Source: Hyphococcus sp.
GTDB lineage: Bacteria > Pseudomonadota > Alphaproteobacteria > Caulobacterales > Parvularculaceae
Reading direction: 5' to 3'
Length of the DNA stretch: 64,000 nt
NCBI GenBank assembly: GCA_021776245.1
Contig: JAJFGF010000033.1
Span: forward strand, 62,001-126,000
How positions within the stretch are numbered: position 1 is the stretch's first letter; every line of letters begins with the position of its first letter. Positions 1 through 64,000 of this stretch are shown in pieces. The translations under genes and the position numbers were made by a program. Under the pieces are notes generated by a model. The model had not been told where the DNA came from. It saw only the letters and a list, made by a program, of their open reading frames with translations, and did no database searches.

Positions 1-240
1 CAACGCCGCCCAGGGCTCAATCGATCCCGACGCAGTTACCGCACCCGCCGCCACACTCGACTTTTCGGAGCGATCGCGCATCACCACAGTCGTGGAATTC
101 GGATCGCTGTTCGCAGCCGCCACCCTGCAGCGCTCATCAAACACCTCGGCATTTGTCTGACTTCCGCTCCCGCCGGATACGCAACCGGCAATCATGAACA
201 AGCCTGAGAAAATAAGTATGTGGGTGCGCATCGCTTTCAT
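1..240 (-). CDS. Lipoprotein, C-terminus cut by window edge
   Basis: An open frame of 80 codons runs from an ATG at 238-240 to the left edge without a stop. GGAG lies just upstream of the ATG. The first 20 residues form a lipoprotein signal: a basic start (MKAMR), a hydrophobic core (ILIFSGLFMI) and a lipobox IAGC with Cys20. A Gly/Ser-rich linker follows, so the mature protein should be anchored to a membrane by a lipidated Cys. The start lies 20 nt after the stop of the upstream membrane protein on the same strand, so the two are probably co-transcribed. The rest of the protein is missing and no family can be assigned. Confidence 0.75.
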   Translation of the reverse strand, partial: MKAMRTHILIFSGLFMIAGCVSGGSGSQTNAEVFDERCRVAAANSDPNSTTVVMRDRSEKSSVAAGAVTASGSIEPWAAL

Positions 241-260
241 TGGTTTCTCCGTCGATCCGG

Positions 261-2918
261 TCATGGATTGGATCGGCACCCTTCGCCTACAGCAATCATG
301 CGCTCACGATGGAATGCATCCAATTGCAATTCGGCCTTCAAATTTTCCCACCGTTCGTCGGATGGAAGATCGCCATAACCATTAATAATTCTGATCGCTA
401 TCGGGTGGCCCAGATTCGCGGCTTCCACGAGGAACTGATCCGCTTGTTCAATATTTTCAACAAGGCCGCACAGCTTATAGCTGCTGGCGACGGTTCCCGT
501 TCCATAGGCAAGCGCAAGATTGAACAGCGCATTGGCGTTTCGATAAACATACCGGCCGCTGCGATCTTCGCCGGCGGCGCGCTTTAGCCAATGCAAGCCC
601 GCATCGGTATTTTGCACGGTGCCAAGACCCGTGAGATACATTTTCCCGAGCGTGTTCATGGACATCGGATCGTCGTTTATTTCAGCGGCGCTGCAAATCA
701 GATAAACAGTTTCAATGGGCGTTAGATCGCCGGTTTCTTCAAAGCCGAGGCTCCCCTGGAAGTTTCTAAAGGCGCGCCGTGTCATCGGACCATATTTGCC
801 GTCAATTTTGCCGTCATAGTGGCGCAATGCGCGTAACGCCTGTTGCCGCTCACTCAGGGAAATGACGCCGCCGCCGGTCGGATTGTTTTGATAATCCCGC
901 GAAATTCTCGCAAGGCTGGTTTCCGAATATTCGCAGGTCAGATTGAACGCCTGCAAGCGCTTCGCCGCCAGTCGCGCATACTCCGATTGGCATCCGCGCC
1001 CTTCAGTAATGGCGAGCTGCATTTGCCGTTGCGCTTCTGTGGTGTTGCCGACGGCGAGATATGCTTCGCCAAGCTTAAACATCGCCTCTGACCGACTGCG
1101 GCATTCAAGATCGCGTCTGCGTTCGGAGCACTCTTCCCCCACGGCGAGGCCAACGCAATCATCCGGGAGGCCGTCGCGCGAGCGCGTTTGGACACCGCCA
1201 TAATCTCCCGCACCGCCAGATTGGGCACGGCTCGAACCCCCCAAATTTCTTCGACTCGTTGAATCGCCCGCCGGGCTGTTGCGATAATATTGCGACCCTT
1301 GTGCGCCATACGGCGAGTAACGCCCCCTGGGTCCATAGAGATTATAGACATTTTCGTCATATCCGTAGAGATCGACTGCTTCAGAGACCAGCAGCCCAAT
1401 CCAATCACGGAACTCCACCTCAGGCAGGGATAGTTTCGCAGTGAGCTCGCCAAAAGTCGGCCACGGACGATTGTCGCTCAGGAAACGCCAGATGACGGCA
1501 TCTTGCGTTAACATTTCGATTCGCTTTTGGAACGTTTCCCCCTCGCAGTGATCTCGGAAACCGCCCGGCGATTGTCGCCCGCGTCTTTGTAAGAGATCCG
1601 CAGCTTCACGTTGAAAGCTGTCCTGTTCAGCAGTCGTAAGATCGCCTTGTGTAGCAATGTAGCGTTCCCACTGTAGCCCATTCGTCACATCGCAAAGAAC
1701 TGCGATGTGCATGTTGATGTAGGCTTCCTTGTACTCAGGCTCACCCGGGTCGCTAATAATGAAATCATTTCTAAATGGGTATTGCGTTGATGTTTCAAAC
1801 GCAGGACGAGCGTTATTTGGATAACCTTCATTTGAAGTGTTGATCGCATCATCACCAAGATACATTTGACCAAGACGATAATAGCCTTCACCTCCGAAAA
1901 ATCGATGTAGTTCTTTGAAATTGTTAATCGCTACACGTTCGTCAGGCTCGGAAAGCTCCAAACCCTGATAAAGTTCACGCGCGTCTACATCGCCGTTAGA
2001 TCCGGCAATCAGAAAATGCGCTCCAGCTTCAGCGGGACGCGAATCCGGCCCAAATGCTTCGTACAAGCCCAAAAAATTGTTACCACTGTTCAGGGAACTG
2101 TTGCTACGATTCGAGAAGGTGATATCGAGCGAGCGAAATTTGTTCTCGAGGATGTACGCCCTGTTTACCTCAACGAGCCAGCTTTGGAGAACGCTTCGCT
2201 CTGTGAGGACGGGTGATCCGAACAGCCCTGGATTCACATCAATCAATGGGCCTCCCACGAGGCCGCAATCGTCATCCAAATGGTAGAGGCAAACAAAAGG
2301 ACGCCATTCCAATCTGTATTGGTCATCATCAAGCCAAATACGCCAACCCACGAAATAGAAATAGACGATAACTAAAAAGAGTGTCGTCAGAAATACTGCA
2401 AACCAGCCAAAGACGGTTCGTGTCGTATAGACCCCGACAACAGAGCCAAGGACTACAAAAGCGAGATGGGCGGCAACAACGGAATTGACAGTTGCGGCGA
2501 CAACAACAATGGCGATCACACCGACGATCAAAAGCACTGTAGCGGCAGCATGGCTGCCTTCAATTCCCCCGGATGCACCAGAATCATGTTTGGAATTGCC
2601 ATTATGATCGTCGTCGTCATCCCCAAACCACGATTGGCTCCTGCTACCAATCCTATCGCAGCTTTCGTCGATGTGTTGCTTCGCTACCGCTCGCTTTTGC
2701 CATGGCCATTTCGGCTTTGCCGTGCTTTCTGAAGCAGCAAAGATTTCTTCGCGATTGTCCAACGACGGTTCGGTCAACGCATCGTGATCGCCTTCCCTGA
2801 ATTCTGCTTTTGGTTCGTCTGTATGCGTATCGACTTGCTTACGCGCATCATCAGCCGCCGCCATATCTCTAGCTTTGCGAGCCTTAAATAACCCAAATCG
2901 CCGATTGCGAATGCTCAC
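261..2918 (-). CDS. Membrane protein with peptidoglycan-binding-like domain and Sel1 repeats
   Basis: 885 residues from a GTG. Residues 1-120 are charged and low in complexity (cytoplasmic, with an Asp run near 100). Residues 124-192 hold two to three membrane helices. A long unrecognised region follows. Residues about 686-745 resemble a PG_binding_1 domain (HYDGKIDGKYGPMTRRAFRN), and about 747-850 resemble Sel1/TPR-type repeats (LGKMYLTGLG, HWLKRAA). This architecture suggests an envelope scaffold touching peptidoglycan, but the function is unknown. A predicted lipoprotein follows 20 nt downstream. Codon choice in the middle of the gene looks more AT-tolerant than in neighbouring metabolic genes, a possible sign of transfer or weak selection. 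The start is uncertain because the GTG has only a weak ribosome site. Confidence 0.8.
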   Translation of the reverse strand: MSIRNRRFGLFKARKARDMAAADDARKQVDTHTDEPKAEFREGDHDALTEPSLDNREEIFAASESTAKPKWPWQKRAVAKQHIDESCDRIGSRSQSWFGDDDDDHNGNSKHDSGASGGIEGSHAAATVLLIVGVIAIVVVAATVNSVVAAHLAFVVLGSVVGVYTTRTVFGWFAVFLTTLFLVIVYFYFVGWRIWLDDDQYRLEWRPFVCLYHLDDDCGLVGGPLIDVNPGLFGSPVLTERSVLQSWLVEVNRAYILENKFRSLDITFSNRSNSSLNSGNNFLGLYEAFGPDSRPAEAGAHFLIAGSNGDVDARELYQGLELSEPDERVAINNFKELHRFFGGEGYYRLGQMYLGDDAINTSNEGYPNNARPAFETSTQYPFRNDFIISDPGEPEYKEAYINMHIAVLCDVTNGLQWERYIATQGDLTTAEQDSFQREAADLLQRRGRQSPGGFRDHCEGETFQKRIEMLTQDAVIWRFLSDNRPWPTFGELTAKLSLPEVEFRDWIGLLVSEAVDLYGYDENVYNLYGPRGRYSPYGAQGSQYYRNSPAGDSTSRRNLGGSSRAQSGGAGDYGGVQTRSRDGLPDDCVGLAVGEECSERRRDLECRSRSEAMFKLGEAYLAVGNTTEAQRQMQLAITEGRGCQSEYARLAAKRLQAFNLTCEYSETSLARISRDYQNNPTGGGVISLSERQQALRALRHYDGKIDGKYGPMTRRAFRNFQGSLGFEETGDLTPIETVYLICSAAEINDDPMSMNTLGKMYLTGLGTVQNTDAGLHWLKRAAGEDRSGRYVYRNANALFNLALAYGTGTVASSYKLCGLVENIEQADQFLVEAANLGHPIAIRIINGYGDLPSDERWENLKAELQLDAFHRERMIAVGEGCRSNP

Positions 2919-3465
2919 CTATTGCCCCACCAATAAAAACACCGCGCCGAAAGCGCATTCCCTCATTGTTGCTAGCACATTAAGCAACGAACCCAAATGT
3001 CAATTTAGCTGTAGTTCCCGTTCCCCCGAAAGCATCGCACGCGCATATTGAAAGCTACATAGAGCGCTCGTTCAATTGACCGCCCCCCCGTTACGCCTCG
3101 CAGTGTGATCAATTAGGCAAAGCTGTCAACTGTGTACCGTTTTGTTTTATATGCAAAAACCCATAAAAGGGTCGATGATCATTTGCTAAAAATCTACGCC
3201 CATAAATTCGTTTATCATTTCAAGCTCTTATAGATTTGGGCGCCGAGCGTGGGTGTGAAATACGAGATTTTGCGCAGCGCAACATAAAAATATGATGCAA
3301 CCGCGCCACAACGTTTCGTCAAATATAGATTGATGAAGCCACCGGCCGAGGGTTGTCCAACAGTATCTGCTTGCTGTAGCTTGTCGCCTGGGGAATTAAC
3401 CGGCTTTGGGTCAATCCGCGCCGATACGGTTATTTTTTTTTGGCGCACAAAACGGGGTTCGGGGG
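2919..3465. other. Divergent intergenic region, AT-rich
   Basis: 547 nt between two divergently transcribed envelope genes, clearly richer in A+T than its surroundings, especially 3120-3320. It should hold promoters for both sides. A short hairpin-like ACCC...GGGT is present near 3160. I see no convincing gene, RNA or repeat. Confidence 0.5.
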
Positions 3466-5805
3466 ATGAGACCGCTAGCAACCATCGTAACATTGTGTGC
3501 ATTCGCATTCGTATTTGCCACTTACGGCATTGCGCTTGCCCAGGCGCCGGAACCGGCGCCTGAAACTGAAACCGCAGCGGCGCCAGCACCTTCACCGCCC
3601 GGCGGAAGTGGCGGCGGCGGTCGAGGCCAGACTGAGGTTGCAATGCAGCCCCAAGGACCCGGAGGCCGCGCATTAATGCCTGCGCCGGCGGTTTCCGCAG
3701 GAGCAGGAAGAACCGTTTATTATGACGCCAGCTTTTGCATTGGCGGAACCAAAACCCTTTTTGAAGATGAAATTAGCGGATCGGGCGAACGCACCGGGCG
3801 CCAAACCAGCCGTCCCGCAAATTCCTGGTCCATCTACGCTTATCACGACAGCGACGGCAACGGGAAATTAGACCAGGATGAATATGATCAGGACCCGATA
3901 GTCTATGAGACCGACAAGGACGGATTTTGGAGCAGTTGTGCGGCGCCGAATGATGAAGTTTCGTACGAAGAGATAAATCGCCTTCCAAATGCCTGGCAAC
4001 AAATAATTGTCGCCGAGGCGGAGCAACCGGGCTGGCGCGAGACCTACCCCACAGGAACCTACAGGAACCGGATTCCTATGGATCTGACGCCGCCTATTCC
4101 CGCTGGCGCGATCGCCTCAGGCCCGATTAAATCGCCGCAACTTAATAACATGCATCGCGAGCAATTGGCGCCAAACGGCTATGTCATCGATATGGCAGCG
4201 CTCAGGAAAAATGCGCGACGCCTCGAACACGATCAGAAACGCCTGCTCACAATTGAGTTGCTTCAAGACTTGTCATTCGAAAACGAGAAGATTTCTGAAA
4301 TAGTATCCAGGCCGCCGCGGCGACCTTTATGCCCCGGCGGACGCAAGCAAAATCACCGGGTTTTGAGATGGTTCAATGGCGCATGGATCATCACCTCGGA
4401 TATCGTGGGTTATGTAAATAATTGGGACATCTATGTCTTTGCCGACGATAATGAAAATGGCCAATTGGATCAGGACGAATACCGCCATGGCCCAGACATA
4501 TTCACAACCAATTACGGCTGGGGATGTTTGGGCGATTACCCTCAAACGGACCAAATTAAGGCGCTATTAAGCGGCAGCGAACAGGTCATTGTCGTAGAGG
4601 AGAAAAAATCTGATTGGGTTCAAACATCTCCAATGGGCCATCTACGATCAATCATCCCCGCATGGCTGGAACAAAAGCTCGGCCCCAACCTGATCGTCTC
4701 GAAAAAAGTATTGAACGATAATCTTCGGTTTCTGGTGAACAGGCAGGGAAATCGGCCGGAATTGGAGCCCAACGGTTATGTTATTAGATCTCAGGAACTT
4801 TTGAACAAAGTCGCCGCCGCAAATCTTTCCCGGGATGAATATTCTGAACTGGAACGAGTCGTTCGAGAACGGATTAGTTTTGGAAACGCCTATTTTCCTC
4901 CCCAGCCTCCCAGCGCCGGCGTCCAAGGTTACAAAAGAGAACCGGGCGTCGCCGGCAATGGCCTCAAAGATTTCACGGTCTATGCCTATTCCGACGCCGA
5001 CAATAGTGGGACCCTGTCGCGGGATGAATATTTCGAAGGTCCTGACGCAAAGGCAATTACAAGAGTCGATGGCCGGTATGATCTCACACTTTGGGCAAAT
5101 GAGTCCTATATTATTGTCGAAGAAAAACAGTTTGATTATGACCAGAGAGCGCCTGTTACCAGTGTGCTGGAATTGTCCGTAATATGGGAGCCGAATAGAA
5201 ATGGCGACGCAATACGCCTTGAAAGAAACGGATTTGCCCTGAGCGGCGCACAACTCCCCGACAACGCAGTGATAACGCTTCCTGATTTTGTAAACGAGCA
5301 CGTCCCCGTCGTTCCCATCACTCCCTGCAACAATTGCGTCCCGGAATTTTGCCCAGCGCCGAAAGAGGTCCGCGACAACGCACGACCCGGGATGATGGAT
5401 CCGGTCTGGGGGCTCGCGCGCCGGCCACGCCCGCCGCGAAGAGATCAACCCTTTTCACCCTACACTTACCGTTATCGACATTATGAATTCAAAGAAAACT
5501 GGATGGTTACCGCCAGCCAGCATATTGACCAATTCGTTGAGGCGGAAGTTACATTTTACGATGACATTGCCAGCCCTGATCCGCTGCCGGAAAGTGTGGA
5601 AATTGACTGCCGTTACTCAACAACGCTCGATGACGGCAGCGGCGGAAAACTGATTCTCACCGTGGAACCGGCCCCGGTCATGGACAAATCCTTCATCGTC
5701 GAAAGTCTGCAAATCGTCTCGGATCCGCCTTGGTCGAAATTCTATGACAATACGCAGATTAATGTTTACGAATGCGACCACAGGCACGACAGTTGCGCGT
5801 TCTAA
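3466..5805 (+). CDS. Secreted protein with three Ca-loop/SdrD-B-like repeats
   Basis: 779 residues when started at the ATG at 3466, which follows a G-rich stretch and gives a clean signal peptide (residues 1-25, ending ALAQA). A further in-frame codon 20 triplets upstream gives no signal. After a Pro/Ala/Gly-rich linker come three repeats about 190 residues apart. Each starts with an Asp-rich loop, DSDGNGKLDQDE (128), DDNENGQLDQDE (327) and DADNSGTLSRDE (510). About 50-60 residues later each has a strand such as IIVAEAEQPGW or VIVVEEKKSDW. The order, Asp loop then a V-E-x-x-x-x-W/Y strand, matches the plan of SdrD-B-like Ig repeats, with the loop also EF-hand/dockerin-like. A Cys-rich segment (CNNCVPEFC) lies near 625. 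It is probably a calcium-stabilised surface or periplasmic protein; partner and role are unknown. Confidence 0.7.
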   Translation: MRPLATIVTLCAFAFVFATYGIALAQAPEPAPETETAAAPAPSPPGGSGGGGRGQTEVAMQPQGPGGRALMPAPAVSAGAGRTVYYDASFCIGGTKTLFEDEISGSGERTGRQTSRPANSWSIYAYHDSDGNGKLDQDEYDQDPIVYETDKDGFWSSCAAPNDEVSYEEINRLPNAWQQIIVAEAEQPGWRETYPTGTYRNRIPMDLTPPIPAGAIASGPIKSPQLNNMHREQLAPNGYVIDMAALRKNARRLEHDQKRLLTIELLQDLSFENEKISEIVSRPPRRPLCPGGRKQNHRVLRWFNGAWIITSDIVGYVNNWDIYVFADDNENGQLDQDEYRHGPDIFTTNYGWGCLGDYPQTDQIKALLSGSEQVIVVEEKKSDWVQTSPMGHLRSIIPAWLEQKLGPNLIVSKKVLNDNLRFLVNRQGNRPELEPNGYVIRSQELLNKVAAANLSRDEYSELERVVRERISFGNAYFPPQPPSAGVQGYKREPGVAGNGLKDFTVYAYSDADNSGTLSRDEYFEGPDAKAITRVDGRYDLTLWANESYIIVEEKQFDYDQRAPVTSVLELSVIWEPNRNGDAIRLERNGFALSGAQLPDNAVITLPDFVNEHVPVVPITPCNNCVPEFCPAPKEVRDNARPGMMDPVWGLARRPRPPRRDQPFSPYTYRYRHYEFKENWMVTASQHIDQFVEAEVTFYDDIASPDPLPESVEIDCRYSTTLDDGSGGKLILTVEPAPVMDKSFIVESLQIVSDPPWSKFYDNTQINVYECDHRHDSCAF

Positions 5806-6139
5806 GAGTGGTCGTTTCTAACTGACTACGAAGTGAGTTCCAGATCTTGAACTTAAAGGCTGTTGCGACTGGTGCGATGGTATTTTCGTCGCGATTTTCT
5901 TTGCTCCAGCCATCCGCCGACTCCACTTCGGCAGGACGTCAAGATTTGAACCTATCCGCTTTTGTTGCGGCGCAGGCGCCTTTCATGATGTTATATGGAT
6001 TCAACATGTGATCAGCAAGGATTGGCGCAGTGCGCAGCATTTCCACAGCAAAAGTTTCATCGCGCCAAAGTGTCGATGAGGCTGAAAGCCTTCGCCAAGT
6101 ATACATCATTAAATACGCTCAAACAAATGCGCGGGTAGC
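5806..6139. other. Intergenic region, no gene seen
   Basis: 334 nt between convergent genes. No frame with coding character, no clear terminator and no repeat were recognised. The string GCGGGTAGCTCAG near 6131 looks like a tRNA 5' end but has no cloverleaf behind it. Confidence 0.4.
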
Positions 6140-7351
6140 TCAGATTAGCGCCCGAATCAGCAGAATGAAACTCAGAACAACGAGACCGAGCGTCGGCCAC
6201 ACATAAAAGCTGACCCCACGCAAAAAGACGGCGGTAAAATTCTTTGCGGTCGGCGGCGAATGCTCTGCTTTCAACAAACGAAGCGCATAGATCGCCACGC
6301 CGGATACCGACAAAAAGGTCATGACGACGCCGAAAACAAACCAGATGATTTTCGTCCAGACGCCGCCGAAATTTCCAAAATGCAATGGGTCCGCCATTTC
6401 CGAAATCCGTTGATGAAAATTCATATCGCGCCCATCCGTAACAAGATCGACCTTGCCCGTCTCTGCTGTCACCCACACAACATTAGCCCGTGACCGGACG
6501 AGAACAGCCTCATGCTGCCCCGAGAAGTTGAAAGCCCCGGACCCCTTATTTGCAAAATCTATGTGCCTTATGCGCAGCGCCGGGTTTGCATCTTGCGCCG
6601 CCTTCAGCATGGAGGGAAGCGCAGCAGCGCTTTCCTGCGCCGTCATTTCAACGCCCGTTCTCCAGAGGCGCGGCGGCCGCGGCGCGTCACCGCCAAGGCT
6701 TTCAACCAGATACCAAAGCCCGGTCAAAATCATCAGGAGTGTAAACCAAAGGCTCCAAAGGCCGGCCAATCGATGAAAGTCGCCAAAAAATGTGCGCATA
6801 TTGCGCAGGCGCACCGGTTTAAAAAAGCCGCGCCACCATTTCTTGTAAACAACGAACGACGTCGCAAGCGATATCGCAAGCAGCACCGATAACGACGACA
6901 CGATGGGGACGCCGATTTTGGTCGGCATTATCAGACTGCGATGTATCCAGCGCAGGATACCCTGGGCGTTATGCCCGCCGGCCTCTCCGCGAATCTCCCC
7001 GGTCGTCGGATGAACGTAAATCCGGCGGCGCCCGCCTTCCGGCGGCGTGACGATTGCGGTCGCCGCAAACCCCTTGCCGACTGGCGCGCTGAGCGAGAGG
7101 ATTGCGTCATCGGGCGCATAGTCCGCGACAGAGTTCGCCATAAGGGGCCAGTCGATCTCACGCCCCACCGTAGACGGGTTGATGCGTATGTCGGCGTTCA
7201 TAACCCAGTCGATTTCATGCCCGAAAACCGCAATCGTGCCTGTCAGCAGCACAAAGCTCATAAGAATCGAGAGCTTTAATCCGACCCACTGATGGACAAT
7301 CCACCAAAGGCGCGCATTGCTTTTTCGTGTTTGCGGGGCTTTGGCTTTCAC
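6140..7351 (-). CDS. PepSY-associated TM helix protein
   Basis: 403 residues, the usual length of the PepSY-TM (PiuB-like) family. Four membrane segments are visible: about 28-48 after the conserved VHQWVGLKLS start, then near 150-170, 195-215 and 330-355, with a last one at the C-terminus. The extracytoplasmic part holds PepSY-like stretches (RRRIYVHPTTGEI and VVWVTAETGKVDLV). Family members are linked to iron or siderophore uptake, often as inner-membrane ferric reductase-like proteins; that role is inferred. It is transcribed alone, divergently from the next gene. A 21-bp dyad lies 82 nt upstream of the start and could be an iron-responsive operator. Confidence 0.85.
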   Translation of the reverse strand: MKAKAPQTRKSNARLWWIVHQWVGLKLSILMSFVLLTGTIAVFGHEIDWVMNADIRINPSTVGREIDWPLMANSVADYAPDDAILSLSAPVGKGFAATAIVTPPEGGRRRIYVHPTTGEIRGEAGGHNAQGILRWIHRSLIMPTKIGVPIVSSLSVLLAISLATSFVVYKKWWRGFFKPVRLRNMRTFFGDFHRLAGLWSLWFTLLMILTGLWYLVESLGGDAPRPPRLWRTGVEMTAQESAAALPSMLKAAQDANPALRIRHIDFANKGSGAFNFSGQHEAVLVRSRANVVWVTAETGKVDLVTDGRDMNFHQRISEMADPLHFGNFGGVWTKIIWFVFGVVMTFLSVSGVAIYALRLLKAEHSPPTAKNFTAVFLRGVSFYVWPTLGLVVLSFILLIRALI

Positions 7352-7802
7352 CTGGAATCTTCGCCTTGAGATCGAGTATTAAGACCGCGCTATATGCTCA
7401 GTCATTCAATTGACAGGATAATCTGAAATTTTATGCAAACAAAACTTTTGCATGTGATTTTCAGTCGCAAACATTCCTTTCTCGCGCAATTCTACACGTT
7501 ACTGTAGATTCGAAGAAGTTCCTGCATCGCAATCTCAAAATCCATGACTTAGAAATCGAGGCGCGGTTGCGCGCCCGTAAGCGCCGCTTCACAATAGCGG
7601 ATCAGGTCCGGGGTAAAGCAATAACGCGACGAATACCAAAAATGGCGCCTGCCTCGAGAATATTGTGTACGGTAGAAACTGCAGCAATCAATCTGCGACA
7701 AACGAATATCGCCGTCGCCGGAACCGGCGGCGCCCGGTATTGTCAAAATGATGCGATGTGGATGTGGATGTGGTGTACCGCTAAATTGGCTGCAGGCAGT
7801 CA
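7352..7802. other. Divergent intergenic region
   Basis: 451 nt between the PepSY gene (minus) and the GT-C-like gene (plus). It contains two dyads, ATGCAAA/TTTGCAT at 7433-7453 and TCTACA/TGTAGA at 7491-7508. A short minus-strand frame at 7549-7803 (84 codons) is open but has odd composition and overlaps the start of the plus-strand gene; I do not call it. Confidence 0.45.
7433..7453. promoter_or_regulatory. 21-bp dyad upstream of PepSY gene (Fur-like?)
   Basis: Perfect dyad ATGCAAA-N7-TTTGCAT. Its size and TGCAAA/TTTGCA half-sites resemble operators of Fur-family regulators in alphaproteobacteria, and PepSY membrane proteins are often iron-regulated. The link is an inference from position and shape only. 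Confidence 0.4.
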
Positions 7803-9662
7803 ATGATAACGGATGCGCGACCCGTTCGACTGCCCGCTTCTTTGGGACATGCTGCGATTATTTTTGCGGTCGCGCTTTTCCTGACGGCGCCGCACTTCCT
7901 ATATGGATATCCCTCAGGGCAAAGCGCGGCATTCAATATTTCGGCGCAGCATTTCTTTTTTCAACAATTGGCCGCTGGTGAACTCTATCCCCGCTGGCTG
8001 ACGGATTATTCGACCGGTCTCGGCGCGCCCGTATTTTACTATTATGCGCCGCTGCCATTTTATTTTGCATCACTTTTTGGTTTGACAGGCTGCTTTAATT
8101 GTTCCGCCCCATTGCTTCTTTCTATCTCACATATGGCGCTGTTCTCGCTCTCGGGGATTACTTTTTATTTCTGGTGCTCCCGTTTTACCGGACGCACAAT
8201 TTGCCTTGTCGCGTCACTCGTTTACGTGTTGCTGCCTTACCACTATCTGGATTTTGAAATTCGCAATGCTGTTGGCGAAGGGATGTCTTTTGTGTGGCTC
8301 CCGCTAATATTCAGCGGCCTGCATGGAGTCTCGACCTCCGACCGGATATCTGCACGCTATATCGCGCTCGCTGCGATGGCCTATGCCGGCCTGATCTTCA
8401 CACACCTTCCCAGCGCCGTTCTTATCATTCCCTTCATGGCGATCTATGTTGGCGTATTTGGTACGCGGCGCTCTTTTGTACGACAGGTGACAAGTCTTGC
8501 TGCTGTCGGCGCAATCGGCGTCGCATTATCCGCTGTCTATATTATTCCCGCGCTTTTGATGCGTGACTATTTGCAACCGGATATTTGGCTCACACAGGCC
8601 GGGACACATTATATGCCCGAATATTCGTTGCTGTTTAGCGGCACAACATCGAAATTTGGCATGCTTGTATATGCTGACAGCGCAATCGCAACAATGATTG
8701 CCCTGGGTGTCGTTGGCGCAATGGCCGCTCTCAACCGCATAGACGGAGCGCCAACCTTTCCCGGCAGTGACGAAAACCGCCGGATGCTTGTAGCGGCGCT
8801 CATCTCTTGCGCTGTCAGCTGGCTTTTGATGAACATAGTCTCCCGGCCAATATGGGTAATTTTCGATATTCTTCGCCAGGTCCAGTTTCCCTGGCGGCTG
8901 GGCCAGGAAGTAGTTTTTTGGGCGGCGTCAGCCGTTGCTGTCGGGTTATCGAATATCGCGCGCATGACAGCTGCAAACAAACAGCGCTGGACGCAATTCT
9001 TGCGGCCGATGATTTATCTCGCGGTGATCTTAATTCCCGTTACGGCTGTCGCCGCGCATATGATCAAATATCGCGGGTCGCTCACTGAAGGCGCATGGGC
9101 TGGCGCCATGCCGGAAGTTTTTTCGGTTCCGGACGAGTATCACTCAATATGGGCGGTCGAAAGTACGGCATTTAAAGAAACACAATCCTACAGAGATTTT
9201 CGGGCGTATATCGCAACGCTGCCGCAAATCGCTGTTGAGCGCGGACAAACGCAAGATGAACGGATAATGATGGACCGCGTTGGCCCAAGCGCATTCAAGA
9301 TCACAGCATTTCTCGCCGCCCCGGCTCAAATTACCGCGCGGCAGGCGTTTTTTCCAACCTGGAAGCTAATTGATATCGCGACGGGCGCGGATATCCCCAT
9401 TAAGCCGTCGAAAGCAACCGGTCTCATTAGCGCCGCCCTGCCGGCGGGCCAAAGCCAATTAAAATTATCTGTTGAACCGGCCCGACCGGAAAGAATTGGC
9501 GGCGCCGTCAGTGCAATTGCGACATTCTTGTGCCTGCTGGTTTTGATCGCGCCGGTCATGCGATCATGGCGCCTTGGTCAGGCTTATGCTAACCAAACAT
9601 CCGGGAAAATAATGAAAACAGCTGTGCGCTTGCTTCCGCCGCTTTTTAACAAGCGAAATTGA
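7803..9662 (+). CDS. Polytopic membrane protein, PTPS-related/GT-C-like
   Basis: 619 residues with about a dozen hydrophobic segments. The N-terminal motif region (SAAFNISAQHFFF, GELYPRWLTDYSTG, APVFYYYAPLPFYF) is typical of the family named '6-pyruvoyl-tetrahydropterin synthase related domain' membrane proteins. Despite the name, these look like GT-C-fold polyprenyl-phosphate-sugar glycosyltransferases. A soluble C-terminal portion (about 430-560) follows, then a final helix. The next gene is also a GT-C-type protein 11 nt downstream, so the pair probably modifies a lipid, glycan or protein in the periplasm. The acceptor is unknown. The ATG has no strong ribosome site. Confidence 0.75.
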   Translation: MITDARPVRLPASLGHAAIIFAVALFLTAPHFLYGYPSGQSAAFNISAQHFFFQQLAAGELYPRWLTDYSTGLGAPVFYYYAPLPFYFASLFGLTGCFNCSAPLLLSISHMALFSLSGITFYFWCSRFTGRTICLVASLVYVLLPYHYLDFEIRNAVGEGMSFVWLPLIFSGLHGVSTSDRISARYIALAAMAYAGLIFTHLPSAVLIIPFMAIYVGVFGTRRSFVRQVTSLAAVGAIGVALSAVYIIPALLMRDYLQPDIWLTQAGTHYMPEYSLLFSGTTSKFGMLVYADSAIATMIALGVVGAMAALNRIDGAPTFPGSDENRRMLVAALISCAVSWLLMNIVSRPIWVIFDILRQVQFPWRLGQEVVFWAASAVAVGLSNIARMTAANKQRWTQFLRPMIYLAVILIPVTAVAAHMIKYRGSLTEGAWAGAMPEVFSVPDEYHSIWAVESTAFKETQSYRDFRAYIATLPQIAVERGQTQDERIMMDRVGPSAFKITAFLAAPAQITARQAFFPTWKLIDIATGADIPIKPSKATGLISAALPAGQSQLKLSVEPARPERIGGAVSAIATFLCLLVLIAPVMRSWRLGQAYANQTSGKIMKTAVRLLPPLFNKRN

Positions 9663-9673
9663 GAGGGCGCAAA

Positions 9674-11341
9674 TTGACGGGTGAAAAGAATTCTCAAAAG
9701 CTGGCAAGACTCCTGAAGAACCGGGACGCGCTTATTGTCTTCGGCATTTTGATGCTGGCGGCTGTCCTTAGATTCTATGCATTGGGCGACGCGCCGCTGA
9801 GTCTGGACGAGTCGTTCACGCTTAAATTTACGGAATATTCCTGGCCGGAACTAAGTTCTGTAATCGCCGCATACGATATTCACCCGCCATTGTCCTATGC
9901 GGTCTCAAAGTTTTTCGTCATGTTTTGCGATAGCCCGTTTTTTCTGAGGCTGCCGTCGGTGTTACTCAGTCTACTTACACTGCCGGTAATTTATGGCATT
10001 ACCGCCAATCTCTTCGAACCGCCAGACAACAGGCTAATTGGGCATTTTTCAGCGATCCTGTTTACGTTTTCTGCAATCCAACTGGGCGCCGCCCAAAACG
10101 CACGCGGCTACACGCTCTTTGTATTCGCCGTAGCGCTAGCATTATACGGATGCACATCGATAATCCGAAATCAGGACCTTTACAGGACTCCGGCAATTCG
10201 CTGGCTCAAACAGCGCGATGCTGTTGCAGGGCTTGCAGCGCTGACAACAGGCTTCGCGCTTTCGATTTGGGCTCATCATCTCGGTTTGCTTTATTCCGCT
10301 GTAATCGGCGGTATTTGCGCTGGCATATTCCTTTTCCAATCAAAGCCAAATATTCGCGCGTTTGCAGCGCTTTCCCTGAGCGGCGTGATCGCATTATTGA
10401 TCTGGTCGCCAAACCTGGCGCCGCTTCTGGACCAGTTTGGCGGCGTATCAGGAGATTTTTGGGTCCACAAACCCGGCCTCAAAGAGATCATTGCCATTAC
10501 TGCCGGCAGTTTCGGCGTCGTCGATTCCTCTCCGTTTCCAAGGATCGCCGCCGGGGCATTGAGTATCCCAATTTTTTTCATCGGCCTTGTCGGCGCCATT
10601 CTATTATGGCGCCGAAAAATGCAATGGCAGGCAATATTCATTACATTGACTATTACGACCACAATGGTCGCTCTCATTTTGATCTCAGTCACAATTAAGC
10701 CAATCCTGCTACTGCGCGTCACCTATCCTTTGTCCATTCCCTGGATCATATTGGTAAGTTATGGCGCTGTTCATTTCCGCGATGGTCGCGCTGGACGGGT
10801 CTTTCAAATCTTGATTGTTGCGCTTTTCGCCCATGGCGCCATTTTTTATGCGTTGCAGCAGAACAGGAGCGAAGATTGGGATCGCATTGTCCATACGATT
10901 GTCGAAACGTCCGGTGAGGACGCGATCGTCTTTACGCTGCCGAATTCATCCGCGATGCCTTTTGACCATCAGGCGCAACGCCAGGGGTATTCTCTTCGCG
11001 CGCTCCCGATTCCCGCTCCGTTCCCGACAGCAAAGCCGGAATATACCTACCCTTCAGGGGCGGTTGGCGTTCCCGGCGTTAACGAGGCGATGCTTAAGGA
11101 CGTCGAATCAATAATTGAACAAACCCAAGACAAAGAACACTGGATTATCCTGCACGGTTATTGGATCTACGATAAAAATCTGATTGCCAAACCAATGCTT
11201 GATAAATATTTCTGCTATGCGCCGATGGAAATAGACAGCTGGTATCTGCTTGTATACCGGTTAATTCCCCTGAGCAAAGCCGCCCCGGGCGACTGCGTTG
11301 AAATAGAAACGCGGTTTTTTCCCGCAGGTGAAACCGGATAA
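9674..11341 (+). CDS. GT39/ArnT-like membrane glycosyltransferase
   Basis: 555 residues from the TTG at 9674, chosen because GAGAGGG lies seven bases before it; an earlier TTG at 9659 overlaps the previous stop. The sequence ALGDAPLSLDESF right after the first helix carries the acidic Asp-Glu pair (about 45-46) that is the catalytic hallmark of GT-C enzymes of the PMT/ArnT type. IHPPLSYAV and a chain of about ten helices follow, then a soluble C-terminal domain. It likely transfers a sugar from a polyprenyl-phosphate donor on the periplasmic face. It forms a two-gene unit with the preceding membrane protein. Confidence 0.8.
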   Translation: MTGEKNSQKLARLLKNRDALIVFGILMLAAVLRFYALGDAPLSLDESFTLKFTEYSWPELSSVIAAYDIHPPLSYAVSKFFVMFCDSPFFLRLPSVLLSLLTLPVIYGITANLFEPPDNRLIGHFSAILFTFSAIQLGAAQNARGYTLFVFAVALALYGCTSIIRNQDLYRTPAIRWLKQRDAVAGLAALTTGFALSIWAHHLGLLYSAVIGGICAGIFLFQSKPNIRAFAALSLSGVIALLIWSPNLAPLLDQFGGVSGDFWVHKPGLKEIIAITAGSFGVVDSSPFPRIAAGALSIPIFFIGLVGAILLWRRKMQWQAIFITLTITTTMVALILISVTIKPILLLRVTYPLSIPWIILVSYGAVHFRDGRAGRVFQILIVALFAHGAIFYALQQNRSEDWDRIVHTIVETSGEDAIVFTLPNSSAMPFDHQAQRQGYSLRALPIPAPFPTAKPEYTYPSGAVGVPGVNEAMLKDVESIIEQTQDKEHWIILHGYWIYDKNLIAKPMLDKYFCYAPMEIDSWYLLVYRLIPLSKAAPGDCVEIETRFFPAGETG

Positions 11342-11367
11342 GCGCATGGCGCACCTGACCGCCGGAC

Positions 11368-12456
11368 TCAAAACTCCTTGCGCGTTTCAATCCCGCCGCC
11401 ATCCGCTGGAAGGCTGAAAATCATGCCGTCTTCTGCAACCGTGATGGCGCCGTCAAAATGCGAGCGCGCATCGCCGAGATAGGCTGCATAGACGAACGCC
11501 GATGGCAATGGCGGGATCATATGATAAAAAACCAGGTGACTGACACCCGCCTTACCGGCGACCTCCGCGGCTTCTTCAGGCGTCGCGTGATAATCCAGTA
11601 TATCATCAGTGATTGTCGCGATGATGTCGCGACCGTTCGCCTTGGCTTCCTTATTGATCAGCACAACCAGGGCGGGCTGTAATCCCTCATGAGCGAGAAT
11701 GTCTGCGCCTTTGGCGTGTTCGGCGATGGATGCGGAATATGCCGTATCGCCGCTAATTACGACAGCGCGTCCTTTATAATCAAATCTGTAACCCACAGCG
11801 GGGCGGATCGGGTCGTGATCAACATTGAACATGGTGATCCTAAGACCGTCCTCATCAAGGACAATTGCTGACGCATTTTCCTCCGCGCCGATCGCGATCG
11901 TTCGCGCAGCGCCGCCGGCGCCTTCGGGCGGCGCGATCGCCCGCCCATGATGTGCTGTGCGATATTTCTTGTCGAGGCTGTAGGCGGCGTTGAATCCGGC
12001 GACAACGTCGTCAACGCCATTGGGGCCAAAAACCGGCAGCGGCGCTGCGTTTGAGCCGCCAACCCAGCACTGCAGCATTAATTCGCCGAGATCGGCAATG
12101 TGATCGGAATGAAAATGCGTTAAAAACGCTGCTTCGATGCCGCCCACCGGCACGCCCATGAGACCGAGATTGCGGGTCGAACCGGAGCCCGCGTCAATAA
12201 TAAAAACACGGTTTCCGGCAATCACCACAATACAAGGCCCGGCGCGTGTCGGATCAGGCATCGGCGAACCGGTACCGCAAAAGCCAATATGCAAACCTTC
12301 CGGAAGGTCCGCCAAAAGATCACGTTGCATCTGTTTTTCGATCACGCGCCCCGCAACAAACAAACCGATCTGCTTTTTGTTGAGCTGCAGCGCCGCAAGC
12401 GATATGAGCAAAAGCGCCAGCGTCGCGAGCGCGACCTGAATAAAGCTGATCTTCAT
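11368..12456 (-). CDS. MBL-fold hydrolase, RNase Z-like, membrane-anchored
   Basis: 362 residues. An N-terminal hydrophobic stretch (4-25) predicts a signal or anchor, so it acts at or beyond the inner membrane. The core is a metallo-beta-lactamase fold: THFHSDHIAD gives His114, His116, Asp118 and His119, later ligands lie in VISGDTAYS and ILAHEG, and a late His is in VFYHMIPP. The GSGSTRN and GTGSPMP motifs resemble the RNase Z/arylsulfatase-like branch, but the signal sequence argues against tRNA processing. It is the last gene of a four-gene unit with the PrnB-like protein, the 2OG oxygenase and glutaryl-CoA dehydrogenase (gap 28 nt). The substrate cannot be read from the sequence. Confidence 0.85.
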   Translation of the reverse strand: MKISFIQVALATLALLLISLAALQLNKKQIGLFVAGRVIEKQMQRDLLADLPEGLHIGFCGTGSPMPDPTRAGPCIVVIAGNRVFIIDAGSGSTRNLGLMGVPVGGIEAAFLTHFHSDHIADLGELMLQCWVGGSNAAPLPVFGPNGVDDVVAGFNAAYSLDKKYRTAHHGRAIAPPEGAGGAARTIAIGAEENASAIVLDEDGLRITMFNVDHDPIRPAVGYRFDYKGRAVVISGDTAYSASIAEHAKGADILAHEGLQPALVVLINKEAKANGRDIIATITDDILDYHATPEEAAEVAGKAGVSHLVFYHMIPPLPSAFVYAAYLGDARSHFDGAITVAEDGMIFSLPADGGGIETRKEF

Positions 12457-12484
12457 GATTGCCCCCCCGAACCTGGCGCTGCGC

Positions 12485-13660
12485 CTATGCGCCGATCATA
12501 TTCTTTAACGCACGCATTTCGGCAAAACTCGTCGCGATATCCTGTCGATCAGCAGCCTGCCGCATGTCGCGCAGGACTTCCAGCGATCTTAACAAAATTG
12601 GCAGGGGCGGACCGCTCGCCGTCACCTGTTCCAGCTTTTGCTCGTCAAGCGCATCCGACGGCTTTGCAATAAAGCTGTGCACCAGCTGATTGTGGTGTTG
12701 CGCCGCTATGTCTCCGTGAAGGCGGCAAACTTCCAGGAATGCTGCTGCATTGGTTTGAAACCATGGCGCCTTTGCCGCGTTTTTCCCGGCAACAAGAAAC
12801 TCCGCCAAAAGGTTGCGCTGGCGCATACAATCGCGCAGGCTCGCCTGATCAGCCGGCATCATAAAAAACATCTTGTCAACAAGCTGCTGCGAATAATAAG
12901 GATCGTTGGCGCGGCAAAGACCAAGCAGCAGATCGATCTCATTGATGCCGGAAAAGTCGCCCGCATTGGCGCCGCGATATTCGTGCCGCCCCACCCGGTA
13001 GGGTTTGTAATAAGGCCGCACGCTATAAAAGAAACGATCGACATTGAGATCATCGAACAGGACCTCATTAAAGCGCATCACATCACGCAGCGCAGCAGCA
13101 GCATCCTCCAGCAGCGTTTGCGTCACCGGATGAGAAACGCCCAGAGGCAAAATCCGCTTTAAGGCGTCTGCAGCGCGCTTGAAAGCCAGAATACCGCGTG
13201 TGTTGTAGTCGATAAAAAGAAATTCATCCTCAAGCGATGTAAAGCTTTTCTGGCGCCCGTTCACAGCCTTGTTGTGCGTCGCCAAATGCGCCGTCGCAAA
13301 ACGCGGAACAACCCCGATCGACGCAGCGATGTGCATACCGAGCGCAGAGGCTTCCCGGTGCGGTGATTTTTGTTCGCGCGCCGGGTTTGTCAATTCATGG
13401 CGGCGCAGGGACGCCATATAAAGACCAAGATTGCCGAGCAGGTCAAAGGCGCTGTCAAAGCCTTCATCGGTATTGCCTTCGTCAACAAGTTTGATGATAT
13501 GGGAGCGTCCCTCGTCGCAGATTTGAGTTTTGATGTCGTCGCCAATGCCTTCAACATCAGCGCGGTCGGCGCGCGCGAAATAGACTTCTTCGAGTTCGGT
13601 ATTCATTTCCACAAAGGATGAGCGGATCCAGGCGTCAAATTTTTGCGTGTTCTTACTCAA
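12485..13660 (-). CDS. PrnB-like (DUF1864) haem dioxygenase-superfamily protein
   Basis: 391 residues. The stretch PYYKPYRVGRHEYRGANAG (217-235) followed by INEIDLLLGLC strongly resembles the family of PrnB, the monodechloroaminopyrrolnitrin synthase that rearranges the indole ring of 7-chlorotryptophan. PrnB has the fold of tryptophan/indoleamine 2,3-dioxygenases and binds haem through a His near residue 313. Here His315 (VCRLHGDIAAQHH), with His322, His323 and His328, lies in the right place. No other pyrrolnitrin genes are near. It sits 12 nt downstream of a 2OG-Fe(II) oxygenase, so two oxygen-activating enzymes are co-transcribed. The likely substrate is an indole or other aromatic amino acid derivative, but this is inference. 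Confidence 0.75.
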   Translation of the reverse strand: MSKNTQKFDAWIRSSFVEMNTELEEVYFARADRADVEGIGDDIKTQICDEGRSHIIKLVDEGNTDEGFDSAFDLLGNLGLYMASLRRHELTNPAREQKSPHREASALGMHIAASIGVVPRFATAHLATHNKAVNGRQKSFTSLEDEFLFIDYNTRGILAFKRAADALKRILPLGVSHPVTQTLLEDAAAALRDVMRFNEVLFDDLNVDRFFYSVRPYYKPYRVGRHEYRGANAGDFSGINEIDLLLGLCRANDPYYSQQLVDKMFFMMPADQASLRDCMRQRNLLAEFLVAGKNAAKAPWFQTNAAAFLEVCRLHGDIAAQHHNQLVHSFIAKPSDALDEQKLEQVTASGPPLPILLRSLEVLRDMRQAADRQDIATSFAEMRALKNMIGA

Positions 13661-13672
13661 AAGTCGGCCTCC

Positions 13673-14413
13673 CTAGCCTGGTATCGCATCATCGCGAAAC
13701 CACCCGGTAATCGTCAGCCGCGGGGCGGCGGCAAATGATGAAACCTGAGTCACCGTATGCAGATATTTAATGTCGAAGATCGTTAAATTGTTAAAGCGCG
13801 GCAAAAATCCGTGGTCGATATCCTGGTTGTCTTTCAAAAACAAAAGTAAGCCGCCCCAATCTGGCTGCCAGCCTTTGGTAAAGCCAAGCACGTAAGCAGC
13901 GCGGCGTTCGCGATCCTCGCCTTCATCAATGTGGCGTGTGAGATAATGGCCGGGATTATACTGGCAGGCATGCGCGTCAGCCTTGGTAATCCCGTCAATA
14001 CCGGCGACAATGCGGCCAAGGTCAAGAAATGTCGGGCTGTTAATCAGTTCAGTAACCTGATGAATGGGATGGCCTTTATCCCAACCCTTTAGATATGCCT
14101 CGATCATCGGATAGGTAAAATAGTGAAACCCACGATTTTCACTGGCGCGCCTTAGCGCATCGCGCATCAATTCGGCGCGGCGCGGCTGATCCAGCGCCGC
14201 CCACTCTTCTTCCGAAAAATGAACCGGCTGGTCATTTGCATCTGTCAAAAGATGCCGCCAGGGCATTCCTGCGTACAGCATTTCGTAGATCGCATCGAAT
14301 GTGGGCTGTTCAAAAATATTTTGAATCTGGACCAGGCCTTTCTCGCGATAGGCCTTTGCATGCATCTCCAGATCGATCTCCGGATTGAGAAAAAGCTCCA
14401 CCGGCCCGGTCAT
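13673..14413 (-). CDS. 2OG-Fe(II) oxygenase, prolyl-hydroxylase type
   Basis: 246 residues. The metal triad is visible: His161-x-Asp163 in YLTRHIDEGED and His219 in KYLHTVTQV, with Arg232 (APRLTITGWFR) to bind 2-oxoglutarate. The double-stranded beta-helix core covers roughly 140-240. The C-terminal pattern (GLLLFLKDN, FNNLTIFD, HTVTQVSSFAAAPRLTITGWFR) is that of the 2OG-Fe(II) oxygenase superfamily 3 / Ofd1-like proteins with an N-terminal helical extension. It probably hydroxylates a small molecule or peptide. The genes around it, 15 nt from glutaryl-CoA dehydrogenase and 12 nt from the PrnB-like gene, point to one operon. Confidence 0.85.
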   Translation of the reverse strand: MTGPVELFLNPEIDLEMHAKAYREKGLVQIQNIFEQPTFDAIYEMLYAGMPWRHLLTDANDQPVHFSEEEWAALDQPRRAELMRDALRRASENRGFHYFTYPMIEAYLKGWDKGHPIHQVTELINSPTFLDLGRIVAGIDGITKADAHACQYNPGHYLTRHIDEGEDRERRAAYVLGFTKGWQPDWGGLLLFLKDNQDIDHGFLPRFNNLTIFDIKYLHTVTQVSSFAAAPRLTITGWFRDDAIPG

Positions 14414-14428
14414 TTGATCACCCTCGCC

Positions 14429-15607
<1,179 letters not shown>

Positions 15608-15658
15608 TCCTTTGTCCTATTCGTGCTAACCATCATGAATTGCGCCGAATGTTCCTCA

Positions 15659-16045
15659 CTACGCCGGATCGTGACAAACAGCTTCAATATTGTGGCCGTC
15701 TGGATCGAATATAAACGCGCCATAATAATTTGGATGGTAATGAGAGCGCACACCAGGCGCGCCGTTATCACGCCCGCCGACAGCTAGCGCCGCGTTATAG
15801 AACGCGTCCACTGCAGCGTGGCTTTCCGCTCGAAAACAAACATGAAGCTTGGGCGAAGGCTTTCCAGCTCCGTCAATCCAAAAATCAGGCTTTGGCGCAA
15901 TACCAAATCCGCCGACGTCAATGTCTCCGGAACGCTCTTTCGGCGCTTCAAACAAAAATGTGTAGCCCAACGGAGCTAAAGCCCTGGAATAAAAAGCTTT
16001 GGATTTTTCGTAGTCGGAAACGCTTAACCCGATATGATCGATCAT
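15659..16045 (-). CDS. VOC family (glyoxalase-like) protein
   Basis: 128 residues from the ATG at 16043-16045 (MIDHIGLSVSDYEKSKAFY), two bases after the thiolase stop; a longer frame upstream would add 17 residues of non-family sequence. A vicinal-oxygen-chelate fold is indicated by HIGLSVSDYEKSKAFYSRAL at the start and by HPNYYGAFIFDPDGHNIEAV at the end, where His, Tyr and Glu are candidate metal ligands. Members include glyoxalase-like lyases and bleomycin-resistance-like proteins. The substrate is unknown. It is translationally close to the thiolase gene and likely in its operon. Confidence 0.85.
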   Translation of the reverse strand: MIDHIGLSVSDYEKSKAFYSRALAPLGYTFLFEAPKERSGDIDVGGFGIAPKPDFWIDGAGKPSPKLHVCFRAESHAAVDAFYNAALAVGGRDNGAPGVRSHYHPNYYGAFIFDPDGHNIEAVCHDPA

Positions 16046-16047
16046 AC

Positions 16048-17235
16048 TCAAATCAGCTCCAGCGCCACCGATGTCGCTTCGCCGCCGCCGATACAAAGGC
16101 TGGCGACGCCTTTTTTGCCGCCGGTTTGTTTGAGCGCATTGATCAGGGTCACCAAAATGCGCGCCCCCGAGGCGCCGATCGGGTGACCAAGCGCAATCGC
16201 GCCGCCGTGGATATTGACCTTTTCGGCGGGCAGCTTGTGCTCGCGCATCGCCGCGAGGGGAACAACGGAGAAGGCTTCATTGATTTCATAGAGATCAACC
16301 TCATCGGCCGACCAGCCGGCTTTTTCAAGCACGATGCGGATCGATTCCACCGGCGCTGTCGTGAACCATTCCGGGTCCTGGGCGTGAGTCGAATGGGCGA
16401 TAATACGCGCGACCGGCTTTGCGCCTTTAACTTGTGCGGTGGACTCGCGCATCAACACCAGCGCCGCCGCGCCGTCGGAAATCGCCGAAGCGTTGCCGGC
16501 GGTCACAGTACCGTCTTTTTCAAACGCCGCGCGCAAATTTGGAATTTTCGCCGCATCGACAACGCCCGGTTTTTCATCGTCGCTGACGGTTACCGCGCCT
16601 TTGCGGGTTTTAACTTCTACGGGAATGATTTCGTCCTTGAACGAGCCGTTTTTGATGGCGGCCTGCGCGCGCGTCACCGAACGCATGGAATATTCGTCCT
16701 GTTCTTCCCGGGAAAACTGCCATTCGCGGGCGCATTTTTCAGCAAAAACGCCCATCGCCCGGCCCTTGTCATAAGCATCTTCAAGCCCGTCCACCGCCAT
16801 ATGGTCAAGCACGGCGCCCTGGCCATATTTAATGCCGGTGCGCCCGGTCGGCAAAAGATGCGGCGCATTGGTCATCGCTTCCATGCCGCCGGCGACCACA
16901 ATCTCGCTGGACCCGGCAAGGATTGCGTCGTGGCCCTGCATCACGGTTTTCATGCCCGAGCCGCACATTTTATTGATCGTGGTGCAACCGGCTGATTTTG
17001 GAATGCCGGCGCCGAGGGACGCCTGGCGCGCCGGTGCCTGACCGAGCCCCGCGGGCAAGACGCAGCCCATGAGGACTTCATCGACGTCGTCGGCTTTTAC
17101 GCCGCCACGGGAAAGCGCGGCCTCAATGGCGCGCGCGCCCAGCTCCGTGGCCGGCTGGCCGGTAAAGGCGCCGAGAAAATTGCCGATCGGCGTCCGCGCC
17201 ATACCGACAATAACAACAGGGTCCTGTTTGCTCAT
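16048..17235 (-). CDS. Acetyl-CoA C-acetyltransferase (thiolase)
   Basis: 395 residues, standard for biosynthetic-type thiolases. All three catalytic residues are visible: nucleophile Cys91 (NKMCGSGMK), His351 (ALGHPIGASGAR) and Cys381 (ASLCIGGGEA). It condenses or cleaves acetoacetyl-CoA/acetyl-CoA. It could serve ketone body, leucine or lysine breakdown or polyhydroxybutyrate synthesis, since crotonyl-CoA from the nearby GCDH leads to acetoacetyl-CoA. It lies 21 nt downstream of an amino acid dehydrogenase gene and just ahead of a VOC gene. Confidence 0.93.
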   Translation of the reverse strand: MSKQDPVVIVGMARTPIGNFLGAFTGQPATELGARAIEAALSRGGVKADDVDEVLMGCVLPAGLGQAPARQASLGAGIPKSAGCTTINKMCGSGMKTVMQGHDAILAGSSEIVVAGGMEAMTNAPHLLPTGRTGIKYGQGAVLDHMAVDGLEDAYDKGRAMGVFAEKCAREWQFSREEQDEYSMRSVTRAQAAIKNGSFKDEIIPVEVKTRKGAVTVSDDEKPGVVDAAKIPNLRAAFEKDGTVTAGNASAISDGAAALVLMRESTAQVKGAKPVARIIAHSTHAQDPEWFTTAPVESIRIVLEKAGWSADEVDLYEINEAFSVVPLAAMREHKLPAEKVNIHGGAIALGHPIGASGARILVTLINALKQTGGKKGVASLCIGGGEATSVALELI

Positions 17236-17256
17236 AATTTTCTCCTATGCGGCGGT

Positions 17257-18309
17257 TCAGGCCGCTTTTTTGCCTTGCTCAATTATTTCCAGCGCCATTT
17301 CGTCGGCGACTGCGCCGGTCGGCCGGTTTTCAGCCTCAGCGCGTTTGAATATCTCGGTCAGCGTATCGCCGATTTTGTCGATGCGCGTTGTCATCTCTTG
17401 TTTGGTCCATGTCCCGAGAATTTCAAGACCGACGCTAATCACGCCGGCGGCATTGATGACGTAATCCGGGCAATAAAGAACGCCGCGCTCGGCAAGCATT
17501 GCGCCCAATTCCGGGCTCGCGAGCTGATTGTTGGCCGCGCCTGCGACGATTTTAGCCTGCAGCCGGCCGATTGTTTCGCTGTTGACAGCGCCGCCCAATG
17601 CACAAGGCGCAAAAATATCGACATCCGCAGCAACGGCGTCATCTTTATCGACGATTTCGGCACCAAATCTGTCTTGCGCTTCTTTCACCGCCGCCTGGTT
17701 GACATCGGCAACGGTCAGCTTGCCGCCTTCCTCATGAATAAGGCGGGCCAGTTCCATCCCGACCGCGCCAATACCCAGAATAGAGACGCGTAACCCCTCA
17801 AGGCTCGCGGCGCCGTAATGATGCCGCGCCGCCGCCTGCACGCCCCGCCAGACACCGCGCGCTGTAAAAGGGGACGGATTGCCGCCAATGCCATTATGCG
17901 CAAACCCCGCCGCATAATTCGTGACAGAACGGATGATTTTCAAATCGTCTTCAGTGACGCCGGAATCTTCCGCCGTATAATAAAGCCCTTCCAGGCTTTC
18001 GACCGCAGCGCCAAAAGCCCGCAGCATTTCCGGGGTTTTATCTGTTTTCGGGTCGGCGAAAATCACCGCCTTGCCGCCGCCAAACGGGATGCCGCCAAGG
18101 GCGTTTTTGAAGGTCATCCCCCGCGACAGATTTTTGACGTCACGCAATCCCGATTCGAAATCGGCATACGGGTAAATACGGCAACCGCCGCAGCCCGGTC
18201 CGAGGGTTGCGTCATGGACGGCGATCAGCGCGTTGAGCCCCGCGCTTTCATCAATGAAATGTACGACCTTTTGCCAGCCATCGACCGACAGCACGCGGCT
18301 TTCCATCAT
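17257..18309 (-). CDS. Leucine-type amino acid dehydrogenase
   Basis: 350 residues from the ATG at 18307-18309, supported by AAGGAG six bases upstream; the frame stays open further upstream but without family-like sequence. Glu/Leu/Phe/Val dehydrogenase fold: GPGCGGCRIYP, Lys68 (GMTFKNALGG) and Lys80 (FGGGKAVIFADP) occupy the positions of the two catalytic lysines in leucine dehydrogenase, and the NAD-binding ILGIGAVGMELAR follows. It oxidatively deaminates branched-chain or aromatic amino acids to 2-oxo acids. It is divergent from an Lrp-family regulator, with an Lrp-like box between the two genes. A thiolase and VOC gene follow in the same direction. Confidence 0.9.
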   Translation of the reverse strand: MMESRVLSVDGWQKVVHFIDESAGLNALIAVHDATLGPGCGGCRIYPYADFESGLRDVKNLSRGMTFKNALGGIPFGGGKAVIFADPKTDKTPEMLRAFGAAVESLEGLYYTAEDSGVTEDDLKIIRSVTNYAAGFAHNGIGGNPSPFTARGVWRGVQAAARHHYGAASLEGLRVSILGIGAVGMELARLIHEEGGKLTVADVNQAAVKEAQDRFGAEIVDKDDAVAADVDIFAPCALGGAVNSETIGRLQAKIVAGAANNQLASPELGAMLAERGVLYCPDYVINAAGVISVGLEILGTWTKQEMTTRIDKIGDTLTEIFKRAEAENRPTGAVADEMALEIIEQGKKAA

Positions 18310-18434
18310 TGCGTTCTCCTTGAGGATCGGGGGTCCGACGGGATCATTCGCGCGGGCTATAGCAGGTTTGCCGACGCGCGCCAGCATTAGCCGAAACCGT
18401 GAAGACGTTCCCACCAAATCAGCCCGGTCAGCGC

Positions 18435-18465
18435 TTGACGGTTAGCAGATAATGCTAAATATATA
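18435..18465 (+). promoter_or_regulatory. Putative promoter of the Lrp-family gene
   Basis: TTGACG at 18435-18440 is followed after 17-19 bases by an A/T-only stretch (AATATA or TATATA, 18458-18465) that could be a -10 element. The Lrp-like dyad fills the spacer, so binding there would block this promoter, as expected for autoregulation. Confidence 0.4.
18442..18458. promoter_or_regulatory. Lrp/AsnC-type operator dyad
   Basis: Perfect dyad TTAGCA-N5-TGCTAA. The inner 15 bases, TAGCAGATAATGCTA, match 13 of 15 positions of the published E. coli Lrp consensus YAGHAWATTWTDCTR. It lies in the 178-nt gap between the dehydrogenase (minus) and the Lrp-family gene (plus). Confidence 0.6.
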
Positions 18466-18487
18466 ACATATCCTAGGGAACACGCCC

Positions 18488-18967
18488 ATGAAGCTAGATC
18501 ATATCGACCACAAGATCCTCAAGCACCTGCAGGAAAATGCGCGCATTACAAATGCGGACCTTGCAGACAAAGTCGGCCTTTCGCCGACCCCTTGCCTGCG
18601 CCGGCTGCGGCGCCTCGAAAATGACGGCATCATCAAAGGTTACCACACGGAGGTTAACCGCGAAGCGCTCGGCGTTAATGTCACCGTTATCATCCTGGTC
18701 AAGCTGGAACGCGAAGACGATAAAACGCTCCGCGAATTTGAGAACGCCATCAAGGACCGCGAAGAAGTGATGGAGTGCTATCTCGTCACCGGCAAGTTTG
18801 ATTATTTCATCCGTGTCCTGATTCCGACGCTGTCCGCCTATGAAGCTTTTTTGTCGGAGACAATCCTGCGCATGCCGAATATTGCGACAGTGGAGTCGAG
18901 TTTCACCCTGCGCGAAGTGACGCGCAAAATTGTGATGCCATTGCCCAAACCATTGGGCATGCGCTAA
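18488..18967 (+). CDS. Lrp/AsnC family transcriptional regulator
   Basis: 159 residues, typical length. An N-terminal winged helix-turn-helix (1-60: HKILKHLQENARITNADLAD, VGLSPTPCLRRLRRLE) is followed by an AsnC/RAM ligand-binding domain with the expected VMECYLVTGKFDYFIRV segment. It is transcribed away from the leucine-type dehydrogenase gene. Such pairs are usually substrate-responsive: the regulator senses a branched-chain or aromatic amino acid and controls the catabolic gene and itself. A near-consensus Lrp box lies 30 nt upstream of its start. Confidence 0.92.
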   Translation: MKLDHIDHKILKHLQENARITNADLADKVGLSPTPCLRRLRRLENDGIIKGYHTEVNREALGVNVTVIILVKLEREDDKTLREFENAIKDREEVMECYLVTGKFDYFIRVLIPTLSAYEAFLSETILRMPNIATVESSFTLREVTRKIVMPLPKPLGMR

Positions 18968-18985
18968 CGCCAAGCGCCGCGTGCG

Positions 18986-20818
18986 TCAGGCAATTTTCGA
19001 TGTGCTTGACTCAGTTGTCTGCGCAGCCATCACCTGATCGATCTCTGCATGAAGGTCTTCGGCCCGCAACGGTTTAGTCAGGTAACCGGCAAATCCCATC
19101 GCCAGATATTCTTCAACCTGCTGGCGCATGGCATGTGCTGAAACAGCAATGATCGGAACGGCATTCGAAGATTTGTTTTCACGTTCAAGAAATCGAATCT
19201 GCCGCATTGCTTCAACTCCATCCAGCACCGGCATGGAAATATCCATCAGCACCAGATCAATCTCAGTCTGTTTAAATGCTTCCACCGCCTCAAGCCCGTC
19301 GGCGGCGAAAACTATTTGATGGTTGCGCTGCGCAAGAAAAGTGCGCAGCACCGCCTGGTTCACGACATTGTCTTCCGCCGCCAAAATTTGCAGACCCGTT
19401 ACCGCTTCGTCAGCCGAAAACGGCGTTGGCTGCGCCTCATTGTTTTCTTTTTTCTGCGCAACGGGCAATGACAGTTCTATCACCATACGCGAGCCTTTTC
19501 CCGGTTCAGATCGCATGGAGATGCCGCCGTCCATAGCATCGATCAGTCCCTTGACGATCGAAAGCCCGAGCCCGGTGCCGCCGTATTTGCGTGTCGTCGC
19601 CGCATCAGCCTGCGTAAACGGATCGAAAATGCGCATCGCCTGTTCTTTGCTAACGCCAATGCCGGTGTCTACAACTTCAATTCTGACGATTCTGGACAAG
19701 TTCTTTTGCGCCATTGAGTCGATTTTGACGCTGACGGCGCCCTTTTCGGTGAATTTGATCGCGTTGTTGACAAGGTTATGGAGGATTTGGACGAGGCGAT
19801 GCGCATCGCCGAGCAACAAAGATTCGCAGTCGCCACTGCAGGAGACGCTGAAATCAAGGCCTTTTTCCTGCGCTTTGAGCCGATGCAAACTTTCGACTTT
19901 TCGGGCGACGTCTGAAAGACGAAAAGGCGCCATTTCGATTTCGATGTGATTGGCTTCGATCTTGGAGAAATCAAGCCGATCATTGAGCACCGTCATCATG
20001 AGATCACCGGATTCGCGGATAATTTTCAACTGCTGCAATTGTTCCGGCCTAAGATCGCTTTTCTCGAGCGCCGCCGCCATACCAAGAATGCCATTCATGG
20101 GCGTACGGATTTCATGGCTCATATTGGCGAGAAAAGTTGATTTCGCATTACTCGCCTGTTCTGCTGTCGCCTGACGTTGCAGCGCGTTTTCACGCGCTGA
20201 CCGCATGGTTGCGCTGATTGCCTGATACTCACGGAATGCAACAACGAGGTGGCCTACATACAATAACCCTGCGATCAGGATGACAGCCGAACCAGCGCGG
20301 CCCGGCTCCGCGCCAGTGATGAGGGAAAATAGCGGTAAGGCGATGAAATATAGAAAATGCGGTATGATTGCGGCGAAAAACGTGCGCTTTTCATGATGCA
20401 TATGCATTGTCACATGCAGCAACGCGCCGCAAAGCCAGATCATCGCGAATATCTTTCCCGGTAATCCCCACGCGTACCAAAGCAAAACCGGAAAACAGGA
20501 ATAAATCAGCGTTGCCTGTGCTGACGATACGCAAAGCCTCGCCCATTCCCTCCGTGACGGCAGAGCGCGACGCGCCGGGTCCCGAAAAGGCCTCCAGACA
20601 TGCATGTCTGCCGCCTGGCTGACAATGACGGCGACGAACCATATTGCCGCGAACACATAACTGACTGCCGCCCACAGAATAATCGCGCCAATGGCGGCGA
20701 TGATAAATCTCGTCTTTAGCTGATGCGCGCGGGTTTCGGCCGTCGCAATCAGACCGGACAGGCGCGATGCCGCCGCATCTGCGTCGTTACTCCCGCTATC
20801 AAATGAAGTCCCGGCCAT
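18986..20818 (-). CDS. Hybrid sensor histidine kinase/response regulator
   Basis: 610 residues. Residues 38-195 hold five to six membrane helices with little periplasmic sequence, so the stimulus is probably membrane-borne or internal. A short coil leads to the dimerisation/phospho-acceptor helix with His235 ([15 protein letters not shown]), then the HATPase domain with [20 protein letters not shown], then a C-terminal receiver with Asp526 ([13 protein letters not shown]) and Lys in YLTKPL. There is no HPt domain, so a separate phosphotransfer protein is needed to pass the signal on. It is convergent with the Lrp gene (18 nt) and has no partner regulator next to it. Confidence 0.93.
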
Positions 20819-20929
20819 GCCGTCTCCCCGGATTGAGGCATTTTGGCAAATCTAGCGACAAAACCTTAAGCGTCGGCTACTTCGCGCAACTATCTTGTCT
20901 CAAAACAGGACAAGCGCAGTATGGTGATG

Positions 20930-22237
20930 TTATTTTTGGAAGTCGTAAAACCCGCCCATGGCGAGGATATCTGTCAGCGCCTGCATGGCGGTGAGGCTTT
21001 CCGTCATAAATTCGGGATCGCGCAAATCATCCGGCGTCAGGCGGTCGCGATAATGCGCGCGCACCCAGTCTTCAAGTTTTGTGATTTTCGCCCCATCGAG
21101 AATAAAATTCTGATTGGCCGCAGCCGCTTCATCTTCGGACAACACAACCCGCAGGCGCAGACAGGCGGGGCCCCCGCCATTCCTCATGCTTTCGCGGACA
21201 TTCTTGAAAACCAGCCGATTAATCGGGTTATTTTTTGCCAGGGTCTCTTCGAGGAAGTTTCTAACGCGCGGATGTTCTTCCGACTCTTTCGGCAGGATCA
21301 GCGCCATCTCGCCGCCCGGCAGCGTCACCAGTTGGGAATTAAAAAGATAGGATTTAACAGCATCTTCGAGCGGCACGGCGATCGCCGACGCTTCAACAAT
21401 TTCAACAAAAGGCGCTGCGTTGCGGATCGCAGCACAGGCGCCGGCAGGATCGGCAAAACTTTGCTCATGAAGAAACAAGACCGTTCCATTGGCTACGCCG
21501 ACAACATCATTGTGGAACGCGCCCGCATCAAGAGCGGCTTTTGATTGTTCGATAAAGATCGTTTTCGCCGGATCGAGCAGAAGACTTCGCGCCACCGCTT
21601 CGCTTGCCCGTTTGCGCTGGCGCGCGGGGAAACGGTCGCCGTCTTTGCCATAAATAAACAGATGAACGCCGGGGCTCTCGTGCGTCTCGGCGAGCCGCCC
21701 GTGATTAGCAGCGCCTTCATCGCCGAAATGAACGCCGCCGGGCAGACGCGGATGATGCGCAAAGTGTTTTTCGCCGTTGAAAATGTGCGCGAGCACGCGC
21801 GCCGTTGTGTCGCCCTCAATGGCGCGATGAAAATTCGTTGCGAGATTTGCCGGGGTAAAATGCACACGCCCATCACGGGTATCCGGCGATGGCGCGATTG
21901 TGCCAGCGTTTGCTGTCCACATGCATGACGCCGCATAGCAATTAGCAAGGAGCTCCGGCGCCGCCGCGGCAGCGCTTTCAATCATCTGCCGGTCAGACCC
22001 GAAAAAGCCGAGCGCGCGCAGAGTTTTTAAATGCGGGCGATCCTGCGGCGGCAGGAAACCCTGCCCCAGACCCAACTCCATCGCCGCACGCATTTTCGCA
22101 AGCCCTTGCAGCGCCGCCTCGCGCGGATTCGACGCCGCGCCCTTATTGGTCACCGAGGCAAGATTGCCGAAAGAAAGCCCCGCATAATTATGGGTCGGGC
22201 CAATCAGGCCGTCGAAATTATATTCTGTGTGGGTCAT
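20930..22237 (-). CDS. astB: N-succinylarginine dihydrolase AstB
   Basis: 435 residues (E. coli AstB 447). The N-terminus YNFDGLIGPTHNYAGLSFGN is diagnostic. The guanidine-modifying fold has its catalytic Cys at 359 (NGGGPACLRLR) and His in AGAFHNDVVGVANG. It hydrolyses N2-succinylarginine to N2-succinylornithine, CO2 and two NH3, the second step of the arginine succinyltransferase pathway. It is the last gene of a five-gene operon; its start is overlapped 20 nt by a small unknown gene. Confidence 0.97.
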   Translation of the reverse strand: MTHTEYNFDGLIGPTHNYAGLSFGNLASVTNKGAASNPREAALQGLAKMRAAMELGLGQGFLPPQDRPHLKTLRALGFFGSDRQMIESAAAAAPELLANCYAASCMWTANAGTIAPSPDTRDGRVHFTPANLATNFHRAIEGDTTARVLAHIFNGEKHFAHHPRLPGGVHFGDEGAANHGRLAETHESPGVHLFIYGKDGDRFPARQRKRASEAVARSLLLDPAKTIFIEQSKAALDAGAFHNDVVGVANGTVLFLHEQSFADPAGACAAIRNAAPFVEIVEASAIAVPLEDAVKSYLFNSQLVTLPGGEMALILPKESEEHPRVRNFLEETLAKNNPINRLVFKNVRESMRNGGGPACLRLRVVLSEDEAAAANQNFILDGAKITKLEDWVRAHYRDRLTPDDLRDPEFMTESLTAMQALTDILAMGGFYDFQK

Positions 22238-22529
22238 TTTTCCGTTGAATTATATTGGGTTTAATGTGTTTGTTTATGAGGTATTCCACCTTTTTGCCAT
22301 CCATGACCGATCGACGACACGAACGAGTGCCATTTTCTCTGAAGACTTTTGACATGCGTAACTGCGGGTGAATTACGCCTTCTTTCACGTAGTGCAGATA
22401 TAGATCAGTTGCAGCATCGATAAACTCTTGCCCATATTGAGTTGCACAACTTGTTGATGGATGTTCCGGAGCCAGAAACCCCCGACCTTCGTGAATCTTG
22501 CATGCCTTGATAAGGTTTTGCTCGCTCAT
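22218..22529 (-). CDS. Small unknown protein inside the ast operon
   Basis: 103 residues. The ATG overlaps the astD stop (ATGA, 22526-22529) and the 3' end overlaps the astB start by 20 nt, so the frame is sealed on both sides by pathway genes, an arrangement expected of a real, coupled gene. The protein is basic at the C-terminus (KKVEYLINKHIKPNIIQRKN) and has two Cys. Base composition is more A+T-rich than astB and astD. I do not recognise a family. It could be a regulatory or accessory protein of arginine catabolism, or a recent insertion. Confidence 0.6.
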   Translation of the reverse strand: MSEQNLIKACKIHEGRGFLAPEHPSTSCATQYGQEFIDAATDLYLHYVKEGVIHPQLRMSKVFRENGTRSCRRSVMDGKKVEYLINKHIKPNIIQRKNDPHRI

Positions 22530-23992
22530 CGAACACCAACCTGATCCTCCGGCAACGACAAAAGCCTATCGCCTTCCATTGAGGCGACGGGATAGGCGCA
22601 ATAATCAGCTGCATAATAAGCGCTGGGCCGGTGATTGCCGGAAAAACCGACACCGCCAAAAGGCGCGGCGCCCGACGCGCCTGTGGTCTGACGGTTCCAG
22701 TTGACGATGCCCGCCTTGCTCAGCATCAAAAACTTTTCCCATTTCGATGCGTCATCCGAAAGCAGCCCGGCAGAAAGGCCAAATTTCGTTGCATTGGCGC
22801 GCGCAATTGCATCATTGAAATCTTTAACGCGCCAGACCTGCAGCATCGGGCCAAAATGTTCTTCGTCGGGAATGGCGCCAGCGCCGGTCACATCGACTAT
22901 GCCGGGCGTAACAAAGGCGCCGCCGTCGTCGCGCACAGATAAATTCCTGATCGCTTCGCCGCCCATCTCCACGCGCTGGTCAAAAGCGCGTTCCAGGCTT
23001 TCCGCGATCTTCGGCGAGATCACCGGACCAAGGAAGGGCTGCGGCTCATCAAACGGCGCGCCAATGATGAGACGATCCGTTAGCGTTGTCAGTGCATCAA
23101 GCGCTTTATCGCCGCTCTCGCCTTCAGGGATAATCAGCCGCCGCGCGCAGGTGCAGCGCTGGCCGGCGGTCAAAAACGCCGACTGCACGACCGCAAAGGC
23201 CGCAGCGTCTACGTCTTCGGTATCCCACCAGATCAACGGATTATTGCCGCCAAGCTCAAGCGCCAGAATAACATCAAGGCGGTCGGCGAACCTTTTATGG
23301 ATGGCAAGGCCGGTCCTGGCGCCGCCGGTAAATAGAACGCCGTTAATCCCATTGGCGCCGGTAAGCGCCTCACCGGTTTCGCGTCCGCCCTGCACAAGAT
23401 TGACAACCCCTGCGGGCATGCCCGCTTCGACCATGCGTTCAATAATGAACGCGCCCGGTCCCGGCGCGAGCTCCGATGGCTTGAAGACAACGCTGTTGCC
23501 GGCAATCAGCGCCGGAATGATGTGCCCGTTCGGCAAATGGGCCGGAAAATTATAAGGCCCCAATACAGCCATCACGCCGTGAGGCTTATGGCGCAACATC
23601 GCGCGCGTCGCATGCGTTGCGTTTTCCCGTTCGCCAGTGCGCTCATGATAGGCGTTGATTGAAATATCAATCTTGCCGGCGACGGTCGCCGCTTCTGTCT
23701 TGGTCTCCCAGAACGGTTTGCCAGTTTCGCGTGAGATCAACCGCGCCAGTTCTTCGCCGTCGCGTTTAATGATATCGCGATAGCGTTCGACGATTTCTAT
23801 ACGGGCCCTCACCGGGGTCAACGCCCAGGGCTCGAAAGCGGCCTGCGCCGCCCTTACCGCATCAGTCACATCATCGCTTGTCGCCGCCGCGCCAGACCAC
23901 ACTGTCTCGCCGGTCGCGGGATCGAAACTTTGAAATTGGGGGCCCGCGCCATCACGCCAGGCGCCATTCACGAGAATTTTTTTCGTCATCAC
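22526..23992 (-). CDS. astD: Succinylglutamate semialdehyde dehydrogenase AstD
   Basis: 488 residues (E. coli 492). Aldehyde dehydrogenase fold with catalytic Cys280 (TAGQRCTCARR), general base Glu246 (LALELGGNNP), NAD-site motifs GPYNFPAHLPNGH and FTGGARTG. It oxidises N-succinylglutamate 5-semialdehyde to N-succinylglutamate, the fourth ast step. One base separates it from astA and it overlaps the small unknown gene by four bases. Confidence 0.96.
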   Translation of the reverse strand: MMTKKILVNGAWRDGAGPQFQSFDPATGETVWSGAAATSDDVTDAVRAAQAAFEPWALTPVRARIEIVERYRDIIKRDGEELARLISRETGKPFWETKTEAATVAGKIDISINAYHERTGERENATHATRAMLRHKPHGVMAVLGPYNFPAHLPNGHIIPALIAGNSVVFKPSELAPGPGAFIIERMVEAGMPAGVVNLVQGGRETGEALTGANGINGVLFTGGARTGLAIHKRFADRLDVILALELGGNNPLIWWDTEDVDAAAFAVVQSAFLTAGQRCTCARRLIIPEGESGDKALDALTTLTDRLIIGAPFDEPQPFLGPVISPKIAESLERAFDQRVEMGGEAIRNLSVRDDGGAFVTPGIVDVTGAGAIPDEEHFGPMLQVWRVKDFNDAIARANATKFGLSAGLLSDDASKWEKFLMLSKAGIVNWNRQTTGASGAAPFGGVGFSGNHRPSAYYAADYCAYPVASMEGDRLLSLPEDQVGVR

Positions 23993-23993
23993 T

Positions 23994-25022
23994 TCACCAA
24001 ATCACAGCGCGGATCGCATCGCCTTTTTTGACGCCGAGCGTTTGCGCTGCGTCCCTGTTGATATTTACAGTATCTTTCTTCACTGCCTGCACCTGCGCAC
24101 GCACGACACGAAATTCCGAAAGTCTTCCCGTCGCCATCAGCATGAGCGGCGCTTCACCTGAATCAGCAATCTCGGCGATGTCCGCGATATGGTAGACCTT
24201 ACTTTCCCGGACGGTTTTGATGTCGTCAATTTGCGCATCAACCAGCGGCCCGCCATCGAAAACATCAATATAGCCGCGGAATGAAAAACCTTCTTTCAAC
24301 AACATATTATAGGCCGGCACGGCATTGTCATGGGGTTTGCCCAGGATATCGCGCGCCGCTTGCGGCAAAAGCGCGACGTAAATCGGGTGGCGCGGCATCA
24401 GATCAGCAATAAACTGGTTGCCGGTGGCCGCATTGGTTAAATCCGCCGCTTCAAATTCCATGTCAAAAAATGGCTTGCCCAGCGCTTCCCAAAAGGGCTG
24501 CTCGCCATTGGGTCCGCGCCAGCCGCGCAGTTCTGCGCAAACCGGATCGGCGATCAAATCCCTGTGTTGCGCAATGAACAGATAGCGCGCCCGGGCCAGA
24601 TATTTGCCAAAACCGCCGCCGCGCGCCTTCGGCGACAAGAAAAGCGAACCGACTTCGCCGCAACCGGTAAAGTCATGGGTTGGCACAAGGAGACGGCGTT
24701 CGATGCGTTTCTTTAGCTGCTTCGACGCATGAACTGTTTTATTGATGCGATAATTGACAAAACCGTTTTCAAGTCCGACGGCGGAAAAAACCGCCGAGGT
24801 GCCCATGACCCGGCCGCCATCTTCAAGCACCATCATATAGACTTCGCCGCCGGGCTCGCGTGCATTGGCTTCAAAACTCTCACAGGCGAATTCGATGCGC
24901 GCGCGCAAAGCATCGGGTTCCGGCGGCAGGTTTGTCATGCCGCCGCCCGATTGCTTGGCAAGCGCCAGGATTTCGTCGAAATCTTCGCGCCGAACCGGAC
25001 GCATAAATGCCAGCGACATCAA
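23994..25022 (-). CDS. astA: Arginine N-succinyltransferase AstA
   Basis: 342 residues (E. coli 344). The N-terminal MRPVRREDFDEILALAKQSG and the LFLSPKARGGGFGKYLARAR acetyl-CoA-like binding loop are family hallmarks of this GNAT-related enzyme. It transfers succinyl from succinyl-CoA to the alpha-amino group of arginine, the committing step of the pathway. It overlaps the upstream M20 hydrolase gene by four bases. A single subunit gene is present rather than the AruF/AruG pair of pseudomonads. Confidence 0.95.
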   Translation of the reverse strand: MMSLAFMRPVRREDFDEILALAKQSGGGMTNLPPEPDALRARIEFACESFEANAREPGGEVYMMVLEDGGRVMGTSAVFSAVGLENGFVNYRINKTVHASKQLKKRIERRLLVPTHDFTGCGEVGSLFLSPKARGGGFGKYLARARYLFIAQHRDLIADPVCAELRGWRGPNGEQPFWEALGKPFFDMEFEAADLTNAATGNQFIADLMPRHPIYVALLPQAARDILGKPHDNAVPAYNMLLKEGFSFRGYIDVFDGGPLVDAQIDDIKTVRESKVYHIADIAEIADSGEAPLMLMATGRLSEFRVVRAQVQAVKKDTVNINRDAAQTLGVKKGDAIRAVIW

Positions 25023-26269
25023 ACGGTCTCCATCGTATCTACAGCGCCCGGATTGGGAATGTCGCCCGCTGCGATTTTTAAGAGCAACAACGCCGAAAGT
25101 TTGGCGCGCTCCACAAGGCTGTCGAGCTTTGCATATTCCTGCGCTGAATGAATATTAGCGCCCCTGACCCCGAGCGTGTCGATGACCGGAATCCCCGCGG
25201 CAGCGATGTTATTGCCGTCACAACAGCCGCCCGTCGGTTTCCAGTCGATCACAAGTCCCAGATCGTCGCCGGCGGCTTTCAGCGCCTGGAAAAACGCCAG
25301 GAGTTTGGGCGTCATCGGTTTTGGCGGCCGTGCGAATCCGCCGGTAAGTTCAGCAGTGATGCCGTCACGCGCATTAATCTCTGCGATCATGGCGCCGGCT
25401 TTTTCCAACAACCAGTTAGAATCCTCGGGCTCTTTGACGCGCACATTGAAGCGCACAACAGCAAGGTCGGGGACAACATTGTTTGGCCCGCCGCCGTCAA
25501 TGCGCGCAACATTAACCGTGAGGTCATTGCGCCCGCCGGTTAATTTATCAACGCCTGCGATAAAGTCCGCCGCTGCAACAAGCGCATTGCGCCCCAAATG
25601 ATGTTCGCGGCCCGCATGGGCGCTTTTGCCTTTGATGATCGCCGCGAAATTACCGCTGCCTTTTCGGGCGCCCGCAAGCGTCCCGTCAGCAAGCGCCGGT
25701 TCATAAACGCAAGCGAACTGCGCGCGCTTTGCAGCCTGCGTCAGCATATGCGCCGATCCGTGCGAGCCAATTTCTTCATCGGCATTGATCAGTATTTCAT
25801 ATCCAATCTGATCGGCGAGCGCAGAATTTTCCACCGCCTGCAATGCATAGAGCATCACCAGGAGGCCGCCCTTCATATCGGCGGCGCCCGGCGCGTTGAG
25901 CGTATCCTTATCAAGGAATGTTTCGTCCTGAAACGGATGGTCCGCGGCAAACACGGTATCCATATGCCCGGAGAAAAGAACCCGCACCGGCGCCTGAGGG
26001 CGCTTGAACAGGCGCAGCATGTCGCCCACCGGTTTTTCGGTTTTTTCGCCCTCGGCCGTAACCATTGGATGCGGCTTTGACGCCACAGTCTCAATCTCGG
26101 CGCCAAGCGCCCCGAAGGCGCCCCCAAGGGCGGCATGCATCGCCTTTAACCCGGCAAGATTGCCGCTGCCTGAATTGATCGCGCACCACGCCCGCAAGGC
26201 CGCGGTCATGGATTCACGCTTATCATCCAGATAGGCAAGATCAGAAGCGAAGTTATTGTTTTCGGTCAT
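25019..26269 (-). CDS. M20 metallopeptidase, candidate desuccinylase
   Basis: 416 residues, a CPG2/ArgE-type M20 hydrolase. Metal and catalytic residues are visible: His102 and Asp104 (SGHMDTVF), Asp131 (PGAADMKGG), Glu165-Glu166 (NADEEIGSHG), plus a late His (GANIHSAQEY). The GKSAHAGREHHLGRNAL segment is the dimerisation-domain His region. It leads the ast operon. AstE, the usual M14-family succinylglutamate desuccinylase, is absent from the window. Carboxypeptidase G2-type enzymes release C-terminal glutamate, so cleavage of N-succinylglutamate to succinate and glutamate is a reasonable but unproven role. Confidence 0.85.
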   Translation of the reverse strand: MTENNNFASDLAYLDDKRESMTAALRAWCAINSGSGNLAGLKAMHAALGGAFGALGAEIETVASKPHPMVTAEGEKTEKPVGDMLRLFKRPQAPVRVLFSGHMDTVFAADHPFQDETFLDKDTLNAPGAADMKGGLLVMLYALQAVENSALADQIGYEILINADEEIGSHGSAHMLTQAAKRAQFACVYEPALADGTLAGARKGSGNFAAIIKGKSAHAGREHHLGRNALVAAADFIAGVDKLTGGRNDLTVNVARIDGGGPNNVVPDLAVVRFNVRVKEPEDSNWLLEKAGAMIAEINARDGITAELTGGFARPPKPMTPKLLAFFQALKAAGDDLGLVIDWKPTGGCCDGNNIAAAGIPVIDTLGVRGANIHSAQEYAKLDSLVERAKLSALLLLKIAAGDIPNPGAVDTMETV

Positions 26270-26422
26270 GGACGAAAAGGACTAGCGAAGGGGGCGATCT
26301 CCCGCAAGGGAGGCCGGGCGGTCAAAGTTCCAGGTTCCTCTGGCGCTTCGAACAGGCCTAAAGCTATAGTCGGAACGAGAGGGCGTTTTCAACGCATCAG
26401 AGGGGCTAATCGCGCGTATTTC

Positions 26423-29014
26423 ATGCTGAAGCTTATTGAACAGCTGCTGATCATCTGGGCTGAGACCGCGCGCCGGCTGGGTGCGGTTCTGGCGGTCGCC
26501 ATAATCCTTGGCGGTCTCGCCGCCGGCTATTATGCGGCGACGCACCTCAAGGTAAACACCGATACGAGTGCGATGCTCGATCCCGAGCTGCCGTTCCAGC
26601 AGCGCGCGGCCGAGCTCCGCGACGCATTCCCGCAAATCAAGAACGACATCATCGTGATCGCGCGCGCGCCGACACTGGATGAAGCGGACGCCTATATCGC
26701 AGATTTGCGCGCCGCCCTTGTTGAAAACCCAAACGGCTTCGCTTCTGTCTTCGCCCCGGCGCAGGAGCCGTTTTTTCAGACCCATGGCCTCCTCTATCTC
26801 AGCGAAAGCGAGCTCGAAAGCCGCCTGACGCAAATGTCAAAGGCGTCGAGCCTGATTGAAACACTCATAAAAAGCCCGACTACAGGCACACTTTTTACAA
26901 CGCTCGCAGAAAATGATGAGCTCGCCGAGCGCTCGGAACTAGGGTCGCAAACCCTGCAGGCGATCTATGCCGAACTTGGCGATGTTGTCGAAGCCAGTCT
27001 TGAGGGACAGCGTCGGCCATTTTCGTGGATGGGCGCCCTCGACGAGGAGACAGCGGCAAAAAAAGCGCATACGCGCCTTCTCTATGCAACGCCGGTCCTC
27101 GATTTAACGCGCTTGCAACCGGCAAAAAGCGGCATCGAAGCGCTTCGCGCAGAAACTGAAAAACTCAACAGCAAATTTGACGGCCGCGTTGAGGCCTATA
27201 TTACCGGCGATCCGGCTTTACGCGTTGAAGAACTCGAAGCGGTGACAACCGGAATCGGTCTTTCATTTTTGTTGTCTTTTGTTCTCGTCAGCCTGCTATT
27301 GATTACCGCTTACCGGTCCGTGCCGATTGCTGTCATCACCCTGATTGGACTGCTCATCACACTGGCGACAACATCAGCCTTTGCGGCGGCTTTTGTCGGC
27401 GAGCTAAATCTCGTCTCCGTTGCATTCACGGTGCTGCTGGTCGGGCTGGGGCTTGATTTCGCCATCCACCTTCTCCTGCACGTCGAAGAACGCCGCGCCG
27501 CCGGGCAGACAACTGCTGACGCCCTTAAAGGCGGGATTCATGAAGTGGGCCCTGCGATGGCGCTTGCCGCGCCGACAACGGCGCTTGCATTTTTGTCATT
27601 CGTACCGACGAAATTCGACGGCATCGCTCAGCTTGGGATCATCGCCGGCGTCGGCGTGATGATCGCATTTCTGGTTTCGATCACTTTTCTTCCCGCCGTT
27701 CTCGCCATGTTTCCAGCGTACAAATCACGCCGCGCAAGCGGGCGCGTGCGCGCGGTGTTTGGCGCGATATCAACTGTTTCACAGCCAATCGCCGTCGTGA
27801 CGATCCTGCTCGGCGTATTCGCCCTGCTGTTGATGCCGCAGGTTCGCTTTGACGCCGACCAGATGTCGCTGCGCAATCCGGACGCCCCGTCGGTCAAAGG
27901 TTTTAATCTTCTGTTCGATGACCCAAATACCGTGCCCTACCGGTTAACCCGCCTTGTCGCCACCAAAGAAGAAGCCATCGAAACTGGCGCGAGCGCCGAC
28001 GCCTTTGAAACGGTCGGCAGTATCAGATCTCTGCCTGATTTTATCCCAAGCGATCAGGATGAAAAACTTGAGCTCATCGATTTTGGCGCCGGCACCCTTG
28101 TCTTTGCTCTGAGCGCGGAGCCCGGCTCGATTGAAGGCCCGCCGGGCGCAGACGGCGTCGCCGCCCTCATCGCACGGCTTGACGACGCCTATAGTGAAGG
28201 CGCCGGCGCGCGCCTCTCGAGTCTCCTCAAAGACATTCAATCGTCAGATAGCGCTTCAACATTGCTGCAGAAAAACATCTTCGCTTTCTGGCCACAGTTG
28301 GTTGATCTTTTACGGGCGCAGATGAATGCTGATTATGTGGATTACGACGCATTGCCGTCCGCCCTGCGCGACCGTTATCTGACAAGCGACGGGCGCTGGC
28401 GCGTTGACATTCTTCCCAACGCTGATGTGCGCGATCCGCGCGCCCTCGACAAATTCGTTGCAGTAGTTGAAGCGCTTTATCCGGACTTAACAGGCGGCGC
28501 CTATCAGTCGAAAAAGGCCGGCGAAACAATTTCCAACGCGATGTTGCAAGCGACGTCTATTGCGCTTGGAGTGATCGCCGTTTTCCTCTGGCTACTCGTG
28601 CGCCGAATGCAAACAGTGCTGTTGATGTTGTTTCCGCTCGTCCTTGCGGCGATTTTAACGTCGGCGACAGGCGTTCTTCTCGAGATTCCATTTAACTACG
28701 CCAATGTCATCGTTTTGCCATTGCTCATCGGCATCGGCGTGGACAGTTCTATCCATCTGGTGATGCGTCACGATCAGGTCGCCGCCGGTGAAGGCGTCTA
28801 TGGCACCTCGACCCCACGCGCCATCCTGTTTTCCGCAATGACGACCGTAGCGTCTTTTGGCAGCCTGATGCTGTCGCCTCATCGCGGCACCGCCAGCATG
28901 GGCGAGCTCTTGTCGATCGCGATCGCCTTCACCTTAATCACCACGCTTATCGTTTTGCCTGCGGCGTTCAAATATCAGGAAAACCGGAACCGCAAAGCAG
29001 CGGCCAATCGCTGA
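26423..29014 (+). CDS. hpnN: Hopanoid-associated RND transporter HpnN
   Basis: 863 residues. RND/MMPL architecture: one N-terminal helix (15-35), a periplasmic domain, a five-helix block (about 270-430) with GLGLDFAIHLLLHVEE, a second periplasmic domain and a second helix block (about 705-850) with GIGVDSSIHLVMRHD. The two GLDFAIHL/GVDSSIHL motifs are characteristic of HpnN. It moves hopanoids from the inner to the outer membrane. It is divergent from the ast operon. hpnM follows after a 551-nt gap filled with palindromic repeats. Confidence 0.92.
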   Translation: MLKLIEQLLIIWAETARRLGAVLAVAIILGGLAAGYYAATHLKVNTDTSAMLDPELPFQQRAAELRDAFPQIKNDIIVIARAPTLDEADAYIADLRAALVENPNGFASVFAPAQEPFFQTHGLLYLSESELESRLTQMSKASSLIETLIKSPTTGTLFTTLAENDELAERSELGSQTLQAIYAELGDVVEASLEGQRRPFSWMGALDEETAAKKAHTRLLYATPVLDLTRLQPAKSGIEALRAETEKLNSKFDGRVEAYITGDPALRVEELEAVTTGIGLSFLLSFVLVSLLLITAYRSVPIAVITLIGLLITLATTSAFAAAFVGELNLVSVAFTVLLVGLGLDFAIHLLLHVEERRAAGQTTADALKGGIHEVGPAMALAAPTTALAFLSFVPTKFDGIAQLGIIAGVGVMIAFLVSITFLPAVLAMFPAYKSRRASGRVRAVFGAISTVSQPIAVVTILLGVFALLLMPQVRFDADQMSLRNPDAPSVKGFNLLFDDPNTVPYRLTRLVATKEEAIETGASADAFETVGSIRSLPDFIPSDQDEKLELIDFGAGTLVFALSAEPGSIEGPPGADGVAALIARLDDAYSEGAGARLSSLLKDIQSSDSASTLLQKNIFAFWPQLVDLLRAQMNADYVDYDALPSALRDRYLTSDGRWRVDILPNADVRDPRALDKFVAVVEALYPDLTGGAYQSKKAGETISNAMLQATSIALGVIAVFLWLLVRRMQTVLLMLFPLVLAAILTSATGVLLEIPFNYANVIVLPLLIGIGVDSSIHLVMRHDQVAAGEGVYGTSTPRAILFSAMTTVASFGSLMLSPHRGTASMGELLSIAIAFTLITTLIVLPAAFKYQENRNRKAAANR

Positions 29015-29079
29015 TCGCATATCCCGGCGCCCCCCAAATTTGAGCCCTGGACAGGGTTGCGGAATTGCCTGGCCAACTA

Positions 29080-29314
29080 GGGCGTTTCCGAGATAAAGTG
29101 GTTCCCGGCTTATCGCTCCCGACCGCGAACGCGGTCAGTATCTTAGCTAGCGCGCCTTCGCGCGCGGGCCGCGAACGCGGTCAGTATCTTAGCTAGCGCG
29201 CCTTCGCGCGCGGGCCGCGAACGCGGTCAGTATCTTAGCTAGCGCGCCTTCGCGCGCGGGCCGCGAACGCGGTCAAGATTTTGGTCAGCGCGCCTTCGCG
29301 CGCAGGAAACGCCC
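29080..29314. repeat. Composite palindromic element bounded by 10-bp inverted repeats
   Basis: GGGCGTTTCC at 29080-29089 and its exact reverse complement GGAAACGCCC at 29305-29314 enclose 215 nt. Inside are a hairpin (GATAA.../...TTATC, 29092-29114, loop containing AGTGGTTCCCGG) and then the four 46-bp tandem units. It looks like a REP/BIME- or MITE-like unit in which one module has been amplified. No open frame is present. Confidence 0.75.
29123..29306. repeat. 46-bp tandem repeat, four units
   Basis: Units begin at 29123, 29169, 29215 and 29261. The first three are identical; the fourth differs in its middle and near its end. Each unit contains two hairpins: CCGCG-AA-CGCGG at the start and GCGCGCCTTCGCGCGC at the end. 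A single diverged copy of the same module lies at 56793-56842. Confidence 0.9.
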
Positions 29315-29328
29315 AAGGTTCATACTTT

Positions 29329-29411
29329 AGCGCATTTCTTATCGAAAGTTCATCGCGCCAGCGATGAACGCGTCCCGTCAAAAGCTTCGCTTTTGACTTC
29401 GGAAATGCGCT
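29329..29411. repeat. Second palindromic element with nested hairpins
   Basis: AGCGCATTTC (29329-29338) pairs with GAAATGCGCT (29402-29411). Inside are two perfect hairpins: TTCATCGC/GCGATGAA (29349-29368, loop 4) and GTCAAAAGC/GCTTTTGAC (29377-29397, loop 3). The folded form would be a cruciform or three-way junction. Confidence 0.75.
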
Positions 29412-29565
29412 AGCGTTTTCTCAGATGTTTCAGGTTTTTAACACTTCGTGATCGCGTTTGGCCGGTTGGTGCTGGAAATCCGCCTCATTCATCCCATATG
29501 GTGCCCGCATTGCAATTTCCCGGCGCGTTCGCGCCATGAGCCGCCAATAAGAGGGGAAGCTCCTG

Positions 29566-30201
29566 ATGTTTATGTCCCGCGTTCGCATTTTTGCCGCCCT
29601 GATTGCCGCCGCGTCGGCGGCTCCGCCCGCTGTTGCGCAAGACGACCCGGCTCCGGCCGCCGAGACGGAAGAAAACAGCATCGCCAGCGCGGTCATTTTT
29701 GCGAAAAAGCTGATGGCAGACGCAACCACGGTATTGACCGACGAGGGCGCGAGCGAAACCGAAAAACTTGAAAATTTCCGCGTGGTGCTGGCGGACGGGA
29801 TGGCGCTCGACGTCATTGGCCGGTTCATGATCGGCGAAGCGCGCAAGACCATGAGCGACGATCAGACGGCGCGCTATGGCGAGATTTTCCCGCAATATAT
29901 CACGCAACTCTACGCCGAGCAGTTTCAGGAAATTGTCGGCAAGCCCCTCAAAGTTATCGAAGCCAAAGGCATTGGCGCCCGTGACGTTATCGTACGCACG
30001 CAATTCGATCGCAAGGACGGCGCGCCGATCATGGTGGACTGGCGCATTCGCCATCTGCGCTCGGGCGAACGCAAGGCGATCGATATCATCGTCTCCGGCG
30101 TTTCGATCATGCTGGTCAAGCGCGAGGAGTTTTCGGCTTTTGTCGCCGCGAATGGCGTTGACGCGCTCATGGACCGGCTTGAGGCGGAAGCCGGGATTTA
30201 G
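29566..30201 (+). CDS. hpnM: Hopanoid-associated MlaC-like periplasmic protein HpnM
   Basis: 211 residues with a signal peptide ending PAVAQ (cleavage about residue 25). The mature part is an MlaC/Ttg2D-type phospholipid-binding fold (FRVVLADGMALDVIGRFMIG; RYGEIFPQYITQLYAEQF; VDWRIR). With HpnN it is thought to shuttle hopanoids across the periplasm. A GAGGGGAAG ribosome site precedes ATG 29566; an in-frame ATG at 29572 is an alternative. A terminator hairpin follows its stop. Confidence 0.9.
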   Translation: MFMSRVRIFAALIAAASAAPPAVAQDDPAPAAETEENSIASAVIFAKKLMADATTVLTDEGASETEKLENFRVVLADGMALDVIGRFMIGEARKTMSDDQTARYGEIFPQYITQLYAEQFQEIVGKPLKVIEAKGIGARDVIVRTQFDRKDGAPIMVDWRIRHLRSGERKAIDIIVSGVSIMLVKREEFSAFVAANGVDALMDRLEAEAGI

Positions 30202-30236
30202 AATGGTTCAATCGGCCGAACCATTCCAAATTTTTG
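30201..30236 (+). terminator. Rho-independent terminator after hpnM
   Basis: GAATGGTTC (30201-30209) pairs with GAACCATTC (30218-30226), then a run rich in T (AAATTTTTGTTTGG). It begins at the last base of the hpnM stop codon and separates hpnM from convergent ispA. Confidence 0.75.
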
Positions 30237-30306
30237 TTTGGTCGCGTTCGCCGCGGACTCGCCTCACTCAAATTGCGAAACCGCTGGTACTTTCGCTGTA
30301 AACGCC

Positions 30307-31194
30307 TTAATTCTTCCGTTCAAACACAAAATCCGCGGCGCCTTTGAGCGGCGCGGATTTATCGCCGAAGCGATCAAGATGGGCTTTGCAGCTGTCAATA
30401 AGTTCCACAGCTTTTGATTTCGCGCCGTCCATCCCAAGCAGTTTGATGAAGGTCGCTTTATCCATCTCCGCATCCTGGCCTGCCGGCTTGCCGAGCGCTT
30501 CCGCATCGCTGGTCGCATCAAGAATGTCATCGACGATTTGAAAAGCGAGCCCGAGGTCTTCGGAATAAGCGGCCAGCGCGCCGACCTCGTCTTTTGACCC
30601 CTCGCCGACAATGCCGCCGGCAACTGCGGAAAACCGGATCAGCGCGCCGGTTTTCAACCGTTGCAACTGCGTCACACCCGCCAAGTCAAAATCTTTTTGC
30701 TCGGCGTAGATATCAATCATCTGCCCGCCGACCATACCCGCCTTACCCGATGCGCGCGCAAGCTCGAGCGCAATTGCGCATCGGACCGCGCCATCAGGAT
30801 GGGTCTCCTCTTCCGCCAGAATTTCAAAGGCCTGAGTCAACAACGCATCGCCCGCAAGGATCGCCGTAGCGTCGTCATATTTTTTATGCACCGAGGGGCG
30901 CCCGCGCCGGAGATCACTGTCATCCATTGCCGGCAAATCATCATGAATGAGGCTGTAGCAATGGATCATTTCAACCGCGCAGCCGACGCGCACGGACCGC
31001 ACCCGTGATACGTCAAACATGTCGGCGGCTGCGACGGCCAGAAACGGGCGCAGCCTTTTGCCGCCGTCCAGGGCGCCCCAGCGCATGGCGTCGGCGACGC
31101 GGCCCAGGGGCCCGTCTTGCGTCGGCAGGAATTTGTCGAGCGCGGCCTCGACCAGTCCCGCCGTTTCCTTAATCGTCTGGTTAAATGCCGACAT
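30307..31194 (-). CDS. ispA: Farnesyl diphosphate synthase / (E)-polyprenyl synthase
   Basis: 295 residues, the size of bacterial FPP synthases. First Asp-rich motif IHDDLPAMDDSDLRRGRP (Asp85, Asp86, Asp91; the DDx4D type) and second motif VDDILD (Asp222, Asp223, Asp226), with GGKRLRP early on. It condenses IPP with DMAPP/GPP to give farnesyl diphosphate, the precursor HpnC/HpnD need for hydroxysqualene. Its place between hopanoid transport genes and ispH fits that supply role. It is convergent with hpnM. Confidence 0.93.
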   Translation of the reverse strand: MSAFNQTIKETAGLVEAALDKFLPTQDGPLGRVADAMRWGALDGGKRLRPFLAVAAADMFDVSRVRSVRVGCAVEMIHCYSLIHDDLPAMDDSDLRRGRPSVHKKYDDATAILAGDALLTQAFEILAEEETHPDGAVRCAIALELARASGKAGMVGGQMIDIYAEQKDFDLAGVTQLQRLKTGALIRFSAVAGGIVGEGSKDEVGALAAYSEDLGLAFQIVDDILDATSDAEALGKPAGQDAEMDKATFIKLLGMDGAKSKAVELIDSCKAHLDRFGDKSAPLKGAADFVFERKN

Positions 31195-31269
31195 GGCCTA
31201 TCCTCAACAACAAAATGAGCGCGCTTGTTAGCGCGCCCATCCAACCGGCTCAACGCCGCCGCGATGATT

Positions 31270-31944
31270 TTATCGCGCGGCGCTTTGAATAAAACCCGTA
31301 CCGTCACATTCATCGCAGTGGCGAGCGATGAGGCCGCGCTTGCCGCGTCCGTGACATTCATCGCAAAAAACCTGTTTCACCGCATTGGCGCCGAAAAAAT
31401 GCGACAGCATATCAGCGGGCAAGGCTTCAGGCGCGTCCGGCGCAATTGCGCGGTTGACGGCAAAATCACGGGCCGCCGCAAGCTTTGTCGCCGGGAAGGC
31501 TGACGCCGGCATCGAAGACATTTCACCGGTGAGCCCCCGCACGGTCGCGACCAGATCATTCCGCCAGGCTTCGAGGATCACAGCAAAATGCTTCTGGTTG
31601 AAAGCGCCAGTGACCCTGAGGCCAGCCATCAGGAAGAGATCGGCCCCTTCCAGGGAAACATTGCTGATTTGCAGATTACGGTTGAGGCCGTCGATCGTGC
31701 GCGCATCAGCGGGGAACCCAACAAATCTGGCAAAAAACCCAAGCTCAACGACCTTGCCGGATCCGGGCGCCGACTGCATCAGCGCAACAACAAAATTTAC
31801 GCCATGATCCTGAACCCCATAGACCTTTAAAGGCCCATCTTCGCCAAGCGCATCGGCCGCCCCGTATTGGCTTTTTAACGCCGACACGATCTTGGAGAGC
31901 GGCCACGATTCATCGTCGCTGCCGCCCGAAAACATCTTAAACAT
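31270..31944 (-). CDS. YbjN-like protein with C-terminal DnaJ-type zinc knuckle
   Basis: 224 residues from ATG 31942-31944, chosen because AAGGGG precedes it; a longer frame is possible. The body (about 1-180) resembles YbjN/DUF1821-type sensory-transduction folds (VVELGFFARFVGFP, ISNVSLEGADLFLMAGLRVTG), though this is a weak match by eye. The last 31 residues carry two CxxCxGxG motifs, Cys194/197 and Cys210/213 (CDECHGRG and CDECDGTG), half of the DnaJ zinc-binding region and likely one Zn site. No J domain is present. It is divergent from ispH. Role unknown. Confidence 0.7.
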   Translation of the reverse strand: MFKMFSGGSDDESWPLSKIVSALKSQYGAADALGEDGPLKVYGVQDHGVNFVVALMQSAPGSGKVVELGFFARFVGFPADARTIDGLNRNLQISNVSLEGADLFLMAGLRVTGAFNQKHFAVILEAWRNDLVATVRGLTGEMSSMPASAFPATKLAAARDFAVNRAIAPDAPEALPADMLSHFFGANAVKQVFCDECHGRGKRGLIARHCDECDGTGFIQSAAR

Positions 31945-32052
31945 GAACACCCCTTTTGGAACCAAACCCCGTCGGAGAGGCTACACGACGGGAGCCCCAT
32001 CGCCAAGCTGGGCCGCAAAACTCGAAATATCGCGAAAAAATGATCAGGAGAA

Positions 32053-32083
32053 TTGTTGCACTGCAACAAACCTCGCTATAGTG
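32053..32083 (+). promoter_or_regulatory. Putative ispH promoter with overlapping 17-bp operator
   Basis: TTGTTGCA-C-TGCAACAA (32053-32069) is a perfect dyad. A -35-like TTGTTG (32053-32058) or TTGCAC (32056-32061) falls inside it and TATAGT (32077-32082) is a plausible -10. The dyad has the TGC-N3-GCA core reported for PhaR-type regulators, but no PHB granule genes are adjacent, so the regulator is unknown. Confidence 0.45.
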
Positions 32084-32183
32084 CTTCACAATTCGTGATG
32101 TCCGGCGATGGTTGCCGCCGCCGCTGGCCCATGGAATAAGGCGTTTTTGGTGTTAGGTTGATAACAGTCAAAGGGGTGGCGCG

Positions 32184-33173
32184 ATGGCGGCGACCGAAGA
32201 GTTAAAAGTCGTTCTGGCGCAGCCTCGCGGGTTCTGCGCCGGCGTTGAGCGAGCGATCGATATCGTCGAACGGGCGCTGAAGCGTTACGGCGCGCCGGTC
32301 TATGTCCGCCATGAGATCGTTCACAACAAATTCGTCGTCGATACGTTACGCGAACGCGGCGCTGTCTTTGTCGAGGAAATAGACGAAATCCCCGAAGGCG
32401 CAGTCACCGTCTTTTCCGCCCATGGGGTTGCGCGAAAAGTTGAAAACGGCGCCCTCGTGCGCGAGCTGGATGTAATTGACGCCACGTGCCCGCTGGTCAC
32501 CAAAGTCCACAAGGAAGGCCGCCGTTATTCCGAAAAAGGTTACGATATTGTGTTGATCGGCCATATCGGCCACCCGGAAGTCGAAGGTACGCTTGGACAG
32601 ATACCGGGCACGGTACACGTGCTTTCGGAGGTCGAAGAAGTTGACAATCTTGAAGTCACTGACCGGGACCGCGTCGCGTTTGTGACGCAAACGACGCTGT
32701 CGGTGAACGACACCAAGGATGTTATTGCGGCGCTGAAGAAACGATTTCCAAAAATTGTCGGGCCGGATACGCGCGATATTTGCTACGCGACGCAAAACCG
32801 CCAGACCGCAGTGATCGCCATGGCCAAACAGGTCGATCTGTTGCTGGTCGTCGGCGCCCATAACAGCTCTAACTCGAACCGGCTACGCGAGATCGGCGAG
32901 AATTTCGGCGTGCCGAGTTATCTGATCGAAGACGCGTCAATGTTTGACCCGGCCTGGCTGGATGGCGTTCGCACTCTTGGCGTTACTGCCGGCGCATCGG
33001 CGCCAGAAACCCTGGTTCAGGAAACCATCGCGCGCCTGCGCGACTATCGTGAAGTTGACGTGGAAACGCTCGACGGCGTTGAAGAAAATGTTCATTTCAA
33101 GCTGCCCAAGGAACTTGCAGACGTGCCGCGGCCGAAAGACGCCATGGAAGCCTGGGCTGTCGGCAACTCTTAA
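32184..33173 (+). CDS. ispH: 4-hydroxy-3-methylbut-2-enyl diphosphate reductase IspH
   Basis: 329 residues. The three cluster cysteines are Cys18 ([12 protein letters not shown]), Cys102 ([11 protein letters not shown]) and Cys200 ([10 protein letters not shown]), all conserved. It reduces HMBPP to IPP and DMAPP with a 4Fe-4S cluster, the last step of the MEP pathway. It lies 39 nt upstream of hpnH on the same strand, so isoprenoid supply and hopanoid tailoring are probably co-transcribed. Confidence 0.97.
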
Positions 33174-33212
33174 CCGCAAACGCTAAACAAAAAGAAACGT
33201 CCGGAGACAATC

Positions 33213-34367
33213 ATGTCAGTATCCCTTCACCAGCAAGTCCGCATTGGCGCCTATGTCGCCAAACAAACTATTATGGGCCGAAAAAAATACCCGTTGGTGC
33301 TGTTCCTTGAGCCGCTTTTTCGCTGCAATCTCGCCTGCCCGGGCTGCGGCAAGATCGATTACCCGGCGCCGATTCTGAACAAGCGGCTGTCAGTAAAAGA
33401 ATGTCTCGATGCGGTAGACGAATGCGGCGCGCCGGTTGTGGCCGTGCCCGGCGGCGAACCGCTGATCCATAAGGAAATCGGCGAAATTGTCGAAGGCATT
33501 GTCGCGCGCAAGAAATTTGTTTCCCTGTGCACCAATGCGCTGCTTCTGGAAAAGAAACTTCACCTCTTTAAGCCGTCGCCGTTTTTGTTTTTCTCAGTCC
33601 ATCTGGACGGGCTTGAAGAAGAGCACGACAAGGCGGTGGATCAAAAGGGCACTTTCAAGATCGCAGTCGATGCGATTAAAGCGGCGCAGGCAAAAGGCTT
33701 TCAGGTCAATGTTAACGCCACCATCTTTGACAATATGAGCGCAAAACAGGTCGCTGATTATCTCGACTTCGCAACCGATCTCGGCGTCAATATCTCTATC
33801 TCGCCGGGCTATGCTTATGAGCGCGCCGAAGACAAAGAACACTTCCTGTCGCGGGCAAAAACAAAACAGCTTTTCCGCGATGTCTTTAAGCTCGGCAAGG
33901 ATCGCGGGCGCGAATGGAATCTTTCCCATTCAACGCTTTTCCTTGATTTCCTCGCGGGCAATCAGGAATATCATTGCACGCCATGGGGCTCACCGACCCG
34001 CAATGTCTTTGGCTGGCAAAAGCCATGTTACCTTCTTGGCGAAGGCTATGTGTCGTCCTTCAAGGAATTGATGGAAACGACTGAGTGGGAAAAATACGGC
34101 ACCGGCAAATATGAAAAATGTTCAAACTGCATGGCCCATTGCGGCTATGAGCCGACGGCCGCGATGGATGCTGCGAAAAATCCGCTGAAACTTTTTGGAT
34201 TGAGCAATATGTTCAAGATCAAAACCGAAGGCCCCATGGCGCCAGAGATTGATCTGTCCAAAGCGCGTCCCGCCGAAGACGTTCATGAAAAACTCGTCGC
34301 CAATGAGATGTCAAAGATCGAGACTGAGAAAAAGTCTGTCAAAGAGCGGTCCGAGGTCGCGGCGTAA
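33213..34367 (+). CDS. hpnH: Hopanoid radical SAM enzyme HpnH
   Basis: 384 residues. The radical-SAM cluster motif is Cys38-x3-Cys42-x2-Cys45 (FRCNLACPGCGKIDYP), followed by PGGEPLIH and FFSVHLDGLEE. HpnH adds the 5'-deoxyadenosyl radical to diploptene to give adenosylhopane, the first step to C35 hopanoids. A C-terminal Cys cluster (CSNCMAHCGYEPTAA) is also present, as in the family. Its 3' end overlaps the convergent hpnG gene by 57 nt. Confidence 0.96.
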   Translation: MSVSLHQQVRIGAYVAKQTIMGRKKYPLVLFLEPLFRCNLACPGCGKIDYPAPILNKRLSVKECLDAVDECGAPVVAVPGGEPLIHKEIGEIVEGIVARKKFVSLCTNALLLEKKLHLFKPSPFLFFSVHLDGLEEEHDKAVDQKGTFKIAVDAIKAAQAKGFQVNVNATIFDNMSAKQVADYLDFATDLGVNISISPGYAYERAEDKEHFLSRAKTKQLFRDVFKLGKDRGREWNLSHSTLFLDFLAGNQEYHCTPWGSPTRNVFGWQKPCYLLGEGYVSSFKELMETTEWEKYGTGKYEKCSNCMAHCGYEPTAAMDAAKNPLKLFGLSNMFKIKTEGPMAPEIDLSKARPAEDVHEKLVANEMSKIETEKKSVKERSEVAA

Positions 34368-35015
34368 AGTTTTTAACGCCGCTTCTGAATCTTTTCCCAG
34401 TTTTATCAACGCAGGAAATTGCTGCGGATCGCGCAGGGCTGCGCCGAGCGTCGCCAGAGTGCGTGTTGATCCATCCTGCGCCACGGCATTGAGCGCTGCC
34501 GGGGGGAGCGCCCGGTCCGCCGGATCGGCTATAGCGCGGATCGCCAGAAACGGAACGCCCGCGCCCGCTGCAGCGCGCGCAGCGCCATGGCTTTCCATAT
34601 CGACGGCGAGCGCATTGTGATTGTGAAATAGCGCCGACTTTTTGCTGGTGTTATCAATAATCTCATCTGAGCCAAATAATGCGCCGGATTTGGCGCCCGC
34701 GTCGCGCGCAGCGTCGCGCATCGCACCGATCAGATAAGAGTGGCTTTCCCACACCGCTCCATCGTCGGCGATGATTTGATTGCCGATAATCAAATCGCCC
34801 GAGGCCAGCGCCGGGTCCAGCCCGCCGGAAACGCCAACGCTGATGATCGCGCCGGCGCCTTCATGACAGAGCGTCGCTGCAATCGCTTCGGCGCGCGCCG
34901 CATTGGCGCCGGAAACGCCGATGCGCAGCCGTTTATCCTGAACAGCATCACGCACCGCCGCCGCCTCGGATTTAAGGCCGCAGATAACGCCGATAAAACT
35001 ATGCGACATGGACAT
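34311..35015 (-). CDS. hpnG: Adenosylhopane nucleosidase/phosphorylase HpnG
   Basis: 234 residues, a member of the nucleoside phosphorylase/MTA-SAH nucleosidase fold (GAIISVGVSGGLDPALASGD; AVDMESHGAARAA, where the ME-x-HGAA motif lies in the active site). It releases adenine from adenosylhopane to give ribosylhopane or its phosphate. The 3' end runs 57 nt into hpnH on the opposite strand. It follows hpnE by 109 nt. An in-frame ATG two codons in is an alternative start. Confidence 0.9.
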   Translation of the reverse strand: MSMSHSFIGVICGLKSEAAAVRDAVQDKRLRIGVSGANAARAEAIAATLCHEGAGAIISVGVSGGLDPALASGDLIIGNQIIADDGAVWESHSYLIGAMRDAARDAGAKSGALFGSDEIIDNTSKKSALFHNHNALAVDMESHGAARAAAGAGVPFLAIRAIADPADRALPPAALNAVAQDGSTRTLATLGAALRDPQQFPALIKLGKDSEAALKTLRRDLGPLFDRLFLSLDL

Positions 35016-35124
35016 ATTTGGTTGCCATTGAAATGTCAGGATGAGCCCTGGAGCCTTGCGGTTCTATAAACAACTCATTTCCAAATTAGATCAATTCATT
35101 TCAAGTTCCGGGCAGCCCGTGAAG

Positions 35125-36393
35125 TTACGTCCCGGACAGAACAAATCTCGCCGCCTTGTTCCCCGATCTGATTGATCCTTCGATCGTCGCCGGCACGCCG
35201 GTATCCGTATGATCGCCGGCGAGAAAAAGATTGCGGTAGGCGGTTTCAGCCTTGAGCCGCATGCGCACGCCGTCAGGCGACTGATCCGGTGTGGCGCGCC
35301 TTTCGCGAATGACCCGCACCCGTTCATAAGCTACCGGCCCAAGGTCGAGGGCGACTTGCGTTTCCCGCCAGATATTTTCGACAATTTCGGCATTTGGAAC
35401 ATCATCGGCGCCAATCGCATTCGAGGCCGACGTTGTAATGCTGATCACGTCATCGCGGACAAAAGCCCATTGTCCATCGCTCGATATCATGCCGATAAAG
35501 GGGCCGTCGCCGAGCGCTTCGGTTGGGACGGCTGCGCTCATACGGTAATGCACATTCAAAATGCTCGCGTCATCCGCTGGAGGATCGAATTCCGGCATGA
35601 TCTGTTTCAGACGCGACGGCGGCAGTGCGAAAATCACCTGATCGTCGTCTTCAAGCGCTACACATTCATCCGCAAAATTAAGCGCCGCAACGGCGCCGCC
35701 TTCCACCACCGCACTGCGCAACCGTGCATTCAATCGGATCACGCCGCCTTTTTGCTCGATAAAGGCGAGCGCCGGATCAATAAAAGCCGGGCTCAGCCCT
35801 TTTTTTGCGACGAGCGGCGTTGACGCCTGTCCGCCAAGCAAAAATGTCTCGCGGATAACGCGCCACAAGAGTTTTGCCTGGCCGCGCGCCGGCGTCGTAT
35901 TAAGGACAGCGAATGTTAGCGGTTCCCAGAACCGCTTAAAAAGAACGCTCTTTTCATCAACGATATCTGCAACGGTTTTTTCACCGTCCGCCAAAGCGAT
36001 CCCCGCCGCCCTGACATAATCCATCACGTCAGTATCGGGCACGCGCCACTGCTTGTCGAAAACCCAGAACGGGATTGGTCCGTCATTGATGCGCACAGTC
36101 CAGCGCTGCCCGGTTGCGACATCAACAAAAGGATAAAGGGCGAAGGGCGGCCCGGTGAGCGCGTCAAGGGAACCAATCCGCTCTAGATAGGCCAGCGCAG
36201 ATTTGTTGCCCGACATGATCAGGTGATTGCCATTGTCGATGTTGCGCTCAAGATGCTTGTCGTAAAAAGAGCGGCAACGCCCGCCCGCCTGCCCGGCGCT
36301 GTCATAAAGAGTAACGGCGTGACCGCGCTCGACCAGTCTTGCGCCTGCGGCGAGACCAGAAAGCCCGGCGCCAATGATATGCGTGCGGCTCAC
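35125..36393 (-). CDS. hpnE: Hydroxysqualene dehydroxylase HpnE
   Basis: 422 residues, FAD-dependent amine-oxidase-like enzyme. N-terminal dinucleotide fold THIIGAGLSGLAAGARL and AGGRCRSFYD; a C-terminal FAD motif FLAGDHTDTGVPATIEGSIR. It reduces hydroxysqualene to squalene. The GTG start overlaps the hpnD stop (GTGA). Only the three-enzyme HpnC-D-E route to squalene is present in the window. Confidence 0.95.
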   Translation of the reverse strand: MSRTHIIGAGLSGLAAGARLVERGHAVTLYDSAGQAGGRCRSFYDKHLERNIDNGNHLIMSGNKSALAYLERIGSLDALTGPPFALYPFVDVATGQRWTVRINDGPIPFWVFDKQWRVPDTDVMDYVRAAGIALADGEKTVADIVDEKSVLFKRFWEPLTFAVLNTTPARGQAKLLWRVIRETFLLGGQASTPLVAKKGLSPAFIDPALAFIEQKGGVIRLNARLRSAVVEGGAVAALNFADECVALEDDDQVIFALPPSRLKQIMPEFDPPADDASILNVHYRMSAAVPTEALGDGPFIGMISSDGQWAFVRDDVISITTSASNAIGADDVPNAEIVENIWRETQVALDLGPVAYERVRVIRERRATPDQSPDGVRMRLKAETAYRNLFLAGDHTDTGVPATIEGSIRSGNKAARFVLSGT

Positions 36394-37274
36394 GCAATCC
36401 CCTTAAGCTTTGGCGCCGCAAACCAGCGCGCGGCAATTGCTATTTTTTCCAGCTTCGATAGCTCGATTTTCGGCTGGCCGTTTGCCCAGCCCCGCGCTGT
36501 CATTTTCTCAAGATAGCGCTCGTAAACGCCCATCATCAGCAAAGCGGGCCTTAATGTCTTCCAGTCAAGATCCGCAAGCGCGTTGCGCGCGCGGTTAAAC
36601 TTTTCACGCGCGATCATCGCCAGGTCTTCGCGCACTGCCGGCAGGCCCGGCGACGTTACTATTTCTTCCGGCGTCAACGGGCAGCTGTGTTTTTGCAAAA
36701 GCTCGGCGGGAAGATAAAGACGGCCTTCGACGGCGTCTTCCTCAACATCGCGCAGAATATTTGTCAGCTGCAACGCATCGCCCAGGGACAGCGCAAAATC
36801 TTCAGCTGTTTTTGTGCGCGGCGCACCAAAGACCGGCATAGAGAGCATGCCGACAGCGCCCGCAGCGCGCCGCGTATAGGCGAAAAGCCCGTCAAATGTC
36901 GGCGCCACAATCGGCCCCTCAGCGTCCATTTCCATCCCTTCAATCACCAGGATGAACTCGTCCTTGGGCAGGTCAAAGCGCTCGATCTGATCGAGCAACG
37001 CAACGCCGGTCGGACAGGATGGCGCACCGCGATAAATATTTTCTATTTCCTGACGCCACGCCTTGAGGCCGGCGCGCTTTTCGCTCAGCGGACCCTTCTC
37101 ATCAGCGATATCATCAACTTCGCGGCAAAAAGCATAGATCGCATACATCGCTTCGCGGCGCTTCCTCGAAAGGATACGCATGCCCGCGCCAAAGGAAGTG
37201 CTTGAGCGTTTCACGGTCTCATGGGCGTGACGGCGCGCCGCAGCGGGCGAAAGGACTTGCACCGCCTCGCTCAT
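36390..37274 (-). CDS. hpnD: Presqualene diphosphate synthase HpnD
   Basis: 294 residues, a squalene/phytoene-synthase fold. Two Asp-rich motifs are visible: FCREVDDIADE and LTNILRDVEEDAVEGRLYLP. It condenses two farnesyl diphosphates to presqualene diphosphate. It overlaps hpnC by four bases (ATGA) and hpnE by four bases. Confidence 0.95.
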   Translation of the reverse strand: MSEAVQVLSPAAARRHAHETVKRSSTSFGAGMRILSRKRREAMYAIYAFCREVDDIADEKGPLSEKRAGLKAWRQEIENIYRGAPSCPTGVALLDQIERFDLPKDEFILVIEGMEMDAEGPIVAPTFDGLFAYTRRAAGAVGMLSMPVFGAPRTKTAEDFALSLGDALQLTNILRDVEEDAVEGRLYLPAELLQKHSCPLTPEEIVTSPGLPAVREDLAMIAREKFNRARNALADLDWKTLRPALLMMGVYERYLEKMTARGWANGQPKIELSKLEKIAIAARWFAAPKLKGIA

Positions 37275-38164
37275 CGCGCGCCCCGTCCCGCCGCAAGAAA
37301 TCCGCCAACAGCGCCGCGCAGGCCAGCCGCCGCAAAATCAACCTTTGACAGGGCGACGCGCGACGCCAGCGGATCGCCTTTGCGCAACAGCTTAATCAGG
37401 CGGTCCGCAAGGTGAACAATGACAGCGGATTCCATAGCAAGACTTTTCGAGTTGAGTGCTGCGGGCAGCTTTCGCGCATCGACCATCAATGCATCACAGC
37501 CGTCAAGCATGCGATCTGAAACGCGGCGCAAGCCCGGCGTCATCGCCTCGCAGTCAATATCGTCAATCGATGCGCCCTCCTCCGCCAACCAGTCGCCAAG
37601 AACATAAACGCGATCTAGCGAGCGTTTGTCGTCGGCGCAATCCTGCAAATGGTTGACGATCTGCAGGACCGTGCACAGCGCATCGGAATAACGGTATCCC
37701 GCTTTGTCTTCGCCATGAAGATCGAGAAGAAAACGCCCGACAGGATTTGCCGATAATTCGCAATAGCCCAGTAACTCGTCCCAAGTCGCGTATCGGTTCT
37801 TTTCCGCATCCTGGACAAAGGCGGCTACAAGGTCAGACCCGTGTTTTGTCGTAACGCCGGTCGCCTTCAAACTCGCGCGCAGCGCATAGGCCTTGTCATA
37901 ACCATCGTCAAATCCCGTTTTGCCTTGCAGCGCCGCATCAAAACCGTGCAATCGCAATATTTTTTCCTGGGGCGTCAAATCCGGATTGTCTGCGATATCG
38001 TCGATCGCGCGGGCAAAGGCGTAATACGTCGCCACATGGGGGCGCAGGCGTTTAGGCAGCAGAAATGAGCCGACGGGAAAATTCTCGTCTCCAGCGCCTT
38101 TGCCCGAGGGCGTTTCCGGCGTGGCAGGCGGCGCTATTTCAGCGTTGTTCATGGTCTCGGACAT
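37271..38164 (-). CDS. hpnC: Hydroxysqualene synthase HpnC
   Basis: 297 residues, also of the squalene/phytoene-synthase fold. Motifs FARAIDDIADNPD and LQIVNHLQDCADD are the HpnC versions of the Asp-rich motifs. It converts presqualene diphosphate to hydroxysqualene. It is the first gene of the hpnC-D-E-(G) unit, with a 95-nt divergent promoter gap to hpnB. Confidence 0.95.
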   Translation of the reverse strand: MSETMNNAEIAPPATPETPSGKGAGDENFPVGSFLLPKRLRPHVATYYAFARAIDDIADNPDLTPQEKILRLHGFDAALQGKTGFDDGYDKAYALRASLKATGVTTKHGSDLVAAFVQDAEKNRYATWDELLGYCELSANPVGRFLLDLHGEDKAGYRYSDALCTVLQIVNHLQDCADDKRSLDRVYVLGDWLAEEGASIDDIDCEAMTPGLRRVSDRMLDGCDALMVDARKLPAALNSKSLAMESAVIVHLADRLIKLLRKGDPLASRVALSKVDFAAAGLRGAVGGFLAAGRGAR

Positions 38165-38259
38165 AAGGGCGCAGCTTACGGGTTTTCTTCGCTAATCCAA
38201 GCGAAAGGCGCCTCAGATCCCACCTTGGCGGCGGCCTTTTTCCCGCGTAGAGGGGGGCC

Positions 38260-39414
38260 ATGGACCTTACATTAGTGGCAGCAGCAGCACTTGGCGCCTG
38301 GCTTTTCCTGACCTTTGGTCGCGGGCAATACTGGCGCGCCTCAGAACGGCCAAAGGATGCGCCCGCGCCGCTCTCGTGGCCCGAAATTGTTGCAGTAATC
38401 CCGGCGCGTGACGAAGCGGCGACAATCGCCACGGTGATCGCAGCGCATTTGGCGAATGACTATGAAGGCAAATTTTCTGTCGTACTTGCCGATGACGGAT
38501 CCGTGGATGGGACCGCCGACATCGCGCGAAGGGCTGCAGAGGGAAAAGACCGGCCGCTCGAAATTCTTGTAACGCCGGATCTGCCGGCCGGCTGGACGGG
38601 GAAATTATGGGCGCTGGAAAGCGGCGTTCAAAAGGCAAAAGAAATCGCGCCGGGGGCTAAATATTATCTGTTCGCCGATGCGGATATTGTTCTCGCCCCC
38701 GACACGCTGCACCGGCTCGTCGCCAGGGCGGAACGTGAAAATCTGGCGCTCACTTCGCTGATGGCCCGCCTTGATGCAAAAGGTCATTGGGGCGCGCTGC
38801 TGATCCCGGCCTTTATTTATTTTTTCCAAAAACTCTATCCCTTTGCCCGTATCAATGATCCGTCTGAAAATACTGCGGGCGCCGCGGGCGGATGCATGCT
38901 CGTGCGGACCGACGCGCTGGTCGCGATTGGCGGCGTTGAGACGATCAAAGGCGCGCTCATTGACGATTGCGCATTGGCGCGGCGCATAAAAGACATAACA
39001 CCATCGACAAAAATTTGGCTTGGCCTTGCGGAGGACGAAGCGACCAGCCTGCGCGATAATTCCTCGCTTTCCGCCATCTGGACCATGGTCGCCCGCACCG
39101 CTTACGCACAGCTGGGGTATTCGCCGCTATTGCTGGCAGGCGCGACAATCGCCATGGCGCTCATCTATCTTGTCCCGCCATTGATCATCCTGACGATCGC
39201 ATCACACTGGTCAATGATTGCGATTTATTATGCGCTGATTGCCTGGGCGTTGATGGCCTATACTTATTGGCCAACATTGAAACTCTATGATCGGCCGCCC
39301 TGGGAGGCTGCGTTCCTGCCCGCCTCCGCGGCGCTCTATACGGCAATGATGATTTCTTCTGCATTGCGCCACTGGCAAGGGCAAGGCGGCCGATGGAAGG
39401 GCCGAACCTATTGA
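38260..39414 (+). CDS. hpnB: Hopene-associated glycosyltransferase HpnB
   Basis: 384 residues. An N-terminal anchor helix (3-20), a family 2 GT-A domain (VIPARDEAATIATVI; VLADDGSVDGTAD; Asp140-Ala-Asp142 in LFADADIVLAP) and three C-terminal helices. HpnB is always found with hopanoid genes but its exact acceptor is unsettled. The 3' end overlaps a convergent PhyH gene by seven bases. Confidence 0.9.
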   Translation: MDLTLVAAAALGAWLFLTFGRGQYWRASERPKDAPAPLSWPEIVAVIPARDEAATIATVIAAHLANDYEGKFSVVLADDGSVDGTADIARRAAEGKDRPLEILVTPDLPAGWTGKLWALESGVQKAKEIAPGAKYYLFADADIVLAPDTLHRLVARAERENLALTSLMARLDAKGHWGALLIPAFIYFFQKLYPFARINDPSENTAGAAGGCMLVRTDALVAIGGVETIKGALIDDCALARRIKDITPSTKIWLGLAEDEATSLRDNSSLSAIWTMVARTAYAQLGYSPLLLAGATIAMALIYLVPPLIILTIASHWSMIAIYYALIAWALMAYTYWPTLKLYDRPPWEAAFLPASAALYTAMMISSALRHWQGQGGRWKGRTY

Positions 39415-40286
39415 TCCAGCATCTTGCGCGGATGAACACCGTCCACATACCCCATAAAGGGCGGACAGATAGAATATCCAATCAACTCTTGCGCGCGTTT
39501 GGGCAATATGCGCGCAATTGCCGGCGGCACGGCGAGCGCCATATTCTCTAGCTGCCGGGTCCAGCCCGGACAATATTGCGGCGTGATGATCAATCGCGGC
39601 TTTTCTGATCTATTGGCCCCGCCGCGATGCCACATGGTTCCTTTGGCAAGCATCAGTGAGCCTGCAGGCATCATAATTTTTACGGCGTCGTCCCGTGCGC
39701 CCGGATCGCTGCTCGCGTCGCGTACCGTTCTGTCGCCAAAGCTCGCTTCTCCAACAGCGCCGTCGATCATATCATCCGGCCACAGATGGCTTCCGGGTAA
39801 TATCTCGGTCGCGCCGTTATTCTCGGTCATATTATCCAGAGCCCAGAATGTGCTGACCCCGAGCGAGGGACGCGGACGCGGCCATTGGAAATGACTGTCG
39901 TCGAAATGCCAGGGCTGGGCGGTTTCACCGGGATGAAGATTAATTGCAAGGCAGGCCGACAACAGACAGTCCGCCCCAAGGTCGGCTTCAACAAAGGCGA
40001 GCGCCAGAGGGTGAATAACGAGATCGGCAAATACGGGCGATTTTGCGAGCATAGCGTAGACGCGGTTTGATTTCAGCCCTTCGAAATCATTTCGGCCGGT
40101 AATGTCAGCGGCCAGATATGGCGTGAGGGCGTTACGTATCTCCGTCAGCTCAGCCGCAGGCAAAATATTTTCGAAAATGATATAGCCGTCGCGATCAAAT
40201 TGCGCGCGCCAATCGTCAAATGACCGGCCTTCAAGCCAGCAATCCAGGCCGCCTCGTTGAATCATCGCGTCGCGATCCGCCATCAT
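39408..40286 (-). CDS. PhyH-family 2OG-Fe(II) dioxygenase
   Basis: 292 residues from ATG 40284-40286 after GGGAG; a longer frame upstream runs into the stress-protein gene and is less likely. Iron ligands His127-x-Asp129 (PWHFDDSHF) and His220 (GTMWHRGGANRS), with Arg231 (KPRLIITPQY) for 2-oxoglutarate, are all intact, and the FWALDNMTENNGATEILPGSH segment is typical of phytanoyl-CoA dioxygenases. It sits between hpnB and hpnA. Hydroxylation of a hopanoid or fatty acyl group is a natural guess but is inferred from context alone. Confidence 0.85.
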   Translation of the reverse strand: MMADRDAMIQRGGLDCWLEGRSFDDWRAQFDRDGYIIFENILPAAELTEIRNALTPYLAADITGRNDFEGLKSNRVYAMLAKSPVFADLVIHPLALAFVEADLGADCLLSACLAINLHPGETAQPWHFDDSHFQWPRPRPSLGVSTFWALDNMTENNGATEILPGSHLWPDDMIDGAVGEASFGDRTVRDASSDPGARDDAVKIMMPAGSLMLAKGTMWHRGGANRSEKPRLIITPQYCPGWTRQLENMALAVPPAIARILPKRAQELIGYSICPPFMGYVDGVHPRKMLDQ

Positions 40287-40371
40287 CAATCTCCCGGCTG
40301 CATTGTTGCGCAGTGTGGAGATAAATAAAACGACTTTTGGCGCCCGACACCAGTCTCTTAACCGCCAGCAA

Positions 40372-40851
40372 TCACGCAAGCGTCGATGCAAAGGCTTTTG
40401 TCACCAGAAAGACCGCGCAGGGCGCCTCGCGCACCAGTTCTCTGGAAGCGCTGCCCTGAAACAGGGTGTTCCAGAAATTGCGCTGATGTGAGCCTGTCAC
40501 AATAAGGTCGGCACCGATTTTCAATGCATATTCTGCAGTGGCGTCAGCCGGGTCGCCATCGAGCATCACCGGCTTTGCGCCCGGTGCGTGTTTTGCGGCG
40601 ATTTCCGCAAGCCGGTTTTGGCAGCTTTCGCGCCCGGCGCGATGTTGCTCCACGGCCGCCTGGCTGACAACGGACGAACTTGCGGCGATCTCAGCGGAAA
40701 AGGTCGGCGTTACCGCGCTGACCGACGGCCAGACCGAAACGACCTGCAGTCCGGCGCCGTCCTTTTGCGCCAGACTTTGCGCCGCTTTTAAGACGCCAAC
40801 GGCCAAATCATCATCGACATCAATGGCCGCAACAATGCTTTTGAATTGCAT
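40372..40851 (-). CDS. Universal stress protein (UspA family)
   Basis: 159 residues, one Usp domain. It begins with FKSIVAAIDVDDDLA and ends with the ATP-site motif region GSHQRNFWNTLFQGSASRELV plus CAVFLV. This fits the ATP-binding class (G-x2-G-like spacing partly altered: GSHQRN instead of GSHGRS), so ATP binding may be weakened. It is transcribed with the PhyH gene downstream and the hpnA gene upstream. Its role here is unclear. Confidence 0.88.
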   Translation of the reverse strand: MQFKSIVAAIDVDDDLAVGVLKAAQSLAQKDGAGLQVVSVWPSVSAVTPTFSAEIAASSSVVSQAAVEQHRAGRESCQNRLAEIAAKHAPGAKPVMLDGDPADATAEYALKIGADLIVTGSHQRNFWNTLFQGSASRELVREAPCAVFLVTKAFASTLA

Positions 40852-40936
40852 GAACGCTCTCCTTTATTCGCGCCCCAAACCAGATATGGGTTGAGCGAGA
40901 CAGCACCAGGATGAGACATGACGCCGCGAAAGCAAC

Positions 40937-41920
40937 TTATTTCAGAAAGCCTTGTGATTCAAACCACGCGACAGTGTGATTGAGCGCTTGTTGAACCGGC
41001 GCAGCCTCCCAGCCCAGTTCCGATTTCGCTTTTTCACTCGAAAACGACACCTGGCGCCCAGCGAGGCGAACGCCGGTCAATGGCGCCTTGGGCGCTTTCC
41101 CGGTAATCGCGGCAACAATTTTCGTGTCAATCACACCGGCGGCGAGGGCTGCCCAATATGGCAATCGGGTTTTCGGCGTTTTGCGCCCGCTGGCCTCGGT
41201 GATCATCGCCAAAAGTTTTATCATTGCGAGATTCTCGCCGCCGAGAAGATAACGCTCGCCCGTGCGCCCCTTGTCGCGTATTGCGATTAAACCCTCTGCG
41301 AGACTTTCCACCGGCACAAAGTTCAAGATGCAATCGATATAGGCAGGCGTTTTACCATTGGCGAAATCAAGGATCATCTGCGTCGGCGGCGTCAGGCTGT
41401 CATCTCCGGCGCCGAGGGGCTCGGTGGGCATGGCGATCATCGCATCAAGCCCGTCCCTCGCCGCCTCTTCAACGATCTGCTCCGCCAATAATTTTGATCG
41501 CGGATAGGGCCCAAGCATGTCACCGGGCGCCAAACGCAGCTTCTCATCCGCAGTCGATGGGCCGATGGGTGTTTTTTCTCCGACAAGCGTCGTCAGGCTT
41601 GAACAATGAATGAAACGGCGAATGCCTTCTGCCATGGCCGCATCAACAACAATCTGCGTGCCCCTTCGGTTCACGTCATCAACGAGCGACAGATCCCGCG
41701 CCCAGAGTTGCGCATATCCTGCAAGATGGAAAACGTCTGTGACATTTTCCATCGCCCGGGCCACGGCATCGGCGTCCATAACGGAGCCTTGAACGTCATC
41801 ATCATGCATCGGCGCCGCAAGATCGAAGCTGCGGACGCGTGCTCCGCCATTGCGAAGCATCGCTACGAGATATTTGCCGACAAAACCGCCGCCGCCGGTA
41901 ACAAGCGTTATTTCGCTCAC
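40937..41920 (-). CDS. hpnA: Hopanoid-associated sugar epimerase HpnA
   Basis: 327 residues, extended SDR. NAD site GGGGFVG (9-15), catalytic Tyr139-x3-Lys143 (GPYPRSKLLAEQ), and NFVPVESLAEGLIAI as in NAD-dependent epimerases of hopanoid loci. The GTG start overlaps the upstream lipoprotein stop (GTGA). It could act on the ribose-derived or sugar head group of extended hopanoids. Assignment to HpnA rests on family likeness and on the neighbouring hpn genes. Confidence 0.85.
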   Translation of the reverse strand: MSEITLVTGGGGFVGKYLVAMLRNGGARVRSFDLAAPMHDDDVQGSVMDADAVARAMENVTDVFHLAGYAQLWARDLSLVDDVNRRGTQIVVDAAMAEGIRRFIHCSSLTTLVGEKTPIGPSTADEKLRLAPGDMLGPYPRSKLLAEQIVEEAARDGLDAMIAMPTEPLGAGDDSLTPPTQMILDFANGKTPAYIDCILNFVPVESLAEGLIAIRDKGRTGERYLLGGENLAMIKLLAMITEASGRKTPKTRLPYWAALAAGVIDTKIVAAITGKAPKAPLTGVRLAGRQVSFSSEKAKSELGWEAAPVQQALNHTVAWFESQGFLK

Positions 41921-42996
41921 ACCGCCTCACGGCAGACGAGAACGCCTTCATCGGTGACCGAACCGGCAACAAGGCCATAAGGCGTTTCAACGGCGATCGT
42001 CGCCGCGCTAAAAAGCCGGCCGGCAGGATCGTCAAACAGGATTTCAATCGCGCCCGTATCCGGATTGACTTTCACGATCCGCGATGGCGCTTTGCCGACG
42101 CCCATTTTCCGGTTGAGCCCCAGGCGCCAGAGCGATGGATGCACCGCCGCAACAATGTCGCCATCACCGGCAATCGAAAGATTGTCGGGGCCCCCGGGAA
42201 TGTCGAAACGAGCGAATTCTTCAACGGCCCCTGATCGTTCTTTCAACAGCAAAATGGTATTTTCACGCGTCGCCGCCATCGCAATCATTCCGTCCGCTGT
42301 CTGCGCCAGCCCGTTGGCAAAGCCCGCCCGGTCATAGACTCGGCGATCGCGCCCCAACGCCAACCCGCTGCGCTTTAAGTTGAAAATATCTTCAATTCCC
42401 GCACGCCAATCACAGCGCCCATGATCGAAGCTGGTAAATGTCTGCTGCATTGTCACAAGAACATCATTTGCCGCGCATGGCGCATCATCAACGGCGCCGG
42501 CGAACGCGTCGCCGCCGGCGCCAATGCGCTGCAAACGCGGCAACATCTCCCATTTGTTATTCAGCCGCTGATAGGTGCGGTTGATAAAGACCAGTTCATC
42601 ATTGTGCGCGTCATAGGAAATTCCGTGCGGTCTGAGGCCGCCAGCAATATCGCCCGGCGCCGTCAGAGGCTTTGCCGAAATTGATGACGCGCCGACCGTA
42701 AAAATATCGCTCAGCGCTGCGCTGTAAACGCCGCCATTGGGAATGGTCAACTGCCGCCGTTTTGCGGCTTTTTCTGCAGCGCGCCGATCATAGGCTGAAA
42801 AAAACAGACGTTTACCGGCGCCGTCATATGCAAAATCTTCAGCGCCGCTGATCGAAGCGCCGGTTTCAACGTCAATCAATGCAACCCTTTTGCACTCATC
42901 AGCCCTGTAGCGGACATCCGCGATCTCTTCCCTGGCGCAACCGCCGAGAAAAAAAAGCACTGCAGCGCCCAATATTTCAGGCCGCATTTTCCCCAT
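41917..42996 (-). CDS. Paraoxonase-like beta-propeller lipoprotein
   Basis: 359 residues from the ATG at 42994-42996, after GAGGGGG; a long frame upstream lies inside the sulfotransferase gene and is discarded. Residues 1-20 form a lipoprotein signal (MRPEILGAAVLFFLGGC, lipobox LGGC). The mature part resembles six-bladed propellers of the arylesterase/paraoxonase/SMP-30 kind: LRPHGISYDAHNDELVFINR matches the PON motif with its His, and GGPDNLSIAGDGDIV follows. It likely is a membrane-bound lactonase or esterase. It overlaps the sulfotransferase by 20 nt and hpnA by four, so all three are coupled. Confidence 0.75.
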   Translation of the reverse strand: MGKMRPEILGAAVLFFLGGCAREEIADVRYRADECKRVALIDVETGASISGAEDFAYDGAGKRLFFSAYDRRAAEKAAKRRQLTIPNGGVYSAALSDIFTVGASSISAKPLTAPGDIAGGLRPHGISYDAHNDELVFINRTYQRLNNKWEMLPRLQRIGAGGDAFAGAVDDAPCAANDVLVTMQQTFTSFDHGRCDWRAGIEDIFNLKRSGLALGRDRRVYDRAGFANGLAQTADGMIAMAATRENTILLLKERSGAVEEFARFDIPGGPDNLSIAGDGDIVAAVHPSLWRLGLNRKMGVGKAPSRIVKVNPDTGAIEILFDDPAGRLFSAATIAVETPYGLVAGSVTDEGVLVCREAV

Positions 42997-44125
42997 GTCG
43001 CGCCCCCTCACCCGGCCCTGACTCCGGCTCTGACGCCGGCTCTGGCCCCGGCCGTTGATATCCCCATTTCTCGATGAAATAGCCGAGGCGCTTTTCAACC
43101 TTTGCAGCGGCGGCGTCGGAATAGGAAAAGCTATTTTTCTTGAAGCCGGCGACAGATGCAAGATAAGCCTCAAACGCCTCCCGGGAATCCTCAAACCCCT
43201 GAAAACCAAGGGCGGAATAGCATTTTTCGACAGCCCGAACAGGATCGGCGTCAAGTTCCTCATAGCGCAATTCGATCAATTGTTCATCACTCACATGAGC
43301 GGCGTCACGCTCATAGGCCCGCATTATCCGATCATAAATCGTCAATATTGTTTCATCGATGTCCACATGATCGTAACCCTGCAGCGCAAACTGTTTCAAA
43401 AGTTTTTGATAGAAGTTCCGCATCGAAACAAATACATCATAGGGATTGCGATGGATGTGAATGAATTTTGCATTCGGGAACATCTCTCGCAACATCGCCA
43501 GGCGGCCGGTATAGACCGGGTTTTTTATCAAAATCGGTTTTTCGCCCTGATGGAGATATAGTTTACGCAAGAAATAGGTGAATTGTTTTTGCCAGCCGCG
43601 AATATCTGCGGTCGAACAACCGTCAAAAAATAAACCGCGTTGGACATTTTCCGCAAAGGCGCGCGGAAAATAAATGCCGTGAAAAAATGAGACTTCCGAC
43701 ATGTTTGCTATCGCGAATTCATCTTCCTGCGGACTGTCGGGACGGACGGGAATATTGTCTATAAAGCGCCGCGCGGGCAGCGCACGCTCCAAAAGAGGTC
43801 TAAAGAGGCTGGCAATTCCAAAAAGGTCCCATGGGAGCCCAGTGGCTATTGGCGGCACGAACCCCCATGCGCCGCTTTGACACATGATATTGTATAGATG
43901 CGTCGTGCCGGACCGCCAGTGGCCGAGGATGAAAACCGGGGCGGGCATGTCGTCAATCTTTGGCAGTCTGCTTTCCATCAGCAGGCGCTCCGCGGTGGAA
44001 AACGGCCAACGCGCCAGTGCCGCGCCAGCGATGCCGGCGGTGGCAAGGGGTTTTTCCGGCAGGCCGGACCGGCTCATGACTGTCGCGAGGGTGCCGAGAT
44101 TTGCTCCGCTTAAGGGATGCGCCAT
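42977..44125 (-). CDS. Sulfotransferase
   Basis: 382 residues from the ATG at 44125, preceded by AAGGA; TTG and ATG codons a few triplets upstream are alternatives. PAPS-binding motifs are clear: 5'-phosphosulfate loop FILGHWRSGTTHL (about residue 65) and 3'-phosphate motif FIHIHRNPYDVFVSMR. It transfers sulfate to an unknown acceptor. The C-terminal tail is low-complexity (Pro, Glu, Gly, Ser) and overlaps the next gene. Coupling to a paraoxonase-like lipoprotein and HpnA suggests a lipid or sugar acceptor. Confidence 0.88.
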   Translation of the reverse strand: MAHPLSGANLGTLATVMSRSGLPEKPLATAGIAGAALARWPFSTAERLLMESRLPKIDDMPAPVFILGHWRSGTTHLYNIMCQSGAWGFVPPIATGLPWDLFGIASLFRPLLERALPARRFIDNIPVRPDSPQEDEFAIANMSEVSFFHGIYFPRAFAENVQRGLFFDGCSTADIRGWQKQFTYFLRKLYLHQGEKPILIKNPVYTGRLAMLREMFPNAKFIHIHRNPYDVFVSMRNFYQKLLKQFALQGYDHVDIDETILTIYDRIMRAYERDAAHVSDEQLIELRYEELDADPVRAVEKCYSALGFQGFEDSREAFEAYLASVAGFKKNSFSYSDAAAAKVEKRLGYFIEKWGYQRPGPEPASEPESGPGEGARHGENAA

Positions 44126-44372
44126 AAATCCTTCCATTTCCTCCAACTGACCTGCGCCGGATGTAGCCCAGACATTGGCTTATTTCCAGAACGGCGGACC
44201 CGCGCTATATCGATTAATTCCACCGGCGCGCCTAAAAAAAGCCATTTCCCGGCTTATGATTAACCAAGCCTTGAGAAGGCAAGCGGAATATTAACCCGGC
44301 GGGCCATGCTGGCCAGAGCTGGCGCAGGACAGCGGCCGCAAGTAACTTGGCGTAACATCAGCGAGAGCAGTT

Positions 44373-46133
44373 TTGCGAGTCCGGCGGTCTGTCATTTTTT
44401 TCAGCATGATATGGAGCGCCCTTCTTGGCCTTGCGCCGGTTATCGCTGCAGCCGCCGAGGATTATCAGGTCTCAATCGAAGGCGCGCCGGCCGATCTCAA
44501 AGAAAAGCTTGAGATCATCTCCAGGCTGAAAAAAAACCAGCGCGATTATCCGACAATTGCAGCGCTGCGCCGCGCCGCGCAGCGGGACGCCGAAGCCTTT
44601 GAAGATGCGCTGAAAGCTGCGGGCTATTATGCAGGCTCGGCAAAGGCCGGTTTAGCGCCTGGAGAAAATGGCGCGCCGACTCAGGTGACATTCAATATTG
44701 AACCGGGCGCAGCGTTTACGGTTTCCGACTATGAAATCCTTTATCAGGACGAACACGAAAACCGGCCAATGACCCTCGCTGACGCCGGCATGACCGGCGA
44801 TGGTTCAGCAGCCGGCGCGGCATTGCGCGACACGCATCGGCAATTTCTCAATTACCTTTGGGAAAACGGATACCCGGCAGCCCAGATTATCTCCCGGCGC
44901 GCAATCGCCAATCTGGAAACAGAGACCGCTCACGCTGTTTTTATTTTCGAAAGCGGGCCAAAGGCCAGATTTGGCGAATCTCGAATTAGCGGCGCCGTCA
45001 AAACCAAACCGTCTTATTTGCGCAAACTGATCAACTGGGAGGAAGGCGAGGATTTCGAGCGCTCGAAACTCGTCGCCTATCGCGACCGGCTTTCAAAGTC
45101 CGGCCTCTTTTCCAAAATCGACGTAGCGCCGGGAGCGCCAGATGACACAGGCGCAGCGCCTGTTCTGATTAACCTGGCTGAGCGCAAGCGGCGCACGATT
45201 GGCGCAGGCGTATCTTTTTCAACATCAGAAGGCCCGGGCGGACGTATATTTTTCGAAAATCGCAATATCTTCGGAAACGCCGAAAATTTTCGCATTGAAT
45301 TGACCGGATCACAATACGAGCAGGCGATCAATTTCGATATTGTAAAACCACTGCCCCGCTTGCCCGGTCAAGCCATCACAAATGTCAAATTCTCAAATGA
45401 GACTACTGACGCATTTGACGCCCGCTCATTTTCGGTGACCGGCGGGCTTTCAAAAAAATGGCTCGACGATAACTTTCAAACCACCGCAGCTATGACGCTG
45501 GAAACTTCGAATGTAAAAACCAATGGAGTCGAAGAGCGCACATATTTCGTGTCAGCGCCGATAACCGTCGGCTGGAATTCCGAAAACGATCTATTAAATC
45601 CCACCAAAGGCGTACGGGCGTCCTGGACCGTAACGCCCTATACAGGAACGGACAGCTTTACCCAAAGCGAGATCATTGCACGAAGCCGCATCAATTTCGG
45701 CGCCCAGGATCGATTTACATTAGCTGCCCGAGGCGCGCTCGGCGCCACATTTGGCGCCGCTCTTTTTGAACTGCCCGCCAACAAACGGTTTTACGCGGGC
45801 GGCGGCGGATCAGTCCGCGGCTTTGGATTTCAAGAAGCCGGGCCGCTGGATGCTGAGAACAAACCCATCGGCGGGCTCTCCCTGATTGAAGGCGCTGTCG
45901 AGGCAAGGGCAAAAATTTCGCAAAACATTCAGCTCGCGGCATTTGCCGACGCGGGTTCCGTATCATCATCCACTTTACCGAATTTTGATGGCGGATTCTT
46001 TGTCGGTTATGGCGGAGGCGTGCGATATTTCACGCCGATCGGGCCAATCCGCGTGGATGTCGCCTTTCCGCTAAACCAGCGCCCGACCGACCGCGCCTAT
46101 CAGATCTTCATTGCCCTGGGGCAGCCCTTTTGA
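44373..46133 (+). CDS. tamA: Translocation and assembly module TamA
   Basis: 586 residues (E. coli TamA 577). A TTG at 44373 gives a proper signal peptide with basic start (MRVRRSVIFF...) and AAAA cleavage region; an ATG at 44406 gives a signal without basic residues and is less likely. Three POTRA-like domains (about 30-260) precede an Omp85 beta-barrel ending in YQIFIALGQPF with the typical C-terminal aromatic. LLNPTKGVRASWTVTPYTG and GGGGSVRGFGFQEAGP are Omp85 hallmarks. The preceding 247-nt divergent gap is its promoter region. It is coupled to tamB by TGATG. Confidence 0.95.
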   Translation: MRVRRSVIFFSMIWSALLGLAPVIAAAAEDYQVSIEGAPADLKEKLEIISRLKKNQRDYPTIAALRRAAQRDAEAFEDALKAAGYYAGSAKAGLAPGENGAPTQVTFNIEPGAAFTVSDYEILYQDEHENRPMTLADAGMTGDGSAAGAALRDTHRQFLNYLWENGYPAAQIISRRAIANLETETAHAVFIFESGPKARFGESRISGAVKTKPSYLRKLINWEEGEDFERSKLVAYRDRLSKSGLFSKIDVAPGAPDDTGAAPVLINLAERKRRTIGAGVSFSTSEGPGGRIFFENRNIFGNAENFRIELTGSQYEQAINFDIVKPLPRLPGQAITNVKFSNETTDAFDARSFSVTGGLSKKWLDDNFQTTAAMTLETSNVKTNGVEERTYFVSAPITVGWNSENDLLNPTKGVRASWTVTPYTGTDSFTQSEIIARSRINFGAQDRFTLAARGALGATFGAALFELPANKRFYAGGGGSVRGFGFQEAGPLDAENKPIGGLSLIEGAVEARAKISQNIQLAAFADAGSVSSSTLPNFDGGFFVGYGGGVRYFTPIGPIRVDVAFPLNQRPTDRAYQIFIALGQPF

Positions 46134-49100
46134 TGCGCCGCTTTTTGATCATAACCGCGGGGATTATCAGCGCCCTCAGCGCTGTCATTACCGTGAGCGC
46201 CGTCGTTCTTTTCAACACGAGCGCCGGCCGCGATCTTATCAAAACACAGATCGAAAGAAGCCTTGGCGCAGAACTCGCGAGCGAGGTCGAAATAATGTCG
46301 ATGACCGGCGCGCCGCCCGGCCGGGTCATTCTCAATGATCTGACGTTCTCCGGGCCCGACGGCCGCTGGCTAAGGGTCAAACGCCTCGAGGTTAATTGGC
46401 GGCCTTTGGCTTATCTCGGAAATAAAATCGACATTGAGGAACTCATCATTGACGGCGCCCATCTTGTTCGCCAGCCGCCGGAGGGCGACAAGACGGATGA
46501 CGACAACCGGCCTTTCCTGGTCCGGCTCAACCAAGATTTGCCATATGTCAGCATCAGCAAAATCACGCTTTCGAATATTTCAACGGAAATTAACGGTGAA
46601 ACCGAGCGCATCAGCGGCGCCGGGGCGATGCAAATCGGCGGTCGCCGGATCAAAACCGATCTGGTTCTCGCCAGTACAAATGACCGGGATGTGGTCAATG
46701 TCGCGGTCGATCTTGACCCGGGCGAAGACAGGCTGATCATTGACGCAACTGTTACCGCACGTGCGGAAGGCGTCATCGCCGCGCTCGCAGGTTTAAAAAG
46801 CGATCTCTTCTTTACGGCCGGAAATGACGGCCCGCTAAGCGCTTTTGATTTAGCGGTTTCGGGAACATTAGGCGGTTACGGGGATCTGAACGCAAACCTC
46901 AGTAACGACCAGGCAACCCCTGACAGCGTTAATATCGATCTTTCTTTTTCGCCCGACGGCGCCTTCGCACGGACACAAGAACTCACCGGGCAATTGGCGG
47001 CAAAAATGCGGCTTCAAAGCCGTGACGAAGGCGGCAGCCTCATGATCGATCAACTCACAATGGCGGCGGGCGACGTTACCGGCGACCTTATCTGGCGAAA
47101 CAGAAATGGCGTTGTCGATCAGCTGAATGCAGAATTATCGGTGGAACTTGCCGCTGACTATCGTCCTGAACTGCAGGACCTGGCGGGCTCGCACTTTTCG
47201 GTGACCGGGCGGCTGGATCGGAAGGGCGAGCGTTACGGTCTCGCGGCAACACTGACCGGTGAGCGCGCCGTCCTTATCGTCGCCAAAGGCGAAACGGATC
47301 TGCGCAAGAAACTGGCGGGCGACCTGGCATTGTCTATCGCGGCATCTGCGGCCGCAAACACGCCAATTGCGAGCGGTCTTGACCTAACGGCCCGGCTGAA
47401 AGCGGATCTTGACGAGGCGCTGGCACTGGAAGCGGTGACGATTAAAACTGCGGACGGCGCCAGCGCCTATGGCTCGGCGCGCTATTCCTTTAGCGATGAG
47501 TCAATCGCCGTTACCGGCGATGCCGCAATAACGCCAGCGGCAATTTCCAGACTCGCGCCGTCATTTAACGCGACCGGCGACATTGCAGCGGAAGTTGATC
47601 TGTCGGGCGTCCTCGACAACCTGACATTGCAAGCATTGATCGAAACGCCTGCCATTCGCACCGGCGAAAATACCGTACAGCCATTGATAATCAATGTCGC
47701 GCTGGCCGGATTGCCAAATCTTCCCACGGGCGAACTTAACGCCCGCGCCGCGGGCAAAGATCAGGACCGCGCATTTACAGCGAAGATCAGGGCATCGCAA
47801 AACGGTCGTATTACGCTGCCATTGATCGACTATCACGGCGCCGGTTTCCGCCTTGCAGGGACCGCCAGCTATGATCAAAACGCCGGAACCGGCGATATTA
47901 ATCTGACTTATGACGGCGCCGAAAACGCCGTGCCATGGCCCGGACTTGCGCTTATGGGCGATCTAAAAATCAACGGCGCAATGTCGCCGACCGAAAACAA
48001 ACTGACGGCAATCTCAGACTCTCTGCGCCTTGGAGAAATTTCAGCCCGTTCGTTTACACTAAATGCCGACGGCCCGCGGGCCGCGTTGCGCGTTGCAATC
48101 AACAGCGATGTTGTCGCAACAAAAAATACGGGAATGATCAACCAATTTCACGCAGCGGCAATTCTTGACATTGCAGGGCCGCCTTCAGTCAGTTTGACAG
48201 CGCTCGAAGGCGTGATTGGCGGCAGTCGCGCCCATTTGACCGCACCAGCCGGGATAATATTTGGCGACGACGTCATCATCGATAATTTGCGGCTCGCGGA
48301 CGGTCGTAGGGGAACCATCGCCGTCGATGGCGCTTTTTCGAAGGCCCGCTGGCAAGCAACGGCCGCCTTGCGAGACGTGAACATCCCGCAGGCGGATGGA
48401 ACCCTTACGCTCAATCTCAATCTCGATACAGCGGCCGCCACTGCCGCCGCTGGTGATTTCACGTTGCGTTCATTGCTGACGACAGGCAGCGAAGCGGCAT
48501 TGGGCGCCGCCTTTATCTGGGATCGCCAATCCATACGCATTACAAACGTCAAGGACGCAGAATTCATCGACATGGAAATTATTTTTCCGGCGCGCCTCAA
48601 AACGTCACCCTCCCTTGCCGTCGATACAAATGGCGCTCTTGCCGGTTACTTTCGCTATAATGGCGATATCGGCGCGATGACGCCTTACCTGCCGCCAACA
48701 CTGCAAACACTGGAAGGGGCGCTAAGCGTCGATTTCGATCTTGGCGGGACAACAACAACGCCGGAATTATTGGGCCAGGCAGAAATCAGCGATGGCAAAT
48801 TCACCGAATTGCAGTCCGGGTTTTCTCTTGTTGGGCTGCATATTGAAGCGACAGCGCGCCATGGCGCCCAAGGCAGCGCGATCCGTTTTGCCGGCGGCGC
48901 GCAAGGCGCCGGACAAACGCAAACGGATACAGTTACCCTAAGCGGTGATCTTTCTCTGGGGGAACAATCATTGTTGAACCTTTCGGTCCTTCTCAATGAA
49001 GCTGAATTATCCGCAGCTCCGGTCCGCAGCGCCCGCCTCAACGGCAATATCGATATTAGCGGATCGCTAAGCGAAATTACCGCAAAAGGCGCGATCATTG

Positions 49101-49939
49101 TCGAAGAACTCGACGCGGAAATCATTGCCCCTGAAAGCACAGGTCTCGTCGATATCGACGTGATCGTTTATGACGGCGCCGCAATGTCAGACGCTGTCAT
49201 GGCGCCGCCCTCGCAAGTATTGAAAAGCTTTGAGATCACAGTCGTCGCCGATGACCGGATTTTTATTCGCGGGCGCGGCCTTGAGAGCGAATGGTCCGCC
49301 AACGCCACCGCAATTAACACGCGGAGCGGACCGGTAGTCATTGGCGAAATGAAACTCCGACGCGGCGCACTGGACTTTTCCGGGCGGCGCTTTGATCTCG
49401 TGCGCGGCGATATTACTTTTGACCGATTTCCCGCCAACAATCCCCGCCTCAATATTCGCGCTGAATACAAAACGCCGAATGGCGTGACAGCTGTCATCAT
49501 TGTTTCCGGACGCGCTGATGAACCAAAAGTTGAGTTGCAGTCAACGCCTGCCATGCCTTCAGAAAATGTGATGGCCCTCGTCCTGTTCGGCAAACCTGCT
49601 GAAGAATTAAGCGCCGTTGAATCGCTTCAGACGGCGCAGGCGCTTGCCGCACTTGGCGGCGTAGGCCCATTCGGCAGAGAAGGCATAACCGGCACATTGC
49701 GTCAGGCCATTGGGCTTGATCTTCTAAATTTCGATATCGATCCGGAAAATGGCGGCGGATCGCTCACAGTCGGCAAATATGTTGCGGAGGGCTTTTTTGT
49801 GTCGGCGACGCAGGACGCCCAGGGCCAGGCCGGATCCGTGCGTGTCGAATATGAGGTGATCGATAACCTGACCGTCGAAACGAAAATTGAACAGGATGGC
49901 GATCAAACAGTGTCCGCCAACTGGAAATTCGACTTCTGA
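46133..49939 (+). CDS. tamB: Translocation and assembly module TamB
   Basis: 1268 residues. An N-terminal anchor helix (2-28), then a very long beta-rich body of AsmA-like repeats, ending in the DUF490/TamB domain (RRGALDFSGRRFDLVRGDIT; ENVMALVLFGKPAEELS; GKYVAEGFFVSATQ). It bridges inner membrane and TamA to move outer-membrane proteins or lipids. The ATG overlaps the tamA stop by one base; the TTG three bases before is a possible but weaker start. Confidence 0.95.
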   Translation: MRRFLIITAGIISALSAVITVSAVVLFNTSAGRDLIKTQIERSLGAELASEVEIMSMTGAPPGRVILNDLTFSGPDGRWLRVKRLEVNWRPLAYLGNKIDIEELIIDGAHLVRQPPEGDKTDDDNRPFLVRLNQDLPYVSISKITLSNISTEINGETERISGAGAMQIGGRRIKTDLVLASTNDRDVVNVAVDLDPGEDRLIIDATVTARAEGVIAALAGLKSDLFFTAGNDGPLSAFDLAVSGTLGGYGDLNANLSNDQATPDSVNIDLSFSPDGAFARTQELTGQLAAKMRLQSRDEGGSLMIDQLTMAAGDVTGDLIWRNRNGVVDQLNAELSVELAADYRPELQDLAGSHFSVTGRLDRKGERYGLAATLTGERAVLIVAKGETDLRKKLAGDLALSIAASAAANTPIASGLDLTARLKADLDEALALEAVTIKTADGASAYGSARYSFSDESIAVTGDAAITPAAISRLAPSFNATGDIAAEVDLSGVLDNLTLQALIETPAIRTGENTVQPLIINVALAGLPNLPTGELNARAAGKDQDRAFTAKIRASQNGRITLPLIDYHGAGFRLAGTASYDQNAGTGDINLTYDGAENAVPWPGLALMGDLKINGAMSPTENKLTAISDSLRLGEISARSFTLNADGPRAALRVAINSDVVATKNTGMINQFHAAAILDIAGPPSVSLTALEGVIGGSRAHLTAPAGIIFGDDVIIDNLRLADGRRGTIAVDGAFSKARWQATAALRDVNIPQADGTLTLNLNLDTAAATAAAGDFTLRSLLTTGSEAALGAAFIWDRQSIRITNVKDAEFIDMEIIFPARLKTSPSLAVDTNGALAGYFRYNGDIGAMTPYLPPTLQTLEGALSVDFDLGGTTTTPELLGQAEISDGKFTELQSGFSLVGLHIEATARHGAQGSAIRFAGGAQGAGQTQTDTVTLSGDLSLGEQSLLNLSVLLNEAELSAAPVRSARLNGNIDISGSLSEITAKGAIIVEELDAEIIAPESTGLVDIDVIVYDGAAMSDAVMAPPSQVLKSFEITVVADDRIFIRGRGLESEWSANATAINTRSGPVVIGEMKLRRGALDFSGRRFDLVRGDITFDRFPANNPRLNIRAEYKTPNGVTAVIIVSGRADEPKVELQSTPAMPSENVMALVLFGKPAEELSAVESLQTAQALAALGGVGPFGREGITGTLRQAIGLDLLNFDIDPENGGGSLTVGKYVAEGFFVSATQDAQGQAGSVRVEYEVIDNLTVETKIEQDGDQTVSANWKFDF

Positions 49940-50035
49940 CACCGTTAACAAACAGTTTCACATTACCGCTTTGGATTGAATCAACGATCAATCTGCAATC
50001 GCGGATTTGTCGAAAATTAACGCGCGAAAGGCAAA

Positions 50036-50428
50036 ATGCGCAGCGAAATTGATCATGAGGTCAAATCGCGCATGCCCGAAATGCCGAACACGCCGCAAGC
50101 CGCCTCTTCCGCCGATGACGCAATCGCCGCATTGCGCCCGAGTTTTCTGGCATCCTTGAAAACGCAGCTGGAAGAATTGAAAGCCCATCGCGAAAACATC
50201 GCAGCAGGCGAGATTGACGACAATTCGCGGCAGGCGATGCGCTTTACCGTACACGCCATGCGCGGCACCGCCGCGTCTTATTTTTTTCCAGCAATTCCGG
50301 AGACCGCAGGACCGCTCGAACGTGCAATCGTCGCCGGCGATGCAATGACTGATGACAGCGTTTTGGCGATGATGGATAATCTGATTAAGATGTGCGCCGA
50401 CGCCCTTGATCAAGAAAGCGCCGCTTAG
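50036..50428 (+). CDS. Orphan HPt phosphotransfer protein
   Basis: 130 residues. A four-helix HPt-like domain with phospho-acceptor His73 in FTVHAMRGTAASYFF, which fits the H-x3-G-x-A HPt signature. No kinase or receiver domain is attached. GAAAGG precedes the ATG. It is 96 nt downstream of tamB. It could relay phosphate from a hybrid kinase such as the one encoded at 18986-20818, which lacks an HPt, but distance makes this only a suggestion. Confidence 0.8.
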   Translation: MRSEIDHEVKSRMPEMPNTPQAASSADDAIAALRPSFLASLKTQLEELKAHRENIAAGEIDDNSRQAMRFTVHAMRGTAASYFFPAIPETAGPLERAIVAGDAMTDDSVLAMMDNLIKMCADALDQESAA

Positions 50429-50499
50429 ATCACCGGGCGACGAGATGGAATCGACCGATGATTCAGCACAAAGAGTTTCCAGTAAGCCCCGCGCTCGTC

Positions 50500-52491
50500 C
50501 TATACTAACTCCGCATCAGTCATCACTTCGACGAGCACAGGTCCTTTGTGGGCAATCGCCGCGCGAAGCGTTTCCACCAGATCCGCTTTGTCGGTCACGC
50601 GAATGCCCTTGCCGCCGCATGAGTCTGCAAAGTCTGCAAAACCCGGGTTACGGAGAGAGGTCTGCCATACAGGCCACTCGCCGGCTCGCTGTTCCTTGGT
50701 GATCTTGCCGAGTTGGCCGTTGTGCATCAGCACATGGGTGATATCCATTTCATATTTTACAGCAGTCGTAAATTCCATCGCATACTGACCAAACCCGCCA
50801 TCGCCGGACACCGAGACAACTTTGCGGCCGCGATATTCTTCAAAGTCCTGTGTCGCAGCCCACGCGCCCATCGCCGCAGGAAATCCAAATCCAATCGAGC
50901 CAAGATAGCCGGACATCAATACGCGTTGGCCGCAGGGTTCGAAATAGCGCCCGAAAGAATAAGTGTTATTGCCAACGTCAACCGGCATGATGGCGTCGGG
51001 CGGCACGACTTTCGTCATCGCCGCGAACAATGATGCAGCGTTAATGCCATTGCCCCGGTCATCCTCCAGCCGGCGTTGTTTTTCGCGCCGCCAGATCGCC
51101 CATCGTTCCGCGATCTCTTTCAATTGATCAACGCCGTCGCTGCGGGCTGGCTTTGCATTTTTCATCAATCGCAAGGTTTCGCCGATTTCGCCCCATACGG
51201 GCAGCGCTACGGCGTGACTTTTACCGAGATGCATGCGATCGAAATCTATCTGCACAATCGGTTTGGACGGCTCTATCCCGGTATGATGAGAAAACGAGGC
51301 GCCGATAGCGACAATCAGATCGCATTCATTCATAAACCAGGAAGCAATTGGCGTGCCCGAACGCCCCAACACGCCGCCAGCATTGGGATGGGTGTCGGGG
51401 ATTTGTCCTTTCGCCTTAAAGGTCGTGAGCACCGGGCATTTTAAACCTTCGGCAAGCGCTGTTACGTCAGCCATCGAATCCCGTGCGCCATAGCCAACGA
51501 TAATCACCGGTCGCTTTGCACCAGATATTTTTTTGTTTGCAGCTTCAATCACGCCACCCGGCGGCGCCATCCTGGCGCTCACAATCCGCCCGTCCGGCTT
51601 GCCCGCCTCAGCATCCGGCGCCGGCAGTGTTTGAGCGTCGTCCGGAAAAATCATCACCGAAACGTCGCGTTCGACCAGCGCCGTTTTCATCGCAAGCGAC
51701 GTCACTTCTCCATAATCCGATGCGTGGAGAACAAGCTGGTTAAATTTTCCAACCGGTGCAAAAGCGCTGTGAAGATCGATATCCTGAAAAGCAAAAGGTG
51801 AAAAAACCTGCACCTGAACCTGTCCGGCGCAGGCTATGACGGGCGCACGGTCAACTTTCGCATCCCAGAGGCCTGTCATCAAATTTGTCGCGCCTGGCCC
51901 CGCAATAGAAAGACACGCCGCCGGCTTGCCGGTCAGCTTTGCATAACCCGAACAGGCAAAGGATGCAGCGCCCTCATGGCGGATGCCAATATAGGAAATG
52001 TTGCCGGCCTCTTCCTGTACGCGAAACGCATCGGCAAGACCTAGATTGGAATGGCCAACCATGCCGAACACGCGCTTCAGGCCCCAATTGACCATGGTTT
52101 CGGCGACAACATCCGTTGACGTACGAATATGCAACGGCTGCGGCGGCAGGCCCACATAGACGCCATCGCTGCGCGTTTCGACGGGAAACATTTCCTGGCC
52201 CGAATCTTCGTGCCCGCCTGGCGGCTTGCCGGTGAGGGGATCAAAATCCCACCCATGCCACGGGCAGCGCAGCCAGCAGGCGCCGTCCTTGCCTTTTTCG
52301 ATCGAGCCTTCGCCGAGCGGGCCGCCCTGGTGAGGACAGCGATTGTCCATTGCCGCGTATTGACCATCGAAATGAACAAGCGCCAGCGTTTTCCGGCCCG
52401 CCGTCACGGTCGTAACACGGCCTTCGGGCGGTTGTTCGGCCGCGGCGACGCGATGCCATTCAACAGCGTCTTTCGAAACTGGTTCAGTCAT
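50500..52491 (-). CDS. Rieske-ThDP enzyme fusion (acetolactate synthase-like)
   Basis: 663 residues. Residues 10-115 are a Rieske ferredoxin domain with Cys52, His54, Cys76, His79 (CPHQGG, CPWHGWDFD). Residues about 122-660 are a three-domain ThDP enzyme of the pyruvate oxidase/acetolactate synthase family: catalytic Glu173 (IRHEGAASFACSGYAKLTG), cofactor motif from Gly563 (SGDGGFGQYA) to Asn591. The fusion of a Rieske cluster to a ThDP decarboxylase-like enzyme is unusual; electrons from 2-oxoacid cleavage could leave through the cluster. It is divergent from the redox operon at 52741-56656. The substrate is unknown. GAGGGAC precedes the ATG. Confidence 0.88.
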   Translation of the reverse strand: MTEPVSKDAVEWHRVAAAEQPPEGRVTTVTAGRKTLALVHFDGQYAAMDNRCPHQGGPLGEGSIEKGKDGACWLRCPWHGWDFDPLTGKPPGGHEDSGQEMFPVETRSDGVYVGLPPQPLHIRTSTDVVAETMVNWGLKRVFGMVGHSNLGLADAFRVQEEAGNISYIGIRHEGAASFACSGYAKLTGKPAACLSIAGPGATNLMTGLWDAKVDRAPVIACAGQVQVQVFSPFAFQDIDLHSAFAPVGKFNQLVLHASDYGEVTSLAMKTALVERDVSVMIFPDDAQTLPAPDAEAGKPDGRIVSARMAPPGGVIEAANKKISGAKRPVIIVGYGARDSMADVTALAEGLKCPVLTTFKAKGQIPDTHPNAGGVLGRSGTPIASWFMNECDLIVAIGASFSHHTGIEPSKPIVQIDFDRMHLGKSHAVALPVWGEIGETLRLMKNAKPARSDGVDQLKEIAERWAIWRREKQRRLEDDRGNGINAASLFAAMTKVVPPDAIMPVDVGNNTYSFGRYFEPCGQRVLMSGYLGSIGFGFPAAMGAWAATQDFEEYRGRKVVSVSGDGGFGQYAMEFTTAVKYEMDITHVLMHNGQLGKITKEQRAGEWPVWQTSLRNPGFADFADSCGGKGIRVTDKADLVETLRAAIAHKGPVLVEVMTDAELV

Positions 52492-52570
52492 GGTCTATTG
52501 TCCCTCTTCAAATCGGCCCTCGCCGCACCACCGCAATAGGCGTTCTCACCTTGCCGCCGAACGACCGCCA

Positions 52571-52664
52571 AAAAGTGATTTCATCACCCGGCCCATCACG
52601 CATATGTTCAGATTCGTGAATGTCAGTTTAGAGCGGGCGGGCTAATGTCAGGCAAATCACTTTT
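52571..52664. promoter_or_regulatory. Mirrored 11-bp element in divergent promoter gap
   Basis: AAAAGTGATTT at 52571-52581 and AAATCACTTTT at 52654-52664 are exact reverse complements. Each lies, in the same orientation relative to its gene, about 77-80 nt before a start codon (52491 on minus, 52741 on plus). This suits one activator or repressor acting on both units. TACTAT at 52685-52690 is a candidate -10 for the plus strand. Confidence 0.5.
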
Positions 52665-52740
52665 CTCGCGCATGTTTTAGGCTGTACTATTAACCAGGCG
52701 CGGAAGATCGGGTGCCGGCTGAAGAACAAGGGGCTGTAAA

Positions 52741-54366
52741 TTGGGGAGAAACTGGGTTGCTGTCGCCAAATTGGCGGCGCTTGAGGACCGTAAACCGGCC
52801 TATGCGCTGGTCGCCGGCGTTGATCTCGTTGTTGTGCGTTTCGACAAGGATGTGTCGGTTATGTATGGGCGGTGCCTGCATCGCGGCGCGCTATTGGCCG
52901 ACGGCCATGTTGACGGACAAAATCTGATTTGCGGGGTCCATAATTGGGACTATCGCCTCGACACTGGCGTCAGCGAATATAACAACAGTGAAGCGCTTGA
53001 AAAATTTTCATCTCAAGTCGAAGCCGGAAAAGTTTTCGTTGATAAAGACGAAGTGAAGGCGTGGGCGCACGATCATCCGCAACCGTTCGATCGCAACGCC
53101 TATCTAGGCCTCTATGCAGACACGCACCCGGCGCCGGAGGAACCTTTTGTCGGCTTGATCCAGAGCTATGCCCGCGACGGTCTTTCCAAAACCGGCCATC
53201 ATGGCGTTGTAGACGCCATGGGCGTACCGCGCGATCAGTTGCCCACATGGGACGACATTCAATTTGTGACGGCGCAACTTTATCGTGTTCCGCTGCTTGA
53301 TGATGATCCTGTCGAAACCGGCGTGACGATCGGCCCTGACGCGCAGAAACCGTTAAAGCTCGATATTCCACTTTTCGTTTCCGACATGAGCTTTGGCGCC
53401 CTTTCTCGTGAAGCGAAAATAGCGCTCGCCAAAGGCGCGGAAATGGCAGGCACCGGCATTTGCGCCGGCGAAGGCGGTTCCCTCGATGAAGAACGCCACG
53501 CAAACAGCCGGTATTTTTACGAACTCGCGTCGGCCCGGTTTGGTTTTTCCTGGGACAAAGTCAACGAATCTGCAGCATTTCATTTTAAAGGCGGCCAAGG
53601 CGCCAAAACCGGCACTGGCGGCCATTTGCCCGGCCGGAAAGTCCGGGCGGAAATTGCCAAAGTGCGCGGTCTCAATCTTGGCGAGGATGCAATTTCACCG
53701 TCCCGGTTCCCGGACTGGACTGAAGTTTCTCAATATCGGGATTTCGCCAATGAAGTGCGTGAGCGCACGGGCGGCATACCGATTGGTTTCAAATTGTCAG
53801 CCCAACATATTGAAAAAGACATCGACGCGGCGCTGGAGCTCGGTGTTGATTACATCATTCTCGACGGACGCGGCGGCGGCACAGGCGCCGCGCCGCTGAT
53901 TTTCCGAGACAATATTTCCGTGCCGACCATTCCCGCTTTGGCGCGGGCGCGCCGGCATCTTGATATGAGCGACGCCAAGAATGTTTCGCTGATTGCGACC
54001 GGCGGTTTGCGCAAGCCCGCCGATTTCGCGAAAGCTCTTGCGCTGGGCGCTGATGCGATAGCGCTTTCTAACGCGCCAATGCAAGCTATTGGTTGTCTGG
54101 GCATGCGCGCCTGCCACACAAATAATTGCCCTGTTGGCATTGCAACCCAGAAGGAAAATCTTCGTTCACGCCTGAAGATCGAAGCATCAGCGAAACAACT
54201 CGCAAATTTCTTTGAGGCCTCAACGGAGTTGATGAAGATCCTGGCGCGCGCCTGCGGTCACAATCGACTGTCTGACTTCACAATCGATGATCTCACGACT
54301 TTCAAAACCGATATGGCGTCGCTGACTGGCGTGGCTTACGGCGGCACAGGAGCACAGCATGGCTGA
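52741..54366 (+). CDS. Rieske-glutamate synthase-like FMN protein fusion
   Basis: 541 residues from a TTG that is preceded by AAGGGG at seven bases; no ATG or GTG lies between it and the in-frame stop upstream. Residues 1-95 are a Rieske domain: Cys45, His47, Cys64, His67 (CLHRG, CGVHNWDY). Residues about 150-530 are the FMN-binding barrel of glutamate synthase: FVSDMSFGALSREAKIALA, GGQGAKTGTGGHLPG, DGRGGGTGAAP, and Cys452-x5-Cys458-x4-Cys463 (CLGMRACHTNNCPVG) for the 3Fe-4S cluster. There is no amidotransferase domain, so ammonia or another electron-using reaction is likely. First gene of a five-gene overlapping operon. Confidence 0.88.
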   Translation: MGRNWVAVAKLAALEDRKPAYALVAGVDLVVVRFDKDVSVMYGRCLHRGALLADGHVDGQNLICGVHNWDYRLDTGVSEYNNSEALEKFSSQVEAGKVFVDKDEVKAWAHDHPQPFDRNAYLGLYADTHPAPEEPFVGLIQSYARDGLSKTGHHGVVDAMGVPRDQLPTWDDIQFVTAQLYRVPLLDDDPVETGVTIGPDAQKPLKLDIPLFVSDMSFGALSREAKIALAKGAEMAGTGICAGEGGSLDEERHANSRYFYELASARFGFSWDKVNESAAFHFKGGQGAKTGTGGHLPGRKVRAEIAKVRGLNLGEDAISPSRFPDWTEVSQYRDFANEVRERTGGIPIGFKLSAQHIEKDIDAALELGVDYIILDGRGGGTGAAPLIFRDNISVPTIPALARARRHLDMSDAKNVSLIATGGLRKPADFAKALALGADAIALSNAPMQAIGCLGMRACHTNNCPVGIATQKENLRSRLKIEASAKQLANFFEASTELMKILARACGHNRLSDFTIDDLTTFKTDMASLTGVAYGGTGAQHG

Positions 54367-54619
54367 TGTGACGGCAGTCGCCGAAGCGTTTGTGATTTGC
54401 CTCGCTGCCTATTTCAGCATTGGCGTCCTTGTCGCTGTTTTGTTTCTCACCTTTGGCGTGTCGCGTATTGACGCTGCCGCAAAACGAGCGAGTCCATTTT
54501 TCCGGCCAGTGATTTTTCTTGGCTGCGTCGCGCTGTGGCCGTTTGTCATTTTGCGCGTCGCCTCTTTGAAGAAAATAAACCTGTCGACTGAGGACCTGCC
54601 GACTGAGGAAACGAAATGA
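54359..54619 (+). CDS. Small two-helix membrane protein in redox operon
   Basis: 86 residues, two membrane helices (about 7-34 and 47-64), a short basic loop (RIDAAAKRAS) and a charged tail. The start overlaps the preceding stop by eight bases and its stop overlaps the next start by four (ATGA). Not recognised as a named family. It may anchor the cytoplasmic Rieske-FMN enzyme to the membrane or form part of the electron pathway. Confidence 0.7.
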   Translation: MADVTAVAEAFVICLAAYFSIGVLVAVLFLTFGVSRIDAAAKRASPFFRPVIFLGCVALWPFVILRVASLKKINLSTEDLPTEETK

Positions 54620-54789
54620 AACGCCCGCACCGCAGAATTCATTTCCTTTTTTGGATTGTAATTGCGCCAATCACTGCGCTCGTCGGCTATTTTTCCTGGC
54701 AGATGCGCCCGGCGACGCCTTTTACTGAATTGCCGCCCGGTATCGAGACAATTTCTGATGCCTCAACCGATACATCGGAATCCCGCTGA
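54616..54789 (+). CDS. Very small single-helix membrane protein in redox operon
   Basis: 57 residues starting MKRPHRRIHF, one helix (about 8-27, HFLFWIVIAPITALVGYF) with a basic N-terminal flank, so the C-terminus faces the periplasm, followed by a polar Pro/Thr/Glu/Ser-rich tail. The ATG overlaps the previous stop (ATGA) and its stop overlaps the next ATG (TGATG). Too small for many gene finders; kept because of this perfect coupling. Confidence 0.65.
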   Translation: MKRPHRRIHFLFWIVIAPITALVGYFSWQMRPATPFTELPPGIETISDASTDTSESR

Positions 54790-55853
54790 TGGGCCATCAA
54801 TACAAAGCCATACAATGGAACGGCAACAAGATTGTCTACGATCTTTACGTGCTCGCCTCGACAGGCATGTTCATAACGATATTTATGATCACTGGGTTGG
54901 CAACGCAGCCAGGCGGACACCCAGCCGATCCGGTAATCTTGTTCATCCGCGCGCTCGGCGTTACGGCGTTCGCATTATTGACCGTTATCCTGACCATTGG
55001 TCCGCTTGCCCGCCTTAGCCCGCGCTTTTTGCCGATGCTTTATAATCGGCGCCATCTCGGCGTCACGATGTTCATTGTCGCGTCGGCGCATTTTGGTCTG
55101 GCGCTTTTTTGGTACCATGCCGGCGGTCCGCTCAATCCGCTTGTCTCCTTGTTTGTCAGCAATCCGCAATATGATTCTATTCCCGGCTTTCCATTCGAAT
55201 CATTGGGATTTGTCGCCTTCCTCATTATCTTTGTCATGGCGGCGACAAGCCATGATTTCTGGCTTAATAATTTGTCAGCGCCGGTCTGGAAAGCGCTGCA
55301 TATGCTGGTTTATCCGGCCTATGCGCTGTTGGTGATGCACATTGTGCTCGGCGCCCTGATGACCGAAAAATCTATGCTCTATCCGATCATGACGGGCGGC
55401 GCGTTTCTTTTTGTGTCGGGATTGCATCTATATGCCGGATTTGGCGAGTGGCGCGCCGACAATGGAATGAAATCACTCAAAGCCAAAGGTTGGATCGATG
55501 TCTGCGCGCCGCTGGACATTCCCGATATGCGCGCCGTCATTGCGCCCCTGCCAAAGGGCGATCGCGTCGCCGTGTTTCGCTATGGCGGGAAAATTTCGGC
55601 TGTGACCAATGCCTGCCGCCATCAAAACGGGCCGCTCGGAGAAGGTCGCGTCATTGACGGTTGCATCACCTGCCCGTGGCATGGCTGGCAGTATCGACCG
55701 AGTGACGGCATTTCGCCGCCGCCCTTTACTGAAAAAATCGCAACCTACAATGTCAAAATCGAGAGCGGCCGGGTTTTTGTCGATCCGAAACCCAATCCAC
55801 CGGGAACGCGGACAAATCCTGCACTTATTGACATGGAAGGAGCGTCATTGTGA
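54789..55853 (+). CDS. Ferric reductase-like membrane protein with C-terminal Rieske domain
   Basis: 354 residues. Residues 15-230 hold six membrane helices of the ferric reductase-like/MsrQ type, with His89 and His101 in one region and His171 and His184 in another, suited to two b-haems. Residues about 235-340 are a Rieske domain: Cys276, His278, Cys295, His298 (CRHQNGPLG, CPWHGWQY). The fusion would let electrons move between membrane haems and a 2Fe-2S centre. It overlaps both neighbours by one and four bases. Partner of the Rieske-FMN enzyme is the simplest reading. Confidence 0.85.
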   Translation: MGHQYKAIQWNGNKIVYDLYVLASTGMFITIFMITGLATQPGGHPADPVILFIRALGVTAFALLTVILTIGPLARLSPRFLPMLYNRRHLGVTMFIVASAHFGLALFWYHAGGPLNPLVSLFVSNPQYDSIPGFPFESLGFVAFLIIFVMAATSHDFWLNNLSAPVWKALHMLVYPAYALLVMHIVLGALMTEKSMLYPIMTGGAFLFVSGLHLYAGFGEWRADNGMKSLKAKGWIDVCAPLDIPDMRAVIAPLPKGDRVAVFRYGGKISAVTNACRHQNGPLGEGRVIDGCITCPWHGWQYRPSDGISPPPFTEKIATYNVKIESGRVFVDPKPNPPGTRTNPALIDMEGASL

Positions 55854-56656
55854 CGAACGCTTCAAAGGGAGTGATTGATCCGCAAAAGAAAGACCCTAAC
55901 GAAATGTTTGTCGGTTGGGCTTCGGCGCCCGCGGTCGATCGGCGTTTCCTGCTCGGCGCGTTGCCGGCTGGATTGGCGGCGAGTGCGGGCGCGAGCTGGC
56001 TGATTGCAAACGAGCTTGACGATCCGGGCGCCGGCGCCTGGCTCACCAATGCAACACATCAAGTGACAGGCGTTCTAACGAACCACCCCTATCCGATGAT
56101 CCGGCTTGCCGATGCGCGTGCGCCTTTCGGCATGCGCACCATCCTTGTGGTCGCGCAGGGAAAATGCACATCCGGCCTCAGACTTGGCGACGTAGCCGGG
56201 AAAGCCGTTTCGGCGTCCGGCGTGCTGATCCAGCGCGAAGGCCGGCAAATGCTTGAAGTGCCGCTGTTTCTTGGCGACTGGCTCAAGCTTGCCGATGAAG
56301 AAGCTGCAGAGCCGGATGCGCTGACCAATCCGCAAACGGAACCGCTCGGAAAGGCGACACTTTCTGGAACGATCATGGATTCAAAATGCTTTTTTGGGGT
56401 CATGAAACCAAGCCTTGGCAAAACCCACAAAGCCTGCGCCAGCCTGTGCATCCGAGGCGGCATTCCACCCAGTTTCTGGGCGCGAACGCGTGACGGACGG
56501 GAATCGGTATTGTTAATGACAGACGCGCAAGGCGGTCCGATGTCAATGGATATTCTGCCCCTCGTCGCCGATCCCGTGACCGCGCAGGGTGAGATCGTCC
56601 GTGTCGGCGACATATTAGAGTTCCGCGCCGATCCCAACGACTACCGCCGCATCTAA
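55850..56656 (+). CDS. Membrane-anchored Cys-containing protein of redox operon
   Basis: 268 residues from a GTG preceded by GGAAGGAG; the GTG overlaps the previous stop (GTGA). After a 30-residue cytoplasmic leader comes DRRFLLGALPAGLAASAGASW, a twin-Arg anchor like those of bc1 Rieske subunits, so it may be a Tat-exported, uncleaved protein. The periplasmic part has a conserved-looking Cys block (MDSKCFFGVMK, then KACASLCIRGGIPP). I do not recognise the family. The Cys set could bind a metal or haem, or act in thiol redox. Confidence 0.7.
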   Translation: MTNASKGVIDPQKKDPNEMFVGWASAPAVDRRFLLGALPAGLAASAGASWLIANELDDPGAGAWLTNATHQVTGVLTNHPYPMIRLADARAPFGMRTILVVAQGKCTSGLRLGDVAGKAVSASGVLIQREGRQMLEVPLFLGDWLKLADEEAAEPDALTNPQTEPLGKATLSGTIMDSKCFFGVMKPSLGKTHKACASLCIRGGIPPSFWARTRDGRESVLLMTDAQGGPMSMDILPLVADPVTAQGEIVRVGDILEFRADPNDYRRI

Positions 56657-56760
56657 AGCATAATTCATGACTGTTATATCGCGCGTTACGCTCTGTTTTT
56701 TTGCGCAAGGCTATTTGCAAAAGACCGCATGCAGTTTCCGGAGCGATTTTCTAAAGCGCC

Positions 56761-56842
56761 GGGCGAAAAAGTGGAAACCGGTTTTTCGCCCCCCGATCGC
56801 GAAGGCGGTCGAGATTATAGTGAGCGCGCCTTCGCACGCGGG
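56761..56842. repeat. Dispersed palindromic repeat (hairpin plus 46-bp-type module)
   Basis: GGGCGAAAAA (56761-56770) pairs with TTTTTCGCCC (56782-56791) around GTGGAAACCGG. Then 56793-56842 matches the 46-bp unit of the 29-kb element at most positions (GCGCGCCTTCGC is shared exactly). It lies between convergent genes and could also help end transcription. The hairpin resembles repeats that recur across alphaproteobacterial genomes. Confidence 0.75.
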
Positions 56843-56899
56843 CCGGCGCGCGACAAAGAAAATAGATCATCGGACGATCCCTTTTATTCGCCCGATGAC

Positions 56900-58147
56900 C
56901 TAGGTCGCTGTGCTTTCAATCTTTGTGCTGACAGCGTCCGCTTTTGCCGCAGCGCTTTTGCCATATAGACGCGACAATGGCGAAGCTGTCGCGCCGTGCA
57001 AGATAACGCTCAGGAACACGGTCACATAAACCACGGCTTCGATTTCTGACAGCCGTCCCATTTCATCATGTTCCACAGCAATCAGCAAAAACAAGATGGA
57101 TGCCAGGCCGCGCGGACCAAACCACCCTATAAATGCTTGAGTGGGCAGTTTTAACCGAAGACCAATCAGCGATAACGCCGTCGGCGCCATACGAATGAAT
57201 GTGAGACTTAGCATGGCATAAAGCACACAAAACCCGGTGAAATGCTCCAACGCTGAAGGCAACAGCACCGCGCCGAAAAAGAAAAAGATGATCAGACTGA
57301 AGAGCTGGCCTTCTTCTTCGACAAAACCGGTCAGCGAGCCCGCGCGCCGTTTGCAAAACGTGCCAAACACCATACCGCCGACAAAGGCCGCGATAAAGCC
57401 ATTGCCGCCGATAATATCGGCGAGCAAAAGTGTGAGAATGGCAACGCCGATGCAAGTGAGGTTGCGAAATTCGTGACTAATCCAGCCTTTTTCGTCCGCG
57501 TGATGAACAAGCTTGCCGAGGACGCCGCCCGTAACAACACCAACAATCGCGCCGACGCTGATCTGCGTTGCGGCAAAACCAAGCCAATAGCCGAGCCCAT
57601 GCGCTTCTTCCGACATAGCGCTGAAAGCAAGCGCGGCGAACAGGAGAACCATTGGCAGCGCAATGCCGTCGTTCAATCCGGACTCAACCAGAACTCCCTG
57701 GCGAATGCGCTCCGGCACATCCTTGCTGGTAACCACCGCATAACCAAGCGCAGCATCCGTTGGCGCAAGGATCGCAGCAATGAGCGCGCATTCCTGCCAC
57801 GACAAATTCGGAAACAGACCGATCGCAACCGCTGTGCCGAAAATGATTGTCAATGGCAATGACACCAGCAGTAATCGTTGAGGGATGCGGCTTTCTTTCA
57901 AAAGATTTCGGCTGTTGGTGGCGGCTGCGTCAGCGAACAAGATAAATCCGAGCGTCAACTCACCGAACCCTTCCAGCACCTCATTTTCGATGTCGATCTC
58001 AAAAAGCCCCAACCCGGCCTGACCGGCCGCGAGGCCCGCCAGCATGAAAATCATCGGCGCGGAGATAACCGACTTTGCGAACCGTCCGGAAAACGCTCCG
58101 TAAAAAACAATGCAAAGCGCAATAACAATAAGCGGTTCAGTGATCAT
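56900..58147 (-). CDS. Cation:proton antiporter (CPA1/NhaP-like)
   Basis: 415 residues from ATG 58145-58147; a TTG four codons earlier is an alternative. About twelve membrane helices. APTDAALGYAVV and ESGLNDGIALPMVLL carry the paired acidic residues of CPA-family ion sites, and GWFGPRGLASILFLL is the conserved late motif. It exchanges Na+ or K+ for H+. It is transcribed alone on minus, convergent with the redox operon. Confidence 0.9.
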   Translation of the reverse strand: MITEPLIVIALCIVFYGAFSGRFAKSVISAPMIFMLAGLAAGQAGLGLFEIDIENEVLEGFGELTLGFILFADAAATNSRNLLKESRIPQRLLLVSLPLTIIFGTAVAIGLFPNLSWQECALIAAILAPTDAALGYAVVTSKDVPERIRQGVLVESGLNDGIALPMVLLFAALAFSAMSEEAHGLGYWLGFAATQISVGAIVGVVTGGVLGKLVHHADEKGWISHEFRNLTCIGVAILTLLLADIIGGNGFIAAFVGGMVFGTFCKRRAGSLTGFVEEEGQLFSLIIFFFFGAVLLPSALEHFTGFCVLYAMLSLTFIRMAPTALSLIGLRLKLPTQAFIGWFGPRGLASILFLLIAVEHDEMGRLSEIEAVVYVTVFLSVILHGATASPLSRLYGKSAAAKADAVSTKIESTAT

Positions 58148-58254
58148 GTCTAAGCTCAATAACCAGCAATAAGATATCGCTTCGGACTAGTTCGCCTTTA
58201 TGAAGCGAACCGCCGTAGTTTGACTAATCACATTTTTGGAGAATTGGGCGCGCC

Positions 58255-59292
58255 CTAGCTGGCGTGGCGCTCAGTTTTCCTGTTCGTCCCTTCATCGGGA
58301 CGATTATTTCTGGCGCGTCGGTGGGTTAGAAATACAAAGACAAAAACCGAGCATGCATACATGTGGTAAAGCCAATGCAGGATTGCGCCGCCCAGCAGCA
58401 ATCGGGGGCCGCCGCACCGCGCCAGCAAATTGTAGAACCGAAGGTTTAATCCCGCATAGATCACAACGACAGCGAAAAACGCCCACAACAACACTGGCGC
58501 AAATATTGATGCGAATCCCAGGAGCAGAAGCAAATGCGCGAGAATGATGATGACGCGCTCGCGCGGCGACGTGTTAAGATCAGCGCCAGCGGTTTTTCCA
58601 GATACGATGAGTTTGGACCAGGGCAATGCGCGCTGGAAGATATCGGTCCGCCACAATTGAATGAGGCCCCAGTCCTTGCAATGTTTTGCCTGCGCTTCCG
58701 GCGTCAACAAAATGCGATATCCGGCGTTCCTGAGGCGTACGCCAAATTCGACATCCTCAATACTGGGCTGCGCAAAACGCGTATCGTAGCCTTTTTTTGC
58801 CAGGAAAATTTCACGCTTGATGGCGCCAAATCCGGACCAGAAAGTCGATGCTTCGCGGTTGCTGTTTTGATGATAAAAATGATGCCGAAGATTAGCGTAT
58901 AGCGCCGCCAGGCGTTGCGATCGCGGCGCATCATCATAGGAGCCAAAGGCCGCAGCAATGTCCGGCGCGCTTAGCAGCGCCGTTTCCAGATCGCCAATCG
59001 AATTTTCATGAACCTGCACATCTGCATCGATGAATACCAACAGATCGGCGTCAGTATTTTGCGCGCAAATATTACGGCCGGCAGCCGGCCCTTTTGGCGC
59101 ACCGTCATTGGTGATGATTTTGACGCCGTACCGATTGGCGATCGCCACCGTATCGTCGGTCGAGCCGTCATTATAGAGGATGACTTCGTCCGGCTGGCGC
59201 TTTGATCCTGCGATTCCGGAAAGGCAATCCTCCAGCGTCGTACCGGCGTTATATGCTGGTATGACGACAGCGAGTTTTTTCTGACTGTTCAT
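58255..59292 (-). CDS. Family 2 glycosyltransferase, membrane-anchored
   Basis: 345 residues from ATG 59290-59292; TTG codons upstream extend the frame but fall in a hairpin. GT-A domain: AVVIPAYNAGTTLEDCL, LYNDGSTDDT and Asp89-Ala-Asp91 (VFIDADVQVHEN), then IEDVEFGVRLRNAGYRI. Two to three helices at about 245-325. It likely builds a surface polysaccharide, together with the upstream sugar-nucleotide fusion enzyme. A 12-bp hairpin lies just upstream. Confidence 0.88.
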   Translation of the reverse strand: MNSQKKLAVVIPAYNAGTTLEDCLSGIAGSKRQPDEVILYNDGSTDDTVAIANRYGVKIITNDGAPKGPAAGRNICAQNTDADLLVFIDADVQVHENSIGDLETALLSAPDIAAAFGSYDDAPRSQRLAALYANLRHHFYHQNSNREASTFWSGFGAIKREIFLAKKGYDTRFAQPSIEDVEFGVRLRNAGYRILLTPEAQAKHCKDWGLIQLWRTDIFQRALPWSKLIVSGKTAGADLNTSPRERVIIILAHLLLLLGFASIFAPVLLWAFFAVVVIYAGLNLRFYNLLARCGGPRLLLGGAILHWLYHMYACSVFVFVFLTHRRARNNRPDEGTNRKTERHAS

Positions 59293-59315
59293 GTTAAAAG
59301 CGCCCGCCCGCGCCA

Positions 59316-59353
59316 ATAGCAAAATGCAGGAACCGGAATCGGCATTTTGCTAT
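59316..59353. repeat. 12-bp perfect hairpin upstream of the GT2 gene
   Basis: ATAGCAAAATGC (59316-59327) pairs with GCATTTTGCTAT (59342-59353), loop 14 nt. It ends 24 nt before the GT2 start codon on minus. No T-run follows on that strand, so it is more likely an mRNA processing or translational control structure than a terminator. Confidence 0.6.
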
Positions 59354-59367
59354 ATGGTTTTTGTTTT

Positions 59368-59414
59368 CGCATGATGTTTCCGAAAAATCGGTATCCACTC
59401 TTTCGCATCATGCG
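59368..59414. repeat. Palindromic repeat abutting the fusion gene stop codon
   Basis: CGCATGATG (59368-59376) pairs with CATCATGCG (59406-59414); the interior has CCGAAAAATCGG. This type (GCATGATG...CATCATGC around CCGAAAA..CGG..CCACT) recurs in alphaproteobacterial genomes as an extragenic palindrome. It sits directly after the stop at 59415-59417 and may protect or end the transcript. Confidence 0.65.
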
Positions 59415-61922
59415 CTAAGCGGCTGCGATTGATTTCTTTTTTTCCGTCGTAAACTCTTCGTGGTACGAACGTTCGACATTTACATTCCAAATGTCGTGAT
59501 CCTCGCCAAGAATATTACGTATCGCCAGCATCGCCGTCAGCATCGAATGATCCTGGTTATTGTAGCGATGCATGCCGTTGCGTCCGACGGTCTGGAAATT
59601 CTCAAGGCCCAGGATCCATTCCTTAATCACGTCGAGCGCGGCCTGGTATTCACCATCATAAACAGGATAGGCTTTGCGCTGGCGAATAACGGCGCCATCG
59701 AGAACAGTCACGGCGTCTGCGAGACCGAGTTTTTCAAGCTCCGCCGAGGCCTGCTTGATGAGCTCTTCGTCAGTGCTTTCCCAAAGCCCGTCGCCTTCGT
59801 GGCAGAAATATTCCATGCCGATGCTGGCTTTGTCCGGCGCCGGGACCATCTCCGGCGACCAGGCGCGGAAATTTTGAATGCGCCCAACCTGAACATCCGG
59901 GCTGTGGATATAAATCCAGTTATCATCGAACGGATCTGCGTGATCGAGAATAAGCGTAACGATGAGAAAATCGCGATATTTGAGTTTTTTCGCGGCCTCA
60001 ACCACTTCGGCAGGCGGCGCAGGCTCCATACAGGCGATCAATTCGTTGATCGGCATGGTCGAAATGAAATTGTCCGCTTTCAAACGATAGGTCTCGTCCC
60101 GACCTTGCACCGACTGACGCACTTCCAGCTCGGTAATCTTGTTGCCACGGCGGAACACCCGCTCGACCTTGCTGCCCATTCTCACCGTGCCGCCATTTGA
60201 CCGCACAGCTTCGCGGAACTTCTCCCACATCATGCCGGGCCCAAGCCTTGGATATTCGAATTCCTCGATCAAGCTCGTTGTGTCGTTGGCGCCGGTCAGC
60301 GCATTCCAGACTGCTTTGGTCAGCGACAAGTTCTTGATGCGTTGCGCAGCCCAATCAGCGCGGATCTCGGTACACGGCAAGCCCCAAACTTTTTCCGTAT
60401 AGGTTTTGAAGAAATGAGCAAACAAGCGACCGCCAAAACGATTGGTTACCCATTGCTCGAGATTGTCCTCAACCTTGCCGGGAAACAATTGCCATTTCAA
60501 ATAACTCAGCCCAATACGCATCGCTTCAAACGGACCCATATTGCCCAGCGCATTAAATATTTTGAGCGGATAGTCATAATAACGGCCCTGATAATAAATC
60601 CGGCTTTTGCGCGGCCGCTTGATAAAGTCGTCGCCCAGAACTTCACGCCACAAGCTCTCGACCTCAGTCACCTGGGTGAAGAAGCGGTGTCCGCCGATAT
60701 CAAACCGATAGCCTTTGTAGCTTTCCGTTCGCGCGATGCCGCCCACAAGATCGCCGCTCTCCAAAACGATCGGCACATGGGTGTCGCTGTGCTTTTGCAG
60801 CTCGTAAGCCGCCGTAAGACCGGCCGGGCCGCCGCCAATGACAGCGACCGTTGTTGATCCCGGACGCAAATTGAGACGGATGGGCTGCGTGTCATGCCCG
60901 CCGATATCCGCCGGCGTTGAGGCAGGCGAAGCTTCTTTGACATGATCTGCCAGGAACGCGACATTTGTCGCCGCGCCCTCGGCGTCTAAACGATACCAAT
61001 TAATCAAGCGATCCAATCCTTCTGACAACTCTACTGTTGGCGCCCAATCAATAACGCGCCTTGCTTTTTCGATATCCGGCTGCCTGATTTTGGGGTCATC
61101 CTCCGGCAGCGCGACAAACTTCAGTTCGGATATGGAATCCGTTTTCTCGATCATCAGCTCGGCAAGTTCTTTTACTGTAAATTCCGCCGGATTGCCGACA
61201 TTGACGGGACCATGACGGCGGCCGGGAACATTCATCAGACGGACCAGCGCCTCGATCATATCGTCAATATAACAAAATGATCTGGTCTGACTGCCGTCGC
61301 CAAAAACGGTAATCGGGGCGCCGGTCAGTGACTGCGCCAGAAAGTTGGGCACAACGCGGCCATCGTCAGGACTCATGCGCGAGCCATAAGTGTTAAATAT
61401 GCGTGCAACGCGGATTTCCACGTCATATTGACGGTGGAAATCAAAAAATAACGCTTCAGCAGCGCGCTTGCCTTCATCGTAACAGGCGCGGCGTCCCGTG
61501 CAATTTACGGCGCCGACATATTCTTCGCATTGAGGGTGCCTGTCCGGATCGCCATAGACCTCGCTGGTCGACGCCTGGAGCACCCTGGCGCCGTGGGATT
61601 TCCCATATTCAAGAACATTAAGGGCGCCGACGATGCAGGTTCGCATGGTTTCGACGGCGTCACGCTGATATTGCGGCGGTGAAGCCGGGCACGCCATGTT
61701 ATAAATCTGATCAAACCCGCCTTCCGGAAGAGGTTCCTGAACATTTTGTTCAACCAGGGTAAAGCGCGGATTGACAAGCGCATCGGCGATATTCACCCGG
61801 CGGCCGGTCGTAAAATTATCGAGGCAGACGACCGTATGGCCATCGCGCAAAAGCCGATCGCACAGATGGGAGCCTATGAACCCCGCACCGCCGGTAACCA
61901 ATATTCGTTTCGAACTTTGCAA
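59415..61922 (-). CDS. Fusion: UDP-glucuronate decarboxylase-like SDR + UGM-like flavoprotein
   Basis: 835 residues, one unbroken frame. Residues 5-315 are an extended SDR closest to UDP-glucuronate decarboxylase (UXS): NAD site GGAGFIGSHL (11-20), LDNFTTG, TSEVYGDP, catalytic Tyr148-x3-Lys152 (RACYDEGKRAAE), RIFNTYG and GDGSQTRSFCYIDD. Residues about 355-830 are a flavoprotein of the UDP-galactopyranose mutase/protoporphyrinogen oxidase-like group: GGGPAGLTAAYEL (363-), GGHRFFTQ, GMHRYNNQDHSM. The two halves usually are separate proteins. It should make a modified UDP-sugar (UDP-xylose or derived) for the polysaccharide gene that follows. Confidence 0.9.
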   Translation of the reverse strand: MQSSKRILVTGGAGFIGSHLCDRLLRDGHTVVCLDNFTTGRRVNIADALVNPRFTLVEQNVQEPLPEGGFDQIYNMACPASPPQYQRDAVETMRTCIVGALNVLEYGKSHGARVLQASTSEVYGDPDRHPQCEEYVGAVNCTGRRACYDEGKRAAEALFFDFHRQYDVEIRVARIFNTYGSRMSPDDGRVVPNFLAQSLTGAPITVFGDGSQTRSFCYIDDMIEALVRLMNVPGRRHGPVNVGNPAEFTVKELAELMIEKTDSISELKFVALPEDDPKIRQPDIEKARRVIDWAPTVELSEGLDRLINWYRLDAEGAATNVAFLADHVKEASPASTPADIGGHDTQPIRLNLRPGSTTVAVIGGGPAGLTAAYELQKHSDTHVPIVLESGDLVGGIARTESYKGYRFDIGGHRFFTQVTEVESLWREVLGDDFIKRPRKSRIYYQGRYYDYPLKIFNALGNMGPFEAMRIGLSYLKWQLFPGKVEDNLEQWVTNRFGGRLFAHFFKTYTEKVWGLPCTEIRADWAAQRIKNLSLTKAVWNALTGANDTTSLIEEFEYPRLGPGMMWEKFREAVRSNGGTVRMGSKVERVFRRGNKITELEVRQSVQGRDETYRLKADNFISTMPINELIACMEPAPPAEVVEAAKKLKYRDFLIVTLILDHADPFDDNWIYIHSPDVQVGRIQNFRAWSPEMVPAPDKASIGMEYFCHEGDGLWESTDEELIKQASAELEKLGLADAVTVLDGAVIRQRKAYPVYDGEYQAALDVIKEWILGLENFQTVGRNGMHRYNNQDHSMLTAMLAIRNILGEDHDIWNVNVERSYHEEFTTEKKKSIAAA

Positions 61923-62757
61923 ATGGTCCCCCTATGCAACGACTTCAGACCCACACTGCAACTTCAGCGCCAGAAAACACCCGCAAGATGTGCTCCAAAT
62001 CTCGACATCAACCTGACGGCGCGTGTGGGCTTACGCCACGGGCCGGGATTAAATGTTATTGGTTTGCCGATTGAAGCGCCCCCATGCAGCCGACGATGCA
62101 CCCGTTAACCGGTGCGATATAATGTATTACCTGTTGAAAAGGTTAATTGCCAATAGTTAATTACTGCAGTGCACACTTTGCACGCGATACGCGAAACCCG
62201 TAGCGTGGAAAAAGCACTGTCAACGTTGAAATCTACAAAAACCGGCCTGGGACAAGGCCATCGCGCCTCGACCAATTCCCGCATTAAGTGTTATAATCGA
62301 TAGAGGCCACCGGCATAAAGTCGGCGGCAAACGCGCCCAAGACCCTGCCGAAATAAAAATCGGCCAAAAGAAGCGTCCCCGTTTGCGACATTCAGCGGCA
62401 AATTTCGTGGGCGCTACATATTGGATGGACGGCTCCGGGTGCCCATCCAAAGGGCGCGATAGGCATAATCCGGGCGCTAAAAGCATATCGTTTGCGGCTC
62501 TTGCCAATGGTTCAAGATGTTGAATCTTTTCGCCACAGAAACAACAATGGTTCGCCTGGAGCGCGTGAGCCGCTTGAATCTGCAATGAACCCAACGATCG
62601 TCCAATATCGTTAATTCCGATATCGGTAACAATGTTGCATTATCGGTCAGTCTGCATATTAGATTTTTGCGGCTGCGCAGAGAAATTGCGGGCCAGACCG
62701 ATTAACGCGCGCGGGCGCATGGCTGCCAGGACCGACTGGTTATTCCGGGGAAACGCT
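61923..62757. other. Long divergent intergenic region
   Basis: 835 nt between the fusion gene (minus) and the PhyH-Rieske gene (plus). 62110-62180 is AT-rich with repeated GTTAATT and a GTGCA...TGCAC dyad. ATATCG-N7-CGATAT lies at 62605-62623. A minus-strand frame at 62220-62594 (124 codons) lacks family likeness and was not called. It probably contains promoters for both sides. Confidence 0.45.
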
Positions 62758-64000
62758 ATGGCGACCGAAATTCAATTTGGCGACGACAGGAGTCCGGACG
62801 CCGGTCTTGTTGACCGGGCGCTCAATGGCGAGGTCTTTGTCATCCGCGGCGCCTATAACCGTTTTCAATTGTTCAAGACCCTGATTACGGCCAGCCTCGA
62901 CGGCATTGGAAAAAGCGCCGGCGAGAACGTTGCGCGCCGCGCCGAATCGGAAGGTTTCGAGCGCATTCATGAATGGGTCGCGCCAGCGGACATCCCCGCC
63001 ATGACAGACGCCGTCTATGATTCCGTCAAACCATTAGCCTCAGGTTTTTTGACGGCATTCGTGCAACAGGCTTTTCCCGAAGCGAAAACACTCTACTATG
63101 AAGAAACGCCCAATGTCAGATTTCACATCCCCTATGATCTGGCGCGCGCGCAAAAGGATTCCTACAAGTCATTTTCAAAAGACCATGGCGAAGGGAAAAT
63201 CACCGCGCATGGACCGCATCGCGATTCCTGGCTCGACTGCCCGTCAAATGGGATTAATCTGTGGTTTGCCGTGGGTCCGGTTCGTAAGGGCAACGGTCTT
63301 ACTATTTACGAGACGGATTACCAGGGCGATTTCGTTTACAAAAATAGCGGCGATATCTCGGACGGAGAAAAACTTCACCGGCCAACAACCTTTGACCTGG
63401 AGCCTGGCGATTGTGTGCTGTTTCACACCGACCAGATTCACGGCTCGGAGCTGAATCGAATCAATGAAACAAGGTTTGTCATTTCGTTTCGAATGTCATT
63501 TGGCAAACCGGTTTTTCCGAACCGCCATTACCACAAATATGTCAACGCAGATATGGTGGGCACGCCGTTGGGGTTCATGGCGAGCCTTCCCGCGGCAATG
63601 CAGGCAAGTTTTATTCGGACCCTGCCCTGGCGGTTAAGCGAAAAGCTGTCGCCGCGCCCGAAAAAAGACATAGTCGCCGCGCCGCCGGAGACAATCGGTA
63701 TTGAGCGGGACGGAAAAATTTACATTCCCATTGAGGCGGCGCCTGTCGGCGCGGTGCGCGGGGTCAGCGCCGCATATTGCGTCGCGCGGATTTCAGATAA
63801 AGAGGCCGTCGCCCTATCGCGCCGTTGTCCCCATAGCGGCGGCGATTTCGCCAATGGCTGGATTCATGACGGTGCGGTTGTCTGTCCGTGGCATAATTTG
63901 CCGTTCGACACGAAAACCGGCCGCTCGCCATGCAAGACCCTGGCGCAGGTCCGGCGCGTAAGGTGCGATATCGTCGGCAGCGAGATCGTTATTGACCCGA
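62758..64000 (+). CDS. PhyH-like dioxygenase with C-terminal Rieske domain (cut at right edge)
   Basis: At least 414 residues, open to the edge. ATG 62758 follows CCGGGG; an in-frame ATG at 62719 is an alternative. Residues about 80-250 are a phytanoyl-CoA dioxygenase-like domain with His154-x-Asp156 (HGPHRDSWLD), distal His228 (TDQIHGSELN) and Arg239 (ETRFVISFR). Residues about 325-414 are a Rieske domain with Cys357, His359, Cys376, His379 (CPHSGG, CPWHNLPFD). A cluster able to feed electrons to a 2OG oxygenase is not normally needed, so the pairing is odd. It stands alone after a long intergenic gap. Confidence 0.85.
   Translation, partial: MATEIQFGDDRSPDAGLVDRALNGEVFVIRGAYNRFQLFKTLITASLDGIGKSAGENVARRAESEGFERIHEWVAPADIPAMTDAVYDSVKPLASGFLTAFVQQAFPEAKTLYYEETPNVRFHIPYDLARAQKDSYKSFSKDHGEGKITAHGPHRDSWLDCPSNGINLWFAVGPVRKGNGLTIYETDYQGDFVYKNSGDISDGEKLHRPTTFDLEPGDCVLFHTDQIHGSELNRINETRFVISFRMSFGKPVFPNRHYHKYVNADMVGTPLGFMASLPAAMQASFIRTLPWRLSEKLSPRPKKDIVAAPPETIGIERDGKIYIPIEAAPVGAVRGVSAAYCVARISDKEAVALSRRCPHSGGDFANGWIHDGAVVCPWHNLPFDTKTGRSPCKTLAQVRRVRCDIVGSEIVIDP

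Follow-up and report, generated by a model that had tools for sequence, protein, structure and literature searches.

Rieske domains are familiar from dioxygenase ferredoxins and from complex III, and in NOX/FRE flavocytochromes a transmembrane haem domain is fed by a cytosolic redox domain. The latter layout also appears in PMC3591440, which in its tabulated models lists a Rieske plus ferric-reductase-like combination as model M4 of the FRD superfamily; the part of that paper that tabulates M4 states no function, operon or partner for it. The paper also gives replacement of the first canonical haem His by a conserved Arg as a trait of MsrQ/YedZ. Type 5 CISD proteins, in which a tandem CDGSH is fused to a glutamate-synthase FMN domain, are treated in part of PMC3174974. 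FRD-Rieske and CDGSH-GltS fusions have already been published. No description of a ThDP/GltS/FRD set, nor of an operon with the same products as the one reported here, was found in the literature among the matches listed, the first-pass annotation having likewise named no known pathway with this set, and an electron route from cytosolic metabolism to the membrane via Rieske plugs seems undescribed so far.

Organisation of the locus

The locus lies in a stretch of 64,000 nucleotides of Hyphococcus sp., hereafter the window (Table 1). The five plus-strand genes overlap at each junction, by 8, 4, 1 and 4 bases in order, and the ThDP gene is divergent from them, its start lying 249 bases from that of the GltS gene, in agreement with the first-pass annotation. 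The latter had further reported three Rieske fusions with intact ligands; Pfam recognises a Rieske domain in all three and the CxH...CxxH residues are present. The putative start of Rieske-GltS is a TTG, the first in-frame start downstream of a stop. The antiporter gene (NhaP) and a fourth Rieske fusion located at the end of the window are absent from the first-pass annotation.

Table 1. Features of the Rieske-fusion locus, in window coordinates
Feature	Length	Positions	Strand	Basis
Rieske-ThDP fusion	663 aa	50500..52491	-	ORF and Pfam
Rieske-GltS fusion	541 aa	52741..54366	+	ORF and Pfam
Small membrane protein	86 aa	54359..54619	+	ORF and hydropathy
Small membrane protein	57 aa	54616..54789	+	ORF and hydropathy
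FRD-Rieske fusion	354 aa	54789..55853	+	ORF and Pfam
P268	268 aa	55850..56656	+	ORF; no Pfam/NCBIfam match
Na+/H+ exchanger-family gene (named NhaP here)		56900..58159	-	Pfam; outside the interval first noted

Domain content of the encoded proteins

The Rieske-ThDP protein comprises an N-terminal Rieske [2Fe-2S] domain (residues ~11-90; Pfam Rieske, 8.1e-17) and a pyruvate-oxidase/acetolactate-synthase-like ThDP part (~125-661; TPP_enzyme_N/M/C, 2.7e-28/4.8e-34/1.3e-32). Conservation was read from 58 rows, set beforehand as near full-length matches with >50% identity: the Rieske ligands (C52/H54/C76/H79 in the window), E173, K596 and E600 are kept in 58/58, as are D564-G565 of the GDG motif, whose G563 is found in 54/58. 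As in the PoxB/SpxB/YdaP group, the full-length ThDP fold, the activator Glu (E173), the GDG motif of pyruvate oxidase and the Glu of the LpPOX 'FIKDE' segment are present. The protein differs from this group by its added Rieske domain and by scores far under the curated cut-offs (best NCBIfam match PRK08611, pyruvate oxidase, 366.9 bits vs 742), and the position of Phe in LpPOX and EcPOX is occupied by Lys in all 58 rows. It probably belongs to the pyruvate-oxidase branch and acts as an oxidase or dehydrogenase on a 2-oxoacid.

In Rieske-GltS, the N-terminal Rieske domain (5.2e-13) is followed by an FMN/[3Fe-4S] glutamate-synthase barrel (Glu_synthase, 3.5e-90). Among 91 rows, set beforehand as near full-length with >60% identity and excluding CDGSH-type GltS, the [3Fe-4S] cysteines C452/C458/C463 occur in 91/91 and the Rieske ligands (C45/H47/C64/H67 in the window) in 90/91, the single exception (L128) being an ORF shortened by the ORF-calling script. 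The FMN barrel with its [3Fe-4S] cysteines is shared with glutamate synthase; assignment as a glutamate synthase proper was rejected because Pfam detects Rieske, Glu_synthase and weak FMN-barrel relatives alone in the 541 aa, with no glutaminase (GATase) domain. The chemistry probably concerns 2-oxoglutarate/glutamate and is ammonia- or amine-linked.

The FRD-Rieske protein combines a six-helix YedZ/MsrQ-type membrane part, a putative b-haem domain (Ferric_reduct, 5.5e-14), with a dioxygenase-ferredoxin-type Rieske domain (2.4e-14). Six long helices are seen in the model (pLDDT 82) and five by hydropathy alone; helix count and positive-inside charge predict that the Rieske domain faces the cytosol. 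The ligands (C276/H278/C295/H298 in the window) and R88, H101, H171 and H184 are unchanged in 32/32 rows, hand-picked from the window protein, 49 matches and two Rhizobium records. The Foldseek top 50 contained matches to the Rieske half alone, including a carbazole-dioxygenase ferredoxin (E 1.7e-7, TMt 0.86), and the best Rieske-type NCBIfam matches of both GltS and FRD are likewise dioxygenase ferredoxins. The Rieske domains thus appear to be of the dioxygenase-ferredoxin type, with ligands conserved in all three proteins and a fold modelled for FRD alone. Rieske oxygenase identity was rejected for the three fusions, in which Pfam finds no oxygenase catalytic mononuclear-iron domain.

Like MsrQ/YedZ, FRD-Rieske has a predicted six-helix b-haem domain (MsrQ NCBIfam match 1e-10), and R88, located 13 residues ahead of H101 and directly followed by a His (H89), replaces the first canonical haem His, a position judged from spacing. 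It differs in carrying a putatively cytosolic Rieske domain and in belonging to an operon with P268 and without an MsrP-like Moco protein, Pfam detecting no Moco domain in any operon product. A strict MsrQ was rejected, since the score of 41.5 bits is under the NCBIfam equivalog cut-off of 130 and the operon has no MsrP-type partner. Model M4, as tabulated in PMC3591440, also lists FMN, which is absent by Pfam from the window protein. Unlike NOX/FRE proteins, FRD-Rieske has no FAD- and NAD(P)H-binding domains by Pfam and bears a Rieske domain only, so that its electron donor must be a different protein.

Of the two small membrane proteins, the 86-aa one has two TM segments predicted by hydropathy and no Pfam or NCBIfam match; its gene is a conserved partner of the FRD gene and occurs in 32/80 GltS loci. 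The 57-aa protein has a K/R-rich N-terminus and one TM segment (hydropathy), and its gene was found by tblastn in 11/80; the small protein upstream of this position is longer in some relatives (about 121-142 aa). P268, found in all 31 FRD-bearing loci among the 80, has one N-terminal TM anchor followed by two OB-like beta domains (model pLDDT 85), the second carrying an invariant D-x-K-C...H...C...C motif, and its alignment contains 20 unchanged columns across 30 rows. It has no Pfam or NCBIfam match and a best PDB profile match of E 0.15; Foldseek places mainly OB-fold proteins at the top of its list, but none reaches E <= 0.001, and with TM-scores of ~0.2 by query length the resemblance is weak. 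P268 is probably periplasmic.

Recurrence and linkage

Among 289 genomes of the window's class, Rieske-GltS occurs in 8, Rieske-ThDP in 13 and FRD in 15. All three are found together in 7 genomes from 5 families, that is, in 7/8 of those with Rieske-GltS (co-occurrence hypergeometric P 4e-10 and 1.6e-9 over the 289 genomes, ignoring kinship). The Rieske-fusion set is real and beyond chance, and it recurs as a gene cluster in marine bacteria. Rare joint occurrence, which the first-pass annotation took as grounds for refutation, is not what is seen within the class, where the three fusions are co-inherited; the association is not strict, FRD and Rieske-GltS also occurring apart. In 8/15 FRD-bearing class genomes there is no Rieske-GltS, and beyond the class Rieske-GltS occurs in six genomes that show neither ThDP-Rieske (E <= 1e-150) nor FRD (E <= 1e-10). 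Both observations disfavour an obligate system, and the three genes are not one indivisible unit.

In 80 named GltS loci, ThDP is present in 49, the FRD module in 31 and a relative of NhaP (Na_H_Exchanger, 1.8e-41) in 38, in 31 of which it is on the same strand and <400 bases from GltS. The Halorarius antiporter shows no more than a remote similarity (35% over 107 aa, E 5e-7), and that of Mycobacteroides gave no BLAST match, weakening the case for an antiporter as universal partner. None of ThDP, FRD and antiporter occurs in the available flanks of 15/80 loci (7/55 long loci). The one-strand order NhaP-GltS-ThDP-86aa-FRD-P268 is found in 10/80 loci, all from Roseibium/Labrenzia/Stappia, while in L043 and L212 GltS, the 86-aa gene, FRD, P268 and ThDP are all on the same strand. 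In L185, FRD-Rieske is directly followed by a Rieske-FMN_red fusion. FRD also stands alone, including as a second copy in the source genome (L065) that had escaped the first-pass annotation. In some high-GC loci (e.g. L044, L068, L070, L177) ORF calling took the wrong strand, and the ORF tables were relied on only where BLAST, Pfam or frame inspection concurred. The GltS and ThDP distance matrices correlate (r = 0.83, 51 taxa), a relation in which the species tree acts as a confounder and which was set aside as evidence.

That the three Rieske fusions are independent, and lie in one locus for no other reason than that marine alphaproteobacteria retain and swap the cluster, is highly improbable. 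Gene order does vary and several lineages hold the genes far apart; yet the genes still occur jointly when dispersed (G009, G143, G123, G227), and GltS accompanies ThDP again in a second domain of life. A somewhat unlikely alternative is a cytosolic couple of the Rieske-ThDP and Rieske-GltS proteins, in which 2-oxoglutarate is reductively aminated at the expense of 2-oxoacid oxidation, or the converse, with FRD as a separate membrane device that is often nearby. The loci where GltS and ThDP are the only sought genes (9/80) or are joined by NhaP alone (11/80) speak for it, with the proviso that FRD may sit elsewhere in the genome, as do the solitary FRD copies and the occurrence of the pair on haloarchaeal plasmids. 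Against it, genomes with both enzymes always have FRD (7/7 in the class, 5/5 in a partly overlapping phylum draw), which itself bears the same kind of Rieske domain, predicted to be cytosolic.

Exchange of N-terminal modules

The GltS N-terminus in 21 loci is a Rieske domain in 13, a tandem CDGSH in 7, both in none and neither in one (L194). In four class-draw loci of the type 5 CISD kind, the GltS domain is 64-66% identical to that of the window and also follows an N-terminal histidine-ligated [2Fe-2S] module; the window protein differs in having Rieske and no CDGSH, and in being linked to ThDP and FRD, whereas tblastn finds no ThDP-, FRD- or NhaP-like gene in those four loci. Long forms of ThDP also exist, namely CDGSH-CDGSH-Rieske-ThDP (L176) and CDGSH-Fer4_19-CDGSH-Rieske-ThDP (L178, L180). 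They account for 5/13 class genomes, all without Rieske-GltS and without FRD, while both are present in 7/8 genomes with the short form (one-sided Fisher 0.0047). On haloarchaeal plasmids, Rieske-GltS and Rieske-ThDP occur at about 60% identity, and FRD was not found with them (E <= 1e-20; plasmids only).

A further possibility, which we consider quite unlikely, is that the Rieske and CDGSH centres sense or buffer oxidants or electrophiles while the enzymes balance 2-oxoacid, ammonia and thiol pools under stress. It would fit the resemblance of FRD to MsrQ, the MsrA gene adjoining Rieske-GltS in L207 (outside the class), the pirin, nitroreductase, OYE, GST, cytochrome b561 and YceI-like genes, so labelled from sequence reading, near Rieske-GltS in L207 and L208 (the latter also outside the class), and the haloarchaeal plasmid pirin and DsrE genes ~6 kb or less from Rieske-ThDP. 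Relatives of such genes are nevertheless sparse and confined to few lineages in 98 Rieske-GltS loci (MsrA 3, pirin 3, nitroreductase 2, b561 2, YceI 2, OYE 5, GST queries 8, 8, 1 and 1, VOC 5, counts including the query genes). General stress-gene enrichment near GltS is unsupported by the comparison of these 98 loci (1.78 Mb) with 25 control loci (0.44 Mb, matches in 3), which is biased in that the queries were taken from the target loci.

A candidate electron-transfer system

The reading we prefer, to which we give slightly less than an even chance, is a modular electron-transfer system in which a dioxygenase-type Rieske domain is the common docking plug of the ThDP, GltS and FRD proteins. 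Its domains, ligands, recurrence, linkage and domain swaps are observed. It is supported by Rieske ligands that are intact in each family, by joint recurrence (7/289) and one-strand clusters, by tandem CDGSH replacing the GltS Rieske in relatives, by the five CDGSH-ThDP class genomes devoid of GltS-Rieske and FRD, and by the FRD-Rieske/Rieske-FMN_red adjacency of L185 together with the predicted cytosolic side of the FRD Rieske. Weighed against it are the separate occurrences of FRD (8/15) and of Rieske-GltS (six genomes beyond the class), the haloarchaeal plasmids where FRD was not found, the 15/80 loci without partners, the four genomes with dispersed genes and the Foldseek matches of FRD, limited to its Rieske half. 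With the same plug type on two enzymes and a haem protein, electron passage from cytosol to membrane is probable, and passage between 2Fe-2S centres and b-haem in either direction, as first proposed, would be consistent with the swapped domains and with the topology predicted for FRD.

In such a system, Rieske-ThDP and Rieske-GltS would swap electrons one at a time by way of their N-terminal Rieske centres, mutually and with the cytosolic Rieske of FRD, whose b-haem would move electrons across the membrane; on the periplasmic side, P268 or another acceptor may take them up. Electrons would most likely run from the ThDP substrate to Rieske and on to GltS (reductive amination) or to the FRD haem (membrane overflow). 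We infer cofactor loading, Rieske-Rieske contact, direction, substrates and the role of P268.

Flow in the reverse direction, the FRD haem drawing quinol-pool electrons and reducing the cytosolic Rieske so as to feed GltS reductive amination without NADPH or ferredoxin, is very unlikely. Dioxygenase-type Rieske centres (about -0.15 V) and the 2-oxoglutarate/glutamate couple (about -0.12 V) do lie close together, but ubiquinol, at about +0.1 V, would be a poor donor unless the proton-motive force helps, and the same plug on a 2-oxoacid-oxidising-type ThDP enzyme would be left unexplained. The use of respiratory-chain electrons by MsrP/MsrQ, described in part of PMC5449189, is in favour of this direction.

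A wider form of the preferred plug reading, which we advance only tentatively and as a whole, is a so far unrecognised redox bus. In it, a new class of ThDP 2-oxoacid:Rieske oxidoreductase and a Rieske-linked amino-acid/2-oxoacid flavoenzyme would have an interchangeable histidine-ligated [2Fe-2S] plug, Rieske or CDGSH, in common with a membrane-spanning b-haem protein. The wiring of carbon and nitrogen metabolism to the membrane would then be direct, with neither NAD(P)H nor ordinary ferredoxin nor quinone serving as the cytosolic carrier, and the Rieske-ThDP/Rieske-GltS pair would have spread between bacteria and haloarchaea.

The whole cluster is found in named isolates, Roseibium denhamense JCM 10543 (L124) among them, so that the system can be tested in marine bacteria that grow in culture. 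If the proposal holds, it would set the scope of the search for substrates of a ThDP family whose active-site region has an invariant lysine and provide a first testable role for the uncharacterised FRD-Rieske and type-5 CDGSH-GltS proteins. It would also add a path for electrons from cytosol to membrane, with Rieske domains as the link between a transmembrane haem and the enzymes of central carbon and nitrogen metabolism.

Gene content of the cluster

The genome that carries the window is 4.14 Mb in size, and the closest named relative of the window GltS gene (Rieske-GltS) lies in a Marinicaulis MAG (91%), as judged from the 80 best of 581 loci, from which the window's own record was possibly excluded. 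The genes reported in the first-pass annotation were recovered at their positions, with overlaps of 8, 4, 1 and 4 bases at the successive plus-strand junctions and with the ThDP gene (Rieske-ThDP) divergent from them across 249 bases. The three Rieske proteins claimed there are confirmed by Pfam, which places this domain well over cut-off in ThDP, in GltS and in FRD, the Rieske-bearing b-haem membrane protein. No Pfam or NCBIfam match was detected at E <= 0.01 for the two small genes or for the last gene, encoding a 268-aa protein (P268). Features of the window and of other loci are collected in the table below; the TamA-like, TamB and Hpt genes were found near a ThDP gene in only one (L078) of the 80 relatives.

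Positions of genes and modules in the window and in the loci fetched from relatives
Sequence	Feature	Positions	Strand	Remarks
Window	TamA-like and TamB genes	44373-49939	+	Upstream of the cluster
Window	Hpt-domain gene	50036-50428	+	Upstream of the cluster
Window	Rieske-fusion cluster	50500-56656		
Window	NhaP (Na+/H+-antiporter-like gene)	56900-58159	-	
Window	Fourth Rieske fusion	62632-64000	+	PhyH-like (phytanoyl-CoA dioxygenase) domain, then C-terminal Rieske; frame runs beyond window
L065 (G000:C45:8000-27900)	Second FRD module of the same genome	7875-10130		86-aa-like gene, FRD-Rieske (75%), P268 (62%)
L039	282-aa family protein	8047-8895		Weak DUF5996 match
L130	282-aa family protein	8452-9357		
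L125	Sigma-factor-like ORF	2301-2966		Label from reading
L121	LacI-like ORF	6417-7517		Label from reading
L185	FRD-Rieske gene, then directly a Rieske-FMN_red (flavodoxin-like) fusion	505-2685		
L207	Rieske-GltS and neighbours	8727-14978		Outside Alphaproteobacteria
L208	Rieske-GltS and neighbours	2472-5875		Outside Alphaproteobacteria

Conserved ligands and active-site residues

The Rieske ligands, previously described as intact, are kept in 58/58 aligned rows for ThDP, in 90/91 for GltS (the odd one, L128, is an ORF truncated by the script) and in 32/32 selected rows for FRD; because only near full-length relatives had been chosen in advance for the ThDP and GltS alignments, leaving aside GltS proteins of the CDGSH type (a histidine-ligated [2Fe-2S] module), these figures measure intactness and not Rieske frequency. 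All three [3Fe-4S] cysteines of GltS occur in 91/91 rows, and R88, H101, H171 and H184 of FRD are as invariant as its Rieske ligands, both in the 32 selected rows and in all 32 of a second alignment.

In ThDP, E173 (the activator Glu), K596 and E600 are invariant (58/58 rows). The closest NCBIfam model for this part is pyruvate oxidase, with a score far below cut-off, while the top PDB match by sequence is acetolactate synthase I. In a phmmer alignment, K596 corresponds to a Phe of the L. plantarum and E. coli pyruvate oxidases, Phe479 in LpPOX; as a guess, K596 could hold an acidic tail on the substrate.

The membrane protein and P268

Six long helices were predicted in the FRD structure (pLDDT 82, pTM 0.73) and five by hydropathy alone. 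Loop charges in 32 FRD rows place the N-terminus and the 68-89 loop in the cytosol, and with six helices the C-terminal Rieske domain is predicted to lie on the cytosolic side as well. This Rieske half resembles dioxygenase ferredoxins, with a carbazole-dioxygenase ferredoxin as top match (E 1.7e-7, TMt 0.86); no membrane protein was seen among the best 50 matches listed for the model. YedZ fusions were reportedly treated by von Rozycki in 2004. In its model (pLDDT 85), P268 has a single N-terminal TM helix and a pair of OB-fold-like beta domains, for which no confident structural match was obtained. Its second domain contains a D-x-K-C, H, C, C set that is invariant in 30/30 rows and that may represent a periplasmic acceptor or a metal site.

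The second FRD module in the window's genome has neither GltS nor ThDP within its fetched 20-kb region and adjoins a response regulator and a sensor kinase, as labelled from reading the sequence. In L066 and L069, labelled likewise, the FRD module is unlinked to GltS and occurs behind a radical-SAM-like gene, close to glycolate-oxidase-like genes.

Linkage and co-occurrence in Alphaproteobacteria

Linkage was assessed in the 80 best GltS loci, which as closest relatives are biased towards the cluster type of the window: ThDP is found in 49, an NhaP-like antiporter in 38, and FRD in 31, each time with P268, while 15 have none of ThDP, FRD and NhaP. When only loci of 19 kb or longer are considered (55), the counts become 40 (ThDP), 26 (NhaP), 27 (FRD) and 27 (P268), with 7 lacking ThDP, FRD and NhaP. 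Within 400 bases of GltS, ThDP occurs in 41 of the 80 loci (same strand in 31) and NhaP in 31, always on the same strand. The order NhaP, GltS, ThDP, 86aa (the small membrane-protein gene), FRD, P268, in one direction, is found in ten loci, all from Roseibium, Labrenzia or Stappia. A 282-aa protein family was also encountered beside GltS or ThDP in 13/98 loci and behind ThDP in L175, and regulator-like ORF families recur across the 80 loci (sigma-factor-like in 10, LacI-like in 9).

Among 289 genomes of the class, Rieske-GltS occurs in 8, Rieske-ThDP in 13, FRD in 15 and all three in 7, spanning five families; the eighth Rieske-GltS genome (G074) is 67% complete. The hypergeometric probability of chance co-occurrence, ignoring kinship, is 4e-10 for GltS-ThDP and 1.6e-9 for GltS-FRD. 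A second draw of 349 Pseudomonadota genomes, partly overlapping with the first, yielded a GltS relative at E <= 1e-140 in 37 genomes. Five members of the class carry Rieske-GltS, all with ThDP-Rieske (E <= 1e-150) and FRD (E <= 1e-10). Rieske-GltS was also found in six genomes from outside the class (G307, G362, G396, G414, G514 and G544, the Rieske part of the latter being inferred from alignment only), which are 69-99% complete and in which neither partner was detected at these thresholds (0/6). One match (G430) has an unreadable N-terminus; the remaining 25 of the 37 begin at residue 122-133, with CDGSH in 4/4 of those inspected. The set named in the first-pass annotation recurs within the class, where the GltS-ThDP-FRD link is tight; in this group of six genomes the link is absent.

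Occurrence in archaea, on plasmids and in other bacteria

Haloarchaeal plasmids encode Rieske-GltS (60-61% identity, 3 records) and Rieske-ThDP (58-60%, 4 records), with Rieske ligands present in 7/7 records. The two genes are at most 6 kb apart in Salinirubellus and Halorarius, with a sodium:proton antiporter and a potassium channel between them in the latter, and ca. 17 kb apart on one plasmid in Halorubrum; on a Haloferax plasmid, ThDP alone was matched. Rieske-ThDP (51%) is also present on a Mycobacteroides plasmid, where its surroundings include a flavodoxin-like gene as well as a cation:proton antiporter. In Rhizobium plasmids, the FRD module is accompanied by a divergent ThDP gene without Rieske domain, and L073 shows a similar pairing; a CoA-transferase gene lies near such modules in L164 and L165 (annotated) and in L073 (from reading). 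Outside the class, Rieske-GltS in L207 and L208 is located amid MsrA, nitroreductase, OYE, GST, pirin, cytochrome b561 and YceI-like genes, again labelled from reading.

Relation to described systems and putative electron flow

No description of the ThDP/GltS/FRD set was found in the open-access literature among the matches listed, nor in the available portions of PMC8097209, PMC12746152 and PMC5676040. In parts of other sources, an FRD superfamily model with Rieske is already tabulated (PMC3591440), matching the FRD-Rieske combination of the window, type-5 CISD is defined as CDGSH with a glutamate-synthase domain (PMC3174974), bacterial CDGSH combinations with Fer4_19, Glu_synthase and Rieske_2 domains are listed (PMC5859297), and MsrP/MsrQ are described (PMC5449189). 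The multi-component redox cluster put forward in the first-pass annotation is real and recurrent, apparently uncharacterised, and combines known domain families in a manner not found described in that literature; its electron-transfer mechanism is plausible but unproven.

In the favoured scheme, oxidation of the ThDP substrate would deliver electrons to the Rieske centre of ThDP, from which they would pass either to the Rieske centre of GltS or to that of FRD and its haem b. Pyruvate oxidation lies far below the potential of a dioxygenase-type Rieske centre (ca. -0.15 V), and the 2-oxoglutarate/glutamate couple is at ca. -0.12 V. These values allow the favoured flow and also permit Rieske-ThDP and Rieske-GltS to act as a soluble cytosolic pair, with FRD separate. 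Reverse flow from quinol is less likely.

Exchange of [2Fe-2S] modules

In the 21 loci (24 asked) caught by a motif pattern, the GltS N-terminus is a Rieske domain in 13, tandem CDGSH in 7 and neither in 1 (L194); L189-L191, missed by the pattern, show a Rieske motif on reading. ThDP occurs in a short form (Rieske-ThDP) and in a long form with two CDGSH motifs ahead of Rieske (L176, L177, L178, L179 and L180), which assembles several Fe-S modules within one chain; Pfam was applied to L176, L178 and L180, the last two having Fer4_19 in between. In the class draw, 5/13 ThDP genomes have the long form, of which 0/5 carry Rieske-GltS or FRD, whereas 7/8 genomes with the short form (assigned from motif searches, Pfam or the length of the ORF) carry both (one-sided Fisher 0.0047). 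Read most simply, these patterns suggest that [2Fe-2S] modules with histidine ligands are swappable electron plugs and that the ThDP enzyme can be served either by partner proteins or by a built-in wire.
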